Source: Saprospiraceae bacterium (lineage in GTDB: Bacteria; Bacteroidota; Bacteroidia; Chitinophagales; Saprospiraceae). From it: a DNA stretch of 64,000 nt. Positions 1 to 64,000 of this stretch are shown piece after piece. The stretch is taken from the NCBI GenBank assembly GCA_022448955.1, contig JAKVCU010000004.1, positions 1 through 64,000 of the forward strand, given 5' to 3'. The first letter of the stretch is position 1. The number at the start of each line of letters is the position of its first letter. The translations under genes and the position numbers were made by a program. Below the pieces are notes generated by a model. It saw only the letters and a list, made by a program, of their open reading frames with translations. It was not told the DNA's origin and made no database searches.

Positions 1-88
1 TAAAAAATTTTAAATAATTGATTATCAATGATATTTATTTTTCAATTACAAAGTTTAATATGGTTATCTGCTTAAGTCTCCTGATGAT

Positions 89-1084
89 TTAATAAGCAAA
101 ATAATCTTCTGCTGCACGAATAAGAAAGAATCCATCATCACCTTGCTTTTGGTAGAGTGGCATGAGTATTCTACCATCAGCCTGAGCATGGATCGCTCCG
201 TTTTTGTCATGTGCTAGGACTTCACCTTTCTTAATTTTTTGGAAGTTTTTATAGCCTGGCTTCATTACAAAATCATCACCTTCTGCAATACTATGACACA
301 TGACCAACTCTGCTACAGTGGGTAAATGCTTAGAAAATTCGATGAGTAGCTGGTCATGTCTATTCTCAACATCATTGGCTTTTACACAGCCAATGGTTCG
401 CATACAATTAATAATAGCAGCAATGGCTCTATTGATCGAAAGTTCTTCATCATGCTGCCCAGATTCAAAACAAACGGCAATAGTCTCTACTGCAAAATTA
501 TTATTATTGAAGTAATGCAGACTGGTACCATTGACACCATTCAGCAAACCCTTGATAACAGGCGCATGGAATTCAATTCCCATTTCTACACTTTTGGGGT
601 CATTTGTCGCTATACTGAATATGCCACCAAAAGCAGTAGTCGTATGTAGGTCAAGCAATACAATCTTGGTTGGCTGATAGTGCTCAATTTCTTCTTCAAT
701 GACTGTGATAAGTTCTAGTAATTCTACATCTTCACTATCTAACTGCCCTAGGGGTGCATTTTTAATGCGTTGAATATTTTCTCGTGTCCACTGCCGGTTC
801 AAGTCTTTATGGATAAATCGGACTTTTTTTTGCATGGCTTTCAAATTGCCTCTTAATCCGAATAGACAACCATGAAAAGTAAATGATGGATTAGTGATTG
901 GCTCCACTTCAATCATTTTAAAAAGTAGCTCCATCGCTTTTACCCCTGCAGGTTCGTTTCCGTGCATTCCGCCGAGTACGATGAGTAATGGCCCTTTTTC
1001 TTTTCCTTCAAATCTTCCTATAATTCGATCTATCTGCATATAATTTGGTCGTTCGTTTGAGTCATAGCATATCCCAGCAAGCAT
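89..1084 (-). CDS. Succinylglutamate desuccinylase/aspartoacylase family zinc hydrolase
   Basis: A 331-residue protein of the AspA/AstE branch of the M14 zinc carboxypeptidase fold, which hydrolyses N-acyl amino acids. Visible active-site elements are GGMHGNEPAG with zinc ligands H41 and E44, the substrate-binding KDLNRQW (N96, R97), the third zinc ligand H147 in LLDLHTTT, and the likely catalytic E207 in CFESGQH. The C-terminal ~80 residues match the small beta domain usual in this family. M16 (MQIDRIIGRF) is an equally plausible start. It lies 9 bp downstream of the AlkA-like gene on the same strand and may be cotranscribed. The exact substrate cannot be read from the sequence. Confidence 0.85.
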   Translation of the reverse strand: MLAGICYDSNERPNYMQIDRIIGRFEGKEKGPLLIVLGGMHGNEPAGVKAMELLFKMIEVEPITNPSFTFHGCLFGLRGNLKAMQKKVRFIHKDLNRQWTRENIQRIKNAPLGQLDSEDVELLELITVIEEEIEHYQPTKIVLLDLHTTTAFGGIFSIATNDPKSVEMGIEFHAPVIKGLLNGVNGTSLHYFNNNNFAVETIAVCFESGQHDEELSINRAIAAIINCMRTIGCVKANDVENRHDQLLIEFSKHLPTVAELVMCHSIAEGDDFVMKPGYKNFQKIKKGEVLAHDKNGAIHAQADGRILMPLYQKQGDDGFFLIRAAEDYFAY

Positions 1085-1093
1085 GAACCATTT

Positions 1094-1699
1094 TTAGGCT
1101 GGTATATCTTGGAATCGCCAAAGATAAAAAGAAGCAATGGTACGATAAGGACGCCAAGGCTGAGATAATGCCAACATTTTTTTCTTTAGACTTCTACCCT
1201 TATCTTCAAAAGCATAAAGCTTTTGCACACTTTTTTGAATGCCTAAATCATCTACAGGAAACACATCACTGCGATTTAGACTAGTCATCAAAATCATTTG
1301 CACCGTCCATTTACCAACCCCTTTAATTTGAGTCAAAAACTGGATGATTTCATCATCTTCCATGGCTTGCCAATCATTGTTTTCTAATTGATGGGTCTGG
1401 AAAAACGCAGCAACATTTAAAATATAGGAAGCTTTTTGTCTGGAAAGGCCAACAGCTCTTAAATCAACAATATCAAAACCCAATAAAGGTTCTGGATAGG
1501 GATATCCTTCGGAGAATAATTCTAAAAAACGAGCAAAGATTGTTCCTGCTGCCTTGCCAGAAAGTTGCTGATAAACAATAGAACGGATGAGATAGAAATA
1601 GACATCATCATTAATGACAGGCCATTCGATCTGGATATCCTCAATTAAAGGTTTGAACTTTTTGTCTTTCGACAAATGAATTTTTGCTGCTTCAATCAT
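1094..1699 (-). CDS. DNA-3-methyladenine glycosylase II-like (AlkA family, HhH-GPD)
   Basis: A 201-residue base-excision repair glycosylase that removes alkylated purines. The helix-hairpin-helix GVGKWTVQM lies at 127-135, followed by FPVDDLG with the catalytic aspartate (D150 or D151), and the family-typical PWRPYRTIASFYLW near the C-terminus. It is shorter than E. coli AlkA (282 residues) because it lacks the N-terminal TBP-like domain, as in many short AlkA/MagIII-type proteins. It is upstream of, and nearly contiguous with, the aspartoacylase-family gene. The repair role is family knowledge; lesion range is unknown. Confidence 0.88.
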   Translation of the reverse strand: MIEAAKIHLSKDKKFKPLIEDIQIEWPVINDDVYFYLIRSIVYQQLSGKAAGTIFARFLELFSEGYPYPEPLLGFDIVDLRAVGLSRQKASYILNVAAFFQTHQLENNDWQAMEDDEIIQFLTQIKGVGKWTVQMILMTSLNRSDVFPVDDLGIQKSVQKLYAFEDKGRSLKKKMLALSQPWRPYRTIASFYLWRFQDIPA

Positions 1700-2087
1700 A
1701 AGTTTGGCATTGTGATGGGCGGAAAGCGTTGTGATATCCTATTTTTTGCCAAAATGGAGAAAGCAAACAATCTAATAGTAGTTTCAGTATACTCTTTCAG
1801 GAGCATAAAATAGTGATTCGCACACTTAGCCTATTACCTTACTAACAGTTAATATAATAGGCTTTCCGCTAAATCCAAACTTCTTTTTGAATTCAGTTCA
1901 ATATGATACCAAGAGACCTATTCATTATAGACCGAAACGTCCTAGGTAATACACTTCCATTAACTTGTTGGTCAAAACAAATTTTTAGGTGTAGATATAA
2001 GTTTATAGAGTATGTGGTACAACGTTCAGAGCTAAATAATTGATTCCTGAGATTAGGAATTGATTTGGTGCAGATTCTCTGATAGGC
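1700..2087. other. Intergenic, nothing recognised
   Basis: 388 bp between the AlkA-like gene start and the end of the acetyltransferase gene, both on the minus strand. The only structure noticed is a small inverted repeat (ATTCCT/AGGAAT, 2042-2059) just beyond the acetyltransferase stop, which could act as a weak terminator but has no T-run. No ORF with a recognisable product was seen. Confidence 0.5.
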
Positions 2088-2543
2088 TTAAGCTACCGCA
2101 GTAGCATTTTTACACAATCTTAATTCAAGGTATTGATTTTGAAAACCAATTTTCTTGAACAGCTCCATTTTAGGGTTATCCGGTTTTACATGTAGTGCTA
2201 CATCACCGTCAGCCATGCTGACTGCTTTACGAAGTAGAGATAACATCTCTTCTTCTTGTTTTAACTCACGATGTTGAGTAACAAAAGGAAAGATGTTGTT
2301 GGGCTCATAACCTTCCATGCCGGTTCTATTAGCGACAATAGCCGCTACAATTTCTTTGCCTTGTCGAGCTACTAAAATGAAACCTCCAAAAGATGGTTTA
2401 CTTTTGATGGCATATTCAATGGCCTCTTCGATACCTCTTTTGGATCCATTTTCAGAGTGCTCTAGCAAGAAACGAACCAATGCATTTTTTTCAGAGGAAT
2501 TGATCCCAGCGAATGCGTTGTAGATGGTCGTTTGCCAATTCAT
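2088..2543 (-). CDS. GNAT-family N-acetyltransferase (divergent)
   Basis: A 151-residue protein with the GNAT layout: an N-terminal helical part, a central strand pair (GGFILVARQGKEIVAAIVAN, about 53-72), and a C-terminal NPKMELFKKIGFQ that matches the family's final helix-strand motif. The acetyl-CoA pyrophosphate loop (Q/RxxGxG/A) is not clear; the region after FPFVTQHRELKQEEEML occupies its place but lacks the glycines, so activity is uncertain. Such proteins act on small molecules or protein N-termini; no substrate can be inferred. It is a monocistronic minus-strand gene flanked by noncoding DNA. Confidence 0.65.
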   Translation of the reverse strand: MNWQTTIYNAFAGINSSEKNALVRFLLEHSENGSKRGIEEAIEYAIKSKPSFGGFILVARQGKEIVAAIVANRTGMEGYEPNNIFPFVTQHRELKQEEEMLSLLRKAVSMADGDVALHVKPDNPKMELFKKIGFQNQYLELRLCKNATAVA

Positions 2544-2624
2544 TGCATGTTTTGGTTTAAGAATGCAGTGGTTTCCCTTAAATTATATTCATTGAAGTTA
2601 TCTTAAAAGTAAATTTCCAATCGA

Positions 2625-2723
2625 GAACAACACCTGAAAAGCCAAAACAAAGTGCTTTTTGAGTTTCGTCTATACAGACAGGGCTAAAAAAAGCTCAAGG
2701 ATATGGAATTTAACGTGTTGTTC
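2625..2723. repeat. ~99 bp imperfect palindrome with 9-bp terminal inverted repeats
   Basis: The ends are GAACAACAC (2625-2633) and its exact complement GTGTTGTTC (2715-2723). Inner segments also pair: GTGCTTTTTGAG against CTAAAAAAAGCTCAAG, around a near-palindromic centre GTCTATACAGAC. No coding potential. It could be a decayed MITE-like element or a structured RNA; no second copy was noticed in this window. Confidence 0.4.
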
Positions 2724-3104
2724 ATGGATGGGAAGAAGTGTTCTTAAAAAACTTCTTTATAAAATTAAAGGAAATCTTAACAATTGCGAATTTTTTTGTT
2801 ATAAAAAATTGTAAAATTTATTGATTATCAAACAAAAATGTAAATCTCAAACTAAAAAACTACTTTACAGCGCTTAGTTTATAGGTTCTATGATACTGTT
2901 GGATAAGCAATATCTCTTTTTTGAACTTTTTTAATCCGGACTAAGCTATACTAAGCTCATCGCGTCATCGTCTATGCGGAAGCTATTGTTTTAGCTAAAG
3001 GCAAAAGGATATTTGCTTCCTAATACTCTTTTTATATTAGTTTGGAAATATGATCTATAAAGACCATAAAAGGCACTTATGGACATAATCGTAGTGATCG
3101 TAAA

Positions 3105-3304
3105 TAAGCGGCTAGTCAAAATTGCTTGTATAATAAATTCCAGCCTGCCGGCAGGCACAGCGTCAGCTCAAAAATCGTAAATAACTGACAATATGAAAGT
3201 TACACACGATTTTAGAAGGGACGTTAAAGCCTGTCTGCCTATGGCTGAAATTTGTTATACCAATTTCAGCCATAGGCAGACAGGTTCTAGCCTAACTACT
3301 TAAG
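3105..3304 (+). repeat. Dispersed palindromic repeat, copy 1 (long form)
   Basis: Starts TAAGCGGCTAGTCAAAATTG and ends TTCTAGCCTAACTACTTAA. The ends are imperfect inverted complements. Internally it has AAAATCGT/ACGATTTT around a conserved AACTGAC...GAAAGTTAC core, then a perfect 23-bp stem with 9-nt loop (3230-3252 with 3262-3284) built on CCTGTCTGCCTATGGCTGA. Its left arm is partly replaced by a GCCTGCCGGCAGGC palindrome. The same core recurs near 3.3, 23.4, 30.5 and 47.5 kb. Confidence 0.8.
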
Positions 3305-3450
3305 TGCTTAGACAAAATTGCTTATAGAACAAAATGGTCAGGCAAAAAATAGATGGTGGCTGATGATAGGAAAGTTATGCACGATTTTGGATGGACACCA
3401 AGCTGTCAGCCTTTGGCTGAAAGTTTATTGTAGCAATTTACTACTTATTG
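3305..3450 (+). repeat. Dispersed palindromic repeat, degenerate tandem copy
   Basis: Follows copy 1 directly. It retains GACAAAATTGCTTATA, the core GATAGGAAAGTTATGCACG and the end TTTATTGTAGCAATTTACTACTTAT, but the left stem arm and the nested hairpin (reduced to GTCAGCCTTTGGCTGA) have decayed. This gives a head-to-tail pair of units. Confidence 0.6.
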
Positions 3451-3625
3451 CCGAGCTTTAACTTTAGATAGTCCTTAGTTGATCAACCTAAATCCTTGCT
3501 TAACCTTTTATCAACTTGCTTTGTAGGGATATGTGGGAAATAGCCGTATAGCTATCGGGTAATAGATAATTGATTAAAAAATCTCAGACAGACGTTTAGT
3601 AATCAAATCAATATCTGGCTCGTTA

Positions 3626-3667
3626 AAAAATAAAGCCCTATACCGATAGCATTCGGCACAGGGCTTT
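3626..3667 (-). terminator. Rho-independent terminator of the 104-aa gene
   Basis: Read on the minus strand, AAAGCCCTGTGCCGA pairs with TCGGTATAGGGCTTT across a short loop and is followed by ATTTTTT. It starts 24 bp beyond the stop of the gene at 3691-4005. Confidence 0.8.
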
Positions 3668-3690
3668 GATGAAGCAAAGTATTATTACAT

Positions 3691-4005
3691 CTAGTTCAAA
3701 GAAAACTGAGTAATTGCTTCTGCTCCATTGTGAAACATCAGTTCAGAGATATGCGGTGTCATATAATCACAAAGTGGCATCTTTGCAATCATCTCCATGA
3801 TTTCGAATTCAGAAGTGGCTGCCATTACTGCCCATAAGGTAGAACGATCTATCGATAGCGAATAAGATTTGATATCTCCATCTGCTAACATTTTATTAAT
3901 CATCATTCTTTGCTGAGGAACAAGTTCCAAGAAATCTTCAGTTAAAACTTCAGGAAGTTCAAACTCTATCATAAATGCTCTTTTCATTTTCTCAATTTTG
4001 TTCAA
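3691..4005 (-). CDS. Small conserved protein, muconolactone isomerase/dimeric alpha-beta barrel-like
   Basis: A 104-residue protein resembling muconolactone isomerase-like and YCII-like dimeric alpha-beta barrel proteins: a first strand (RAFMIEFELP), a helix (EDFLELVPQQRMMINKMLADG), two strands (IKSYSLSIDRSTLWAVMAATS) and a helix plus strand (EFEIMEMIAKMPLCDYMTP). Homologues in Bacteroidota are annotated as hypothetical or muconolactone isomerase-like. M7 (MKRAFMIEFE) is probably the true start since homologous folds begin there. A clear terminator follows. Function unknown; the fold assignment is an inference from the strand/helix pattern. Confidence 0.6.
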   Translation of the reverse strand: MNKIEKMKRAFMIEFELPEVLTEDFLELVPQQRMMINKMLADGDIKSYSLSIDRSTLWAVMAATSEFEIMEMIAKMPLCDYMTPHISELMFHNGAEAITQFSLN

Positions 4006-4726
4006 GGGAAAGTCTTAGATCCCTCCTCTTTTACGAAATTTTAGATTCGTTTATTTTGATACATACCAAATATTATTCAATAAACTAGTATAATATTCAG
4101 ACTACAGAAAATGCTAGACGAGACCCTTTACGCTAAATAAATTTTTGTGTGGTTCATTACAAAATGACTTTTCTTATATCTGCCACATAGACGTAAAGCC
4201 ATCTGCACTTTCTTATAATGCTCAGTACCTTTTGCTAGTTCAATTTCTAAGATACTTTAACCAATAATGGACTTTTGTTAACACTTCGATATTTATTTTG
4301 AGTACAAAGGTCATTTCCTCTGATGTGGATTTATCCATCCAATGGCTTTAGTTGTGATCAATTACTGCTAGCAAAACTTTAAAACAATTTTCTGAATAGA
4401 AGGGCTGATTTGGTTTCTGGTTAAGAGTGTGTTTAAATTTCATCCGTACCATATTTTTCACCATCCGTCTCATTTTTTGTTTTAGGTACATTTTATCAGA
4501 TACAATATAACATCTTCAATCAATATTTCCTAAGTTGGGTTTTAAGCTTTTTCATTTGGCGAAAGCCTAACAATAAAAATAGGTTAAACAAAAAAGTGAA
4601 ACTCATACATGAAATATGCTTATATTTACGTTAAATACATCGTCATTGAGATGAGAGTGTATTAAAAAGTAGTGTGGCTGAAAAAATAGCATTCAACAGC
4701 CTAAAGAATTAAAAAACAGTGGAAGC
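4006..4726. other. Divergent intergenic region, nothing recognised
   Basis: 721 bp of AT-rich DNA between divergently transcribed genes, so promoters for both should lie here. No strong TTG-N19-TAnnTTTG site was picked out by eye, and no ORF of note was seen. A weak GGCTG/CAGCC hairpin sits about 40 bp before the SPOR gene. Confidence 0.5.
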
Positions 4727-6442
4727 ATGCAAAAGTTTGGATATACGGTATTATTCATTTTGGTAACCAGCATAAGTGCGTTTACACAAAATAATGCTTA
4801 CTATACCGTCTTGGTAGGTACCTTTTTAGATGCAAAAGCACAAGACTTTGAAAATTTACGCTCACTTGGGTTTCTTCATGCCACTAAGTTAGAGGGCAAT
4901 TTGACTCAAGTTTATATAGGTGGATTTGACAAGCAGAGAGATGCTGAAAAGATGGCATCCGCTGTTAGGTCAAAAGGATATTCTGGTGCATTTGTTCAAG
5001 AAAGATTACTTTCAGAGGGGAGGTCTACGGCTATTATCCAAATGGGGATTCGTAATATCAAAAAAAATATTGACTGGGAAGATTATTATAGAGCTGGTGA
5101 CTTATATGTTATTTTAAATGGTAATCAGATAAAAATTGTCACAGGGCTTTATAATGATATTAATGATGCTAAAAAAGATGTGAGTAGAGTGCGTAAGCTG
5201 GGATTTAAAGATGCCTTTGTGAAAAGGATGAACACAACACTTTTGCATCAGGTGAATAGCTTTGAAGCTGGTGGACTAAAACGTCCTTTATTTGATATTA
5301 CTATAGAAGATAATCCCCAAAAGAATCGCTCAACCCCATACGATGTCGTACCAAAGAATTACGACGATGTTCGGTCAAAATCTCCTGTAGCAAAAGACCC
5401 AAGTCTGCCAAGCCGCATTCCTAATTCCTTTGGCACAGATTCCGCCCTTCCTACGATTCGCTCTAAGGTGAAACGTCGTTCTGCATTGGAACTACAAAAA
5501 GTACTAAAAGTACAAGGAACTTATTCGAGCAGTTTGGATGGCTATTATGGCAAAGGTACAACAGCTGCATATGAAAAAACACTAATGCGTAATCGAGATT
5601 TACAGAAGTATTTGGTATTATCTCAATATATGAACAGTAGTGGTCAAACGAGTAGTGATGGGACTTTGCAAAATATCATCAGCAACTTGATTGACGATCC
5701 TTCTGCCCCTGCATCTTTAGAAAAGTATAATTTGCCTATTGCTAATGTTTATAAGGCTTATTTATTATTCACTACTATTGGGCCCAATGCAGAGGTTAAC
5801 GATTTGATGAATACTGCTATTCGTAAAGCATATCAAGGCAAAAAGATTAAGAATCAACCTCCCTTTAATTATAATGCTACTTATGCTTATGAAGATTTGG
5901 AGCAATTAATTTTGCATGTTCACTATGTACATAGCGCTCCAGATACTGATATTGCAGCTCCTTGCTGGTTGTTCCAAATGCATCCAAGAGAGACAACAAA
6001 TGCATACAAAGCATATAACAATTTTGATAGCGATCATTTTCAATTACAGGCTTGTGACGAATTCATGTACTGGCCAGAAGTGAAGCTAGTACAAACAATC
6101 GCTAGCGATCTCAATCCTGATCCAAAGATTAATCAAGGGGATATTGCACAAGCAGCTTCAGAAAGAGCAAGGTTATTTCTTTCGCCTTCTAAATTGAGCA
6201 CTTCTGAGCTAAAAAAGCTGACGAAGTGGAATGCTAAAATTTGGGATAATATCAATAGTTGGGCCGCGAGAGATGCTTTACACCAACGCTTAGTTACTGC
6301 TTTCAAAATAGCTTATTTCCAATCACAAGTACGGCTGGAAGATTACTATATGAATAAAGGTTTTAAGAGTAAAGAAGCTGAAGGTCTAGCACTAGCAACA
6401 CTGCAAACGATTGCTGGCCCACATTTAGCACGATTTGATTAA
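4727..6442 (+). CDS. Secreted SPOR-domain protein with peptidoglycan-binding-like segment
   Basis: A 571-residue exported protein: signal peptide (about 1-21, cleavage after AFTQ), then two SPOR-like alpha/beta repeats (about 24-95, starting YYTVLVGTF, and about 100-168). SPOR domains bind glycan strands lacking stem peptides. A proline/serine-rich linker (about 190-245) leads to a peptidoglycan-binding-like segment (SALELQKVLKVQGTYSSSLDGYYGKGT, split here as SALELQKVLKV and SLDGYYGKGT, about 248-275). The C-terminal ~250 residues are helical and unrecognised. It is likely periplasmic or outer-membrane associated, acting at the cell wall. It is convergent with aroQ, 80 bp away. Confidence 0.7.
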   Translation: MQKFGYTVLFILVTSISAFTQNNAYYTVLVGTFLDAKAQDFENLRSLGFLHATKLEGNLTQVYIGGFDKQRDAEKMASAVRSKGYSGAFVQERLLSEGRSTAIIQMGIRNIKKNIDWEDYYRAGDLYVILNGNQIKIVTGLYNDINDAKKDVSRVRKLGFKDAFVKRMNTTLLHQVNSFEAGGLKRPLFDITIEDNPQKNRSTPYDVVPKNYDDVRSKSPVAKDPSLPSRIPNSFGTDSALPTIRSKVKRRSALELQKVLKVQGTYSSSLDGYYGKGTTAAYEKTLMRNRDLQKYLVLSQYMNSSGQTSSDGTLQNIISNLIDDPSAPASLEKYNLPIANVYKAYLLFTTIGPNAEVNDLMNTAIRKAYQGKKIKNQPPFNYNATYAYEDLEQLILHVHYVHSAPDTDIAAPCWLFQMHPRETTNAYKAYNNFDSDHFQLQACDEFMYWPEVKLVQTIASDLNPDPKINQGDIAQAASERARLFLSPSKLSTSELKKLTKWNAKIWDNINSWAARDALHQRLVTAFKIAYFQSQVRLEDYYMNKGFKSKEAEGLALATLQTIAGPHLARFD

Positions 6443-6522
6443 GAAAGGCGCTGAAATTTTGGAGTTCGAACTCAAAGAAAGATGGAAATAATGGATACCA
6501 AAGCCGAGTGCCCGAAAAAGTG

Positions 6523-6954
6523 TTAAATCTCGCTAGCTTGATCAATAAAATAATCAATAGCTAATTCGTAGCCGCTCAGTCCTAAACCAATAATACTTCC
6601 TTGGCACTTGGGTGCCATATAAGAATGATGGCGGAAAGCCTCTCTTGCGTGGATATTTGAAATATGAACTTCGATCACTGGAGTCGTTATTGCCGCAATA
6701 GCGTCTGAAATGGCAATAGAGGTATGAGTGTAAGCACCAGCATTAATAATGATGCCCGTATAGTTGAAACCTACTTCATGAAGTTTATCAATTAGAGCAC
6801 CTTCTGAATTATTTTGGAAGTAATGCAAAGTGATAGTTGCATATTTTTCTTGGAGGTATGCGAAAAATTCTTCAAAAGTATTCTTACCATAAATTGCTGG
6901 TTCTCGTTTACCGAGCAAATTTAGATTGGGGCCATTGATAATGATAAGCTTCAT
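6523..6954 (-). CDS. aroQ: 3-dehydroquinate dehydratase, type II
   Basis: A 143-residue dodecameric type II dehydroquinase of the shikimate pathway (3-dehydroquinate to 3-dehydroshikimate). The N-terminus MKLIIINGPNLNLLGKREP is diagnostic. The catalytic tyrosine is Y22 in AIYG, with N71/AGAYTHTS substrate contacts and the catalytic histidine in VIEVHISN (about 99). The length matches the family. It is monocistronic and convergent with the SPOR-protein gene. Confidence 0.97.
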   Translation of the reverse strand: MKLIIINGPNLNLLGKREPAIYGKNTFEEFFAYLQEKYATITLHYFQNNSEGALIDKLHEVGFNYTGIIINAGAYTHTSIAISDAIAAITTPVIEVHISNIHAREAFRHHSYMAPKCQGSIIGLGLSGYELAIDYFIDQASEI

Positions 6955-7066
6955 TTGAATGAATTTGAGTTTTAAAAAGTACCTTCAATAGGCTGAGTCA
7001 TTTAGATATATATGGTAATAAAGCCTTAGAATAAAATGAACAGATATATTCAACCATATAAAACGA

Positions 7067-7131
7067 GCATGATCTTTATTAATCATCCGCCTTAGGCGGA
7101 CACGCAAGGGTATGATTAAAAAAGATTATGC
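7067..7131. repeat. 65-bp imperfect palindrome with GC-rich apex
   Basis: GCATGATCTTTATTAATCAT (7067-7086) pairs with ATGATTAAAAAAGATTATGC (7112-7131) with two mismatches; between them is the perfect hairpin TCCGCCTTAGGCGGA (7086-7100). A second GC hairpin GCCTG/CAGGC (7134-7150) adjoins it. It is in the aroQ-recQ gap and noncoding. It may be a REP-like element. Confidence 0.5.
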
Positions 7132-7241
7132 GAGCCTGTCGGCCGCAGGCGGGAGCAAAGCGGTTCCATTTGTGCAGAAAAATTTTAAACAGATGAAAAT
7201 TCACCTTTTCCCAATTGATAAAGTGGATACTTGCTGCTGAA

Positions 7242-7270
7242 TGGTTGTTGGCTATGTTCACCAACAACCA
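7242..7270 (-). terminator. Hairpin downstream of recQ
   Basis: A perfect 10-bp stem TGGTTGTTGG/CCAACAACCA with a 9-nt loop, 17 bp beyond the recQ stop. No T-run follows on the minus strand, so it could stabilise the mRNA 3' end rather than terminate by itself. Confidence 0.5.
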
Positions 7271-7286
7271 CTAGCTATTCATCAAA

Positions 7287-9485
7287 TTAGTTAGCATTAT
7301 CCGATAAGAATTTAATTCTTACTATCTGAATTTCATCAATGCTGATATCGTCTTCTTGTAACTCTTTAAAAGCCACATCCACAGAATCAGTATCTGCGTT
7401 CATGAAATATTCTTCGATATCTTCTCTAGCGTACTCATCAATATTTTCATCTATGTAGTAATCAATATCTACTTTCGTTCCAGAAAATACAATGGCTTCC
7501 AACTCCTTCACCAATTCATCCATAGAAATATTATTTGCGGAAGCAATATCCTCTAACGGAATTTTTCTATCGATAGACTGAATGATATTCACCTTGATTT
7601 TTGACTTTTTAGCCACTTGCTTCATTACAAAATCAGTTGGGCGAATAATATCATTCTCTTCTACATAAGATTTGATTAACTCCAGGAATGGTTTGGCATA
7701 TCGAATAGCCTTTCCTTTACTCACACCTGAGACATTCGCCATGTCCTCCATGGAAATAGGGTAAGTAGTCGCCATATCTTCTAAAGAGGGATCTTGGAAG
7801 ATAATAAAGGGAGGAATACTTTTGCGACGTGCTTCTTTCCTTCTCAAATCTTTTAGCATCCCCATCAATACATTATCCAAAACAGCAGTACCACCGGTAT
7901 TCTCTTCCATATCCATTGTTTCCACTTCGAAATTGTGATTTAATGGAATTTGGATATCTTCCGCCTTAGCTATAAAAGCATGTCCCTTATCTGTTATTTT
8001 CAAAAGGCCATAACTTTCGATATCCTTATACAGAAGATTATTCAAAATGGCATGTTGAAGGATAGAACTCCAGAAGGTTTGATCTTTTCCTTTACCAATA
8101 CCAAATAGGGGCTTCTTATCAAATCCAAAGTCTTGGATTTCTTTAGTTTCCTTGCCTAGGATGAAATCAAGCATCTGTTTGATGCCATAATTTTCGTCCA
8201 AGTCTTTAATTGCTTCCAATGCATGCTTCATCTCCTCTTTTACTTCAATTCGCTCTTTTGGAAACTTACAATTATCACACATATTGGTACACTGTGAATC
8301 ATCATACTGCTCCCCAAAATAGTGTAACAAGAAACGCCTTCTACAGGAAGTCGTCTCAGAGTATCCCATCACTTCCTGCATCAATTGAGCCCCCATCTCT
8401 CTTTCTGCTACAGGCTTATCGCGAAGAAACTTTTCTAATTTCAAAATATCCTTGTAAGCATAAAATGCTACGCATTTTCCTTCTAAACCATCACGGCCTG
8501 CACGCCCAGTCTCTTGATAATAGTTTTCAATAGATTTAGGAATGTCATAGTGAATGACAAACCTCACGTCTGGTTTGTCTATTCCCATGCCAAAAGCAAT
8601 GGTAGCCACAATGACATCCACTTCCTCCATCAAGAAATCATCCTGTGTTTTACTTCTGGTCTTTGCGTCTAGGCCTGCATGATATGGAGCTGCTTTGATA
8701 TCGTTTACAGCTAAGGCTTCAGCAATTTCACCTGCTGCTTTTCGGCTTTGAACGTAAATAATTCCAGAGTTGCCATTTATTGATTTAATAATTTGGACAA
8801 TTTGCTTTAGCGTCTGTTCCTTTTTTCCTTTCGGACGTACTTCGTAATACAAATTCTCGCGATTGAAAGAAGAAATAAACGTCTTCTCTTCTTTCATATT
8901 GAGGTTCTTAACAATATCAGATTGTACCTTTGGCGTAGCCGTGGCTGTTAAGGCTACTACAGGAATATTGCTACCTATGGATTGTAGCATGATACGAATG
9001 CGACGATATTCTGGACGAAAATCATGGCCCCATTCCGAAATACAGTGCGCTTCATCTACAGCTACAAATGAAATGCCTACTTGTTGGAAGAATTCAATGT
9101 TTTCTTCCTTTGTTAGGGTTTCAGGAGCGATAAAGAGCAACTTGGTCTTACCGTCCATAATGTCCTGCTTGACCTGTTTCATTTGTGCTTTTGTCAAAGA
9201 AGAGTTCAAAAAATGAGCAACTTCATCATTTTGACTATATCCCCGAATCGAGTCTACTTGATTCTTCATTAAGGCAATTAATGGAGAAATGACAAGAGCA
9301 GTTCCTTCCATCATTAGAGCTGGAAGCTGATAACAAAGTGACTTGCCGCCACCAGTGGGCATAATCACAAAGGTGTCATTACCTTCTAAAACACTTTGAA
9401 TAATGATTTCTTGATTCCCTTTGAACTTATCAAATCCAAAATAATGGTGAAGGGCATCATGTAAATTTTCTTTCGTCACTACCAT
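7287..9485 (-). CDS. recQ: ATP-dependent DNA helicase RecQ
   Basis: A 732-residue superfamily 2 3'-5' helicase in recombination and repair. Motifs: Q-motif region GFDKFKGNQ (18-25), Walker A GGGKS (45-49), DEAHCISEWGHDFR (144-157), ALTATAT (178-184), second RecA domain with QETGRAGRDG, then the RecQ zinc cluster (SCRRRF ... CTNMCDNC), winged helix, and an HRDC domain (about 545-620). A further C-terminal HTH-like extension and acidic tail make it longer than E. coli RecQ (609), as commonly seen in Bacteroidota. It is divergent from kdsD. Confidence 0.97.
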   Translation of the reverse strand: MVVTKENLHDALHHYFGFDKFKGNQEIIIQSVLEGNDTFVIMPTGGGKSLCYQLPALMMEGTALVISPLIALMKNQVDSIRGYSQNDEVAHFLNSSLTKAQMKQVKQDIMDGKTKLLFIAPETLTKEENIEFFQQVGISFVAVDEAHCISEWGHDFRPEYRRIRIMLQSIGSNIPVVALTATATPKVQSDIVKNLNMKEEKTFISSFNRENLYYEVRPKGKKEQTLKQIVQIIKSINGNSGIIYVQSRKAAGEIAEALAVNDIKAAPYHAGLDAKTRSKTQDDFLMEEVDVIVATIAFGMGIDKPDVRFVIHYDIPKSIENYYQETGRAGRDGLEGKCVAFYAYKDILKLEKFLRDKPVAEREMGAQLMQEVMGYSETTSCRRRFLLHYFGEQYDDSQCTNMCDNCKFPKERIEVKEEMKHALEAIKDLDENYGIKQMLDFILGKETKEIQDFGFDKKPLFGIGKGKDQTFWSSILQHAILNNLLYKDIESYGLLKITDKGHAFIAKAEDIQIPLNHNFEVETMDMEENTGGTAVLDNVLMGMLKDLRRKEARRKSIPPFIIFQDPSLEDMATTYPISMEDMANVSGVSKGKAIRYAKPFLELIKSYVEENDIIRPTDFVMKQVAKKSKIKVNIIQSIDRKIPLEDIASANNISMDELVKELEAIVFSGTKVDIDYYIDENIDEYAREDIEEYFMNADTDSVDVAFKELQEDDISIDEIQIVRIKFLSDNAN

Positions 9486-9531
9486 AACACACTAATCTTA
9501 AATTAACGTATTTTGCGCTCTCGCTTATTCC

Positions 9532-9561
9532 TTTGAATTGTTAGTGTTTGTCTTATCTTGG
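9532..9561 (+). promoter_or_regulatory. Candidate Bacteroidota-type promoter for the kdsD operon
   Basis: TTTG (9532-9535), 18-bp spacer, TATCTTGG (9554-9561), one base off the phylum's TAnnTTTG -7 element. It would give a leader of about 145 nt that contains the GCCC/GGGC hairpin at 9694-9707. Confidence 0.35.
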
Positions 9562-9692
9562 GCCGAACATTCCAAAGAATATTCATGCAGAAGAAGCGCA
9601 GACCACTTAAATTTAATAAAATTTTAATTCTTAAACCTACTTGAAGGCAATTACTTAGAACATTTCGAAGGAATTCTTCAAGCTTTAAAATG

Positions 9693-9716
9693 GCCCCTAA
9701 ATAGGGCTTTTTTGAA
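9693..9716 (+). promoter_or_regulatory. Terminator-like hairpin in the kdsD leader/start
   Basis: GCCC-CTAAATA-GGGC followed directly by TTTTTTG. It overlaps the most upstream possible kdsD start (TTG at 9712). A hairpin plus T-run in a leader suggests attenuation, but the stem is only 4 bp. Confidence 0.3.
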
Positions 9717-10713
9717 AAAGCTGTCAAAAATACAAAAAAATAGTGTGAATCAAGCAAACCTTATATTAAAAACAGCCGCGCAAACCATCTCAATTGAATG
9801 TCTGACACTCAATGAGTTACAGGTAAGTCTAGATGAGAAGTTCGTCAAATCGGTCCAAGCCATTATTAAATCAAAGGGAAGAGTAGTCATAACAGGGGTT
9901 GGAAAAAGTGCCCTGATTGCACAAAAAATCGTCGCAACCCTTAATTCTACTGGTACTCCAGCTATTTTCATGCATGCCGCTGACGCCATTCACGGCGACT
10001 TAGGAATGGTGCGTCCTGATGATATTGTACTGTGTATAAGTAAGAGTGGTGAAACCGCAGAAGTAAAGGTTCTTGTACCTTTAGTTAAAAACTTAGGCAA
10101 TCCACTTATCGCCATGGTAAGTAAAGAACAATCTTTTCTTGGTCGGCAGGCCGACTACATCCTACATACGCCTGTCGCGAAAGAAGCTGACCCTAATAAT
10201 CTTGCACCAACAGCTAGTACAACGGCACAGGCAGCTATGGGAGATGCCTTAGCTACGGCACTACTTGCCGTAAAAGGATTTACCCCTCAAGATTTTGCCC
10301 AGTTTCATCCTGGTGGAGCACTAGGTAAACAACTTTACCTTAGAGTGAGCGATATATATCCCAACAATCAAATGCCCGCTGTTCAACTAGAGGATAGTAT
10401 TCAAAAAACGATTCTTGAAATTACTTCAAAGTGCCTAGGCGCTACAGCTGTAGTTACACAAAACAACACCTTAAAAGGAATCGTAACAGATGGTGACTTG
10501 CGTCGAATGCTAGAAAAAGGATTAGATATGGAAAATTTGAGGGCCGCCGATATCATGTCGACAACTCCAAAAACTATTCCATCTAACTCTTTAGCAGTCG
10601 CAGCACTTCAAATGATGAGACAAAATAGCATCACACAGCTTTTGGTAGTAGATGAGGGAGAATACAAAGGAGTAATTCACTTACATGATTTAATCCGAGA
10701 GGGCTTAATTTAA
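9712..10713 (+). CDS. kdsD: Arabinose-5-phosphate isomerase (SIS domain plus two CBS domains)
   Basis: A 333-residue KdsD/KpsF/GutQ enzyme that isomerises ribulose-5-P to arabinose-5-P, the first step to Kdo for lipopolysaccharide. SIS-domain motifs: TGVGKSA (61-67), H94 in AIHGDLG, SKSGET (111-116), FHPGGALGK (about 203-211), then two CBS domains (about 215-275 and 280-333). No ATG precedes the conserved core, so translation must begin at TTG 9712 or GTG 9745; the terminator-like hairpin overlapping the TTG favours the GTG. It is the first gene of a tight cluster (next start 4 bp after its stop). Confidence 0.92.
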   Translation: MKKLSKIQKNSVNQANLILKTAAQTISIECLTLNELQVSLDEKFVKSVQAIIKSKGRVVITGVGKSALIAQKIVATLNSTGTPAIFMHAADAIHGDLGMVRPDDIVLCISKSGETAEVKVLVPLVKNLGNPLIAMVSKEQSFLGRQADYILHTPVAKEADPNNLAPTASTTAQAAMGDALATALLAVKGFTPQDFAQFHPGGALGKQLYLRVSDIYPNNQMPAVQLEDSIQKTILEITSKCLGATAVVTQNNTLKGIVTDGDLRRMLEKGLDMENLRAADIMSTTPKTIPSNSLAVAALQMMRQNSITQLLVVDEGEYKGVIHLHDLIREGLI

Positions 10714-10717
10714 GGAA

Positions 10718-11737
10718 ATGAGACCAGCTGTTTTTTGCATAGGCTTGGTTTGTTTATTTATGGGTTGCCAACCTGCTGTAACAACACAGCCTGCTTTTTA
10801 CCATTGGCAAACAGCAGTTCATTTGGACCATACAGAACAAAGCATGCTTCAGGAATTGGGCATTCAACGACTTTATGTTAAATATTTTGATGTAGATTGG
10901 AATTTTAGTAAAAATCTGGCAGTTCCTTTGGCTTCCGCCAAATTGGATACGGCTAGTTTGAAAAAAGTGGTGGAAATGGTTCCAACTATTTTTATCACCA
11001 ATCGAACGTTTGTCCATCTAACTCATGAAGAAGTAGCAGTCCTAGCCAAAAAGATCTATCAAAAAATCAAACGTCTTCACCCTACTCAACTTTCACTAAA
11101 AGAAATTCAGATAGACTGTGACTGGTCATCGTCTACTCGAGATAAATATTTTCACTTCCTTCAAGCGTTAAAGCAAGGATATGAAAAAGAAGAAGTGAGG
11201 ATTTCTGCAACGATTAGACTTCATCAAGTTAAGTATTTTGAGCAAACTGGTATTCCGCCCGTGGATAAAGGAATGCTAATGTATTATAATATGGGCGAAT
11301 TGGAAAAATGGGAAGAACCAAATTCGATCCTTAATAACTCTACAGGGCAACGATATACAAATCGCCTTCGTGAATATCCTTTAAGACTCGATCTTGCCCT
11401 ACCGATTTATAGTTGGGGGGTAGTATTTCGAGGAGATAAATTTTTAAAGCTTATTAATCAACTAGAATATACAGATTTGGAAGCGCATGAAAGCATCGTT
11501 AAAATTGCTCCCAACCGCTTTAAACTCCTTAAAAGTACCTATCTTAAAGGCTACTATCTTTATAAAGGAGACCAAATCCGATTAGAAAATTGTACGATAA
11601 GAGATTTGCAAAAAGCAGTGCAGTTACTCTCATCGGATATTCAACCACAATACCTCAGTTTTTATCATCTAGATAGTACTGTCATTAAGCATATTTCGTA
11701 TGATCAACTGGAAAACCTCTGTTCTGGATTTAATTAA
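10718..11737 (+). CDS. Conserved uncharacterised lipoprotein, possible TIM-barrel-like
   Basis: A 339-residue protein with a lipoprotein signal (lipobox LFMGC, Cys17). Conserved-looking segments are YHWQTAVHLD near the N-terminus, RLYVKYFDVDW (51-61), PTIFITNRTF (about 89-98), EIQIDCDWSSSTRDKY (about 128-143), ISATIRLHQ, GMLMYYNMG and LDLALPIYSWGVVFR. The alternating strands ending in acidic residues suggest a glycosidase-like barrel, but no family can be named with confidence. It starts 4 bp after kdsD and its 3' end overlaps the next gene by 38 bp, so all three are probably translationally coupled. Role: outer-membrane surface or periplasmic, unknown. Confidence 0.6.
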   Translation: MRPAVFCIGLVCLFMGCQPAVTTQPAFYHWQTAVHLDHTEQSMLQELGIQRLYVKYFDVDWNFSKNLAVPLASAKLDTASLKKVVEMVPTIFITNRTFVHLTHEEVAVLAKKIYQKIKRLHPTQLSLKEIQIDCDWSSSTRDKYFHFLQALKQGYEKEEVRISATIRLHQVKYFEQTGIPPVDKGMLMYYNMGELEKWEEPNSILNNSTGQRYTNRLREYPLRLDLALPIYSWGVVFRGDKFLKLINQLEYTDLEAHESIVKIAPNRFKLLKSTYLKGYYLYKGDQIRLENCTIRDLQKAVQLLSSDIQPQYLSFYHLDSTVIKHISYDQLENLCSGFN

Positions 11738-14009
11738 GTCCCTCATTCTTTATAGCCTATTAATCTGTTTTGGCATAAGCCTACCCTTCAGCATTTCCAA
11801 AGGTTGTGGTCCCTATGACTTAGGCTTTAGAGGATACTCTTTTATTTATCCAGAAATTATAGATCTAAAGGCGGAGGGTGCTCCTTTTTTCCTCTCTTTC
11901 AAAGAAATTTCAGACCACTATAAAGGCCCAGTCCAAGAACAAATTACAGGCAACCTGGAAGAATGGCAAGAACGCTTTTGTGAAGTAGCTACTATAGAGG
12001 ATATTGGTGAAATTGTTTATAAAGCGGACGCAGATGATATTCGCTTGCTTCGTAATACCCTTTCCAGTGAATCCTCATCCGCTCCTTATGGTATGAAAGG
12101 CAATAAATTTGTCAGCCATCTCATTCGAAATAAATGCTTTGAAACAGTTGACTATCTTTATTTTGCTAAGAGATGTGAACCTCATGTAACGGATGATTCG
12201 GATCCTTGGGAAGAGCCGATTCCCCGCGACAAAGAAAAAATGCAATCTCTTATTGATGAAGGCAAGCGTACCTTTCGGCAGACAGCGTCCCACTACTTTC
12301 GACTACGTTATGCTTATCAACTCATTCGCCTAGCACACTATATGAAAGATTATCAACAAGCACTAGACCTTTACGATGATCTATTGCCAAAAACCGATAA
12401 TGATCCTAGTATTCTTGATTATTGGATTTTGGGGCATAAGGCAGGGGCACTAATGGGAATGGGTGAAAATGTAGAGGCTTCGTATTTGTTTGCTATTATT
12501 TTTGACCAATGCCCCAGCAAAAGAACTTCTGCATTCCGAAGTTTTAATATTCATTCGGATGAAGAATGGAAGGCTTGCTTGTTACGCTGTGAAACAGAAA
12601 GACAACAAGCCGTAATGCATGCGCTTCGTGCAAACGCAAGCCACGCCAACCGCTTAGAAGAGATGCAAGCCATATATGACCTAGATCCCAACAATGAATA
12701 TCTCCCCCTATTACTGATCAAAGAAATCCAAGAACTAGAAAAAGACTTGCTCGGTTATGGCTTTAATGATCAAAATGCACATAATAAGCGCTATCACAAA
12801 CGCCCCCGACCTGAAGCAGGAAAAAATATCATCGATATTCAGAAATTTGTTCGAGAAATAGTTAACGATAATAGAATTGAAGATTTAGGACTTTGGGTTA
12901 TTACAGAGGGCTATCTTGAATTCTTAGCTGGAAATGAATATTTCGCACAAAGAACGTTTAAGAAAGCCCAAAAAATGGTGAAAAAGCCAGCCTTAAAGGA
13001 ACAACTTAAGGTTTGGGAACTAGCGCTACAGATTAGCTCTTATCAAACCATCACTGAAGATATTGAAAAAAGGCTTAGTGATATTGAACGTCTGAATCCT
13101 TTATTTGAAAAATATCAAGACTTTGAAGATTTTACCAATGATAAATTAGCAACGCTTTATCGACAAGAACAAAAGCCTGGGAAAGCCTTCTTAACACACT
13201 ATCCTGTCCAAGCTATGCTACCTAACCCAAGTATGGTCATGATTGACGATCTTATTGGCGTTTGTCTTAAGCCTAGTCGAAATTTTATCGAAAGAAGAAT
13301 GGTAGAGAAAGGGGATAGCACTATTTTACACGACCTCCAAGATGTCAAATCAGTGTATTACTTAGCTCGTTCCAAACTGGAAATCGCGAGGGAGGCTTAC
13401 CAAGATATTCCTCGACCTGATTGGGATGATTATGGCCTTTATGCACCATATGTCGAACGTATAAATGATTGTGTTCACTGCAGATTGCCGGATTCTACGC
13501 TTACTTACAATAGAGGAGAACTGATCGAAGATTTACGTAAAAAAGAGTATGAGGCTAGAGCAGAAACAGATATCGAAAAAGCAGCCTATCGCTATTATCA
13601 ACTCGGACTAGCATTTTACAATATGACTTACTTTGGCCCGACTTGGAAAGCGACAGACTTCTTCCGATCTGGATCAAGCATGGATAAATACGAATTGCTC
13701 CGCGCCAAAGAACAAGAAGGCGTATTTGATCATTATTATTATCCATTAGGTAATCGAGAAAATATGGATTGTAGTGAAGCAAAACGTCACTTCCTTAAAG
13801 TAATCGAACTGTCTTCTAATCAAGAATTATTAGCTAGAGCACTCTTTATGGCTGCTAAATGTGAACAAAACGAATATTATGTCAATCGTTTTAATGGAGC
13901 TTCCAGAACTTATGAATATTTTGACCTATTGATGGGATATACAGATACTCGTTTTGGTCAAAGACTCATTAAAGAGTGTAAATATTTCGAAGCTTACGTC
14001 AATCGATAA
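11700..14009 (+). CDS. Large uncharacterised exported helical-repeat (TPR-like) protein
   Basis: A 769-residue protein with an N-terminal hydrophobic signal or anchor (about 12-33) and a conserved-looking mature start KGCGPYDLGFRGYSFIYPEI. The rest is helical with TPR/Sel1-like pieces (e.g. RLAHYMKDYQQALDLYDDLL about 210-229, AGALMGMGENVEASYLFAII about 248-267, and a C-terminal ALFMAAKCEQNEYY). It overlaps the preceding lipoprotein gene by 38 bp, which suggests the two work together. I recall comparable lipoprotein-plus-helical pairs in other Bacteroidota, without known function. Several cysteines in CVHCRLPDS and the N-terminus may form disulphides in the periplasm. Confidence 0.6.
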   Translation: MINWKTSVLDLIKSLILYSLLICFGISLPFSISKGCGPYDLGFRGYSFIYPEIIDLKAEGAPFFLSFKEISDHYKGPVQEQITGNLEEWQERFCEVATIEDIGEIVYKADADDIRLLRNTLSSESSSAPYGMKGNKFVSHLIRNKCFETVDYLYFAKRCEPHVTDDSDPWEEPIPRDKEKMQSLIDEGKRTFRQTASHYFRLRYAYQLIRLAHYMKDYQQALDLYDDLLPKTDNDPSILDYWILGHKAGALMGMGENVEASYLFAIIFDQCPSKRTSAFRSFNIHSDEEWKACLLRCETERQQAVMHALRANASHANRLEEMQAIYDLDPNNEYLPLLLIKEIQELEKDLLGYGFNDQNAHNKRYHKRPRPEAGKNIIDIQKFVREIVNDNRIEDLGLWVITEGYLEFLAGNEYFAQRTFKKAQKMVKKPALKEQLKVWELALQISSYQTITEDIEKRLSDIERLNPLFEKYQDFEDFTNDKLATLYRQEQKPGKAFLTHYPVQAMLPNPSMVMIDDLIGVCLKPSRNFIERRMVEKGDSTILHDLQDVKSVYYLARSKLEIAREAYQDIPRPDWDDYGLYAPYVERINDCVHCRLPDSTLTYNRGELIEDLRKKEYEARAETDIEKAAYRYYQLGLAFYNMTYFGPTWKATDFFRSGSSMDKYELLRAKEQEGVFDHYYYPLGNRENMDCSEAKRHFLKVIELSSNQELLARALFMAAKCEQNEYYVNRFNGASRTYEYFDLLMGYTDTRFGQRLIKECKYFEAYVNR

Positions 14010-14027
14010 TAAATCAAACAATTACTT

Positions 14028-14456
14028 ATGCAAAAATTTATACTTATCCTTGTGGTTCTAAGTCTTTCTATTGTTAGCTGTAGTAAAAAGAAAGCCTTCC
14101 AATTAGATACACCTATCTCGTTGGCAATGGGTGAGTCTGCGAGCTGTACCAATTGTGCAGAAAAAATGAGTATCTCCTTCACTAATATCATGGAAGACTC
14201 TCGTTGCCCCACTGGTACAAATTGTGTGTGGGAAGGTAAAGCGGTTATTCGCTTAGCAGTCAATATGGGAAAAATCCAAACCATTGAATTAATGGTAAAA
14301 GGTAATAACAAGCAAGGAAACACAAAAAGTTATAGAGGCTATGACTTTACTTTCCAGACTTTATCACCTTATCCAAAGTATGGGGAAGAAATAAAAACAG
14401 AAGATATTCGATTTACTGTATTGGTACAAAAGCAGCGAAATAGAGGAAAAGTATAA
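14028..14456 (+). CDS. Small lipoprotein with Bacteroidota 'SRCP...C.W.G.A' motif
   Basis: A 142-residue lipoprotein: lipobox SIVSC (Cys18), then a beta-sandwich-like body. The EDSRCPTGTNCVWEGKA segment (about 58-74) is a signature seen in many small Bacteroidota lipoproteins of unknown function, in which the two cysteines probably form a disulphide. A CTNC pair at about 37-40 could form a second disulphide or bind metal. It is 18 bp after the TPR-like gene, so likely the last gene of the kdsD cluster. Confidence 0.6.
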   Translation: MQKFILILVVLSLSIVSCSKKKAFQLDTPISLAMGESASCTNCAEKMSISFTNIMEDSRCPTGTNCVWEGKAVIRLAVNMGKIQTIELMVKGNNKQGNTKSYRGYDFTFQTLSPYPKYGEEIKTEDIRFTVLVQKQRNRGKV

Positions 14457-14674
14457 AAATAATACAATAAAAGAATAGTCATTATCGTAGTATAAATTGA
14501 AAAATAAAATATACTATTATTTCCATACTAGAAGATGGTATCTTATTTGAAATATATACCTTAATGGTATTAGTTCATTTTAATCTGTTTGATCTACTGA
14601 TAAAAAAGTTCCCACTTAGGATGACCATTTTCCTGAGCTAAGGGGCTTTACTTTTAGTATAAAAAACTGAAGAA

Positions 14675-14791
14675 ATGAGTGCAACTATTCTCGCTGTAAT
14701 GGCTATTCTATTTATTATTTTGGCAAAAAACAGTCAACGCAACTTGAATTCAACCGACAATAAAGACTTTGCAGAACTCTATCAACGATAA
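14675..14791 (+). CDS. 38-residue single-span membrane miniprotein
   Basis: ATG at 14675, stop TAA at 14789-14791. The peptide starts MSATILAVMAILFIILAKN, a clean transmembrane helix (about 4-17), followed by a polar tail ending FAELYQR. An upstream TACTTTTA (14649-14656) resembles a -7 element, though no good -33 TTG was found. It lies 76 bp before the rhomboid gene. The length and composition resemble many unannotated membrane miniproteins; conservation has not been tested. Confidence 0.45.
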   Translation: MSATILAVMAILFIILAKNSQRNLNSTDNKDFAELYQR

Positions 14792-14866
14792 TTGGTCGTC
14801 GAATAAATTTTTCTGTCCTATCTATTTTCCTCATTTTTGTTGTTATTCAACAATTTAAGAGACGAT

Positions 14867-15565
14867 ATGATATTTCCAATTGGTGATGATCAGGTAAAGG
14901 GAGGATTTTATCCACTCTTTAGTTATGGTTTTATTTTAATTAATATAGCTGTTTTCCTCTTCCAACTTTCTCTACCTTACGAACAGCTCAATGCATTCAT
15001 TTATGAATATGGTTCTGTTCCTGTCGAAACACTAGAAGGTAAAGACCTTTTCACCCTTTTCACTAGTATGTTTTTACATGGTGGCTGGATGCATCTAATT
15101 GGAAATATGCTCTTCCTTTGGGTCTTCGCTGACAATATCGAAGCAACTATTGGTAATTTCCGATTCCTCATTTTTTATGTACTTGGTGGGTTAGCAGCTC
15201 ATGCTGCTCATATTTACTTCAACCCCATTAGCACCGTGCCAACGGTTGGAGCAAGTGGAGCTATTTCTGCGGTTATGGGCGCTTATTTGGTGATGTTTCC
15301 TACCTCTCGTGTTCGAGTACTTATCTTATTTTTTACGATTAGAGTTTCCGCTTTTTTATTCCTAGGGTTCTGGATTTGGCAGCAATGGATGAGTGGTACA
15401 GCCTCTCTTGAAGTCGCTACAGCACAAAGTGCTGGAGTCGCTTGGTGGGCCCATATTGGCGGTTTTGCATACGGATTAGTAGCAGGTATTTACTATCGCC
15501 TTTCGACTCGTATTCCTACCAAGCAAAGGGGGGGGGATTATTATAATGACGAAAGTTTTGTCTAA
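14867..15565 (+). CDS. Rhomboid-family intramembrane serine protease
   Basis: A 232-residue multi-span membrane protease that cleaves transmembrane substrates. I chose ATG 14867 (MIFPIGDDQVKGG, typical of bacterial rhomboids) over an in-frame TTG at 14837. Family signatures: HGGWMHLIGNML (H76, N80 region), catalytic serine in GASG (S130), and catalytic histidine in WWAHIGGFAYG (H196). Six hydrophobic segments are visible. It precedes a glycosyltransferase by 200 bp without obvious coupling. Confidence 0.92.
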   Translation: MIFPIGDDQVKGGFYPLFSYGFILINIAVFLFQLSLPYEQLNAFIYEYGSVPVETLEGKDLFTLFTSMFLHGGWMHLIGNMLFLWVFADNIEATIGNFRFLIFYVLGGLAAHAAHIYFNPISTVPTVGASGAISAVMGAYLVMFPTSRVRVLILFFTIRVSAFLFLGFWIWQQWMSGTASLEVATAQSAGVAWWAHIGGFAYGLVAGIYYRLSTRIPTKQRGGDYYNDESFV

Positions 15566-15765
15566 ATAAGAGTGGATTTTTCTAGCATCTTCATTTTGTA
15601 ATACGCTTACCATATTTGGAACTTTTTAGGTATCAGATCATGAAAAGTGCGAACTTCTACAAGTCATTTACTCGAAACACTGCCTTAAAAAGCAGGAAAA
15701 CAACTAAGAAATCAATACACGACGGAATTAATGTACTCATTTTTTAAGCTGTAAAACTAATTATC

Positions 15766-16896
15766 GTGCGTGTCTTACTTATCAATGATCACCTCCAGAC
15801 CTTGGGTGGTGCAGAGATTTATTTACAACAAATCAATCAAGCACTTCAATCCAAAGGCATCAAAACTTCTATCCTATCCTTTAACAAGAAGAAAAGGGAT
15901 ATTACAGATGTTCGTTCCTCTCGAGAACGATGGGCACAACTCAAAAGGAGTTGTCTATATCAGAATAACATCATGGATTATCTGAAACAAAAAATAGATG
16001 ACTTCCAACCAGATATCATTCATATAAACAAGAATAAGCTATACACGAATAGCATTTTTTATGTTTTGCGAAAGCAGGATATTCCTGTTGTCCATACACT
16101 GCATGATGGCACAGATGCTATATTTCATCATTCGCTTAAAGCGAAAATACAAAAGCATATTCTTCGACCATACCCTTCGAATATCCACTATATTGTTCCT
16201 TCCGAACATTACTACAGGCGTCTTAAAAGGAAGAGGGTGAATAAAGTCCACCACATCCCCCATTTTATTGAAATAGATAAATGGCCACTACCTAAGTCTA
16301 AAGACATTCAAGCCAAGCAATTATTGTTTGTTGGAAGATTGGATCGTACAAAAGGAATTTATCATTTGCTCAATGCTATGAAAATAGTAGTCGCAAAAGA
16401 TCCAGAAGTACAATTAATCTGTATTGGTACAGGCAAAGAAGCAAAAGCTTTTAAGCAGAGAATTTTTAAGCTCCGCTTACAAAATAATGTACAGCTACTT
16501 GGCTTTCGTACGCAAAAAACTATTCTAGAATTCTTTCATCACTCTACCATTTTTTTATATCCTTCTACTTATGAAGAAATGTTTGGTATTACAGGCTTAG
16601 AGGCACAAGCAGCGGGTATTCCTGTCATTGCAAGTGATATTGGTGGTATTAAAGAATGGTGTATTGATTTACAAACGGGATTATTAGTCCCTCCGGGAAA
16701 GGCTCAGCCTTTGGCGGAGAAAATTCTAAATTTACTTGCGTATAGTCCTTTACAGAAATTGCTTTCAAAAAAAGCTCGTCAACACGTACAAGATTTTTAC
16801 AGTATTGATTATGCGGTCAATAAACTCATTCAATTATATCAGCATTTTCAAAAGCAAAACCGGCCTTGTGGCACTCAGATAAATGAAAGGGTTTAA
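15766..16896 (+). CDS. Glycosyltransferase family 4 (GT-B fold)
   Basis: A 376-residue cytosolic glycosyltransferase. Start GTG at 15766 gives MRVLLINDHLQTLGGAEIYL, the usual N-terminal donor/acceptor domain beginning with a glycine-rich loop. The C-terminal domain has LLFVGRLDRTKGIYHLLNAM (about 185-204) and the EX7E motif region YEEMFGITGLEAQAAG (about 269-284), diagnostic of GT4. It probably adds a sugar to a surface polysaccharide or lipid-linked glycan; donor and acceptor unknown. It stands alone rather than in a polysaccharide cluster. Confidence 0.9.
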   Translation: MRVLLINDHLQTLGGAEIYLQQINQALQSKGIKTSILSFNKKKRDITDVRSSRERWAQLKRSCLYQNNIMDYLKQKIDDFQPDIIHINKNKLYTNSIFYVLRKQDIPVVHTLHDGTDAIFHHSLKAKIQKHILRPYPSNIHYIVPSEHYYRRLKRKRVNKVHHIPHFIEIDKWPLPKSKDIQAKQLLFVGRLDRTKGIYHLLNAMKIVVAKDPEVQLICIGTGKEAKAFKQRIFKLRLQNNVQLLGFRTQKTILEFFHHSTIFLYPSTYEEMFGITGLEAQAAGIPVIASDIGGIKEWCIDLQTGLLVPPGKAQPLAEKILNLLAYSPLQKLLSKKARQHVQDFYSIDYAVNKLIQLYQHFQKQNRPCGTQINERV

Positions 16897-17083
16897 ATAC
16901 ATGCCACCACATTGGACATAGAGTTAATAAAGGAAATTAAAGAATATAAAATAGCTTTTCTATGATCTCTGGTTTCCTCTGTGTCCTCCACGTCCCGAAC
17001 CTAAAAAGGAACTCATCCAAACAACTTCTTGTTACAAGCTATAATATTACCGGATGGGATTTAATGCTTTGGGCCAAAATCAT

Positions 17084-17091
17084 TACCTTTG
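17084..17091 (+). promoter_or_regulatory. Candidate -7 promoter element of pheS
   Basis: TACCTTTG followed by CGGC matches the Bacteroidota TAnnTTTG consensus; the -33 TTG is not clear. Transcription from it would place the GTT/AAC inverted repeat in the pheS leader. Confidence 0.35.
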
Positions 17092-17110
17092 CGGCTTCAA
17101 AGATGACAGT

Positions 17111-17200
17111 TATCTGTTGTTGGTTGTTTGTTGTTGGTTATCTAGTTACCAGCAACTGACAGCAAAACTAACAACAAGCAACTAATAACTAACAACAAAA
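17111..17200. repeat. GTT/AAC-rich imperfect inverted repeat before pheS
   Basis: The left arm is built from GTTGTTGGTTGTTTG-like words and the right arm from the complementary CAAGCAACTAATAACTAACAAC. The arms pair imperfectly over about 40 nt around CTAGTTACCAGCAACTG. A related GTTAA-rich hairpin lies before hisS. Confidence 0.5.
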
Positions 17201-17205
17201 AAGTT

Positions 17206-18240
17206 ATGTCTGCAGAAATTTTTGACAAGGTAAAAGGATTATTAAAAGAGATTCAGGACGCAGCACCAGATAATACTGATGCATTAGAGCAATTCCGCAT
17301 TCGTTTTGTGGGTGCTAAAAATGTATTAAAACCACTGTTTGGCGAAATTCGCAATATTTCGAATGAACGTAAGAAAGAATTCGGCCAATTAGTAAATCAA
17401 GTGAAGCAAGAAGCAGAGGCTAAGTTTAATCAACTCAAAGCTCAGGTAGAGGCAAAAGCAGAAGAAGCAGATGCTGGTGCATTGGATTTAACGGCGCCTG
17501 GGGAGCCACTGGAACTCGGTGCTCGACATCCAGTTTCAATTGTGATGAATCGCATTGTCAAAATTTTCGAGCGCATTGGTTTTGTTGTAGCAGAAGAGCG
17601 TGAAATTGAAGATGATTGGCACAACTTCACAGCGATGAATACACCAGAAGATCATCCAGCGCGCGATATGCAAGACACGTACTATCTTCAGGACAGTACT
17701 AAGATGTTATTGCGTACGCACACTTCTTCGGTTCAGGCTCGAACAATGGAAAATAATCAACCTCCTATTCGTATCATTGCACCAGGTCGTGTATATCGTA
17801 ATGAAACGATCTCAGCACGATCTCACTGTCAATTCCATCAAGTGGAAGGATTGTACATTGCTGAAAATGTTTCCTTTGCAGATCTAAAGCAAACTTTGCT
17901 TTACTTTGCCAAAGAGATGTATGGTAAAACCAAAATCCGTTTACGTCCTTCTTATTTCCCATTTACAGAGCCAAGTGCAGAGATGGACATTTATTGGGGA
18001 TTAGAAAATGAAACGGATTACCGTATTACCAAAGGTACCGGTTGGTTAGAAATTTTGGGTTGTGGTATGGTTGATCCTCAAGTATTAGAGAACTGCGGTA
18101 TCGATCCAGAAAAATATTCTGGTTTTGCATTCGGTATGGGTATCGAACGTCAAGCAATGATGCTATACAAAATCAACGATATCCGCTTATTATTTGAAAA
18201 CGATGTTCGCTTCTTGAACCAGTTTTCTTCAGCCTACTAA
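17206..18240 (+). CDS. pheS: Phenylalanyl-tRNA synthetase alpha subunit
   Basis: A 344-residue class II synthetase catalytic subunit (charges tRNA-Phe as an alpha2beta2 enzyme with PheT). It has an N-terminal coiled coil (about 1-90), then HPVSIVMNRI (109-118), EDHPARDMQDTYY, LLRTHTSSVQ, motif 2 RVYRNETISARSHCQFHQVEG (split: RVYRNE, FHQVEG), and motif 3 FGMGIERQAMMLY near the C-terminus. Length is typical. pheT is not adjacent and is not in the window, as is usual in Bacteroidota where the two are often separated. Confidence 0.98.
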   Translation: MSAEIFDKVKGLLKEIQDAAPDNTDALEQFRIRFVGAKNVLKPLFGEIRNISNERKKEFGQLVNQVKQEAEAKFNQLKAQVEAKAEEADAGALDLTAPGEPLELGARHPVSIVMNRIVKIFERIGFVVAEEREIEDDWHNFTAMNTPEDHPARDMQDTYYLQDSTKMLLRTHTSSVQARTMENNQPPIRIIAPGRVYRNETISARSHCQFHQVEGLYIAENVSFADLKQTLLYFAKEMYGKTKIRLRPSYFPFTEPSAEMDIYWGLENETDYRITKGTGWLEILGCGMVDPQVLENCGIDPEKYSGFAFGMGIERQAMMLYKINDIRLLFENDVRFLNQFSSAY

Positions 18241-18257
18241 ACCGTTATTAGTTCATG

Positions 18258-18317
18258 GTTAATCGTTAATAGTTTTACATTTTGCCATTAACGTTTAACT
18301 TCCGATGCCTATCGGAA
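18258..18317. promoter_or_regulatory. Two consecutive hairpins in the pheS-hisS gap
   Basis: GTTAATCGTTAATAG (18258-18272) pairs with CCATTAACGTTTAAC (18285-18299) at 12 of 15 positions. TTCCGAT-GCCT-ATCGGAA (18300-18317) is a perfect 7-bp stem ending 13 nt before the hisS ATG. They may end the pheS transcript or structure the hisS leader. Confidence 0.45.
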
Positions 18318-18330
18318 TAACAATAATAAA

Positions 18331-19692
18331 ATGAAACCATCATTGCCAAAAGGGACCAGAGATTTTGGTCCTAATGAGGTAAATAAACGAAGTTTTATAT
18401 TCAGTACAATAAAGGAAGTTTTTGTCCGGTACGGCTATCAACCCATTGAGACGCCGACCATGGAAAATCTTTCTACCCTTACGGGGAAATATGGAGAGGA
18501 AGGAGACAAACTACTTTTTAAAGTACTCAATAATGGAGATTATTTGGCGAAAGCCAATGAAGAAGCGCTAAATGCTAAAGATTCTGTAAAGTTAATTTCT
18601 TCGATTTCTAAGCGTGGCTTACGTTATGACCTGACAGTACCATTTGCCCGCTTTGTGGTTATGCACCAGAATGATATTGCCTTTCCTTTTAAACGTTATC
18701 AAATCCAGCCTGTATGGCGTGCCGATCGCCCACAAAAAGGCCGTTATCAGGAGTTTTATCAGTGTGATGTAGATGTAGTAGGTTCTAACTCTTTGACCTA
18801 TGAGGCAGAGCTTACGCAAATCTATGATGAGGTATTTGCCAAGCTAGGAATAGAAGTGATCATCAAGATCAATAACCGTAAAATTTTAGCAGGTATTGCA
18901 GAGGTGGCAGGTATCGCTGATAAAATGGTCGAAATGACTGTGGCGATTGATAAGCTAGATAAGATTGGCTTGGATGGTGTAAAAAAAGAAATGGCTTCAC
19001 GAGATATTTCTGATGCTTCTATCGAAACAATTATCGAAATTCTTCAAATAGAGGACCTAGCAGGACTAAAAGACAAATTTCAGTCAAGCGAAATGGGATT
19101 GAAAGGAATTGAAGAAATGGAAAAAGTCTTTACCTATTTCAAACCTGCTGACGCAAAAAACAAAGTAAAGTTTGACATTACCCTTGCTAGAGGATTAAGC
19201 TACTATACAGGTTGTATTTTTGAAGTCGCCGTAGATACGGGTATCGAATCTCAGAAAGATGTGGTTATGGGTAGCATCGGAGGCGGTGGTCGCTATGATG
19301 ATTTAACAGGCATTTTTGGAATGAAAGATATGTCAGGTGTTGGAGTTTCCTTTGGTGCAGCAAGGATTTTTGATGTGATGGAAGAACTCAACCTCTTCCC
19401 ACAAGAGGATGAAAATAGCCTAAAAGTATTATTTATTGCATTTGATGATCAATCACATGAATATGCTTTCCAATGTTTAACGAAAGTGAGAGCGGCAGGC
19501 ATTAATGCGGAGATTTATCCTGATCCAGTTAAACTGAAAAAGCAAATGAAATACGCTAATGCACGTCAAGTGCCTCATGTCATACTAATCGGTGATTCAG
19601 AAATGGAGAGTGGAAATCTTACCCTGAAAGACATGAAAGAAGGAGGACAAGAAGCGCTTTCATTAGACGATATTATTACAAAATTGAAATAA
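18331..19692 (+). CDS. hisS: Histidyl-tRNA synthetase
   Basis: A 453-residue class II synthetase. Signatures: PKGTRDFGP at the N-terminus (motif 1 region YGYQPIETP), motif 2 QPVWRADRPQKGRYQEFYQCD (QPVWRADRPQ, RYQEFYQCD), the histidine-specific motif ARGLSYYTGCIFE (about 288-300), motif 3 GGGGRYDDL, and an anticodon-binding domain at the C-terminus. Length is normal. It lies 90 bp after pheS on the same strand; two hairpins between them leave cotranscription open. Confidence 0.98.
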   Translation: MKPSLPKGTRDFGPNEVNKRSFIFSTIKEVFVRYGYQPIETPTMENLSTLTGKYGEEGDKLLFKVLNNGDYLAKANEEALNAKDSVKLISSISKRGLRYDLTVPFARFVVMHQNDIAFPFKRYQIQPVWRADRPQKGRYQEFYQCDVDVVGSNSLTYEAELTQIYDEVFAKLGIEVIIKINNRKILAGIAEVAGIADKMVEMTVAIDKLDKIGLDGVKKEMASRDISDASIETIIEILQIEDLAGLKDKFQSSEMGLKGIEEMEKVFTYFKPADAKNKVKFDITLARGLSYYTGCIFEVAVDTGIESQKDVVMGSIGGGGRYDDLTGIFGMKDMSGVGVSFGAARIFDVMEELNLFPQEDENSLKVLFIAFDDQSHEYAFQCLTKVRAAGINAEIYPDPVKLKKQMKYANARQVPHVILIGDSEMESGNLTLKDMKEGGQEALSLDDIITKLK

Positions 19693-19696
19693 AAAA

Positions 19697-19756
19697 TCTG
19701 TTGGGGACTTAATGGCATACTCGTAGTTATTCGTATGCCATGGAGTTCTCAACAGA
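19697..19756 (+). terminator. Long hairpin between hisS and gatA
   Basis: Three nested stems: TCTGTTG/CAACAGA, ACT/AGT and ATGGCATAC/GTATGCCAT, around a 12-nt loop. No T-run follows. It is likely a terminator or a transcript-end stabiliser after hisS. Confidence 0.55.
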
Positions 19757-19817
19757 CGATATATATCATATCCCTAGCCTACCAAAAGACTTTGTACCAT
19801 CATTTAAGTAAAGTACT

Positions 19818-21263
19818 ATGCCACGATATAGCACGCTTTCAAGTATTCAGGCAGATTTAAGAGCGGGAACAACTAGCTGTGTTGCACTAGTTGATCATTA
19901 TTTACAACAGATAGAAGAGCATCAACAGTTAAATGCTTATGTGGAGGTATTTGCAGCAGAAGCAAGAGCAAAAGCAAAAGTATTAGATGATAAATATCAA
20001 TCAGATGCTTCTTCAGTTGGGCGCTTATTTGGTGCTGTAATTTCTATCAAAGATGTGCTCTGTTATGAAGGCCACGGTGTAACTGCTGCTTCTAAAATTT
20101 TGGAGGGCTTCGAATCTCTTTTTTCTGCCACCGCTGTTGAGCGCTTATTAGCGGAGGATGCGATCATCATTGGTCGTACTAATTGTGATGAATTTGCAAT
20201 GGGTTCAACGAATGAGAGCTCTTATTATGGTGTTACTAAAAATGCTGCAGATCCAAGCAAAGTTCCAGGTGGTTCTTCTGGTGGTTCAGCAGTAGCCGTG
20301 CAGGCAGATACTTGTTTGTTTTCTTTGGGGACAGATACTGGTGGATCGGTTCGGCAACCAGCTGCTTTTTGTGGAGTGATCGGCTTGAAGCCAAGCTATG
20401 GACGTGTTAGCCGCTACGGTTTATTGGCTTATGGTTCTTCTTTTGATCAAATTGGTGTATTCAGTCATTCTGTAGAAGATGCAGCGCTTTGCTTGGAAAT
20501 TATGGCAGGTTCGGATGAATTTGATGCTTCAACAAGTACAAAAGAAGTACCTGCGTATAGCCAAATGTTACAGTTTGATAAAAAATCGAAGATTGCCTAT
20601 TTAGGGACTGCTTTACATCATCCAAGCCTTGATCCAGAAGTAAAGGCACAATGCCAAGCATGCATAGAGAAGCTCAAAGCAGAAGGTCACGAAGTAGAAG
20701 AAATTGACTTTGATTTATTGGATTATATCATTCCTGCTTATTACGTTTTAACAACAGCAGAAGCTTCATCCAATTTATCGCGTTATGATGGTATTCGATA
20801 TGGTCACCGAAGTCAGCAAGCGGAGAACCTTCTAGAAACTTACCAAAAGTCTAGAACGGAAGGCTTTGGTAAAGAGGTGAAACGAAGAATTATGTTAGGC
20901 ACTTTTGTTTTAAGTGCTGGATATTATGATGCCTATTATTCTAAAGCACAAAAAGTAAGAAGGCTTATCCAACAGAAAACTTTTGAAATATTTGAGTCCT
21001 ATGACTATATCCTTATGCCGGCTGCGCCTGGTACAGCATGGGATTTAGGCACACAAATGGATGATCCAGTGGCGATGTATTTGGCCGATATTTTTACAGT
21101 TCAGGCCAATATGGTAGGTATTCCTGGTATTTCATTGCCTTTAGGCAAACATTCAAATGGGCTTCCTATAGGTATTCAATTTATGACAAATAGGTTTAAA
21201 GAAGCTAAACTCTTAGCTTTTTCTAATTACTTTGTAAATAAAATAGCGCCCATTGAAGAATAA
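19818..21263 (+). CDS. gatA: Asp/Glu-tRNA(Asn/Gln) amidotransferase subunit A
   Basis: A 481-residue amidase-signature protein that releases ammonia from glutamine for GatB to amidate misacylated tRNA. The Ser-cisSer-Lys triad is intact: K78 in ISIKDVLC, S153 in PGGSSGGSA and S177 in GTDTGGSVRQPA. The length and the C-terminal GIPGISLPLG and GLPIGIQFM motifs are standard. gatB and gatC are not in the window, so the complex is encoded at split loci. It is grouped with pheS and hisS. Confidence 0.97.
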   Translation: MPRYSTLSSIQADLRAGTTSCVALVDHYLQQIEEHQQLNAYVEVFAAEARAKAKVLDDKYQSDASSVGRLFGAVISIKDVLCYEGHGVTAASKILEGFESLFSATAVERLLAEDAIIIGRTNCDEFAMGSTNESSYYGVTKNAADPSKVPGGSSGGSAVAVQADTCLFSLGTDTGGSVRQPAAFCGVIGLKPSYGRVSRYGLLAYGSSFDQIGVFSHSVEDAALCLEIMAGSDEFDASTSTKEVPAYSQMLQFDKKSKIAYLGTALHHPSLDPEVKAQCQACIEKLKAEGHEVEEIDFDLLDYIIPAYYVLTTAEASSNLSRYDGIRYGHRSQQAENLLETYQKSRTEGFGKEVKRRIMLGTFVLSAGYYDAYYSKAQKVRRLIQQKTFEIFESYDYILMPAAPGTAWDLGTQMDDPVAMYLADIFTVQANMVGIPGISLPLGKHSNGLPIGIQFMTNRFKEAKLLAFSNYFVNKIAPIEE

Positions 21264-21376
21264 TCAAATATAAAATAGGTTGGCACATAGTTATTTGTAA
21301 TAATACCATCTAGGCACTATCCATTATGAATAAAATTATATAAATTGAGACCGAAACCTCATATATAAAATACACT

Positions 21377-22810
21377 ATGGACCCGAATCATTGCAGGTGC
21401 CTTATAAAGATATTTTTTATTTTTTTCTTCTTTAGCTTACCTTATCATTTTGTATCAGCAAAGGATATAGATTACAACGAAGAGGTTGTAAAATCAAGGC
21501 TCCAGCAGATTGATCCAAACTTTGTTTTGCCAAAGTACAATAAAGTTGTTAAGGGATATATTAAAGGTTATGTACTGAGAAATCGTTCTAGGACAGAGGA
21601 AATAATTGGCCGTACTCTACTTTACTTTCATATTTTTGAAAAGTACATTAAAGAAAGTGGCTTGCCTGAAGAGTTAAAATACCTCCCTATAGTAGAATCT
21701 GCTCTGAATCCTAAAGCTATTTCTCATGCTGGTGCAGTAGGGCTTTGGCAGTTTATGCCTGAGACAGCTGTAGAGCAAGGTTTAAAAATTACCGCCTATG
21801 CGGATGAGCGCTGCGATCCGCATAAATCTACTAAAGCGGCCATCAAATATTTAAAGTATCACTACGAAAAATACAATGATTGGGCATTGACATTAGCTGC
21901 TTATAATGGTGGGGGCGGTAGAGTAAATCGTGCTATTAAGAGAGCTAGAAGTAAAAATTTTTGGAAATTGCGTCGCTATTTGCCAAAAGAAACGCGAAAT
22001 TATGTTCCTGCATTTATTTCTGTGCTTTATCTAATGGAATACTACAAAGAACATGAATTAGAGCCTTCTTATCCCAACTTAGATTTACAGATTACTGAAA
22101 CGGTCAAGATTTTTGATTTTGTAAGTTTCTATAGAATAGCGCAAGTAACTGCTTTACCACTTGATATGATAGAAGCTTTAAATCCATCTTATGAAAGAGG
22201 ATTTATACCTGCTGATCGTGAGGGCAACTATGTTTGCTTACCTAAAAGGGTCATGCAGGCATTTAAAGATTATCTACAAATGCCGATTTCAGAAGAACTC
22301 GAGAATCATCCTATTAATTTTCAGCCGGTATTTATGCGCAGCCCAGCGGATGAAAGTTTCTTTGAGTCGCGATATAAAATGCAGCGATACAAAACGGATG
22401 AAAAGGCAAGTGTAGAATTAATGGCTAAAAAATTAAAATGCACAAAACACCAACTATTGGCTTGGAATCAATTAGATAGCTTAAGTATTGAGGAAGGTGA
22501 ACAAATTGTATTTTACGAGCCACGCGAAATATCTAGGTTCAGCCCTGTAGTAAAAATAGATGCATTTTCTACACTTCCGCTGAAAAGTACAGATCCAGAC
22601 CTCAGAAGTGATCGGATGATCCAACCTACAAGCAAACAAACTTACTTCAAAGGAAAATATCTTTATTTTATTCCTAAAGAAAAAATGAAGTTGACAGAAA
22701 TAGCAGCTAATTTTCCTGGTATTTCAACAGCAGATTTGGCAGAGTTAAATAATTGTAAAATCAATAAATCATTTAAAGCTGGTAAAGTATTAAAAATTAA
22801 GAGATTATAG
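21377..22810 (+). CDS. Lytic transglycosylase with LysM domains (MltD-like)
   Basis: A 477-residue exported muramidase-like enzyme that cleaves peptidoglycan glycan strands, forming 1,6-anhydro ends. A signal peptide (about 9-28) precedes the SLT domain (about 85-215): catalytic E107 in LPIVESALNP, then AVGLWQFMPETA and the AAYNGG motif (GVNR-like substrate site). Two LysM-like segments follow (about 340-390 and 425-477), the last ending FKAGKVLKIKRL. Layout and length match Bacteroidota MltD-type enzymes involved in wall turnover. Confidence 0.92.
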   Translation: MDPNHCRCLIKIFFIFFFFSLPYHFVSAKDIDYNEEVVKSRLQQIDPNFVLPKYNKVVKGYIKGYVLRNRSRTEEIIGRTLLYFHIFEKYIKESGLPEELKYLPIVESALNPKAISHAGAVGLWQFMPETAVEQGLKITAYADERCDPHKSTKAAIKYLKYHYEKYNDWALTLAAYNGGGGRVNRAIKRARSKNFWKLRRYLPKETRNYVPAFISVLYLMEYYKEHELEPSYPNLDLQITETVKIFDFVSFYRIAQVTALPLDMIEALNPSYERGFIPADREGNYVCLPKRVMQAFKDYLQMPISEELENHPINFQPVFMRSPADESFFESRYKMQRYKTDEKASVELMAKKLKCTKHQLLAWNQLDSLSIEEGEQIVFYEPREISRFSPVVKIDAFSTLPLKSTDPDLRSDRMIQPTSKQTYFKGKYLYFIPKEKMKLTEIAANFPGISTADLAELNNCKINKSFKAGKVLKIKRL

Positions 22811-23236
22811 ATGTTTTTATTTGATATGTGAAATAATTTTTCAAAAAAATATAGTTTGCTATACTAAACTAAAAGTACCATCCGTTTTTTAAGCACATTT
22901 TAATAACTACACCTCTGCATCATTTATCGTTCCAGTTCTAGATGTCGAAGTCAATGTAAAATGTTTACCCTCAAAATTATGTAGTGGCAGACTTCTGTCA
23001 GATGATAAGGCTAGATGTTTCATTTTACCCTTAAATGATAGGAAATAAATACGCAAAATTATCTTTATTATTGAAATAGGTGTGTGGTTTCATTTTCCAC
23101 TTCATAATAGTATTTGATTCTTCCCAAATGGTTTACACATTTTTTCTCACTTGGTTCTTTGAACAAAAGGGGGTTGACCCTTTCCAGAAAATACTAATTA
23201 CACCCAAAGATGCACGAACCATTGAGAGAGTAGTTT
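22811..23236. other. Noncoding, possible small-RNA region
   Basis: No credible ORF after the lytic transglycosylase. The region ends in a strong hairpin (23237-23284), which is more than 400 bp beyond the gene and therefore unlikely to be its own terminator. A local GGGTTGACCC palindrome is present near 23170. An unannotated RNA gene is possible but not recognisable as a known family. Confidence 0.4.
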
Positions 23237-23284
23237 GAACCAGCGGCAAGAGGGCTTTCCCTACTTGCCGCCTTTTCTAGGTTC
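23237..23284 (+). terminator. Orphan strong hairpin terminator
   Basis: Stem GCGGCAAG-AGGG / CCCT-A-CTTGCCGC (23243-23271) with loop CTTT, followed by CTTTTCT; outer GAACC/GGTTC also pairs. There is no coding gene directly upstream. Confidence 0.6.
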
Positions 23285-23349
23285 ATGTTTTTCTCATTTA
23301 CATTACTATGCTGGGTATAGTAACTACATAGTTATTTAGGATGTCATTG

Positions 23350-23489
23350 ATAAGCGGCTAGTCAAAATTGCTTGTATAATAAAATTGTCCCTTCGAAAAT
23401 TATAAGTAACTGACGATAGGAAAGTTACGCATGGTTTTTGAAGGGACGCTAAAATTTTATTGTACCAATTTTTTAGCCTAACTACTTAT
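23350..23489 (+). repeat. Dispersed palindromic repeat, copy 3 (short form)
   Basis: The cleanest core copy: TAAGCGGCTAGTCAAAATTG ... ACTACTTA ends; GTCCCTTCGAAAATTAT pairs with ATGGTTTTTGAAGGGAC (two G-T wobbles); GTAACT/AAGTTAC closes the apex GACGATAGGA; ATAATAAAATT pairs with AATTTTATTGT outside. It lacks the nested CCTGTCTGCC hairpin of copies 1 and 4. Confidence 0.85.
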
Positions 23490-23560
23490 ATATTTTATCA
23501 TAAAAAGAAGAAAAGAACTTGTTTTTCTCTCCATATATTTCGAAAACGCTCTTTTCTGCG

Positions 23561-23597
23561 CGCGGAGCCTCTTTATTGCCTGAGCTCCGCGTTTTTT
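23561..23597 (+). terminator. Second orphan terminator
   Basis: CGCGGAGC (23561-23568) pairs perfectly with GCTCCGCG (23584-23591), followed by TTTTTT. It is preceded only by repeat copy 3 and 70 bp of noncoding DNA, so it may end a small RNA that includes the repeat. Confidence 0.65.
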
Positions 23598-23709
23598 GTG
23601 ACCTTTTCAGGAGTGTATAGTCATAAGGATGAAATAAAAAACTTGTCAATTTTTCGTTATCTTAGTATGAATAACTAAAATATCATTCCAAATAAATAAA
23701 ATTTTTAGT

Positions 23710-24324
23710 ATGGATTTAATGGGACTTCTTCAAGGCCAATTATCAGAAGGTATGCTTGACCAGCTCAGCCAACAAATTGGAAGTGAAGACAAGCATCAAA
23801 CAGCTGCGGCTGCTTCTGGTATCATCTCTACTCTCATGAGTGGTTTAGCGAAAAATGCTTCCTCTCAAGAAGGGGCAAGTGCATTATCTAACGCCCTAGA
23901 TCGCGATCACGACGGAAGTATTCTTGATGATATGATGGGAATGCTTTCGGGCAACACACAACCCAATAATTCGAGTATGTTGAACGGGACTGGTATCTTA
24001 AACCATGTACTCGGTAATAAGACTAATGGCGCTGTAAGTATGATCAGTCAAATGAGTGGCTTGGACTCAAGCAAGACGGGTAATTTGATGAGTTTATTAG
24101 CTCCTGTTGTAATGGGAGCATTAGGAAAAACCAAAAAAGAGCAAGGATTGGATATTGCTGGCATTGCTTCTTTACTTTCAGGAACGATGTCGCAACAATC
24201 TAATCAAGATCCTGCGATGAGCTTAATCACTAAGTTTTTGGATTCGGATGGAGATGGCAGCATCATTGACGATGTGGCCGGAATTGGGATGAAGCTTCTG
24301 GGGGGATTATTTGGACGTAAATAG
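23710..24324 (+). CDS. DUF937 (YidB-like) protein with EF-hand-like loops
   Basis: A 204-residue cytosolic protein of the DUF937 family: glycine/serine-rich amphipathic helices starting MDLMGLLQGQLSEGMLDQLSQQIG. Two acidic loops, DRDHDGSILDD (about 70-80) and DSDGDGSIIDD (about 178-188), look like EF-hand/dockerin-type calcium loops, an addition common in Bacteroidota members. The C-terminus GMKLLGGLFGRK is typical. Function is unknown in the family. It shares a bidirectional terminator with tatA. Confidence 0.75.
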   Translation: MDLMGLLQGQLSEGMLDQLSQQIGSEDKHQTAAAASGIISTLMSGLAKNASSQEGASALSNALDRDHDGSILDDMMGMLSGNTQPNNSSMLNGTGILNHVLGNKTNGAVSMISQMSGLDSSKTGNLMSLLAPVVMGALGKTKKEQGLDIAGIASLLSGTMSQQSNQDPAMSLITKFLDSDGDGSIIDDVAGIGMKLLGGLFGRK

Positions 24325-24340
24325 TCGATATTTTGATTAT

Positions 24341-24379
24341 AAAAAAGCCCTTTTGTTGATGAACGAAAGGGCTTTTTTT
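24341..24379. terminator. Bidirectional terminator between DUF937 gene and tatA
   Basis: AAAAAAGCCCTTTTG pairs with CGAAAGGGCTTTTTTT around TTGATGAA, giving A- and T-runs on both sides. It serves the convergent genes on both strands. Confidence 0.88.
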
Positions 24380-24394
24380 CCAAAACTTAATGGA

Positions 24395-24598
24395 TTAAGA
24401 CTTTTCTTTTTCTGTTTCGCGCATACCTTCTTTTAATTCACTTTCGATAGAAGATCTAGCACTGTTAAATTCGCGGATACCTTTACCAATACCGCGCATT
24501 AATTCAGGAATTTTCTTGCCTCCAAATAAAAGAAGAATGGCGAAGAAAATAACTAGCATTTCAGGTCCGAAGAAATTAAATAATAATATCGGTTCCAT
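24395..24598 (-). CDS. tatA: Sec-independent protein translocase subunit TatA/TatE
   Basis: A 67-residue pore-forming subunit of the Tat system, which exports folded proteins. It has a short N-terminal transmembrane helix ([15 protein letters not shown]), the conserved [20 protein letters not shown] hinge plus amphipathic helix (FGGKKIPEL, then GIGKGIREF), and a charged tail. The Phe-Gly hinge is present. Monocistronic; other tat genes are not in the window. Confidence 0.93.
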
Positions 24599-24782
24599 AT
24601 TTGATCTTTTTTTAATGTAAACAAATCATGCCCTTCAAGTGGGATTAGATGTTATTTTGAATATAAAAATACGCAAAGGTTTAATCCCGCTCAAATATTT
24701 AACAGGAGTATTTACATTGTTTTTACTAAAAATCGCTCAATTCAGCTCTCTCGTCTATAAAACGACTAAAACCTTAATTTCC

Positions 24783-25736
24783 CTACTTCTTTAGGCCTAT
24801 TTCGCGTAAGCGCTCATCTAGGTATTCACCAGCAGTAATTGGCTCATAATGTAGCGGATTATCTTCCGTTACACATTTATCCAAACAAGTTAAATCCATA
24901 CCTGACTTTGGGTGTAAAAAGAAAGGGATAGATAATCTAGGCAAATGCCACTCCTCCCTAGGAGGGTTAACCACACGATGAGTGGTAGATTTTAGATAAT
25001 CATTGGTTAAGCGTTGAAGCATATCGCCAACATTGATAACAATTTCATCTTCTTCTGGCATGATATCAATCCACTCATTATTTTTGTCTAAGAGTTGTAA
25101 GCCACCAGCAGATGCTCCTACTAATAAAGTAATTAAGTTGATATCTTCGTGTTGTTCTGCTCTAATTGCAGATTCTGGTTCCCTTGTAATCGGTGGATAA
25201 TGAATAGCTCTCAAAATGCTATTTCCTTTTTCAATTTCTCGATCGAAATAATGCTCTGATAACTCCAAATGAATGGCAATTGCTCTTAATAAGGCACCAC
25301 CTTTTTCTTCAAATTGGCGATACAGCTCTTCGCCTGTTTGTACAAAATCTGGTGCTTCTGTCACGTGGACATTATCAGGATAAGCTGCTTTTAATGGATG
25401 ATCATCCGCTACCTCTTGACCTATTTGGTAAAACTCTTTCAAATCAGCTACCTCCGATTGCTTTGCATGCTCTTTCCCAAAGGAAGTATATCCTCTCTGG
25501 CCAGCCATGCCAGCAATTTCGTACTTGCGCTTAGTGGCTACATCTAATCCAAAAAACCCTTTTGCTCTAGTATAAAACTGGTCGATCAAAGATTTAGGAA
25601 TACCATGATTAACTACTCCGACAAAGCCAATTTCATGGAATGCTTTACCTAACTCTTCAATGAAAGCAGCTCTATCCGCTTCGTTTCCATTTACAAATTT
25701 GGATAAATCGACTACAGGAATCGCTCTTTTCCCCAT
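24783..25736 (-). CDS. Isopenicillin N synthase-family 2OG-Fe(II) dioxygenase
   Basis: A 317-residue non-haem iron oxygenase. The N-terminal DIOX_N domain contains IPVVDLSKF and GFVGVVNHGIP (38-47); the Fe site is H196-x-D198 in EQHEDINL with H253 in STTHRVVNP, and R267/S269 in PRLSIPFF binds the 2-oxoglutarate carboxylate. This R-x-S favours 2-oxoglutarate use. Similar bacterial proteins are often annotated as isopenicillin N synthase-like, without evidence of beta-lactam synthesis, and no biosynthetic partners are nearby. Substrate unknown. Confidence 0.88.
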   Translation of the reverse strand: MGKRAIPVVDLSKFVNGNEADRAAFIEELGKAFHEIGFVGVVNHGIPKSLIDQFYTRAKGFFGLDVATKRKYEIAGMAGQRGYTSFGKEHAKQSEVADLKEFYQIGQEVADDHPLKAAYPDNVHVTEAPDFVQTGEELYRQFEEKGGALLRAIAIHLELSEHYFDREIEKGNSILRAIHYPPITREPESAIRAEQHEDINLITLLVGASAGGLQLLDKNNEWIDIMPEEDEIVINVGDMLQRLTNDYLKSTTHRVVNPPREEWHLPRLSIPFFLHPKSGMDLTCLDKCVTEDNPLHYEPITAGEYLDERLREIGLKK

Positions 25737-26117
25737 AATAATGTACGTTTATTTGGTTTCTAATAGGCATATTTATCTGCCTAATAATTTTTCATTTAGA
25801 ATTTACAGGGGATTTATCATTGGCTGTTCAATAGGCCGATTAGTAATGATGATTGGTACCAAGCATATTATTGGCCATTCTGACTCAAGTTGCCAATTTC
25901 TCAACAGCTCTCTCCATAAGCTACCTAGGCTAGGTGAAATCCGACAATTTAGCCCCAGCTAGGACAAGTTTAGCTGCAGCATATAGGGCTTTCAGCAAAG
26001 TAGGCATATCATTTAGGCTGAGTAGTAAGTCCCAAAATAGCATTAGCTATCATGTTAGGGCACGTACTTTTTACTAAATCCCTTTTGATCTGCTGCAAAG
26101 TTACATAACTTCTATCA
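25737..26117. other. Intergenic, nothing recognised
   Basis: 381 bp between the dioxygenase start and the gldB stop, both on the minus strand. Only short local palindromes (e.g. CCTAGG-containing) are visible, with no ORF of note. Confidence 0.45.
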
Positions 26118-27158
26118 CTATCTCCGAGGTTTATACTTAGAGGCATCTAAAATGGCTTGTGCATCTTTCTCTAAAATTAAATCATCAAGTGTATTTGCTG
26201 GATTACGTCGCATATAACTTTTAACAATCTGCCATCCAATCCAATTGGCAGTCCGACCTGGCGCTTCTGGAGGCATGCCTGGTGAACTTGGGCTATACTC
26301 CACTAATTTTCTAATATCCACCCAATCACTATTATATAATAGATTTTCTTTAAGAAAATACGCCCACATTTCCATTTCATTATTATTTAGCCATTCTACC
26401 TGAGTAGCAGTCATCTCCAAACGAATGCTATCAGGTGCAAAAGGCATAAACTGATCCAATAAATACAGTCTCTTACCATAATGAACCATATAGTCTAATA
26501 AACGATTCCCTTTGGGATCGCCAATTAGGTCATCTGCAATCAATCGCATAGACTTTTCTACTAGATGCTCTTTATTAAATGTACGGGTTAGATAGGCTGA
26601 GAAATTTGGATTTTGTGGAATGTATAAATGATAGGGATAATCCTCTCCAAGGAAAAAATCCAATCCTACAGCTATGGCGTCATCTTTGTAAATGAATTGA
26701 CCAATAGTATACTCCGACAGATAGGTGGTAATGCTAGGTACTACTTTATCAGGGAAATAATATTGATAAAACTGGAAGGCTTGCCTGTATTCTTTTAGGA
26801 TGTCATCCATATCAGGATAAACGACTAATACCGTATCATGCAACTTCCGAACACTTGGAAACTGCACAAAACCCTTAAGGAAGGCGGTATGTCCTTGAGG
26901 TGCTATTATGCTATCTTTTGATCGTAAAATCCGTTCAAAGAATATACGTGAAAAATCTGGGTATTTTGCTTCTATATCAGCTAACGCGCTTTCCATTTGA
27001 TTGGTATCACAAGCAAAAAGGTCTTTTTCGAACCTTCGAATATTTATATCGACTTGAATTTCTGAAACATCCGGGATGTTTTTTCGTTTTTCATTTTGGC
27101 AAGATGAAAAATAAATTAGTCCTAATAACAGAATGGGGTAAGCTTTTTTCCAACTCAT
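26118..27158 (-). CDS. gldB: Gliding motility lipoprotein GldB
   Basis: A 346-residue lipoprotein (lipobox FSSC, Cys20). The mature start contains the family-typical VDINIRRFEKDLFACD, followed by IEAKYPDFSRIFFERIL, YLSEYTIGQFIYKDDAIAVGLDFFLGEDYPY (YTIGQFIY, VGLDFFLGEDY) and a C-terminal PPEAPGRTANWIGWQIVKSYMRR. GldB is needed for gliding in Flavobacterium johnsoniae and is widespread even in non-gliding Bacteroidota. It fits with the T9SS substrates encoded at 45-54 kb. Confidence 0.93.
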   Translation of the reverse strand: MSWKKAYPILLLGLIYFSSCQNEKRKNIPDVSEIQVDINIRRFEKDLFACDTNQMESALADIEAKYPDFSRIFFERILRSKDSIIAPQGHTAFLKGFVQFPSVRKLHDTVLVVYPDMDDILKEYRQAFQFYQYYFPDKVVPSITTYLSEYTIGQFIYKDDAIAVGLDFFLGEDYPYHLYIPQNPNFSAYLTRTFNKEHLVEKSMRLIADDLIGDPKGNRLLDYMVHYGKRLYLLDQFMPFAPDSIRLEMTATQVEWLNNNEMEMWAYFLKENLLYNSDWVDIRKLVEYSPSSPGMPPEAPGRTANWIGWQIVKSYMRRNPANTLDDLILEKDAQAILDASKYKPRR

Positions 27159-27172
27159 TGTATCAATTCTTG

Positions 27173-27201
27173 TTGTTTTTAAATTACAACTGCTAAATTT
27201 G
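27173..27201 (+). promoter_or_regulatory. Candidate promoter for the outer-membrane protein gene
   Basis: TTG (27173-27175), 18-bp spacer, TAAATTTG (27194-27201), a perfect TAnnTTTG. It lies in the gldB-OMP divergent gap and implies a leader of about 230 nt before 27440. Confidence 0.35.
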
Positions 27202-27439
27202 TGCCCGAATAAAGGGAAAAGTGTTTCTTTTTGCCCAAACGCTTTCTAAATAGCTAGAATAATTCTAACATTTATACCACTTCAGGAGTAATCACCGTTG
27301 GGTATGATGCAGTCACTGCCCTTCATATTTAGTTGATAAGTAATAAAAATTTACTTTTTGTGCTAAAAGTTAGTAATCAACTGTAAAGGAAATAAAAATC
27401 AAAACTTCAACATCTATTCCTGAATCAAAAAACTTATGA

Positions 27440-28204
27440 ATGATGAAAAAAATTGTAAGTATTGCCATCTTTTTGAGCGTACTCGTTCAATTTAGTTTTG
27501 CGCAAGTTCAAGGGGACAAAAGATTCGGCTTTCAGTTGAGTCCAACCTTCAACTGGATGTCCGCTGATGATAATAAAATTAATCCAAGTGGAACACTGAT
27601 TGGTTTAAAACTAGGGATGCTTTCCGAATGGTACTTTAGTGATAATTATGCAGTAACATCTGGCCTTGGTTTCTCTTTTAATACCGGTGGGACACTTCTA
27701 TTCGAAGAGGCAGGTCGATTTTGGACACAGTCTGACGTTCCAGAAAACGCTTACAACAATACAGATGTAGGTAATGCTTTTGCTCCTCAAACGAAGCTCA
27801 AGTATAGCCTACAATACGTAGAAATTCCAATCGGTTTAAAAATGAAAGTGGGTGAAATTGCCGAAAAAGAATTTTCATATTTCCTAGAGCCATTCCTTGC
27901 ATTAGGTATTCGTACACAAGCAAGAGGAACGATCGAAGGCGGAGGGGATGATGCGGAAAGTATCAATATCCGAGAAGATGTAAACCTAATAAACCTTTCT
28001 TGGGGTATCGGAGCAGGTGCCGAATACGGACTAAATGACCAAACCAGCCTTATTGCTGGCCTAGGGGTTCAAATTGGCTTTGCTGATGCAACAGATGATG
28101 ATGGTGGAAAAATTATCGAAACCGTAACTCCACTAACAGAGTCAGATGAAGATTCAAAAGGAACCATTAATGCCATTATTTTAAAAATTGGTATTATGTT
28201 TTAG
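27440..28204 (+). CDS. Outer-membrane beta-barrel protein (porin family/PorT-like)
   Basis: A 254-residue exported protein: signal peptide with cleavage near FSFAQ-V, then amphipathic strands typical of an eight-stranded OMP_b-brl_2 barrel (FGFQLSPTFNWMS, LIGLKLGMLSEWYF, YAVTSGLGFSF, LQYVEIPIGLKMKVG, GIGAGAEYGL, LIAGLGVQIGF) ending in a final strand NAIILKIGIMF with the terminal aromatic residue needed for BAM insertion. Start 27440 or 27443 (tandem ATGs). It has its own terminator. Specific function is unknown; the PorT resemblance is structural only. Confidence 0.82.
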   Translation: MMKKIVSIAIFLSVLVQFSFAQVQGDKRFGFQLSPTFNWMSADDNKINPSGTLIGLKLGMLSEWYFSDNYAVTSGLGFSFNTGGTLLFEEAGRFWTQSDVPENAYNNTDVGNAFAPQTKLKYSLQYVEIPIGLKMKVGEIAEKEFSYFLEPFLALGIRTQARGTIEGGGDDAESINIREDVNLINLSWGIGAGAEYGLNDQTSLIAGLGVQIGFADATDDDGGKIIETVTPLTESDEDSKGTINAIILKIGIMF

Positions 28205-28234
28205 TAAATCCTTGAATATCATAGATTTTTAAGC

Positions 28235-28275
28235 AAAAAAGGTGTGCTAGACTTAGTCTACATGCCTTTTTTTTT
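28235..28275 (+). terminator. Terminator of the beta-barrel gene
   Basis: AAAAAAGG pairs with CCTTTTTT, with an inner TAGAC-TTA-GTCTA stem, followed by nine T residues. It abuts the nadC -7 element. Confidence 0.85.
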
Positions 28276-28282
28276 AACTTTG
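28275..28282 (+). promoter_or_regulatory. Candidate -7 promoter element of nadC
   Basis: TAACTTTG followed by CGG, 16 bp before the nadC ATG, so the leader would be very short. It begins at the last T of the preceding terminator. Confidence 0.45.
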
Positions 28283-28297
28283 CGGAAATTTTTTTAA

Positions 28298-29176
28298 ATG
28301 AATCAAATTATGGTAAATATTCCTGCAGAATACAAAACCTTATTAGAGCAATTTGTAACCCAAGCATTAGCAGAAGATGTTGGAGAAGGCGATCATACCT
28401 CCTTGGCTTGCATCCCATCAGAGGCAAGAAATAAAGCCGTATTGAAGGTGAAAGATGAAGGTGTGATCGCAGGAATCGCAGTAGCAGAATATATTTTGAA
28501 AAGAGTGGATCCAAGCGCTACTTTTACACCAAAATTAGAAGATGGCGCAGCTGTTTCTTTTGGGGATATCGCCTTTGAGGTAGAAGCAAATGCACAAGCA
28601 TTGCTTAAGGCAGAACGTATTCTTCTAAATACTATGCAACGTATGAGTGGTATTGCAACATTAAGCAATCGTTTCCACTTCGAAATAGAAGACCTAAAGG
28701 CTAAAGTCTTAGATACACGTAAAACCACGCCCCTTATTCGATTTATTGAAAAATGGGCAGTAAAATTAGGAGGGTGCGAAAACTATCGTTTTGGTTTATA
28801 CGATTGGATCATGATAAAAGATAACCATATCGATGCATGTGGAGGTATTAGCGCAGCTATTGATCGTGCACAAGCCTATCTGAAAGAAAATAATCTAAAG
28901 CTCAATATCACCATAGAAGTAAGGAATTTAGTAGAATTATATGAAGTGCTTGAAAAAGGGGGGGTCACTAGAATTATGTTGGATAACTTTGAATTGCCCA
29001 TCCTCCATGAAGCTGTTCAAGTCATCAATGGCCGTTTTGAAACGGAAGCCTCTGGTGGTGTGAATATCCACAATGTTAGAGCTGTGGCTCAAGCAGGCGT
29101 AGACTATGTATCCGTAGGTGCACTTACTCACTCAGCAACAGGATTTGACTTAAGTCTTAAAGTCGTAAAAGACTAA
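28298..29176 (+). CDS. nadC: Nicotinate-nucleotide pyrophosphorylase (carboxylating)
   Basis: A 292-residue quinolinate phosphoribosyltransferase in de novo NAD synthesis. Motifs: ALAEDVGEGDHTS (about 23-35), AERILLNTMQRMSGIAT (about 105-121), LDTRKTTPLIRFIEKWAV with the substrate-binding Arg/Lys (about 135-152), GGCENYRFGLYD, MIKDNH (about 171-176), and the C-terminal ASGGVNIHNVR and YVSVGALTHS. Length is normal. It has its own promoter-like site and stands alone. Confidence 0.97.
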   Translation: MNQIMVNIPAEYKTLLEQFVTQALAEDVGEGDHTSLACIPSEARNKAVLKVKDEGVIAGIAVAEYILKRVDPSATFTPKLEDGAAVSFGDIAFEVEANAQALLKAERILLNTMQRMSGIATLSNRFHFEIEDLKAKVLDTRKTTPLIRFIEKWAVKLGGCENYRFGLYDWIMIKDNHIDACGGISAAIDRAQAYLKENNLKLNITIEVRNLVELYEVLEKGGVTRIMLDNFELPILHEAVQVINGRFETEASGGVNIHNVRAVAQAGVDYVSVGALTHSATGFDLSLKVVKD

Positions 29177-29337
29177 TATGCTCTTGTATATTTATTCATT
29201 GAGCTTGCTGGCATACCTATAATGGTGCATGTTGTGAATCGAAAATAAATGGCAGTGTCATAGGATAAAAATGAACTGGAGTGGTCAGCTAAAGGACCTC
29301 ATCTGAGTACTGATGCTTTGCTTGCCATTCTGATTAG

Positions 29338-29437
29338 TTGGGGTAAGCTTATCTTGAATTGGGATCGAAAGAAAAAACATAGAAGAGTTTTCTAGAAATG
29401 GATTACAATTGGAAGGAATTAGGTGAACTTACCCCAA
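29338..29437. repeat. ~100 bp element with 10-bp terminal inverted repeats
   Basis: TTGGGGTAAG (29338-29347) and its exact complement CTTACCCCAA (29428-29437); similarity between arms continues for about 9 more bases with mismatches. It is MITE-sized. No other copy was noticed. Confidence 0.35.
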
Positions 29438-29829
29438 AAAAATTACATCAGCCATCAAAGCCATATTGTCATGGCTATTGTCGCAATTTCAAGCTGCCAG
29501 CAGGCACGGTTTCGAGCAGGCTACTTAAACTGTTGATGAAGTGCAATAAATACAAAAAAAGAACTTTATGGAAACCTTGCTACCGTAAATATAATCTTAC
29601 CCTTCCTGTAAACTTTATGTCCAATAAAATTATAAATAAGTTATTTAAAAATATATCTTGCTCGCCATAAACAAATCTTCAAGTATAAAATTCTTCAGCT
29701 TTTTTAGCTTTATCTAGACGGATAACGCCTAAAAAAAGCCTCTTTTGCGCGCTCTAGCTGTTGTATGCAATTGGCAACATGCTTTTTGAATAGCTTCAAA
29801 ATTTTAAAGAAACCCCTTTCGAAAAGTAT

Positions 29830-29872
29830 GTTCTTAACTATTCTATGAATAATTAATAATAACAGTTAGAAC
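29830..29872 (+). promoter_or_regulatory. Inverted repeat directly before the acetyltransferase ATG
   Basis: GTTCTTAACT (29830-29839) pairs with AGTTAGAAC (29864-29872) with one bulge; the right arm touches the ATG at 29873. It could be an operator or an RNA hairpin limiting ribosome access. Confidence 0.35.
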
Positions 29873-30418
29873 ATGAAAGTTGAAAAGACAAACTATCTTA
29901 TTCGGAGAGCAGTAGAAAGTGATTTTGAGCAGGTTTTTGAAATATGGCTAGAAAATCAAAGGACAGCCATAGGAACGGAAGGAGTTATAGATAATTCTAA
30001 AGCCAAAATACATCTAAAAAAATTATTTGATATTGAGGAGCCCTGTTTTTTTTTCATTGTAGCTGAAGATGAACATAATAAGATACTTGGTTGGCAGAGT
30101 TGTCTACCTTTTGGAAATAATCCTAACTATTATAATGAACAGGGAGAATCGAGTACTTATGTCAGAAAAGAATACTGGAACGAGGGAGTGGGGTACAAGC
30201 TTTTTAAAGCGATCTTAGAAATGTTACCCATGACATCTATCAAAATCCTATTCGGTAAAATTATTTCCTCAAATGCAGTAATGATCAAAATTGCAAAAGA
30301 ACTTGGTTGTGTTGAAATTGGGATGATCCAGAAATCTATAAAAAGGAATCAAACACCTAGGATAATGTTGTTGTATTATAATGTGCCTGAACCAGTTGAA
30401 TCAAATTCGTGTGCTTAA
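29873..30418 (+). CDS. GNAT-family acetyltransferase (phosphinothricin acetyltransferase-like)
   Basis: A 181-residue acetyltransferase. YLIRRAVESDFEQVFEIW (about 8-25) is the usual N-terminal strand-helix; the acetyl-CoA loop is YVRKEYWNEGVGYKLF (about 98-113, W-N-E-G-V-G); the C-terminal SSNAVMIKIAKELGCVEIG matches motif B. Pat/Bar-type enzymes acetylate amino acid-like or amine substrates. It stands alone between two repeat-rich noncoding stretches, with an AT-rich 5' part. Substrate unknown. Confidence 0.82.
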   Translation: MKVEKTNYLIRRAVESDFEQVFEIWLENQRTAIGTEGVIDNSKAKIHLKKLFDIEEPCFFFIVAEDEHNKILGWQSCLPFGNNPNYYNEQGESSTYVRKEYWNEGVGYKLFKAILEMLPMTSIKILFGKIISSNAVMIKIAKELGCVEIGMIQKSIKRNQTPRIMLLYYNVPEPVESNSCA

Positions 30419-30464
30419 TGGGGCCCATTTTGAATGCTTTATTTGTATCTAAATCAAAGATGCT

Positions 30465-30641
30465 TAAGCGGCTATACAAAATTGCTTGTATAATAAAATT
30501 GTCCCTTCGAAAATTACAAGTAACTGACGATAGGAAAGTTACGCATGGTTTTTGAAGGGACGCTAAAACCTGTCTGCCTATGGCTGAATTTTATTGTACC
30601 AATTTCAGCCAGAGGCTGACAGGTTCTAGCCTAACTACTTA
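30465..30641 (+). repeat. Dispersed palindromic repeat, copy 4 (long form)
   Basis: Same core as copy 3 (GTCCCTTCGAAAATTA ... GGTTTTTGAAGGGAC) with the nested hairpin CCTGTCTGCCTATGGCTGAA paired with TTCAGCCAGAGGCTGACAGG (18 of 20), and the same end TTCTAGCCTAACTACTTA. Nearly identical to copy 3 in the core over about 100 bp. Confidence 0.85.
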
Positions 30642-30706
30642 GGAGTGCAAAACAATACCATTCTACAATCACACTTGCCGTTATGGATAAATGGATTAGG
30701 TTAATC

Positions 30707-30740
30707 TTTTTGGGATCATTTGGGTTTATTACTACTTTTG
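30707..30740 (+). promoter_or_regulatory. Candidate promoter of trhO
   Basis: TTTTTG (30707-30712), 20-bp spacer, TACTTTTG (30733-30740) followed by CAG, matching the Bacteroidota consensus at both elements. The predicted leader is about 80 nt. Confidence 0.5.
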
Positions 30741-30766
30741 CAGTTCTATTCCAATGGGGATAGATC

Positions 30767-30815
30767 GGTACGGGAAGCAGCAAGCCTGCAACTTGCCCGT
30801 GATTTCTAAAGTACC
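30767..30815 (+). promoter_or_regulatory. Foldable trhO 5' leader
   Basis: GGTAC (30767-30771) pairs with GTACC (30811-30815) just before the start codon; inside, CGGG/CCCG and CAAG/CTTG form one stem, while GCAG/CTGC (30777-30780, 30786-30789) forms a mutually exclusive one. It does not match a riboswitch class I know. Confidence 0.3.
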
Positions 30816-30826
30816 AAATTTTAAAA

Positions 30827-31873
30827 ATGGCAAAATTGTACAACCGCGTTAATAGCGACGAGCTAAAACGCCTACTCTTGGAAAGTGATGAATCAAGGGT
30901 AACACTATCCTTTTACCAATATCATCACATTGAAGATCCTCAAAGTTTCAGAGATCAGATCTATAAAGACTGGTCTGCGCTGGGGGTTTTTGGACGTATC
31001 TACGTTTCTTTTGAAGGAATTAATGGACAAATTTCTGTTCCTGCAAATCAATTTGAATCCTTCAAAGAAGCGATGTATGCTGTCCCATTCTTAAATGGCA
31101 TTCGCCTGAATATTGCGATCGAAGATGATGGCAAGTCTTTCTACAAACTCAAAATTAAGGTTAGAAAGAAGATCGTAGCTGATGGCTTAGATGATAAAAG
31201 CTTTGATGTTACCAAGCGTGGAAAACACTTGGATGCTAAAGAAGTGAATGAACTGCTAGCAAAAGATGAAACCTTGATTGTTGATATGCGCAATCATTAC
31301 GAAAGTGAAGTTGGTTACTTCGAAGGCGCTATCTGCCCGGATGTAGAGACCTTCCGTGAAGCACTACCTGTAGTGGAAGATATGCTCCAAAAGGATAAAG
31401 ATAAAGACATTATCATGTACTGCACTGGCGGTATTCGTTGTGAAAAAGCAAGTGCATATTACCTTCATAAAGGCTTTGATAACGTATATATGGTCAATGG
31501 AGGAATCATTGAATATGCGCGTCAATGTGATGAACAGGGTTTACCTAACAAGTTTATTGGTAAAAACTTTGTATTTGATGAGCGTATGGGGGAGCGTATT
31601 TCTGATGAAGTCGTTGCCAAATGCCATCAGTGTGGAAAGCCATGTGATACACACGTCAACTGCGCTAATGATGCCTGCCACATTCTCTTCATCCAATGCG
31701 ATGAATGTGCAGAAAAATATCAAAGTTGTTGTTCTGTAAAATGTTCAGATTTTATTCGTTTACCGCAAGGAGAACAAGATAAGCTGAAAGGAACGATCAA
31801 ATTCAACGGAACCTTATTTGGAAAAGGTCGCTATAAAGCTTTTCACAAGGATGAGGGTCTTGTAATGGAATAA
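30827..31873 (+). CDS. trhO: tRNA uridine(34) hydroxylase, rhodanese-type
   Basis: A 348-residue YceA/TrhO protein that forms 5-hydroxyuridine at tRNA position 34. The N-terminal ferredoxin-like UPF0176 domain includes [15 protein letters not shown] (about 57-70); the rhodanese domain has [12 protein letters not shown] and the active-site loop [12 protein letters not shown] with catalytic C199; the C-terminal cysteine-rich part ([29 protein letters not shown]) probably binds zinc. Length and motif order match the family. Monocistronic. Confidence 0.95.
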
Positions 31874-31876
31874 AAA

Positions 31877-31919
31877 TGTAGCCGTTGTATTAAGTTTTAA
31901 ACTTAACGCAACGGCTACA
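31877..31919 (+). terminator. Long perfect hairpin after trhO
   Basis: TGTAGCCGTTG pairs exactly with CAACGGCTACA, and TTAAGTTT with AAACTTAA, interrupted by TA/CG. It starts 4 bp after the stop. No T-run follows, but the stem strength makes a terminator or stabiliser role likely. Confidence 0.7.
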
Positions 31920-32136
31920 AAACTAAAGGTATAAGTTCCCTGTTTTCAGCTTTCCTCTAAAACTATAGACCGTGGATCATCTTCCTTTTTCTAAGAAAGT
32001 ACATCAGTGATCTAGCGGATCATTAATCATATTTCTACAACTTTTTTCTTCTTTAGGCTTCTAGCTTTAGCTAAATGGTTGGGTTTTAGTGCTTAATTAA
32101 CTAAATTAGAACACAAAACGAAAAAACAACCAGCTT

Positions 32137-33054
32137 ATGCGTTTCTTGATTATCCTCCTTTGCATATGGCTTAGTTCCATACTCGCATCTGCCCAATCGA
32201 AAGCCAAACTATCCATCCAGCCAAATGATCATATTGTTTTTATCGGCAATACATTCGCAGAGCGAATGCAGCACTTCGGGTATTTCGAAACGCTTTTTCA
32301 ACTCCAATACCCAGAGGCAAAATTACAATTCCGCAATATGGGATGGAGCGCAGATGAGCCTCAGCTCCAACCCCGGCCACTCCATTTTGGCCCACAAAAT
32401 GAACACCTCACCAATGCACAAGCAGGTGTTATTTTCCTTTGCTTTGGTATGAATGAATCTTACCAAGGAGCAGATGGTCTAACAAGTTATATCCAAAATC
32501 TGCAAACACGGATTCGTAACTTAAAAAGTCAGCGATTTAATGGAAAAACTGCTCCTCGCTTAGTCTTAGTTTCTCCAATCGCTCATGAAAAAATAGCAAA
32601 ACTCCGACTTGATCCAACAATGCACAACCAACAATTACAACTGTATACGGCGAGCATGAAACAACTAGCCTTACAAGAAAATATCACTTTCATCAATCTA
32701 TTTGACGAAAGTCAAAAGCTCTTCAGTGCTGATCAAAAGAACTATACTATTAACGGCATACATCTTACAGATGAAGGTTATCAGAAAGTGGCGATAATGA
32801 TGATGAATGAATTGCAATTAGCCAATCAGGAAGCAATAAATTGGGGAAATTTACAAGCACTCCGAGAACTTATTGTTGAAAAAAATCGCCAATTTTTCTT
32901 TCGATGGCGACCCGTAAATAGTGAGTATATTTTTGGGAGAAGAAAAGAACCTTTTGGGGTAGAAAACTTCCCTGGTGAAATGGAAATGATTGATCAAATC
33001 CTTGAAGATTTAGATCAACAAATTTGGTCAACAGTTTCGGCTCTAAAATCCTAA
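32137..33054 (+). CDS. SGNH/GDSL hydrolase-like secreted protein with altered catalytic residues
   Basis: A 305-residue exported protein (signal peptide to about residue 20, ILASAQ-S). The SGNH layout is visible: block I IVFIGNTFAERM, block III FGMNESYQG (N106) and block V INGIHLTDEGY (H209). The nucleophile serine position in GDS(L) is T39 and the block V aspartate is N206, so the usual Ser-His-Asp set is not intact. Related proteins next to PVC-type propeller dehydrogenases share the GNT-type block. It is the first gene of a three-gene operon, 3 bp before the next start. It may bind carbohydrate rather than hydrolyse esters. Confidence 0.75.
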   Translation: MRFLIILLCIWLSSILASAQSKAKLSIQPNDHIVFIGNTFAERMQHFGYFETLFQLQYPEAKLQFRNMGWSADEPQLQPRPLHFGPQNEHLTNAQAGVIFLCFGMNESYQGADGLTSYIQNLQTRIRNLKSQRFNGKTAPRLVLVSPIAHEKIAKLRLDPTMHNQQLQLYTASMKQLALQENITFINLFDESQKLFSADQKNYTINGIHLTDEGYQKVAIMMMNELQLANQEAINWGNLQALRELIVEKNRQFFFRWRPVNSEYIFGRRKEPFGVENFPGEMEMIDQILEDLDQQIWSTVSALKS

Positions 33055-33057
33055 AAG

Positions 33058-36000
33058 ATGAAAAAGAATAACTTCCTTATACTTACCCTTTTAATTGGGA
33101 CCTTGCTCCTTTTTGGGGGCACCTACATCTATATGCAATTCTTCCAAATCAATAATATTGGCTATAAAGCTAATTTGGCAGAACTGGAAATGCGCCGCCA
33201 GTTTCAATTGGAAGAAGGCTATTCCGCCAACCTTTTTGCCTCTGAAAAAGATTTTGACCTAGGTAATGTGATGTCCATGACCTTTGATAGCAAAGGGCGG
33301 CTTTGGGCTTTGACGATGCCAACTTACCCTCATTATTATCCAGGCGAAGAACCTCACGATAAGTTATTAATTTTGGAAGATACAGACGGCGACGGCAAAG
33401 CCGACAAGCAAACCATCTTTGCAGATAGCCTTTATTTGCCAACTGGTTTCGAACTAGGCGAAGATGGTGTTTTTGTGGCGCAGCAATCTGATCTACTTTT
33501 CTTGAAAGATACAAATGGTGATGATCGTGCAGATGTCAAAGAGATCATCCTTCATGGATTTGGTACAGAGGATAGCCATCACTCTAATAGTGCATTTGAA
33601 TGGGGACCTGATGGGGCATTATATTTCCATGTGGGTGTGTTTTTTCACTCCCAAATTGAAACACCTTATGGCCCAGTACGCGTAAATGATGGAGCAACTT
33701 TCCGTTATCATCCTAAGATGATGCATTTAGAGGTATATACTTCCTACCCTTATGCCAATCCTTGGGGGCAGGTATTTGATCAATGGGGAAATCATTTTAT
33801 TGCGGATGCGAGTGGCGGTGCGAATTATTTTGCCAATCCAATGTCTGGGCGAATGGCTTACGGCCAAAAGCACAAAGGAATGAAAGTGTTTACTAGTGTT
33901 GTTCGCCCTACTTGTGGGGTAGAGTTTCTAAAAAGCAGACATTTTCCAGAAGAGGTGCAGGGGCTATTCTTGGTCAATAATAATATTGGATTTCAAGGGA
34001 TCAAGCAACATCAAGTTTTTGAAAAAGAAGCAGGGTTCGAATCAGAAGACCTAGGCTCTTTTTTGCAATCAAGCAATCCTAACTTTAGACCAGTTGATCT
34101 TCAAATTGGACCGGACGGGGCATTATACGTCGTCGATTGGTACAATCCACTGATCGGACATATGCAACATTCCATGCGTGATAGTATGCGCGATCAATCG
34201 CATGGCCGTATCTGGCGTATTACTTATAATGATAAACGCTTACTGGAAGCACAGGATTTGTCCAAAGAGAGTATTAACAACTTACTCGCATTACTCGATA
34301 CTTATGAAGACAGAGTAAAGTATCGTGCAAGAAGAGCGCTATGGCAGCGTCCAAAGGATGAGGTTTTAGCGGCTGTCGCCAAATGGCGAGAGCAGCAAAA
34401 AGCAGAGCGTTTGCTGCTTGAGGCCCTTTGGTTACACCAAGCATTTGACCAACCAAATGTAGACTTATTGAAGGTTTTGCTAGAAGCAAAAGAAGAAAAA
34501 GTGCGAGCCGCAGCAGTAAAAATACTACGCTATTGGAAAGCAGACGTACCTGATGCGCTGACTTATTTAGCGAAAGCGATAGCCGATGATTCGCCTAGCG
34601 TTCGCATGGAAGCAGTAGTAGCGCTCACTTATTTCGAAAGTGCAGAAGCAGTCGAACTTTGCCTAAAAGCCAACCAGCTACCCAAAGATTATTACTTAGA
34701 TTATTCCATTACAGAGTCCCTTCGGTACCTACGTCCCTATTGGCAGGAAGCTTTGCAAACGAATCCAGCTTATGTGGATGAAATCAGTGGAGGGAAAGCT
34801 CAACTTTATACCATGCTCAATGAGCAAGAGCTTTTAGCACTACCTTCTAATGAAGCCCTTTTATTGACTTTAATCAAGCGATTTAACACCTCTTCAGAAA
34901 CTAGAAACACAGCGCTTCAGCAACTGGCAACTCTCAAACAAACCTCGGAAGCAGCTACGCTACTTTATGCCCTAGAACAATTGGAAGATGCTAATTTATT
35001 GGAAGAACATCCACTGGTAGAGAAAATAATGGCCATGCCGAAAGAAGATTTAAAGCAGTATGAAAATCAGCTTTTAGCTATTGCTCAATCTCATCTTAGT
35101 CCTACTATTCAGAAGATTGCAACTGCTTTATTAGCCAATATCAGAAATGAAGCTCCTGCTCAAATTGCTCAAAAGCAAGTTCTTCAAAGTATTAGATGGA
35201 TGGAAGATGGAACAAGGATAAAGTTATTCCCAATGCTAAGTGGAATTATCAAAGGCAATACGGATAGCTTAAAAGTCGATGCTATAGAAGCATTAGCTTT
35301 CTTACCTGGCTTACAGACAGAAAAGGCAGAAATCATTTTACCAATTATACAAGATACTTCCTTATTAGCTTCCACTACTTTCGCTCTACAAAGTATCTAC
35401 CTTGATCAATTAAATACTGATCAGCAAATTGGTTTAAATCAACAGCTCAGCAAGATTGCAAAACAGATACCATTGGAAGCGCGAGATCAAGCAGCATTTA
35501 CAGGGGTGGTTGAAATTCTAGACTTACTCCAACCGCTTCTCCCTAAAAAAGAGCAAGAGGAACAAATACAACTTCTGCAATCCCTTGAACTACAAGAAGT
35601 CAGTATTGCTACTATACTCTCTAGGATGGTCTATAATAAAGAAGAAATCATCGTCGAAGCAGGAAAACCAGTTAAAATCACTTTGAAAAATCCAGATGTG
35701 ATGCCTCACAATCTGGTGATTGGTACACCTGGTAGCCTAGAAGCACTCGGTAAAGCAGCCGATGATATGGTAAAAGAAACAGATGCAGAGCAAAGACAAT
35801 ATATTCCGGATAATGAAAGTGTGCTGTTTTATACGCCTTTGGTTCCACAGCATCAATCCTATGATTTGTATTTTACAGCTCCCGAGAAGGTAGGGAATTA
35901 TCCATTCCTCTGTACTTTCCCTGGGCATTGGTCTTTAATGAATGGGGTAATTAAGGTAGTGGAAGATATGGGGAATTCGAATAATAGCAATCAAAAGCGT

Positions 36001-36486
36001 AGCTTCCACCTTGCGGTCAATCGTCGCACGAAAGTGCAAACCACCTACACTCGCAAACATCCGCACACTGGCGCAAAAACGCTTACCAATAGTATTCACG
36101 GAAGTGAGCAGTACAATGATGGCGAATGGCTAGGATTTGAAGGAGAAGATATGGTTGTTGAAATTGACCTTGGTAGTACAATGGATATCGAAGAAGTACA
36201 AGTTGGTGCACTTCAGCGGATGGCAGATTGGATATTTATGCCAACCAGTGTAGAAGTTTCTATTGCTGAGAAAGACCGGCAAGAATTCAAAACAGTAGGC
36301 ATGTCAACCAATACGGTCGAAGCCAAGGAAGAAGGCGCTATTCTGAAAAATTTCCATGTAAAAATACCTGCTCAGAAGGTACGATATATAAAAATTCATG
36401 CACAGAATAGAAAAATGTGCCCTGATTGGCACCCTGGTGCAGGCAGTAAAGCATGGATATTTATTGATGAAATTGTTGTAAAGTAA
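33058..36486 (+). CDS. Membrane-anchored beta-propeller / HEAT / cupredoxin / discoidin-like fusion
   Basis: A 1142-residue protein: N-terminal membrane anchor (about 5-28); PVC-type glucose-dehydrogenase-like beta-propeller (about 45-400; FDSKGRLWALTMPTYPHYYPG split as FDSKGRLWAL, YPHYYPG; DTDGDGKADKQTIF; GPDGALYVVDWYNPLIGH); HEAT-like helical repeats (about 420-850); a plastocyanin/azurin-type domain (about 858-972) with copper ligands H884, C952, H957, M961 in azurin spacing; and a C-terminal F5/8-type discoidin-like carbohydrate-binding domain (about 985-1142). No CxxCH haem motif is present, although the related family usually carries a cytochrome c domain. Likely a periplasmic sugar-binding redox protein. 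Confidence 0.8.
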   Translation: MKKNNFLILTLLIGTLLLFGGTYIYMQFFQINNIGYKANLAELEMRRQFQLEEGYSANLFASEKDFDLGNVMSMTFDSKGRLWALTMPTYPHYYPGEEPHDKLLILEDTDGDGKADKQTIFADSLYLPTGFELGEDGVFVAQQSDLLFLKDTNGDDRADVKEIILHGFGTEDSHHSNSAFEWGPDGALYFHVGVFFHSQIETPYGPVRVNDGATFRYHPKMMHLEVYTSYPYANPWGQVFDQWGNHFIADASGGANYFANPMSGRMAYGQKHKGMKVFTSVVRPTCGVEFLKSRHFPEEVQGLFLVNNNIGFQGIKQHQVFEKEAGFESEDLGSFLQSSNPNFRPVDLQIGPDGALYVVDWYNPLIGHMQHSMRDSMRDQSHGRIWRITYNDKRLLEAQDLSKESINNLLALLDTYEDRVKYRARRALWQRPKDEVLAAVAKWREQQKAERLLLEALWLHQAFDQPNVDLLKVLLEAKEEKVRAAAVKILRYWKADVPDALTYLAKAIADDSPSVRMEAVVALTYFESAEAVELCLKANQLPKDYYLDYSITESLRYLRPYWQEALQTNPAYVDEISGGKAQLYTMLNEQELLALPSNEALLLTLIKRFNTSSETRNTALQQLATLKQTSEAATLLYALEQLEDANLLEEHPLVEKIMAMPKEDLKQYENQLLAIAQSHLSPTIQKIATALLANIRNEAPAQIAQKQVLQSIRWMEDGTRIKLFPMLSGIIKGNTDSLKVDAIEALAFLPGLQTEKAEIILPIIQDTSLLASTTFALQSIYLDQLNTDQQIGLNQQLSKIAKQIPLEARDQAAFTGVVEILDLLQPLLPKKEQEEQIQLLQSLELQEVSIATILSRMVYNKEEIIVEAGKPVKITLKNPDVMPHNLVIGTPGSLEALGKAADDMVKETDAEQRQYIPDNESVLFYTPLVPQHQSYDLYFTAPEKVGNYPFLCTFPGHWSLMNGVIKVVEDMGNSNNSNQKRSFHLAVNRRTKVQTTYTRKHPHTGAKTLTNSIHGSEQYNDGEWLGFEGEDMVVEIDLGSTMDIEEVQVGALQRMADWIFMPTSVEVSIAEKDRQEFKTVGMSTNTVEAKEEGAILKNFHVKIPAQKVRYIKIHAQNRKMCPDWHPGAGSKAWIFIDEIVVK

Positions 36487-36488
36487 AA

Positions 36489-37460
36489 ATGATGCGTAAC
36501 TATATATTTTTATCATTCTTATTCTTTTTTGGCTGTAGCCAAATACAAGAAACAGTAGAAGAGGCTCCAAAACATATCGTTTTTGTAACCGGCGATGAAG
36601 AGTATCGTTCGGAAGAATCGATGCCTATGTTGGCCTCCATTTTAGAGCGGGATGGCTATCGGGTAAGCGTTTGTTATGCATTGGACTCGATGGGGTATAT
36701 TGATCCTAATAATTTACATCATATTGCTGGTTTGGAGGTGCTCGATTCGGCTGATTTGATGGTGATGTTTACTCGTTTTAGAGCATTGCCAGAGGAAGAG
36801 GCACAATATATTTTAGATTATGCAGAATCAGGCCGTCCAATGGTTGGCTTTCGTACGGCCACCCATGCTTTTAGATACCCAGATAGTAGTCAATGGCAAT
36901 GGCTGAATGAAGAATGGCCGACTAAAGTATTTGGTCAAAAATGGATTACACATCATGGCCACTTTGCAGATGGCGATCATCATTTGACGGAAGTCAGCAT
37001 AGCAGGAATATCAAATGGGCATCCTATTCTAAGGGGGGTTGAAGCTTTTAAAGCCTATAGTTGGTTGTATCATGTGACTGGAGGGCAAGATAGTTTGTAT
37101 GGAGATAGTAAAGCCCTTTTAGATGGCAAAGCATTGCGTTCTAACCATGCTAATAATCATGCTTTAGATCGTTTTCCTTTAGATAATGTAGTAGCATGGA
37201 CTAAGTCCTATACCGGGAAAAGGGGGCAAAAAGCCAGAGTGTTTTTTACCACACTAGGGCATCCTTTTGACTTTAAGGAGGAGTCGATGAGGAAGCTTTC
37301 GCTAAATGGGATTCGCTGGGCGCTAGGGCACGAAGACCAGATACCAAGTGAGGGTAGTGATGCCCATTTTGTGGGTGACTACAAGCCTAATAATTCTGGA
37401 TTTGGTCAAAAATTCAAACCACAGTTAAAACCTAAATTTTTGGGAACATTAAAAAGATAA
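36489..37460 (+). CDS. ThuA-like domain lipoprotein
   Basis: A 323-residue lipoprotein (lipobox FFFGC, Cys16). The ThuA/trehalose-utilisation fold (class I glutamine amidotransferase-like) shows HIVFVTGDEEYRSEESMPML (HIVFVTGDEEYRSE), DSADLMVMFTRFR, YAESGRPMVGFRTATHAF and THHGHFADGDHHLTEV, the last rich in histidines that may bind metal. ThuA proteins often accompany sugar oxidoreductases and the PVC propeller proteins. It starts 3 bp after the propeller gene, so it is cotranscribed. Catalytic role undefined. Confidence 0.85.
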   Translation: MMRNYIFLSFLFFFGCSQIQETVEEAPKHIVFVTGDEEYRSEESMPMLASILERDGYRVSVCYALDSMGYIDPNNLHHIAGLEVLDSADLMVMFTRFRALPEEEAQYILDYAESGRPMVGFRTATHAFRYPDSSQWQWLNEEWPTKVFGQKWITHHGHFADGDHHLTEVSIAGISNGHPILRGVEAFKAYSWLYHVTGGQDSLYGDSKALLDGKALRSNHANNHALDRFPLDNVVAWTKSYTGKRGQKARVFFTTLGHPFDFKEESMRKLSLNGIRWALGHEDQIPSEGSDAHFVGDYKPNNSGFGQKFKPQLKPKFLGTLKR

Positions 37461-37527
37461 CTACTCATTATTTATCTACCTATGGTGTTGTAAAGCCTTG
37501 CTTTAGCTGATGGGTAGACAGACCACT

Positions 37528-37556
37528 GCCTCAGGCGTATAATGCTATGCCTGGGC
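37528..37556. terminator. Hairpin between convergent thuA-like and tolC genes
   Basis: GCCTCAGGCGTA pairs with TATGCCTGGGC around TAATGC (one wobble). Located in the 141-bp convergent gap; weak T-run only. Confidence 0.45.
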
Positions 37557-37601
37557 AAAATCTGTTGACTTGAAACACGGAACTTATTTTTTTGTCATGC
37601 T

Positions 37602-38936
37602 TTAGCGAACCAAACCACCGATTAGGCGGATTAATTCTACTTCGGTATTCTTCAAATTGAGTAAAGCATTTAAACGCGATTGCGAGGCATTGATATAGCT
37701 CAATTGAATCGAACGATAATCAAAAGAATTAATTAAACCACCTTTGAAACGTTCATTGGCAATACCTAGGTTTTGGTTTGCATTCTCCAGTAGGTTATCA
37801 GTCAATTGAAGTAATCTTTTTTGATTATTGTAAGTAGCGAATGTATTCTCTAATTGAGAGAATAGGTTGCGCTTTTGATCTTCAATATTTAGTTGGGCAA
37901 TCATTTCTTCCATCTGAGCATTTTCGATCGTCTTTTGACGACGGCCCCAATCGAACAGATTGTAGGTAGCAGAGAAGTTCAAGAAGTAGTTGAAGCTCTT
38001 TGCAGCTACTTGTGGAATAGTTTGTGGTTCGGGGGTAAAGGTAAAGAGTTGTTCTCCAGCTGAAATATTTAAGTTATAAGTTGCTCCTGTACGCAAACTC
38101 AGGCTTGGATAATTTGCAGCTTCTTGAATCTTTGTATTGATACTAGCTAGTTCACGATTGACCTGTAAGTTGCGTAAGTTTTTATTGCTGGCCAGCATTT
38201 TTTGCTTCAAATCATCCAATTCATAGGCATCTTCTACTTCGATTTGATCCGTCAATAAATAACGAATACTGAGGTTATCCTCTCCCATCGCTAAATTCAA
38301 GTTACGAAAAGCGTTTTCGAGTGCATTTTCTTGTACCAAATAATTGGTAGAGTCACTTAAATAAGCATCTTGAGTTTGCAATAGATCAAAAGAAGTGGCT
38401 TGTCCAAAATCTTTTTTTACCTCTTGATAAGCGATACGATCTCTAGATAAGTCCAAAACTTCCAAAAGTACTTGCAGTTGTTCTTGCTGCACTAAAGTTT
38501 GATAATAAGCTAGGATAATACGTTGGATCGTATTCTCCACAGCGATCTGCACATTCCCCTCATTCAGATTTTTTAGTTGAGCGAGTTGCTGCTTTGTAAA
38601 TTTAACTCGGTAACCATCAAAGAGGGTCCAGTTTAGTTCTAGACCGGGAATAATGCTTGCGTTAAATGAGTTCTGTTCGCGCAATACAGAAGCAGGGTTA
38701 TTAGAGTTATTAAAGCCATTCTGAGAGTTGAGTGTTAGATTGATTTGTGGGTAACGGCCTGCAACAGCCCAACTATCGTTATTGGCAGCTATATCCAAAT
38801 TGGCTTCAGATATTTTGATTTGGTAGTTGTTATCCAATCCTTTTTGGATAGCATCCGAAAGGCTGAGTGGGACTTGAGCAAAAGAAACTTGCATACCCAA
38901 AACCATCCACATCAAAGTGTACAATCGATTCATCAT
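37602..38936 (-). CDS. TolC-family outer-membrane efflux protein
   Basis: Outer-membrane channel of a tripartite efflux pump. I place the start at ATG 38936 (or 38933), giving MNRLYTLMWMVLGMQVSFAQ as signal peptide; an upstream in-frame start at 39017 would run into gtrA. The mature protein has two repeats of long coiled-coil helices (e.g. LSLSDAIQKGLDNNYQIKISEANL split as LSLSDAIQKGLDNN; IQRIILAYYQTLVQQEQLQVL; ENANQNLGIANERFKGGLINSFDY split as ENANQNLGIANERF) typical of TolC. Last gene of the marR-MFP-RND cluster; 1 bp from the gtrA stop. Confidence 0.9.
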   Translation of the reverse strand: MMNRLYTLMWMVLGMQVSFAQVPLSLSDAIQKGLDNNYQIKISEANLDIAANNDSWAVAGRYPQINLTLNSQNGFNNSNNPASVLREQNSFNASIIPGLELNWTLFDGYRVKFTKQQLAQLKNLNEGNVQIAVENTIQRIILAYYQTLVQQEQLQVLLEVLDLSRDRIAYQEVKKDFGQATSFDLLQTQDAYLSDSTNYLVQENALENAFRNLNLAMGEDNLSIRYLLTDQIEVEDAYELDDLKQKMLASNKNLRNLQVNRELASINTKIQEAANYPSLSLRTGATYNLNISAGEQLFTFTPEPQTIPQVAAKSFNYFLNFSATYNLFDWGRRQKTIENAQMEEMIAQLNIEDQKRNLFSQLENTFATYNNQKRLLQLTDNLLENANQNLGIANERFKGGLINSFDYRSIQLSYINASQSRLNALLNLKNTEVELIRLIGGLVR

Positions 38937-38937
38937 G

Positions 38938-39378
38938 CTAATCAACTTTGAAAAAACGTTTTTCAAAAACATATTTTTTAAAATAGAAATTGTAGAAGAA
39001 TACAATTCCTGTTGCAATCAATTTAGGAATTAGGGGTTGTGCGGCCAATTCTGAAATATAAGAAAGCAGTTTAATGATTCCTGTATTCAATAAATAGCCA
39101 CCAAAAGAAACCGCCATGGCCAGCGCAAAGGCCTGCCCAAGCGACCGCTTTAGATCAAAAACAAAAAGCTTTTGTAGGGTGAAGTTGAGCAGTACTGCTA
39201 TACCATAGGCAATTGTATTAGAAAGGATCCATTGCCCTTGGAATACATGGGTGATCAGTACATAAAAGAGCCCAATATCTACCGCAGTGGCGAGGCCACT
39301 AGTCATCGCAAATTTAGCCTTCTGTAGAAATAATTTCTTCAACTTTTGCCATAAGGGCAGCTTCTCCTCTGAGGTCAT
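38938..39378 (-). CDS. GtrA-family membrane protein
   Basis: A 146-residue integral membrane protein with four hydrophobic helices (about 22-45, 49-68, 83-103, 115-136). GtrA-family proteins are thought to flip lipid-linked sugars (bactoprenol-glucose) across the inner membrane; signatures are FAMTSGLATAVDIGLFYVL near the N-terminus and the basic end FYFKKYVFEKRFF. It starts 3 bp after the nucleotidase stop and ends 1 bp before tolC, so it is inserted inside an efflux operon. Confidence 0.88.
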   Translation of the reverse strand: MTSEEKLPLWQKLKKLFLQKAKFAMTSGLATAVDIGLFYVLITHVFQGQWILSNTIAYGIAVLLNFTLQKLFVFDLKRSLGQAFALAMAVSFGGYLLNTGIIKLLSYISELAAQPLIPKLIATGIVFFYNFYFKKYVFEKRFFKVD

Positions 39379-39381
39379 ATA

Positions 39382-39921
39382 CTATTTTCTTTTCGCTCGT
39401 TCTTCTGCTAGAAAAGCACGAATTTCCAGCCAATTATTCACTCTGGTGTATGCTGTTTCATTGATATTGTGAGAAGCTGTAAACAAGAGTCCTTTACCTT
39501 TAAACGTTTGCAGATTAAATGGATGGTCATCGATCATATAATCGGTATTAAAGACACTTTTATCACCGCAGAAGATGATGTTTTTCCAGTGGATAAAAGG
39601 GAAGTGATCTGCAAGCCAATCATATTTATCTTCGAAGGAAGTACGAAACTCCATGGCTGCGGTAGTGATATAAATATCATAATGCGCTTGAAGTTCTTTT
39701 AATACTTCTTGGCTATGTTCGATGACGGGCAAATCTCTGAAAAAGCCTTTATCAAATAGGTATTTACGGATTTTTTGTGCTCCTTCTATTTGATAAACTT
39801 TTTTTCCCCAGTAGTCTTCTTTACTTAATCTTTTACCAAATTCTTTTTCATATAAATCAATGAATTTAGGCATTACATCAGCAATGACTTCATCCATGTC
39901 GACTGCAATTCTTGGCTTCAT
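39382..39921 (-). CDS. 5'(3')-deoxyribonucleotidase (NT5C-type HAD phosphatase)
   Basis: A 179-residue HAD-superfamily phosphatase: nucleophile motif DMDEVIADVMPKF (D8, D10), ITTAAM (motif II), and a C-terminal FCGDKSVFNTDYMIDDHPFNLQ with motif III/IV DD. It hydrolyses (deoxy)ribonucleoside monophosphates in characterised relatives. It is located between the RND permease and gtrA with 25 and 3 bp gaps, so probably cotranscribed, but no functional link to efflux is obvious. Confidence 0.88.
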   Translation of the reverse strand: MKPRIAVDMDEVIADVMPKFIDLYEKEFGKRLSKEDYWGKKVYQIEGAQKIRKYLFDKGFFRDLPVIEHSQEVLKELQAHYDIYITTAAMEFRTSFEDKYDWLADHFPFIHWKNIIFCGDKSVFNTDYMIDDHPFNLQTFKGKGLLFTASHNINETAYTRVNNWLEIRAFLAEERAKRK

Positions 39922-39946
39922 CTGTTTTTGATTGTTTCAAGTTTTG

Positions 39947-42900
39947 TTATTTGCTAAAGCTAGCTATCATTTCTTCCTCTTCTTCACTTGGGTCTTTTTT
40001 GTCTAGAGGTTCGACAGACTCATAGGATGGTTTTTTACCATTCCATGCGTAGGCAACATATACATTCATGCGATTAACGACAATGAGTAAGACGGGCAGT
40101 AATACCAAGATGATTACGGTAATAGCCAAGAGACCATAAGAAATAGAAATAGCCATTGGGATCAAGAACTGTGCTTGCAAGCTCTTTTCAAATAAAAGTG
40201 GCGCCAAACCAGCAAAAGTAGTGACGGAGGTCAGTACAATGGGACGAAACCTAGATAAACCAGCCTCATACAAAGCGTCCATCTGTTTCATACCATCCGT
40301 CATATTTCGATTATAAGTCGTTACAAATACTAGGGCATCATTCACCAGAATACCAACCAGTGCAACCAAACCTAAAATAGAGAACAGACTTATTGGTGCT
40401 CCCATCAAGTAATGTCCCCATCCTACCCCAATCATGGAGAAGGGAATCAATAAAAAGACAACAACGGTTTGAGAGATTGAACGAAAAGTCAATGCGATAC
40501 AGAAAAACATGATAGCGAGGATGACCGGTCCAATATTAGCCATGGAATCTACAGATTTGGCTTGCTCTCTATTTTGTCCTTCAAATAATGGTGCTACTGT
40601 AGGATAATTGCTTAGAACTTCAGGGACGATAATCTCTTTCAATTGAGTGGTCAATTCACTTACAGAAACTTTATCATTTGCGATATCTGCCTCTACTTTT
40701 ACCTCTCTACGTCCGTCGATGTGATTAATACTAATTACTCCTCGTTCTATAGATAGGTCAGCAATTTCGGAAAGTGGGAATGCTCGACCATCCGCAAACC
40801 TTACCCGCATATTTTCTAATTGTGTTAGATCTGTTCTATCTTGTTGATCATATCTTACCCATACTCGTACTTCATCTCTTCCACGCTGCAAACGTTGTAC
40901 CTCTTGTCCGAAGAAACCAGCACGTACTTGGTTTACGATATCTTGTATTTGTAATCCGAGATACTGTGCCTTTTCTTTGAGTTCGATATTAATTTCGCGA
41001 AGACCTTCCTGATTATTATCCACGACATCTGTCAGCTCTGACAAGGCACTCATTTCTTTTTTAAGATGATCTGTTGCGGCATTTAGCTCGTCTACGTCAT
41101 TTCCGACTAAAGAAATAGAAACAGGCTTGCCAAAGGTAGATTGAGCTCCATAACTGACTAATTCCGCTTCTTCTATACTTCCAGCTTCTTCTCGAATGGC
41201 ATTAATAACATCTCGTAATCCAAGAGTATCTCTATTTTCACCATCCAAGAGCGAAACACTAATACGACCTTCGTAAGTACTTGGCCCAACATTTTTTTCA
41301 ATCTTTAGAATGGCTTGTTTTTCACTGTTGAAATACTGTTTGCTCAGTTTTTCATTGGTACGCCATGCTGCTGCTTCGATATGATTTAACCACTTTTGAG
41401 TGATATTCTCACGGGTGCCTGCCGGCATTTGTAGAGTGATTGCTATATCATCTCTTTCAATATTAGGGAAGAAAGTTCCTTTGATAATACCTCCATTGAT
41501 TGCTCCCATAGTAATCATTAGGATACCTACTATGGTAGAAAATGTAAGCATTTTATTATACATGGCAAATTTGAGTACTGGTGCATACAAACGATCTCTC
41601 ATCCAGCCCATCACACTATCCAAGCCTTCTTGCAAACGATTGGGCTTACGATCTTTACTCAATGCTTTTGAATGTGCCACGTGTGTGGGTAATATAAAGG
41701 CCCCTTCAACTAAGGAAAAGATTAAAGAAAAGATGACAACGATTGCCATTTCTCGGAAGAAATCCCCTAATCGGCCATCCAAAAACAGGAAGGTCGAAAA
41801 TGCGACTACAGTCGTCACAATGGCTGAAAAAACAGCAGGTAACACTTCCATCGTACCATCAATAGCTGCCTTCATTCGGGGAACTCCTTTTTCATATTTT
41901 TGATAGATGTTTTCCCCAATGACAATCCCATCATCGACCAGAATACCAATTACTAGAATCATACCAAAAAGAGAAATGACATTGATCGTAACATCCAATA
42001 AATTGGCACAAATAAACATCCCTGCGAAGGAGATAGGAATAGCTAAGGCCACCCAAAATGCTAAGCGCCAATGCAAAAACATAGCCAAGAGAATAGCTAC
42101 GATGACAAAGCCTAGAATACCATTTTCAATCAATAACTGCGTACGTTGACGTAGTACAATCGAACCATCGCGAATAATGGTGGCTTTCACCACATTATTG
42201 GCTTCGTTAAATTCTTCAATATATGCTCGGACTAGGTCGGTAATGGTAATCATATCCTCCTCGAGGGTATTCTGTATGCTTACGACAACAGATGGTTCGC
42301 CATTCATAAAACTACGATTAGGACTATCTGCCCATTTATCTTGAATATCTGCGATTTGATGAAGATAAATAACCCCACCTTCCGGTGTTTGTTTAACTAC
42401 AATATCTCTTAAGCCCTCGGCATAATATTCTTTATTTTTTGCTCGGATGAGCAACTCTTCCTCTTTCCCTTTTACGGTACCTCCTGTTACTTCTATATTG
42501 GCAGCACGTACCGCATTAGAGGCTTGCTGAAAAGTTAAGTTGTAAGTGCGAAGATCTTTTTCACGAAAAGCGATTTCGATTTCTTCATCAGGGAAACCAC
42601 TCAATTCGACCTTTGAGATACCCTCTTTAGACAAGAGTTCATCTTCTACTTTTCGGCCATATTGTTTGAGTGTTTTCAGATCAACATTACCACTGATGGA
42701 AAAACTTATAGCAAAACCTAAGTTTTCTCTCTTGTAGATAACAGCGGGCTCCATATCCACAGGGAAGGAATTGATTCGATCTACTGCGTTTTTTACATCT
42801 TGCAGTATAACATCTGTATCATACCCTCTGGCTACCTCTACCGTTACAGAGCCTGCGTTTTCACTAGAAACAGAGGTTACCCTTTCTACACCCGTTAATC

Positions 42901-43120
42901 CTTTTAAGTTTTCTTCAATTTTATTGATTACCCCTTCTTCAATTTCTTCTGGTGAAGAACCAGGGTAGACGATTTGAATAGAAATATTTCTACTTTCTAC
43001 CTCTGGGAAAAAGGTAGATTTCATACTCGATGCTCCTGCAATACCCATGATAACAATGGCTACCATAAGCAGGTTAGCAGCAATTTCGTATTTTATAAAG
43101 TAATTGATTATTGATCGCAT
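39947..43120 (-). CDS. RND efflux transporter, inner-membrane permease
   Basis: A 1057-residue proton-driven RND pump (AcrB/HAE-1-like superfamily). It shows TM1 near residues 12-30, porter domains, and a TM4 acidic pair in GILVDDGIVIGENIY (around residue 395) that forms the proton relay, then internal duplication with a second porter and TM7-12. N-terminus MRSIINYFIKYEIAANLLMV is typical of the Bacteroidota branch. Works with the adaptor upstream and TolC downstream. Substrate unknown; regulation by the adjacent MarR suggests drugs or lipophilic compounds. Confidence 0.96.
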   Translation of the reverse strand: MRSIINYFIKYEIAANLLMVAIVIMGIAGASSMKSTFFPEVESRNISIQIVYPGSSPEEIEEGVINKIEENLKGLTGVERVTSVSSENAGSVTVEVARGYDTDVILQDVKNAVDRINSFPVDMEPAVIYKRENLGFAISFSISGNVDLKTLKQYGRKVEDELLSKEGISKVELSGFPDEEIEIAFREKDLRTYNLTFQQASNAVRAANIEVTGGTVKGKEEELLIRAKNKEYYAEGLRDIVVKQTPEGGVIYLHQIADIQDKWADSPNRSFMNGEPSVVVSIQNTLEEDMITITDLVRAYIEEFNEANNVVKATIIRDGSIVLRQRTQLLIENGILGFVIVAILLAMFLHWRLAFWVALAIPISFAGMFICANLLDVTINVISLFGMILVIGILVDDGIVIGENIYQKYEKGVPRMKAAIDGTMEVLPAVFSAIVTTVVAFSTFLFLDGRLGDFFREMAIVVIFSLIFSLVEGAFILPTHVAHSKALSKDRKPNRLQEGLDSVMGWMRDRLYAPVLKFAMYNKMLTFSTIVGILMITMGAINGGIIKGTFFPNIERDDIAITLQMPAGTRENITQKWLNHIEAAAWRTNEKLSKQYFNSEKQAILKIEKNVGPSTYEGRISVSLLDGENRDTLGLRDVINAIREEAGSIEEAELVSYGAQSTFGKPVSISLVGNDVDELNAATDHLKKEMSALSELTDVVDNNQEGLREINIELKEKAQYLGLQIQDIVNQVRAGFFGQEVQRLQRGRDEVRVWVRYDQQDRTDLTQLENMRVRFADGRAFPLSEIADLSIERGVISINHIDGRREVKVEADIANDKVSVSELTTQLKEIIVPEVLSNYPTVAPLFEGQNREQAKSVDSMANIGPVILAIMFFCIALTFRSISQTVVVFLLIPFSMIGVGWGHYLMGAPISLFSILGLVALVGILVNDALVFVTTYNRNMTDGMKQMDALYEAGLSRFRPIVLTSVTTFAGLAPLLFEKSLQAQFLIPMAISISYGLLAITVIILVLLPVLLIVVNRMNVYVAYAWNGKKPSYESVEPLDKKDPSEEEEEMIASFSK

Positions 43121-43136
43121 GGAAGTTTTTCTTTAT

Positions 43137-44288
43137 TTATTGCTCTAGCTTCGCTTCTCTTTTATTTGCTTTTTTCACTTGAATAGGCATTCCATCAAAT
43201 GCGCCTGAAACTGGCTCCGCCAATAAAGGTGCTCCATTTTCTATGCCTTTTACAATCACACTTTCTTCTGTGATTTTAATCACATTTACTTGGCGTAAAC
43301 GAAGCAAAGTATCTTCAACGAAGTATAAACTATTTTGATTGACTAGTAACTTTCTTGGAAGTTCCATGGCATCTGGAATAGATTTTGCTGCTACATCTCC
43401 TTGCATGTACATCCCTTCTCTTAAATTTTTTCCTCTTATACCAATAAATACTTTTACTGTTTGTGTTCCAGCATCCACCTGATCATTTATCCTTTTAATT
43501 CGACCTGCCCAGCTGCCTTGAATATCTTCAGATACTAATGTGACTTCATTGCCTCTTTTGATGTATTTCAAATCTGAGAGTGGTACAGTTACTTCTAATT
43601 CGTAGTAACCACGATTCATCAATTCACCCAATTTTTGGCCATTTCTTACAAGTGCCCCAGGATTGATGCTTGTTTGCGTAATAACGCCTGAAAATGGTGC
43701 CTCAATTATATATTTGCTGAGTCGTTCCTCCTGGCTCTTAATATTATAGAATTGGCTGAGTAAGTTGCGTGTAGCAATGAAATACTTTTCTTGGTCATTC
43801 ACTGCCTCGGGAAATGCTTTGATCGGCCTTTCCACGTCAAATTCATCCAAGTATTGCTTCCAATTTTGATAACTCTCTGGATAATCAATTTTTAAATCTG
43901 GCATCATCTGCGTAATACCATTTTGGAGAGAACTTTTTTGTGAAAGCAGATTAAGGCCTGCTTCTGTATCGTCTACTTTTATCAGGACACTCCCTTTCGG
44001 GAAATAACTACCTACTTTAAATGGACGTTCTGTATCAGAAAGTGTACCAGATACTTCTGCGAAGATATCGATCTTATCATAAGCGATCAATTCGCCTTGA
44101 ACACTTAGGTTTGTAGCAACTTTTGAGTTGATGGCACGCATCACCTCAACGGTTTTCTGACTCGGCTTTATTTGCTTTCTTTTTGGTGGGCTAGTCTGAT
44201 TCCCCAAATAATTATACATAGCATAAGCGCCTGCTAGAATGGCAACTCCTAAAACAATACCTAAACGACGGATTAGTAAATTATTCAT
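43137..44288 (-). CDS. RND efflux periplasmic adaptor (HlyD/MFP family)
   Basis: A 383-residue membrane fusion protein linking the RND permease to TolC. N-terminal membrane anchor (about 8-30), then a lipoyl/biotinyl half-motif (VSGTLSDTERPFKVGSYFPKGSVLIKVDD, in pieces GTLSDTERPFKVGSYF, KGSVLIKVDD), helical hairpin (about 110-180), second lipoyl half EAPFSGVITQTSINPGALVRNGQKL (EAPFSGVITQTSINPG), and beta-barrel domains. It is 16 bp upstream of the permease, hence one operon. Confidence 0.95.
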   Translation of the reverse strand: MNNLLIRRLGIVLGVAILAGAYAMYNYLGNQTSPPKRKQIKPSQKTVEVMRAINSKVATNLSVQGELIAYDKIDIFAEVSGTLSDTERPFKVGSYFPKGSVLIKVDDTEAGLNLLSQKSSLQNGITQMMPDLKIDYPESYQNWKQYLDEFDVERPIKAFPEAVNDQEKYFIATRNLLSQFYNIKSQEERLSKYIIEAPFSGVITQTSINPGALVRNGQKLGELMNRGYYELEVTVPLSDLKYIKRGNEVTLVSEDIQGSWAGRIKRINDQVDAGTQTVKVFIGIRGKNLREGMYMQGDVAAKSIPDAMELPRKLLVNQNSLYFVEDTLLRLRQVNVIKITEESVIVKGIENGAPLLAEPVSGAFDGMPIQVKKANKREAKLEQ

Positions 44289-44393
44289 AAAAATGGTTTA
44301 TAAACAGGCTGTTTTTTTTGCCAATATTTTTTTTGAAACTGCTTAATAGTTATATGTGAACCTTTAATGGTTTGGCTTTAACTGATATGCAAT

Positions 44394-44846
44394 CTATTCT
44401 TTTGGCAGTAGATGTTGATATATATGAAATAAAACTTTTTTACACACTTTAAGGTCATTTTCCGAAATGTCATTTGTTGCATGCGCAACGACTTCTTGAG
44501 CGCTTGGCCACACTTCTTGCTCCAATTGCTTACCCTTATGTGTTAGGTAAATTCTCTTGGTACGCTTATCTACTGCATCTGGCACCCTGACAACAATATT
44601 TTTCTCTTCTAATCGATCCAACATTCTAGTGATAGTCGCTTTATCCTTTATGATGGAAAAAGCTAGATCCTGTTGCTTCAATCCGTCTTCTGACCACAAA
44701 TCAACTAACAATCCAATATCTTGTGGCATTAAATCATATTGCTGAAGAACTTCTTTTTTGCGCATTTGTCCAGCTAACATCCGACCTACCCGATTGGTCA
44801 GAAAAATAAGCGACTCCTGATGGTTATATTTAATCTGATTAGACAC
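44394..44846 (-). CDS. MarR-family transcriptional regulator
   Basis: A 150-residue winged-helix dimer. The DNA-binding domain has QQYDLMPQDIGLLVDLWSEDGL (helices 2-3, about 34-55), recognition helix region DKATITRMLDRLEEKNIVVRV (KATITRMLDRLEEKN, about 67-81) and the wing with DKRTKRIYLTHKG (about 91-103, the conserved D-x-R). It is the first gene of the efflux cluster, 105 bp before the adaptor, so it is likely the local repressor that responds to pump substrates. Confidence 0.93.
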   Translation of the reverse strand: MSNQIKYNHQESLIFLTNRVGRMLAGQMRKKEVLQQYDLMPQDIGLLVDLWSEDGLKQQDLAFSIIKDKATITRMLDRLEEKNIVVRVPDAVDKRTKRIYLTHKGKQLEQEVWPSAQEVVAHATNDISENDLKVCKKVLFHIYQHLLPKE

Positions 44847-44889
44847 TAAAAGTAGTATTGTTAGAATTATAAAATTAGTTGATTATAAC

Positions 44890-44919
44890 AACAACCACTG
44901 AAGGTGATAAATGGTTGTT
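44890..44919. promoter_or_regulatory. Candidate MarR operator upstream of marR
   Basis: Perfect 8-bp arms AACAACCA (44890-44897) and TGGTTGTT (44912-44919), 14 bp apart, centred about 60 bp before the marR start. MarR proteins often bind such palindromes to autoregulate. No second copy was found in the marR-adaptor gap. Confidence 0.4.
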
Positions 44920-45344
44920 AATAGCGTATTATTTTTTTAAAATTATATGAAGTTTTTGCAAAAGGTCATATTTCAATAGCCATAAAAGAATCACCACTCT
45001 TTTAAAGTTCTATTGCTTTTGATTTGTCAGAGCTGTTTCATGAACTGCACACTCGTTTATCTTTTTTACATTCTTCAAAAGACGATTCCCTGATTATTTA
45101 CCTAGAAAATTTAGATCATCTTTGATAATATTATTACAAATGTTTGATGAATAGCGACAGGAGAAGTTGTGTTTCTATCACTACTTTTTGAAGTAAACCA
45201 TTAAAATATAGGCGTTTATAAAATCTTCTTAAAGAAAATAATAAGTGGGCGTAGAGCATGAAAATTCAAATCATATTTGTTTTCCACTTATGTCGGCCAT
45301 TTATAGTTAGTAGAAAAAGTCCTATTAGAATCCAATAAGTGGCT
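44920..45344. other. marR-subtilase divergent gap, otherwise empty
   Basis: AT-rich DNA with no ORF or strong hairpin noted. The -7-like element of the subtilase gene follows at 45345. Confidence 0.45.
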
Positions 45345-45352
45345 TAACTTTG
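45345..45352 (+). promoter_or_regulatory. Candidate -7 element of the subtilase gene
   Basis: TAACTTTG, 20 bp before the ATG at 45372; -33 TTG not clear. Confidence 0.4.
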
Positions 45353-45371
45353 AAAAAAGAATTCAGCGCCA

Positions 45372-47123
45372 ATGAAAAATTTCATTTTAATCATTCTATT
45401 TGCTTTTTCCAGCAATATATTTACGCTCAATGCTCAAATTCATCCCAAGATCGATGTACTGCTCTATGAAAGAGCTATGGAGCAAGACATTATCGAAGCG
45501 ATCATTATTTTTAAAGAGCAAGCAGATGTTTCTTTTGCTAGAAATATCAAACAGAAGGAGCAGAAAGGTCAGTATGTTTTTCAAACACTGCAACAAACAG
45601 CGCAACGCAGTCAAACAGCAGCTTTAGCAATTTTGAAAAATAATAATAATGCTCATCACATCTTTTTTATCGTTAATGCGATTTACGCGAAAGCGAGATT
45701 GGATGTACTAGAGGAAATTGCCCAGCTTCCAGAAGTCAGCCGAATTCAGATCGATCCTATTGGGGTAATTGATGAAGCGCGCACTAGTCGTGCAGCTCAA
45801 GGAAGAGATTTAATTGAATGGGGGATTGAAAAGATCGGTGCTGAGCAGGTATGGGCCATGGGAATTACTGGTGAAGGTGCTATTGTTGGTGGGCAAGATA
45901 CAGGTGTAGAATGGGATCATGATGCCATTAAAGACCAATATCGTGGTTGGGATGGTACAACAGCTGACCATAACTATAATTGGCACGATGCAATTACTGA
46001 AATTAGCCCCCTGCATGGGGATACAACAACGGATGAGAGCTTGAATCCATGTGGATTAGATATAAATATTCCTTGTGATGACCATAACCATGGTACACAT
46101 ACTGTCGGTACAATGGTAGGAGATGATGGTAACGGTAATCAAATTGGCGTTGCTCCTGCTGCAAAATGGATTGCTGCTCGTAATATGGAAAGAGGATGGG
46201 GTAAATTATCCACCTACACAGATTGTTTTGAGTGGTTTTTGGCACCAACAGATGTGAATAATGAAAATCCAGATCCATCAAAGGCACCACATGTTATTAA
46301 TAATTCGTGGGGTTGTCCACCAGTAGAAGGCTGTAATATTAGTAATTGGACCATTATGGAAACAGCGATCAATAACTTGCGTGCAGCTGGGATAGTTGTT
46401 GTAGTTTCTGCAGGTAATAACGGAGCAAGCTGTGGTAGGGTACAAAATCCTGCTGCTATTTTTGAGGGATCATTTAGTATTGGAGCAAGTAATGATGATG
46501 ATGAGCTTGGTGGATTTAGTAGCGCAGGCCCTGTAACCGTTGATGGCAGTAATAGGCTGAAGCCCAATGTAGTCGCACCAGGTGTACAGGTTCGTTCTTG
46601 TATTCGTAATGGAGAGTATGCCACTTGGAATGGTACAAGTATGGCTGGACCACATGTAGCAGGAGTCGTGGCGCTGATGATTTCCGCTAATCCTGAGTTA
46701 GCAGGACAAGTGGAGCTTATTGAAGATATACTGGAACAAACTGCAGTTCCTTTATTTGGGGAAGAAGACTGTGATGATTATTCAGGAAGTGCACTTCCTA
46801 ATACCTTCTATGGCTATGGCCGTGTAGATGCCTTGGCAGCGGTAATGGAAGCTATGATGACTACTTATACAGAAGAAGTGTTGAACGAGGCAATGATTGA
46901 TGTTTTTCCAAACCCTGTAGATGACTTGCTTAATGTCCGCATGAATCAATTTGGGGAAGCGCTTAACATACAAATTTTAGATGCATCAGGTCGTCTTGTT
47001 TTAGAAGAAAACTTTAAAGACGCTTTAAATACCATTGACCTAAGTAAACTTAGTGCAGGAGTATATTTTTACAACTTGAGGAATAATTTGACCAATATAT
47101 CTGGTAAAATTGTTAAAAAGTAG
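45372..47123 (+). CDS. T9SS-secreted S8 subtilisin-like protease
   Basis: A 583-residue extracellular serine protease. Signal peptide (about 1-21), an inhibitor-I9-like propeptide (about 25-130), then the subtilase domain with catalytic D176 (GGQDTGVEWD), H240 (HNHGTHTVG) and S423 (NGTSMAGPHVAG), oxyanion Asn in INNSWG. The C-terminal ~80 residues are a T9SS type A sorting domain: VFPNPVDDLLNVRM, ILDASGRLVLEENF, LSAGVYFYNLR and a basic end KIVKK. Secretion needs the PorSS machinery, not in this window. It has a strong terminator and own promoter-like site. Confidence 0.96.
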   Translation: MKNFILIILFAFSSNIFTLNAQIHPKIDVLLYERAMEQDIIEAIIIFKEQADVSFARNIKQKEQKGQYVFQTLQQTAQRSQTAALAILKNNNNAHHIFFIVNAIYAKARLDVLEEIAQLPEVSRIQIDPIGVIDEARTSRAAQGRDLIEWGIEKIGAEQVWAMGITGEGAIVGGQDTGVEWDHDAIKDQYRGWDGTTADHNYNWHDAITEISPLHGDTTTDESLNPCGLDINIPCDDHNHGTHTVGTMVGDDGNGNQIGVAPAAKWIAARNMERGWGKLSTYTDCFEWFLAPTDVNNENPDPSKAPHVINNSWGCPPVEGCNISNWTIMETAINNLRAAGIVVVVSAGNNGASCGRVQNPAAIFEGSFSIGASNDDDELGGFSSAGPVTVDGSNRLKPNVVAPGVQVRSCIRNGEYATWNGTSMAGPHVAGVVALMISANPELAGQVELIEDILEQTAVPLFGEEDCDDYSGSALPNTFYGYGRVDALAAVMEAMMTTYTEEVLNEAMIDVFPNPVDDLLNVRMNQFGEALNIQILDASGRLVLEENFKDALNTIDLSKLSAGVYFYNLRNNLTNISGKIVKK

Positions 47124-47180
47124 TACTATTGTCTCTGTAACAAATGACAAACGTTTGTTGTACTTCATTAGGTTGATTAG

Positions 47181-47219
47181 ACAAAGCTATTAGCACTACC
47201 ACTAATAGCTTTGTTTTTT
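47181..47219 (+). terminator. Terminator of the subtilase gene
   Basis: Perfect 13-bp stem ACAAAGCTATTAG/CTAATAGCTTTGT with an 8-nt loop and following TTTTT. Confidence 0.92.
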
Positions 47220-47657
47220 GGTCAATCTTGTTCCATCTCGCCTTTCTCTGGACTACCATTTTCTTAAAGTCTGATTTTGTCTTGGCATTACTTCTAGTAA
47301 GCTTAGGACGTCCTCAATAATTGCCTCCATAAGGAATTAGCAGATTTATACATGACTGTATTGAGCTCAATGATTAAACTGGGTGTGACTAGTACCAGGA
47401 GTTGTAGGAAAGTTCAGAACAAAAAAATGAGGGACGTGCTCTGGCAACATCCCCCTCCCAAATGGTTGTATAATTTTCTTTATTGTCCTAAGAGCCTAGA
47501 CAAAATTGCTTGTATAATAAAATTGTTCATTCGAAAATTATAAGTAACTGACGAGAGGAAAGTTACGCATGATCTTTGAGCGAACGTAAGCTCGTCAGCC
47601 TGTGGCTGACAGGTTCTAGACTAACTACTTTTATAGTGATCTAAGGTGATTTTTTAT
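47220..47657. other. Noncoding gap with repeat copy 5
   Basis: About 440 bp with no supported gene (a 63-codon frame at 47352-47543 runs into the repeat). It contains repeat copy 5. Confidence 0.55.
47489..47631 (+). repeat. Dispersed palindromic repeat, copy 5
   Basis: TAAGAGCCTAGACAAAATTGCTTG ... ACTAACTACTTTTA ends (shown in part). Left arm GTTCATTCGAAAATTAT faces right arm ATGATCTTTGAGCGAAC: compared with copy 3 the third pair changes from C-G to T-A on both sides. The nested hairpin is reduced to GTCAGCC-TGT-GGCTGAC. Confidence 0.8.
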
Positions 47658-47698
47658 TAGTGTAGGTGCTTTCTCTTAAAGAAAAATCCCCTACACTA
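47658..47698 (-). terminator. Terminator of the 1994-aa gene
   Basis: On the minus strand TAGTGTAGG pairs with CCTACACTA, with an inner TTTCT/AGAAA stem, followed by ATAAAAAA in that direction (T-poor), so termination may be imperfect; position 57 bp after the stop supports the role. Confidence 0.6.
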
Positions 47699-47754
47699 TT
47701 ATGACAATAAATTGATGGTAAAACCCTGACGCGATAGTCCATTTTTTTATTTTT

Positions 47755-50700
47755 TTATCGCATTAATACTACATCTCCCTTTTTTTCGACTTTCACCTCC
47801 TGCCCGCAGCTTAAAACAGTAGCTTCCAAATGCCAGATGAAAACACCTGTATTTAAAAGCTTTCCTTTAAATTTACCATCCCAAGCCTGAATTGGATCAT
47901 TACTTAAGAACACTTGATTACCCCAACGGTCGAAGATGTGCAACTTATAGTCTATTATACCAACAGTAGTTGGTATGAAACCATGGAATTCATCATTAAA
48001 TCCATCATTATTAGGTGAAAACACATTAGGTATATACATGTCGTCACTGTTCGGATTATCCTCCATTCTAGCCTGGACACTAGTTTCAATACTTTGACAT
48101 CCATCAGAAACCGTCACAAAATAAGTGCCGGCTTGACTTATCATTCTGTTCAAATCTGTACTTCCATTATCCCATAGAACACTTAGCGTATTGATATCTC
48201 CTGCAAACACTTGTACTTCAAGTTCTGCTTCCAGATCTTCACAGCTAATAACAACGTCTTCTACTACATACTGAAGATTTGGCAAGGATAATAACTGGAC
48301 AACTTCTTCTTCCAGACAGCCATTTGTATCTTGTATCTGTAAGGTATAGGTGCCAGCCTGTAAATTATTAAAACTTGGTTCATTCTGGAAATTCACGCCA
48401 TCTATACTGTATGTATAGTCTGTGCTCAATGGCTGAATACTGATATTACCACTAGCAATATCTGGACATGATTCTAAAACTGTGAAATCATATTCGATCA
48501 ATGGCATTGCATTTACACTTACACTAACAATAGAATCACAACCTGCTCCATTCGTATAGAAAAAGTCTATCTGATCACCTGCTTGAAGAGTATTACCATT
48601 GTAAGCTATTGTCTCACCATGACAAACATCTAATTCTACAAATATCTGATCGCTCATGACCTCATCAACTTGAACCCTTATCGTAGAATCACATCCAACT
48701 GCATTTACAAAAGTGAAATCCATTTGATCACCTGCAGCTAATGTCATGCCTGAATACTCAATGGTTTCTCCTGGGCAAACGCTTAAACTTAGATCAGAAC
48801 TGCTTGTCTCTAATTCAAATACAGTGACTATGATTGTAGAATCACAGCCATTAATATTCGTGTAGTCAAAAGTCATATCACTACCTGCTGATATGACTTG
48901 TCCGTCAAACTCAATAGAAGTGCCTGCACAAGCATTAAAACTTAAACTATCTATAGAAGAGGGACAGTATATCTGAATTAGCCAATTGATTATTTCTTCA
49001 TCATCACAGCCTTCGATCAATGCATCTACTGTTGGATTGATGGCTATTAAGTTATCTGGTAAACTCATTTCATCCACTTCTATTGTATAATTATCTGAAG
49101 GAATATTAGGAAAAGAATAAAAACCACTGTCATTAGAATTAGTGGAATTTAGTACGGCTGTTCCATTCACCAAATTGATTGGAATATTATTCATCAGAGT
49201 ATCTGGTCCATCGATAATACCATTTTCATTGACATCAAAATAAACTAACCCTTGGATAGTTCCAAAGCCAGGTAATAGATCTAATGATATTACATCAGAA
49301 GTTAATGTACAAGACTGCGAATTGGTCATTTCTACAGTATAATTGCCACTTTCTATTGCAATTAGATTTGGAACAGTACCCTCTGGCGCTGGTATAGCTA
49401 CGCCATCTAAGTACCACTGATAACTCACTACTCCAGGTATACTTGGTAAACAAAGGGTATCTGGTGAACAACGGGAATGACAACCAGATGGGATTTTACT
49501 GATGTCTGGACCTGCTGTAATTTCTAGTTCATTGCTTTCCATTTTACAACCAAATTCATTGACTGCAGTTACCCTATAAGTACCTGCTTCTGCAGTAGTC
49601 ATGCTTGTACCTGTTTCGCCATTACTCCAATTATAAGTAACTCCTGCTTGTGGACTGGCCACTGTAAATGTCGTTGCGGTGCTTTCGCAAATAATTCCCG
49701 TAACAGAAGTCTCAATTATTACTGGATCTGGTAAAGGATGAATAGTAATGTTAAATGGACCAACAGTATTAGAACAACCAGTTGTCTGGTCGTTAAGGTC
49801 TAAGAAAATAATATGATCCCCTGCATCCAAAAGATTAGCTCTAGCTTCTGAAAATGCTGTTGCAACACCCTCATCACCATTTGACCATTCATAAGTGTAA
49901 TTCGTATTTTCGCTTACGCTCAAAAATATATCTTCTCCGAAACAAGTTTCATAATTATCATAATAAAAGGCAGTTGGTAGATTATAATCATTAAATTCGA
50001 CGGCTCTTATAGCAGCATCTGGTACTGGAATTATATCTAACAGTGCTCCTGAAGGAGTATAATTACATCCCTCCGCATCTGTGATAGTTACTTCATAAAT
50101 ACCTGCAGTATCTATAACAATACTATTTGTTGTTTCTCCTGTAGACCATGTCCAGCTGACACCTCCCGTTGGAGCTATCAGCGTTGTATAGTCTCCTTCA
50201 CATATTGGAGAGGGTTGAGAGAAAGTAATATTTCCATTTAAAGAATTGGGCTCTACGGTGATGACTCTACTATAGCTATTGGTACACCCATAAATATTTT
50301 GTGCCCTAAGCGTAACATTGTAATTACCCGTTGCATTAAATACATGATAAGTATCAAATAATGTTGAATGATTTGCATCTCCACTACTTGGATCGCCAAA
50401 ATCCCATTCCAGATTAGTTATAGATGTAGGTACATTTGCAATGAAGTTAAGTGCAGTAACTTCACAAAGAACAATTGGCTCTTCAAAAGAAACTACTGGA
50501 GGAGAGTAAACCTCTACTGTTTTTGCAATGGAAGAAGTACATCCACTTTGGTCAGTTACTGTTAATGCAACAACATAAGTACCATCGGTGTCAAATGTGT
50601 GAGTAGGATTGATGTCTGTCGATGTATTTGCTCCACCACTAGCTGGATCACCAAAGCTCCATGACCAAGAAACAATACTAGTATTGGGGAGGAAAGTGGA

Positions 50701-53700
50701 AAGATCTAAGAAACTAACTGGCGATCCTGCACAAGCTTTATCAAAATCAAAAGAAGCTGCTAATGGGACAGCTACAACCTGTGCATCATAGCAAATGAAA
50801 TAAGTTCCTAGGCTATCCGGGTTTTCAACATCTGCCGTAAGCACTACCTTGTAAAAACCGGCTTTAGAAAATTTATGACTAGTGTTAGTTGTACCACTGC
50901 TGGTATTGTCATTACTATTAGGATCATCAAAAGTCCACTCCAAAGAATTGATATCTGTATTACCACTAAGCAAAGCATTAAAGTTTACATAGTTGCAAAT
51001 ACCATTATCTGCAAATGTAAATTGTACAAGCGTACTGGGTTCACAGTCTGATACAATACTGCAAGTTTGACCATTACAAACACCTCCACTTCCTTCACAA
51101 TATTCAAAGAGTGTTAAGCTATTTGACTGAAATATACAGCCATTCGAATCGGTCATCTCTACCCAATAAATACCAAAGTCGATAGTGGTAAAGTTAGGAC
51201 TATTCGTACCCACCTGTATACCATTATGATACCATTGATAAGAATATCCAGCTTGCGTATTAACGGCATATAAAGTTCTTGGACCATCGCCGTCGTCAGG
51301 GCAAAATCCCTCATTATCAGGTGTAGAAATGGAAATTTCTGATATAGGATGATCATTGATGTAAAAAGTAGTATCATTCAAACAGCCAAATTCATTTTCT
51401 ACTAGCAATTGGTAATAACCAGATCCTAGATTAGGAGCAGCAACATTAGAAATGACTACTCCATACTCATCTTTCCAAGTATAATTTATAAATGGTATGC
51501 TAGTGCTTACCGCAGCTGTTTCATTTGGGCATAAACTAGTAGGGTGATTTACGACCACTTGTGGTCTTGGATATATTGTAATAGGATAGTTTATACTTTC
51601 TCCGCAAACATTAAGGTTTAAGTTTGCAGGGCCTTCCGAATGCCAGAGTACTTCAATAGTGCTACTCTTTGGATCAGAAGTAATCGTTCCAATACTATTT
51701 GGTATAATCGTCCAATTATATTCCACCCCCTCATAGTAAGATGCACTATAAGAACTAGTCTGCTCTTGACAAACTTCTTGATCACCAATAATAGTAGAAC
51801 CAACGATTTGATTTATGGAAATAGCTAGTGGTGCCGACTCACATGCAAGCCCATTGGTGCTGATTTGGCTAACCGCTAAATCATATGGACCAGCTGCTCC
51901 CCAAGTAACATTAATTGGATTACCCAATACTTCGGATACCATTCCTCCATTATTGATGTGCCATTTAAAGTTATTTTGAGGTGCTGTAGATATTGCTTCA
52001 TAGGTGTAAGAAGTATTTGGACAGATATTTGTTTCGCCAGTAATGGCAGTAGCTGGATCTGGGGCTGCTATTATGGCAATAGTTAGTTCGTAATGGTCAA
52101 CGCAAATCGTAGTCGCATTGCTAGGTGTCGCGATTAAGGTGTATACCCCTGGTCCGAAAGTCCAGTCAATAACAGCCGAACTGGAACTACTTCCAGAAAC
52201 CCATACACTACTGCCATCTGCGGCTAGTACTTCCCAATTAGAATTAACGCCTATATTGAAAAAGTCATTAATGGTATTAAATGTTTCTGTTGCGTTTTCA
52301 CAAACTTCAATAGGGCCTTCCACAAAAAAACCTGCTTGAACTTCTACATCCAACTGGGCGTTTCCACTACATGATAAGTAGCAATTTTCATAAGCTACAC
52401 TTACAGATTGAATTGTGCTAGGAATAAAACCACCAAACCATTGAACTGTAATTTCATTCGAACCTTGACCAGATATAATAGTACCATAAGTGGAAACCGC
52501 CCATGTGAATGAAGTCCCTTCATAAGGTGGAATAGAGTAGTTCGCTACTGAAGCTCGACAGACTTGTGCGGGCCCCTCAATAACTGCGTTATCAGAGAGA
52601 ATTGGAATTTGTATAATATTTGGCTCTAAGCAAATATTGGGATCGCCACAGTCATCTACAGTCAACTCAATAAATCCTTCTGGCCCGCCAGTCCATTCGA
52701 TAGTTATAAAATTATCATTGTTATTACCTCCATCAATGATAGTGCCGCTTCCATTTACGATCCAGTTAAAGGTTCCGCAAGATGCATCCGAGGTGTAGGT
52801 GACGATTTCTCCTTCACATATTGTACCTACACAATCCACAATTGGACTAACTGCATCTTGAACTTCAATGATTACAATGCTTGTATCCGTACAAAGGCAT
52901 TCATTATAAGCAATCAATGATACTTCATATGTTCCAGGAGATGCATAGGTGAATGCTACATTGGTCTCCTCCGCATTAGATCCGTCGCCTGATTTCCAAA
53001 GATAAGTAGAAGCTCCATCTGAAGTATTGCTAAAGAAGACGGTTTGTCCTTTACAAACGCGGATAATACCATTTTCTTCTTCTGGTATAGAAGTAAAGCT
53101 CGATGATGGATTCTCTAATATTTCCACACAGATAGATTCGAAGCTTTCGCAAAATCCATCATAAACGGATACATATACTTGTCCTTGGCCTGATGCACCC
53201 CAAGTGACGGTAATACTTTCATAGTTGTTTTCCCAACTTTCAGCCCCTATCACATCCCAAATGATTTGCCCATTGGGCAAATTCTCAGTCGTATAGGTTA
53301 TGGTGCTTCCAGTACAGACTTTTTCACAGCTACTAGAGCTATTATTCCCATCGGGACAGACCTCTTCAATGGTGGACTCTAAGGAAACCAAATTGCCGCC
53401 AAAAATAATTATATGAAATTCGATAAAGTAAATCTGGCCTGCAAAGCCAGTGCATAAAACCTCAAAGTTGTAAGTGCCTGGAGTAGAAATACCATATTGG
53501 TCCCAGCAGATATCTACAGGTATATTGGGTTCCAATGGAATAACTTGGCCGTTTGGCATATAAATTTCACAAAAAGCAGCAAGAGAATCGATCAACGTAT
53601 AGGTGCCACAATCGTAAGCGCACAGTTCTGATGGGCCTTCTATCTGCCAGTTATCTTGGGCAGACACAGAAAAGCTAAATAGTATTCCAAAAATAAGTGA

Positions 53701-53739
53701 GAGGATGAAATGTCTTTGGGTTTTCGTTCGCATGATCAT
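47755..53739 (-). CDS. Giant secreted PKD-repeat protein with gliding-associated CHU_C domain
   Basis: A 1994-residue cell-surface protein. Signal peptide to about residue 28 (FSVSAQ). Many Ig/PKD-like domains; clear PKDs centre near residues 246, 933, 1026 and 1113 (WTFDDPNS, WSFGDPASGG, WDFGDPSSGD). Then an SdrD/SpaA-like B domain (about 1493-1576; GLVYFDVNENGIIDGPD), three tandem ~52-residue repeats ending GCDSTI/GCDSIV (about 1580-1735), a SprB-like repeat (about 1753-1816), and the C-terminal CHU_C/T9SS type B domain (about 1903-1994; YIPNVFSPNNDGFNDEFHG in part, IFDRWGNQVF, GVFIWHLEA). Likely a surface adhesin exported by T9SS; partner unknown. Confidence 0.95.
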   Translation of the reverse strand: MIMRTKTQRHFILSLIFGILFSFSVSAQDNWQIEGPSELCAYDCGTYTLIDSLAAFCEIYMPNGQVIPLEPNIPVDICWDQYGISTPGTYNFEVLCTGFAGQIYFIEFHIIIFGGNLVSLESTIEEVCPDGNNSSSSCEKVCTGSTITYTTENLPNGQIIWDVIGAESWENNYESITVTWGASGQGQVYVSVYDGFCESFESICVEILENPSSSFTSIPEEENGIIRVCKGQTVFFSNTSDGASTYLWKSGDGSNAEETNVAFTYASPGTYEVSLIAYNECLCTDTSIVIIEVQDAVSPIVDCVGTICEGEIVTYTSDASCGTFNWIVNGSGTIIDGGNNNDNFITIEWTGGPEGFIELTVDDCGDPNICLEPNIIQIPILSDNAVIEGPAQVCRASVANYSIPPYEGTSFTWAVSTYGTIISGQGSNEITVQWFGGFIPSTIQSVSVAYENCYLSCSGNAQLDVEVQAGFFVEGPIEVCENATETFNTINDFFNIGVNSNWEVLAADGSSVWVSGSSSSSAVIDWTFGPGVYTLIATPSNATTICVDHYELTIAIIAAPDPATAITGETNICPNTSYTYEAISTAPQNNFKWHINNGGMVSEVLGNPINVTWGAAGPYDLAVSQISTNGLACESAPLAISINQIVGSTIIGDQEVCQEQTSSYSASYYEGVEYNWTIIPNSIGTITSDPKSSTIEVLWHSEGPANLNLNVCGESINYPITIYPRPQVVVNHPTSLCPNETAAVSTSIPFINYTWKDEYGVVISNVAAPNLGSGYYQLLVENEFGCLNDTTFYINDHPISEISISTPDNEGFCPDDGDGPRTLYAVNTQAGYSYQWYHNGIQVGTNSPNFTTIDFGIYWVEMTDSNGCIFQSNSLTLFEYCEGSGGVCNGQTCSIVSDCEPSTLVQFTFADNGICNYVNFNALLSGNTDINSLEWTFDDPNSNDNTSSGTTNTSHKFSKAGFYKVVLTADVENPDSLGTYFICYDAQVVAVPLAASFDFDKACAGSPVSFLDLSTFLPNTSIVSWSWSFGDPASGGANTSTDINPTHTFDTDGTYVVALTVTDQSGCTSSIAKTVEVYSPPVVSFEEPIVLCEVTALNFIANVPTSITNLEWDFGDPSSGDANHSTLFDTYHVFNATGNYNVTLRAQNIYGCTNSYSRVITVEPNSLNGNITFSQPSPICEGDYTTLIAPTGGVSWTWSTGETTNSIVIDTAGIYEVTITDAEGCNYTPSGALLDIIPVPDAAIRAVEFNDYNLPTAFYYDNYETCFGEDIFLSVSENTNYTYEWSNGDEGVATAFSEARANLLDAGDHIIFLDLNDQTTGCSNTVGPFNITIHPLPDPVIIETSVTGIICESTATTFTVASPQAGVTYNWSNGETGTSMTTAEAGTYRVTAVNEFGCKMESNELEITAGPDISKIPSGCHSRCSPDTLCLPSIPGVVSYQWYLDGVAIPAPEGTVPNLIAIESGNYTVEMTNSQSCTLTSDVISLDLLPGFGTIQGLVYFDVNENGIIDGPDTLMNNIPINLVNGTAVLNSTNSNDSGFYSFPNIPSDNYTIEVDEMSLPDNLIAINPTVDALIEGCDDEEIINWLIQIYCPSSIDSLSFNACAGTSIEFDGQVISAGSDMTFDYTNINGCDSTIIVTVFELETSSSDLSLSVCPGETIEYSGMTLAAGDQMDFTFVNAVGCDSTIRVQVDEVMSDQIFVELDVCHGETIAYNGNTLQAGDQIDFFYTNGAGCDSIVSVSVNAMPLIEYDFTVLESCPDIASGNISIQPLSTDYTYSIDGVNFQNEPSFNNLQAGTYTLQIQDTNGCLEEEVVQLLSLPNLQYVVEDVVISCEDLEAELEVQVFAGDINTLSVLWDNGSTDLNRMISQAGTYFVTVSDGCQSIETSVQARMEDNPNSDDMYIPNVFSPNNDGFNDEFHGFIPTTVGIIDYKLHIFDRWGNQVFLSNDPIQAWDGKFKGKLLNTGVFIWHLEATVLSCGQEVKVEKKGDVVLMR

Positions 53740-54159
53740 CTTTTAGTGGTTAATGAATCTATTACCCATATGGTAATAGCTTTTGAGCCCTTAATTATTA
53801 TTTTGATAATTAAGGGGATAAAGTTTCCTTCTTATTGTGTAATTAGTTAGATAGAATAAGCGAATTTGTGAATTTTGACTTATTTTATATGTAGTAAAAA
53901 ACCACTTCTGACTTTGTACTTCACTCCATTTATTGGTAGGCTTTGATTGTAAAATACCATGGAAAAATGGAAAGCTTGTACTTGTCTTTGCATGATAGAC
54001 TCAACAAAACTTACTTGTGCTGCTTACAGACTTAAGTTTTTATTACAGTAGTTAATCAAGCTATATATTTTATGGAGTTCTGGCGATTTGTAAGCTAGTT
54101 TAATCGATCAAAGTAGCCTTCCTAAAAATTCTTAAATAATTTTACAAAAAGAAAATAAG
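53740..54159. other. Divergent intergenic region, nothing recognised
   Basis: 420 bp of AT-rich DNA between the giant gene (minus) and the 132-aa gene (plus). No strong promoter match or repeat was picked out. Confidence 0.45.
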
Positions 54160-54558
54160 ATGATTAAGCGAGATATTATTTTGCGTTGGACGCAAGAGTT
54201 GGCAAAAGTGACTTCCAAATTATTGGGAAAAGAAACCGAAGAGGCACTCGATATTATTGACGACACCCTACTGATTCAATTAGAACTAGATCCTAGCCAG
54301 CTAGCTCGGCTGACCCAAGAGGAGCTGCTTCATATGTTAGCTCATGAACAGCAACTAAGCTTGCCGCAGATAGAATTTGTGGGCAGCTTATTCTATGAGC
54401 GTGCAATTTTGATGCAAGCAATAAAAGAAAGGTCGGAGTGGAACCCCTATTTTGCAAAAGCATATATCCTATTAAATTACGTTCAAAATAATGCAGATAT
54501 CTATTCACTAGATCGTCAACAAAAGCTAAAGAGAATCCAAACATTCCTTCAATCGTGA
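54160..54558 (+). CDS. Hypothetical helical protein upstream of clpB
   Basis: A 132-residue, probably cytosolic, all-helical protein starting MIKRDIILRWTQELAKVTSK; no signal peptide or metal motif. The N-terminus faintly resembles the D-Y-I-M-R-x-I-x-x-L pattern of small DUF6483-type proteins, but this is not a firm match. It is 108 bp upstream of clpB on the same strand; a tie to proteostasis is possible but unsupported. Codon use looks like its neighbours. Confidence 0.6.
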   Translation: MIKRDIILRWTQELAKVTSKLLGKETEEALDIIDDTLLIQLELDPSQLARLTQEELLHMLAHEQQLSLPQIEFVGSLFYERAILMQAIKERSEWNPYFAKAYILLNYVQNNADIYSLDRQQKLKRIQTFLQS

Positions 54559-54666
54559 GTATGCTCTAAGAGTTTATACAGCAAAATCAACGATTAGTCG
54601 ATAAGAGTTTTCCCTTTTATAATAGATTGTGTTATTATAGTATGAGAAAAGAAAGAAATATAATTT

Positions 54667-57429
54667 ATGACATTTGATAACTTCACGAATAAGGCACAAG
54701 ATGCCATCTTAAAAGCACAAAAGATTGCCTCCGCTCTTAGTCAACAACAAGTGGATAATATCCACTTGATCAAAGGCTTATTGGAAATAGATGAAAATGT
54801 AACTTCCTTTTTGCTTCAACAGCAAAAGGTAGACATGACAATATTAAAAGCAAAACTAGATGAAGCGATTGGCCTTTTCCCTAAGGTAAAAGGAAGCGAT
54901 AAGCAATACCTGTCGAAAGACGCTAATAAGGCTTTGAGTCGGGCTAAAAAAATGCTCAAAGAATTTGGTGATCAGTTTATTTCAATTGAATTGGTCTTAT
55001 TAGGTATTGCCCAAGGAGAAGATAAAGCAGCAAGACTACTAAAGTCGCTTGGCGCTTCAGAAAAAGGGATGAAAGACGCTATCAAGGAGCTAAGAAAAGG
55101 CCAAAAAGTAACCGATCAAAGTGCAGAAGATACCTATAATGCATTGACTAGGTTTGCTATTAATCTAAACGAAAGAGCAGAAAGTGGAAAGTTAGATCCG
55201 ATCGTAGGTAGGGATGAAGAAATCCGAAGAGTATTACATATACTTTCTAGAAGGAAAAAAAATAATCCTATCTTGGTAGGAGAGCCCGGTGTAGGTAAAA
55301 CCGCTATCGTTGAGGGCATAGCGTGGCGAATTGTGAAGCAAGATGTACCAGAAAATTTACGCTCTAAGCGTATTTATACACTAGATATTGCAGCCTTAAT
55401 TGCTGGAGCAAAATATAAAGGGGAATTTGAAGAACGCTTGAAAGGTGTGATCAAAGCAGTAACGGAATCAGATGGAGAAATTATCCTTTTCATTGACGAA
55501 ATACATACCTTAATTGGTGCAGGTGGAGGACAAGGAGCCATGGATGCTGCCAATATATTAAAGCCTGCTCTGGCAAGAGGAGAACTGCGTACAATCGGCG
55601 CCACTACACTTGATGAATACCAAAAATATTTTGAAAGAGATAAAGCCCTAGTAAGGCGTTTCCAGACAGTGCTTATTCAAGAGCCAAGTATCGAAGATAC
55701 AATCTCTATTTTAAGAGGCCTACAGGAAAGATATGAGGTGTATCATAAAATTGAAATATTAGACGAAGCCTTAATCGCAGCTGCAGAGCTTTCTCACCGC
55801 TATATCGCAGATCGTTTTTTACCAGATAAGGCGATTGACCTGATTGATGAAGCGGCTGCTAAATTGCGTCTAGAATTAGATTCCGTGCCAGAAGAAGTAG
55901 ATGAATGGAATAGAAAAGTAGCACAACTGGAGATTGAAAGAGAGGCAATAAAAAGAGAAGGGGATGATAAGAAAATGGATGGCATTAACGAACAAATCGC
56001 TAACGCCAAAGAAAAAAGAGACTCGCTTAGAGCAACTTGGCGTAATGAAAAGGAAATCGTCGACACTATCCAGAATATTAAAAAACGGATAGAAGAACTA
56101 GAAATGGTAGCTGAAAAAGCGGAAAGAAATAGCGATTATGAAACGGTAGCCAAAATACGTTACGGCGAGTTGCAAGCAGAACAAGCAGAACTTAAAGAAC
56201 AAGAGGCAAAATTAGAAAAACTACCAGACGAGAACCGTTTTACGACGGAGGAGGTTACTGCTAATGATATTGCTGAAATTGTTGGCCGTTGGACGGGTAT
56301 TCCAGTTAACAAAATGATGCAAAGTGAGAAAGAAAAATTGCTTAAGTTGGAAGATGAAATCGGTGAACGATTAATTGGACAGGAAGAAGCTGTTACAGCT
56401 GTCGCTAATGCGATCCGTAGAAGTCGATCTGGATTACAGGATGAAAATCGACCTATTGGCTCGTTTATCTTCTTAGGTCCCACGGGGGTAGGTAAAACCG
56501 AATTAGCCAAAACACTCGCAGAAGTGTTATTTGATGATGAAAAAGCAATTACTCGCTTAGATATGAGCGAATATCAAGAGCGTCATATGGTTACTCGACT
56601 GTATGGACCACCTCCTGGCTATGTAGGCTATGAAGAAGGAGGCCAACTAACAGAAGCTGTCCGTAGAAGACCATACTCCATCATATTGTTAGACGAGATT
56701 GAAAAAGCACATCCTGACACATTCAATGTATTGTTACAAGTATTGGATGATGGCCGTTTGACGGATAATAGAGGCCGTGTTGCTGATTTTAAAAATACAA
56801 TCATTATCATGACTTCTAATATGGGAGCAGAAACGATATTAGAAAACTTTGAGGATCTAGATGCATTAGGCGATCAGCATAAAGCTGATATTATCGAAAC
56901 AACTAAGGAAGAGTTATTTGAAACGTTAAAGGATATGCTCCGTCCTGAATTCTTAAATAGAATTGATGAAAAAATTATGTTTACGCCACTTTCTAAAGAA
57001 GAAATGGCAAGGATTCTAGAGCTCCTATTGCGTAAAGTGAAAAAACAATTGGGGCGTCAGGGGCTAAAAATGGAATTAAGTGAAAAAGCAGAAGATTGGT
57101 TGTGTGATATGGGCTATGATCCTCAATTTGGTGCAAGACCAATGAAAAGAGTAATCCAACGAGAAATCGTTGATCAATTGGCTATACATCTTATTGGTGG
57201 AGACTTTGTAGAGGGTGATACAGTGCACATAGAGCTTGGAAAAGATAGTAAATTGCGCTTTTCTAAAGTAGCTAACGCCAAAGAAGAAAAGAAGTTAGAT
57301 CATAACCAAAAGAAAGAGGAGCAAGCTGCTATAAAAGCGAAGAAAGAAAAAATGAAACAATTAAAGGAATTAGAGAATGCCACAAAGGAAGTAGAGAATG
57401 CCATCAAAGATGTTAAAAATAAAGAATAA
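54667..57429 (+). CDS. clpB: ATP-dependent chaperone ClpB
   Basis: A 920-residue AAA+ disaggregase that works with DnaK. N-domain (1-145), NBD1 Walker A GEPGVGKTA (about 204-212) and IDEIHTL, then a full coiled-coil middle domain (about 405-520), NBD2 Walker A GPTGVGKTEL (about 603-612), LLDEIEKAH and the YGPPPGYVGYEEGG pore loop. The long M-domain and lack of a ClpP-binding IGF/IGL loop favour ClpB over ClpC. A lysine/glutamate-rich C-terminal tail (about 870-920) extends it beyond the usual ~860 residues. Confidence 0.93.
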   Translation: MTFDNFTNKAQDAILKAQKIASALSQQQVDNIHLIKGLLEIDENVTSFLLQQQKVDMTILKAKLDEAIGLFPKVKGSDKQYLSKDANKALSRAKKMLKEFGDQFISIELVLLGIAQGEDKAARLLKSLGASEKGMKDAIKELRKGQKVTDQSAEDTYNALTRFAINLNERAESGKLDPIVGRDEEIRRVLHILSRRKKNNPILVGEPGVGKTAIVEGIAWRIVKQDVPENLRSKRIYTLDIAALIAGAKYKGEFEERLKGVIKAVTESDGEIILFIDEIHTLIGAGGGQGAMDAANILKPALARGELRTIGATTLDEYQKYFERDKALVRRFQTVLIQEPSIEDTISILRGLQERYEVYHKIEILDEALIAAAELSHRYIADRFLPDKAIDLIDEAAAKLRLELDSVPEEVDEWNRKVAQLEIEREAIKREGDDKKMDGINEQIANAKEKRDSLRATWRNEKEIVDTIQNIKKRIEELEMVAEKAERNSDYETVAKIRYGELQAEQAELKEQEAKLEKLPDENRFTTEEVTANDIAEIVGRWTGIPVNKMMQSEKEKLLKLEDEIGERLIGQEEAVTAVANAIRRSRSGLQDENRPIGSFIFLGPTGVGKTELAKTLAEVLFDDEKAITRLDMSEYQERHMVTRLYGPPPGYVGYEEGGQLTEAVRRRPYSIILLDEIEKAHPDTFNVLLQVLDDGRLTDNRGRVADFKNTIIIMTSNMGAETILENFEDLDALGDQHKADIIETTKEELFETLKDMLRPEFLNRIDEKIMFTPLSKEEMARILELLLRKVKKQLGRQGLKMELSEKAEDWLCDMGYDPQFGARPMKRVIQREIVDQLAIHLIGGDFVEGDTVHIELGKDSKLRFSKVANAKEEKKLDHNQKKEEQAAIKAKKEKMKQLKELENATKEVENAIKDVKNKE

Positions 57430-57443
57430 AAAACCTTTATAAA

Positions 57444-57486
57444 TTAAAAAGAGCCCTTGTTATGCTTTGACAACAAGGGCTTTACT
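57444..57486. terminator. Bidirectional terminator after clpB
   Basis: AGCCCTTGTT (57452-57461) and AACAAGGGCT (57472-57481) form a perfect 10-bp stem. On the minus strand it is followed by CTTTTTAATTT, so it can also end the 43-residue gene. Confidence 0.85.
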
Positions 57487-57544
57487 GTTTCTTAGTGTTA
57501 GTGTCAACTAAGTAATTTTTTGTGTTTTTGGTCTGTAGAAAGTG

Positions 57545-57676
57545 TTAGTTAACGCCTGCCAACGCAACGATTTGTTCCGTTTGCGTCATGATAGAAAACG
57601 CGATACAGACAATAAACAAAATAAAAGCAAAGGTTAAGTCAGACGATCGCTCATGGCGTAAAGGTTCATGGTTCAT
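57545..57676 (-). CDS. 43-residue single-span membrane miniprotein
   Basis: ATG at 57676, TAA at 57545. The peptide starts MNHEPLRHERSSDLTFAFIL and continues into FIVCIAFSIM, giving a charged N-terminus, one transmembrane helix (about 15-30) and a short polar tail ending ALAGVN. Support: a TTG-N20-TACTTTCG promoter-like site on the same strand 78 bp upstream, and a terminator 60 bp downstream. The basic/acidic N-terminus before the helix suggests N-in topology. Function unknown; similar miniproteins often associate with membrane complexes. Confidence 0.6.
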   Translation of the reverse strand: MNHEPLRHERSSDLTFAFILFIVCIAFSIMTQTEQIVALAGVN

Positions 57677-57753
57677 AATTGTGAATTTAGTTAACAGAAA
57701 TACAAGGAGTAAATCTTGAGCTATTGGGAAGGGAATGTCTGTTTTTTACGCTA

Positions 57754-57784
57754 CGAAAGTAAATGTTTTTTTCATCAGATGCAA
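57754..57784 (-). promoter_or_regulatory. Candidate promoter of the 43-residue gene
   Basis: On the minus strand: TTG (57784-57782), 20-bp spacer, TACTTTCG (57761-57754), one base off TAnnTTTG. Predicted leader about 70 nt. Confidence 0.45.
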
Positions 57785-59244
57785 TCATACATCAAGAATT
57801 AATCTTGAATTAAGCCAAAAGATGTTAAAATTAATTACAAGCACATAAAAAGGCTTAGTCTTCATTCTTTGTAAGATTCAGCAGTTATTCGTCTTTAACC
57901 TACAAATCAAAGCTCTGAAATAATTTAACCCCAAAAAGTGCTTTTGTGAGGTAACGCTTTATTTTTTTACGTGTGGACCTCAATAGGTACAATCAAATGG
58001 AGCTTTCATCCAAATTATTTTGGCAAACGCTATCTCACAAATCGCCTACTTTTATTCTCGTCAAAATATAAGCGATCCGATTACTTAGGATTATCGCTAA
58101 TTCATAAGATCTATTTACATACGATGATTATCTGCATTTTGTAAAGCATTACAAAATAAATTATGATCCACCTCAGCTCAAAAGATAAATTCCTACATGA
58201 CTCTAAACCAAAAGGTCGTTTTCTAAACTTTCAATAGAAGACTGGGCTTATAAATTGATTAATCAAATATCTAATCCAGATGAAATTACATTTACCTGAT
58301 CATCAAAAAAATATGAAAATAGCTGTGGAAAAAAGACCCTCTTTTTATAACAGCTATTTCACCTTGAAGTACCGATATACGGTAGATTGAAACTTTAATA
58401 CTTCACCATAAAACATGAGTTTAGTCCTTTATTAGAAGTGTATTTTGTTTTAAAATAGACAGGAGGGTGACCGAAAATTACAAAATACTACCATATAGCA
58501 ATGATAATTATGTTACATAATTGTTACTGTGTATAAACATTGTTGGATTACAGATTTGAGTGATAAGGCTAGCTAATAAGCTATTTTTATGCTTTTTTAG
58601 CTATTTTTGACCTATTTTTTTGTGTGGTATGTGATGATCTTTTTCCTAAATTTCACAGTTTTTTGTCGCATATAATGTCACGTTTTTATAAAAAAAATAT
58701 TTTTACTAGATTGGATATTGGAATTATAGTATATATTTGTAATACATATTTAAAAAGGATGGTGCTAAATCAAACCTTTTTAGCCACAACATTCTAATCT
58801 AATTTGTCCCCCTTTTTTTGATGGATTGTCATTCATGGCAATCGTAACTTGTATTTCTTGAATTGTAGAGATATGGAGAAGTATCTATATCTAAACTGTA
58901 GCGTAATAAAAACAAATACGATGAACAAGCACTATTGGGGGCAGATAGTCATGTTATCAAAAGCCTTTAATTCTATTCTCGAATTAAACTTTTTTAGGTC
59001 TTTTCTCTAAAAAGTTGACTAGAATCCTTCTAGTTCTGTTTGTCATCAAATCAATATTGGACCTATTCCTTTTTGCAGTTTATTGCCATTCGTCAAGATA
59101 GCAATGGGCTGAAAAAAGACTTCGAATCAATGGAATATTCCTCCTTGAATCAAAAACTTACTTTGGTTCATGCTAGGATGCTATTGATATAATTAAAAAT
59201 GAAATTCCTCTTTTGTAGAATGCATTATACACAATTACACGATC
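57785..59244. other. 1.5 kb AT-rich noncoding region before the giant ORF
   Basis: No ORF above about 25 codons with plausible features was noted. It holds one good promoter-like site (58711-58739) and a small AAAAAGG/CCTTTTT hairpin near 58752-58782. The rest is unassigned; long leaders or regulatory RNA for the giant gene are possible. Confidence 0.5.
58711..58739 (+). promoter_or_regulatory. Candidate promoter far upstream of the giant ORF
   Basis: TTG (58711-58713), 18-bp spacer, TATATTTG (58732-58739), a perfect TAnnTTTG. If used for the ORF at 59245, the leader is about 500 nt. Confidence 0.4.
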
Positions 59245-62200
59245 ATGAAACAACACTACAAACTTACATTCCTACTTTTTACCTCCCAAATTAGAGCGAA
59301 GCTTCCAATGAAAAGTCAGTTGGTCGTTTTCGGGTGCATGCTAATGTGCCAGTTTGTTCTTTTGACCAGCCTTAGGGGACAATCGCCAATTACACAAAAT
59401 CCACTAGCTACTAGTTGCGATGATCTGATTATCAGCTCGATAAGTACAAGGAATGAAAGTTCTTGTGGCTCGAAAGATGGTGCGATATCGATCAACTTAT
59501 CGGATGATAGTGGTTTAGCTTCCACTTACAGTATAGAAGCCAAACATGGTGATAAACCATTAAATTTGAATGGACTTCCAATAGTCAATGGTGTACTTAA
59601 AATCACAGCATTGGCTCCTGGCCGATACAATAGTTTTAAGATCATACGGGAATCAGATAGCTGCTCGACCGTAGTCGAAAGTAGTGAACAATTCATTAAA
59701 CACGGATGTGATTTTGAGAATATTGATCGAAGTATGAGTTGTGGTTCAGGAACCATTTCCTATACCAATTGTGATGGGGATAATATTACGCTTAATAAGT
59801 CCAACTTTTCAGCTGATTCCTACATTTGGGTAGATGATTACTTTGTAGGATGTATTGCTTATGTTGATGGGTCTTGTAATGTACAACCTTCCGTTCCTGT
59901 TTTTTGTGGAGATGTGAACTTATCAGAACCGACTCCTGATCAAGGATATAGTTATGGTGATGTAACTTTTACTAGAGTCGTTGGAGCATCGGTAGCTGGT
60001 TATACCGATCTTCAAGCAGAGCGTGCAAATTGGGCCATGTGTAATGGACCTGATTTAGGGTATAGTGATTATGATATTAATTATGCAATATGGTATCTAT
60101 TGGATAATAGTAACTTCAACAATTGTAATGCTCTTTGTTCAGCGGCAGAAGCTGCTGTTCCTTCTGTTACAGGAGGAATTGCTGGTCAAATGATATTCTT
60201 CCTTCCAGATAATAGTTCAATTCAGCCTTTCGTAGAAAATGAGTGTTACATTGCTTGTAATATTAATGCCGCTATAACAGTACCATCTTCGGTATGTGAA
60301 GGGGACGCTGTAACGATTATGGCAGCCAATTGCAATCAAATTACTTATAATTCACAAGTGACTGCCAGTGCAAATGATTCCTACGAAACCAACAATGGAG
60401 ATAATCAACCCTCTAACTACGAAAGTGGAAATATTCAGACTAGAGGATTCCGCTTTGTAAATCTTAATATTCCTGCCGGAGCTATTATTAATAGCGCTAC
60501 TTTAACCCTTACTGGGTATAGTGGCAGTGGCTCGACTAATGTTCGTATAAAAGCACACGATCAGGCAGCACCAGCAGCCTTTTCAAACCAAAATAATTAT
60601 TTATCCAACTTATATAATAATAGTAGTACCTCCAATGCTATTGATTGGGCAATACCAGCACCTTCTAATGGAGATCAATTAGTATCTCCAAATCTTAGCT
60701 CAATCTTGCAAGAGATGGTAGATACTTATGGCGGACTTACTCATGTATCTTTATTAATGAATCGCCTTAATAGTGGACAACTCATCCTCTGGAATTTTGA
60801 CGATGGGGCTAATTATGCAAATTTTCGCCCAGTACTTAATGTCACTTATGATACGCCAGATGGATCTAGTAGCAATTGTGCTTATTCTTGGACATTCTCT
60901 GGAGGAACACCATCGAGTTCCACCGAACAGTCTCCTACAGTAAGTTGGAATACACCTGGGATTAAGACCGTTCAGTTGACGGTAAGTACACCAGATGGAT
61001 GCTCTGATACAGAACAAGTAAATATTACAGTGAATGAAGGTATCTCTAGTCCAGGAACAATCAGTGGTAATCAGACTAATTGCGGTCCATTCGATCCCGC
61101 TGAAATAACCAATATTACTGCAGCATCAGGTGGAAATTGTGGTGCGCTAGTTATAAATGATGATGATACCTGTGATACAGGTGATAAACCTGTCGAATTC
61201 ACATTAGCTTATATCGGAGGAGATTGTCCTGGCTCTAATCCAAATCAACCTGACGATAAATGGGAATGCACAGGAAGTGCAGTCAACCTTTCCTCTGTTT
61301 ATATCACCATTAATGATAATCAATTTAGTGGTACAGTTACACTAGGTAGTAGCTTTATAGTTGATAATGGTGGTAGCAAACTAAGCAATCCAATAGAAAT
61401 ATCGATCTATGATAGCCAGGGTGGTTCCCAATTACAATACCTAGAAATTCATACTTCTTGCTCTGCACCAATTGTAATCGGCTCTACTTTCGGTGCTCTA
61501 CAGCTATTAGGTGTAGTATACCAAAATGGTGAAACCTTTGACCAATCCTCTATATCCGGAATCACTTATCAATGGCAGCAAAAAAATCCAAGTGGTGCCT
61601 GGACAGATATCTCAGGTGCAACTGGACAAACATATGATCCTTCAACGATTACAGCAACCACTCAATATAGGAGAGTTGCAAGTAATTGTTGCGCTAGTCA
61701 AAACTCAAATGTTATAACTAAAAGCGTCAATCCAGCTGTATCCGTAGATGCAGGTGCAGATGATAGCATATGTGAAGGTGAATCCGTTACCATTACAGCC
61801 TCTGCAAATGGAGGAACGGCACCTTATGTTTTTAGTTGGAATAATGGTCTAGGAAATGGAGCTACTAAAATAGTATCTCCTAATGCGACTACTATTTATG
61901 AAGTAACGGTAGTCGATGCCAATGGTTGTACAGCAACAGATGACTTAGTTGTAACAGTACAATTTGAAGTGACGGATGGAGGTACGATTGGAAATGATGA
62001 GAGCGAGTGTGCTTCTTATGACCCAGCAGAGATAATAAATATTTCAGGTGCATCAGGAGGAAACTGTGGCTTCTCAGGAGGAAACGGTGATGATACCTGC
62101 GATACGGGTGATAAGCCCGTCGAATTTACACTAGCCTATATCGGTGGCGATTGCCCCAGTTCTAACCCCAATCAGCCCGATAACAAATGGGAGTGTACCG

Positions 62201-64000
62201 GAAGTGCAGTCAACCTTTCCTCTGTTTATATCACTATTAATGATAATCAATTTAGTGGTACAGTTACCCTAGGTAGTAGCTTTACCGTACAGAATGGAGG
62301 AGATAAACTGACCAATCCAATAGAAATATCCATCTATGATACCCAAGGTGGTACCGAATTGCAATACCTAGAAATTCATACTTCTTGCTCTGCACCAATT
62401 GTAATTGGTTCTACCTTCGGCGCTTTACAATTATTAGGCGTTGAATATCAAAATGGAGTCATTTATGATCCAGCTGCAGTAACAGGTACCACATATCAAT
62501 GGCAGTACAGAGTAGGTACGAGTGGTGCTTGGCTTGATATCTCAGGAGCAACATCTACTTCTTATGATCCTTCAATCATTACAGCTACTACACAATACCG
62601 AAGAATAGCTTCTAATTGTTGTGGAAGTGCTAATTCAAACATTGTGACTAAAGAGGTCATTATCTTAGATCCTGGCCAGATTAGCGGTAATCAAACAATA
62701 TGTGGAAGCTATGATCCCTCAGTTATTAGTTCTGTAAATAGCGCTTCTGGAGAATGTACTATTACTGATTCAAATGGCGATGACACCTGCGATACGGGTG
62801 ATAAGCCGGTCGAATTTACACTAGCCTATATCGGTGGCGATTGCCCCAGTTCTAACCCCAATCAGCCCGATAACAAATGGGAGTGTACCGGAAGTGCAGT
62901 CAACCTTTCCTCTGTTTATATCACTATTAATGATAATCAATTTAGTGGTACAGTTACCCTAGGTAGTAGCTTTACCGTACAGAATGGAGGAGATAAATTG
63001 ACCAATCCAATAGAAATATCGATCTATGATACTCAAGGTGGTACCGAATTACAATACCTAGAAATCCATACCTCTTGCTCCGCACCAATCGTTCTTGGGT
63101 CTACTTTTGGAGCACTCCAATTATTAGGGGTAGAATATGAAAATGGCGTTACTTTTGATCCAATTGTAACCGATGTCGCTTATCAATGGCAACAAAAAGT
63201 AACAGGTGGTCCTTGGGTGGATATTTCAGGAGCAACAGGAGAGACCTACGATCCACCATTCATTACAGAAACCATGAGGTATAGAAGAGTGGCTACCAAT
63301 TGTTGTAACTCTGAATTTTCTAATGTTGTTATTAAATTGGTCCAACTCATCCCAATTTCAGCTATTACATCTATCCCTTCTTCGATATGTGAAGGCGAAA
63401 TAGTTAATTTCGAAGCCGCTGACTGCACCGGTACAACGACTAGTCAAGATAACTTTACTTATAACGCACAAGTAACCGCTAGTGCAAATGATTCTTATCA
63501 AACCAACAACGGAGATAATAAACCTTCGGATTATGAAAGTGGAAATATTCAGACTAGAGGATTCCGCTTTGTAAATCTTAATATTCCTGCCGGAGCTATT
63601 ATTAATAACGCCACTTTAACCCTTACTGGCTATAGTGGTAGTGGCTCGACTAACGTTCGTATAAAAGGACATGATCAGGCAGCACCAGCAGCCTTTTCAA
63701 ACCAAAATAATTATTTATCCAACTTATATAATAATAGTAGTACTTCCAGCGCTATTGATTGGACAATACCAGCACCTTCTGATGGAGATCAACTAGTATC
63801 TCCTGATCTTGGCCCAATCTTACAAGAAATTGTAGATACTTATGGCGGACTTACCCATATATCTTTATTGATGAATCGTCTTAATAGTGGACAACTCATC
63901 CTCTGGAATTTTGACGATGGGGCTAATTATGCTGGTTTTCGACCAGTACTTAATGTTAGCTATAGTACCTTTGATCAAAATACCAGTAATATTACTTGTG
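59245..64000 (+). CDS. Giant secreted repeat protein, 3' end beyond window (partial)
   Basis: Reading from ATG 59245, the frame stays open for all 1585 codons to the window edge; I translated it line by line and met no stop. ATG 59308 (MKSQLVVFGCMLM) is an alternative start giving a tidier signal peptide, cleaved near SLRGQ-S. Order: SprB-like start (about 55-155), unrecognised cysteine-containing domain with ANWAMCNGPD and YAIWYLLD (about 200-340), DNRLRE/CBM96-like domain (about 367-536), PKD-like (about 546-597), module M copy 1 (603-829), Ig/PKD-like (833-907), M copies 2 and 3, then a second DNRLRE-like domain. Probably a T9SS-exported surface adhesin; the expected C-terminal signal is outside the window. 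Confidence 0.9.
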   Translation, partial: MKQHYKLTFLLFTSQIRAKLPMKSQLVVFGCMLMCQFVLLTSLRGQSPITQNPLATSCDDLIISSISTRNESSCGSKDGAISINLSDDSGLASTYSIEAKHGDKPLNLNGLPIVNGVLKITALAPGRYNSFKIIRESDSCSTVVESSEQFIKHGCDFENIDRSMSCGSGTISYTNCDGDNITLNKSNFSADSYIWVDDYFVGCIAYVDGSCNVQPSVPVFCGDVNLSEPTPDQGYSYGDVTFTRVVGASVAGYTDLQAERANWAMCNGPDLGYSDYDINYAIWYLLDNSNFNNCNALCSAAEAAVPSVTGGIAGQMIFFLPDNSSIQPFVENECYIACNINAAITVPSSVCEGDAVTIMAANCNQITYNSQVTASANDSYETNNGDNQPSNYESGNIQTRGFRFVNLNIPAGAIINSATLTLTGYSGSGSTNVRIKAHDQAAPAAFSNQNNYLSNLYNNSSTSNAIDWAIPAPSNGDQLVSPNLSSILQEMVDTYGGLTHVSLLMNRLNSGQLILWNFDDGANYANFRPVLNVTYDTPDGSSSNCAYSWTFSGGTPSSSTEQSPTVSWNTPGIKTVQLTVSTPDGCSDTEQVNITVNEGISSPGTISGNQTNCGPFDPAEITNITAASGGNCGALVINDDDTCDTGDKPVEFTLAYIGGDCPGSNPNQPDDKWECTGSAVNLSSVYITINDNQFSGTVTLGSSFIVDNGGSKLSNPIEISIYDSQGGSQLQYLEIHTSCSAPIVIGSTFGALQLLGVVYQNGETFDQSSISGITYQWQQKNPSGAWTDISGATGQTYDPSTITATTQYRRVASNCCASQNSNVITKSVNPAVSVDAGADDSICEGESVTITASANGGTAPYVFSWNNGLGNGATKIVSPNATTIYEVTVVDANGCTATDDLVVTVQFEVTDGGTIGNDESECASYDPAEIINISGASGGNCGFSGGNGDDTCDTGDKPVEFTLAYIGGDCPSSNPNQPDNKWECTGSAVNLSSVYITINDNQFSGTVTLGSSFTVQNGGDKLTNPIEISIYDTQGGTELQYLEIHTSCSAPIVIGSTFGALQLLGVEYQNGVIYDPAAVTGTTYQWQYRVGTSGAWLDISGATSTSYDPSIITATTQYRRIASNCCGSANSNIVTKEVIILDPGQISGNQTICGSYDPSVISSVNSASGECTITDSNGDDTCDTGDKPVEFTLAYIGGDCPSSNPNQPDNKWECTGSAVNLSSVYITINDNQFSGTVTLGSSFTVQNGGDKLTNPIEISIYDTQGGTELQYLEIHTSCSAPIVLGSTFGALQLLGVEYENGVTFDPIVTDVAYQWQQKVTGGPWVDISGATGETYDPPFITETMRYRRVATNCCNSEFSNVVIKLVQLIPISAITSIPSSICEGEIVNFEAADCTGTTTSQDNFTYNAQVTASANDSYQTNNGDNKPSDYESGNIQTRGFRFVNLNIPAGAIINNATLTLTGYSGSGSTNVRIKGHDQAAPAAFSNQNNYLSNLYNNSSTSSAIDWTIPAPSDGDQLVSPDLGPILQEIVDTYGGLTHISLLMNRLNSGQLILWNFDDGANYAGFRPVLNVSYSTFDQNTSNITC
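60343..60852 (+). repeat. 510-bp intragenic repeat R, copy 1
   Basis: Encodes TYNSQVTASANDSYETNN ... FRPVLNVTYDTP (ends shown). Matches 63457-63966 without indels and with only scattered, mostly third-position, differences. The protein resembles DNRLRE/CBM96-type beta-sandwich domains (GFRFVNLNIPAGAIINSATL). Confidence 0.9.
61051..61731 (+). repeat. ~690-bp intragenic module M, copy 1
   Basis: Begins PGTISGNQTNCGPFDPAEI, contains DDTCDTGDKPVEFTLAYIGG, YLEIHTSCSAPIVIGSTFGA and YQWQQK, and ends NSNVITK. The most diverged of three copies. The acidic DDDTCDTGDK and GGDCPGSNPNQPDDKWECTG segments could bind calcium. Confidence 0.85.
61978..62658 (+). repeat. Module M, copy 2
   Basis: Begins GTIGNDESECASYDPAEI and ends NSNIVTK. 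From 62089 to about 62331 it is nearly identical in DNA to copy 3 at 62779-63021 (four differences seen). Confidence 0.88.
62668..63339 (+). repeat. Module M, copy 3
   Basis: Begins DPGQISGNQTICGSYDPS and ends at the FSNVVIK segment. Offset 690 bp from copy 2. Its first third is nearly identical to copy 2, while the last part has diverged, pointing to segmental gene conversion or recent duplication. Confidence 0.88.
63457..63966 (+). repeat. 510-bp intragenic repeat R, copy 2
   Basis: Offset exactly 3114 bp from copy 1. Begins TYNAQVTASANDSYQTNN and ends FRPVLNVSYST at the window edge. The bracketing of the M modules by two R copies implies a larger repeating unit that may continue beyond the window. 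Confidence 0.9.

Follow-up and report, generated by a model that had tools for sequence, protein, structure and literature searches.

The window, i.e. the whole stretch of 64,000 nucleotides analysed (Saprospiraceae bacterium, assembly GCA_022448955.1, contig JAKVCU010000004.1), encodes a protein, P0001, that joins a predicted beta-propeller, a HEAT-repeat region, a cupredoxin with a full set of type 1 copper ligands and a discoidin-like domain in that order, between the genes of an SGNH hydrolase and a ThuA-domain protein (Table 1); in related proteins of five phyla the relay is copper, haem or both. We lean towards the view that P0001 is an exported modular redox enzyme, in which the propeller would oxidise a sugar or glycan-derived substrate and deliver electrons to the fused copper, with a relay that is exchangeable among relatives.

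Table 1. Features of the P0001 locus, with positions in the window.
Feature	Position	Strand	Extent	Basis
SGNH/GDSL hydrolase gene, signal-like N-terminus	32137..33054	+	305 aa	Lipase_GDSL_2 1.5e-11 (Pfam)
P0001, propeller-HEAT-cupredoxin-discoidin protein	33058..36486	+	1142 aa	ATG to TAA
N-terminal hydrophobic stretch of P0001, signal or membrane anchor	33079..33141	+	aa 8-28	by eye from the sequence
Beta-propeller of P0001, DUF7133 / TIGR02604	33193..34230	+	aa 46-391	Pfam, TIGR, AF2
HEAT-repeat helical region of P0001	34231..35592	+	aa 392-845	HEAT_2 1.2e-8; helical in long model
Cupredoxin of P0001, azurin/auracyanin type	35599..35958	+	aa 848-967	PF00127 2.6e-10; auracyanin A 1.1e-10
Copper ligand H884 (PHN motif)	35707..35709	+		69/69 aligned cupredoxin domains
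Copper ligands C952, H957, M961 (CTFPGHWSLM)	35911..35940	+		motif read and alignment
Discoidin-like C-terminal domain of P0001	35980..36480	+	aa 975-1141	6q63 2.4e-15
ThuA-domain gene, probable lipoprotein by eye	36489..37460	+		ThuA 1.1e-10 (Pfam)

The frame of P0001 is intact and has no internal stop. Its propeller is recognised by DUF7133 (2.3e-73, Pfam) and by TIGR02604 (236.2 bits against a curated cut-off of 122.2), and the HEAT region has high pLDDT in the long model. The order of propeller/HEAT, cupredoxin and discoidin-like domains, first proposed in a sequence-only reading, is thus borne out by Pfam, TIGR and PDB matches, and so is its claim that the haem site is missing, since a motif search of the whole protein returned no CxxCH. 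TIGR02604 bears the name 'PVC-type heme-binding CxxCH protein'; P0001 shares the propeller and the HEAT region with these proteins and scores above the family cut-off, but it ends in a cupredoxin and a discoidin-like domain and not in a CxxCH cytochrome. The family model that recognises P0001 thus takes its name from a haem site absent from this protein.

Our survey of P0001's own taxonomic family covered 150 genomes, 41 of them with a strong match, and all of the 29 best relatives retrieved have a C-terminal CxxCH (43-49% identity to P0001 over the N-terminal 500 aa). Copper-only orthologues were found in Bacteroidota, Rhodothermota, Acidobacteriota and Verrucomicrobiota. They were encountered in Rhodothermales MAGs (propeller 60-62%), in a Saprospiraceae MAG (66%), in the genera Dyadobacter, Larkinella, Fibrella, Siphonobacter and Emticicia, in one acidobacterial MAG and in Verrucomicrobiota. 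These closer orthologues come from a phylum search and a contig scan with patterns made from copper-form proteins, so that counts are not to be read as frequencies. A more distant set (L076-L094), among the many long proteins returned by a cupredoxin search, combines ThuA and a distant propeller (about 31%) with a cupredoxin 37-53% identical to that of P0001.

Copper and haem also occur together in one chain. Twelve homologues with propeller and HEAT repeats have a cupredoxin and then a CxxCH 67-83 residues after the copper Cys: four from Acidobacteriota (L154, L162, L167 and L208), seven from planctomycetes (L155, L157, L172, L180, L187, L188 and L195) and one further MAG (L165). All 12 are MAGs, L167 being a chromosome-level record, and Pfam detects both the cupredoxin and the cytochrome in L155 and L208. 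In the planctomycete form L155 (positions 696-4808), F5/8-type domains lie between HEAT and cupredoxin, as opposed to the C-terminal position in P0001. Relay domains are also encoded apart from the propeller: in a Blastopirellula MAG (L181) a relay-less SGNH-propeller gene is followed by a separate 642-aa cupredoxin-cytochrome c gene (5235-7163), and a HEAT-cytochrome gene adjoins some relay-less planctomycete members. Altogether, azurin-type domains of this system were seen in eight planctomycete records, seven propeller-fused and one in the separate copper-haem protein.

Besides P0001, the source genome encodes a propeller paralogue that ends in haem (L001, CATCH), another propeller-azurin protein (L009) and a subunit of a haem-copper oxidase. 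An inability to make c-type haem proteins is therefore an unlikely origin of the copper form, given the CxxCH propeller proteins of this genome. Moreover, genomes of Dyadobacter, Larkinella, Fibrella and Sphingobacterium carry both haem-only and copper-only paralogues, and we reject the notion that the two forms are mutually exclusive alleles; in the paralogue comparison the source genome, L137, Siphonobacter and Emticicia gave the copper paralogue only. Plasmid records yielded one distant match. The sequence-only reading took copper to stand in place of haem, and named homologues with both a cupredoxin and a cytochrome as evidence that would refute this. The contrast with haem holds for the 29 best family relatives, but copper spans several phyla and the survey of architectures found cupredoxin plus cytochrome in the 12 homologues above. 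A simple haem-to-copper swap in the lineage of P0001 is thus rejected as the full story, and copper is better described as an alternative or additional relay than simply as a replacement of haem.

The propeller tree (106 rows, quick method; it fixes neither root nor direction) pairs P0001 with L137 (support 99) and then with a copper-only Bacteroidota clade of 14 rows (92). The enclosing group of 47 rows (85, drawn open within) holds copper, copper-plus-haem, relay-less and two haem forms, and is adjoined by a haem-only clade of 22 rows (99). At least 8 changes in the presence of copper and at least 11 in that of haem are needed on this tree. The cupredoxin tree again places P0001 with L137 (90/82), and the cupredoxin was therefore probably inherited together with the propeller. 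We also considered a recent capture from the ThuA-fused copper clade, as identities of 50-53% suggested; the tree prefers L137 of P0001's own clade instead, and a test did not reject the alternative placement beside the ThuA clade (p 0.27). The cytochromes of the double forms find their best haem-only matches in outgroup clades (28-38%) and not in the sister haem-only clade, which suggests that exchange affected the haem domains as well.

A history that is compatible with the redox reading, and for which we see almost an even chance, has the copper-only proteins descend from an ancestor with both copper and haem that lost its terminal cytochrome, after which the discoidin-like domain took the vacant end of P0001. 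In the propeller tree the copper-only forms are intermingled with the double forms, the double-form cytochromes resemble those of the outgroup, and about 190 residues follow the copper Cys in P0001, comparable to 202-228 in the double forms and set against about 20 in the other copper-only proteins. However, the tree leaves the direction free, double forms come from MAG records only (L167 as a whole chromosome), and a gain of haem by copper-only proteins would also be possible.

The three genes of the row are separated by gaps of 3 bp upstream and 2 bp downstream of P0001, and are therefore probably co-transcribed; all three products are probably exported, as judged by eye from their signal-like or lipoprotein-like N-termini. 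The sequence-only reading had overlooked the two neighbours of P0001. The SGNH and P0001 genes share a frame, with TAA AAG as the sole spacer. In most relatives the SGNH domain is fused to the N-terminus of the propeller, and it is a separate gene here. It is unlikely that the two are one gene split by a stop, because P0001 begins with a hydrophobic stretch of its own and L137 and the Rhodothermales MAGs likewise encode SGNH and propeller separately. Among the proteins examined, 36/36 copper-only and 11/11 relay-less forms have SGNH fused or adjacent, as do 9/12 double and 13/14 haem forms. A minority of the SGNH-linked forms also have ThuA fused, adjacent or nearby, and it is fused in 20/20 of the distant copper clade (18 by the context survey, L092 and L094 by Pfam). 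Six proteins (L183, L190, L195, L196, L205 and L215) unite ThuA, SGNH and propeller in a single chain, with ThuA at either end and a relay in all except the truncated L215.

A PDB search by sequence gave nothing useful for the propeller and no solved relative. The AlphaFold2 model of this domain is of high confidence (pLDDT 93.1, pTM 0.93), and PQQ sugar dehydrogenases fill the top 16 places in VIA-align (Z 25-29; other propellers about 24 and below) and most of the top 17 in Foldseek (best 2ism, E 1.2e-9). For instance, 3a9g aligns with Z 29.1 (rmsd 2.9, 287 aligned), AA12 6h7t with Z 28.8 and sGDH with Z about 27.5; lactonase and DFPase propellers come next at about 23-24. With the long model, the fold search returned the propeller alone. 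P0001 resembles the PQQ sugar dehydrogenases (CAZy AA12, sGDH, Asd) in predicted fold, over 274-297 aligned residues, but identity is 13-19% and the PQQ ligands are only partly recognisable. The model therefore supports a propeller that is dehydrogenase-like in fold, as proposed beforehand, a shared fold being no proof of function.

Six residues, D172, H174, N234, H368, R378 and R384, are invariant over 103 rows with all relay types, which suggests one shared active site across the haem, copper and ThuA-copper clades. N234, in NPWG, is what we take by eye to be the counterpart of the Asn in RNPQG of sGDH, and H175 presumably corresponds by its spacing to the catalytic His of sGDH. The Arg of sGDH in front of this Asn has no conserved equivalent, A, N or P being the usual residues at position 233, and H175, unlike the invariant H174, gives way to Ala or Gln in some clades. 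A search run without a positive control found no pqqC in the source genome or in 21 genomes of relatives.

These departures from sGDH, i.e. the missing Arg and the variable H175, speak against a sugar-oxidising propeller, as do the negative pqqC search in the 22 genomes and a report on the haem form Lac161_ORF7 (TIGR02604, HEAT and cytochrome c), the one paper in open-access PMC text found to name TIGR02604, in which the expressed protein was described as a beta-galactosidase hydrolysing lactose with a Km of 1.8 mM (PMC5342196). The main competing explanation is accordingly a hydrolase, either glycosidase or lactonase, with the copper or haem domain serving another step or regulation. We regard it as rather unlikely. 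The lactonase and DFPase folds and the SGNH hydrolase partner would fit it, but PQQ dehydrogenases rank first, most relatives end in a one-electron carrier (haem, copper or both), which is hard to explain in a hydrolase, and some relay-less planctomycete members lie beside a HEAT-cytochrome gene. The oxidising enzyme is supported by the change of relay on a conserved propeller, nearly all relay forms of which keep the SGNH partner. One protein of the source genome (L004, contig C38, 7-3375) joins cytochrome c, PA14, propeller and a 3-keto-disaccharide hydrolase, and for hydrolases of the latter kind a partnership with a periplasmic lactose 3-dehydrogenase has been proposed (PMC9007349). Together, this fusion and the proposed partnership make sugar oxidation a plausible activity.

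The copper site agrees exactly with what the sequence-only reading had stated: H884, C952, H957 and M961 form a type 1 ligand set with the spacing C952-TFPG-H957-WSL-M961, i.e. C-x4-H-x3-M. Copper-bind reaches 41 bits (gathering cut-off 21.2), auracyanin A is matched in the PDB, and the Pfam, TIGR02604 and PDB scores indicate that these matches are not due to chance. H884 and N885, neither of which was used for selection, are invariant in all 69 aligned cupredoxin domains, whereas C, H and M belonged to the pattern by which these domains were selected. Every cupredoxin match in BLAST has C-x4-H-x3-M, and the region (model residues about 806-928) is of high confidence in the long model. Pseudomonas azurin has a conserved disulphide, Cys3-Cys26; it is absent from the cupredoxin domain of P0001, where C952 is the single Cys. 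The azurin equivalog TIGR02695 stays below its cut-off (37.3 against 105.1). P0001 is thus like azurin and auracyanin in ligand set and spacing, but its cupredoxin is a domain within a large enzyme. The site is complete and conserved, and copper binding is predicted. That it would serve as a copper store, chaperone or sensor instead of an electron relay seems very improbable: the redox role of every family member is itself a prediction, which leaves some room for such a function, but the ligand set is full and includes the axial Met, and the cupredoxin takes the position of the cytochrome c or stands in tandem with it.

The C-terminus of P0001 matches that of the beta-hexosaminidase 6q63 in the PDB, and Pfam F5_F8_type_C is below cut-off (2e-4). 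Within the source genome it is 27-38% identical to the C-termini of sulfatases, GH20 hexosaminidases and a PSCyt1 protein, and this sharing hints at a glycan substrate or surface. None of the other copper-form relatives seen carries such a domain at the C-terminus. The long model is of low confidence here, which can be attributed to the aligned rows, none of which has the domain. The PSCyt1 protein (L007, contig C46, 1495-3423) combines a planctomycete cytochrome c with LRR, chitobiase-C and a discoidin-like C-terminus as in P0001, although the genome is one of Bacteroidota.

The chance that P0001 is an assembly or frame artefact joining unrelated genes is negligible, for although the source is a draft genome of 230 contigs, the frame is open over 1142 codons and the same propeller-HEAT-cupredoxin order occurs in type strains and isolates, e.g. 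Siphonobacter aquaeclarae DSM 21668 and many Dyadobacter. A promoter and terminator scan gave results at chance level. Elsewhere in the window, a minus-strand frame of 1994 aa (47755-53739) appears by eye to encode a large surface protein that is rich in repeats and ends like gliding-motility proteins.

According to the favoured redox reading, the propeller, with the fold of PQQ sugar dehydrogenases and a putative cofactor of its own, would oxidise the sugar or glycan-derived substrate and the electrons would pass to the type 1 copper of the fused cupredoxin, from there to a soluble or membrane acceptor and finally to a terminal oxidase. In relatives this relay would be cytochrome c alone, copper alone or both in one chain, with copper presumably preceding haem in the double form. 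The SGNH hydrolase and the ThuA protein may act on the same substrate or product, and the discoidin-like domain may dock P0001 on a glycan or surface.

Enzymes that carry their own cytochrome are well known. In the open-access PMC literature we found no sugar-dehydrogenase-like enzyme with a built-in blue copper, nor one that unites copper and haem in a single chain. The Coprinopsis quinohaemoprotein pyranose dehydrogenase (AA12 and cytochrome b) likewise fuses a sugar-dehydrogenase propeller to an electron carrier, but there it is an N-terminal haem b domain and in P0001 a C-terminal type 1 copper after HEAT (PMC4332668). Tethered copper nitrite reductases also have a fused cupredoxin or cytochrome c as built-in partner, although their catalytic part is unrelated to that of P0001 (PMC6400189, PMC13324648, PMC6038957). 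An azurin survey lists azurin genes in Bacteroidetes, Verrucomicrobia and Acidobacteria, treats its single planctomycete match as probable contamination or wrong annotation, in contrast to the eight planctomycete records above, and in the passages found describes no propeller-azurin fusion (PMC8779525).

P0001 represents in principle a domain shuffle, yet a recurrent one, and copper-only, haem-only and copper-plus-haem forms on one scaffold were not found described in open-access PMC text. We tentatively suggest, with less confidence than in the reading of P0001 itself, a large family of exported sugar-oxidising propellers with a built-in type 1 copper, alone or followed by cytochrome c in one polypeptide, in which the relay was repeatedly exchanged and whose copper forms go unnoticed under a 'heme-binding CxxCH' name. 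If the redox reading is true, the copper, haem and double variants that nature has placed on the same scaffold would offer a ready comparison of relay tuning, and may serve electrode-coupled sugar sensors.
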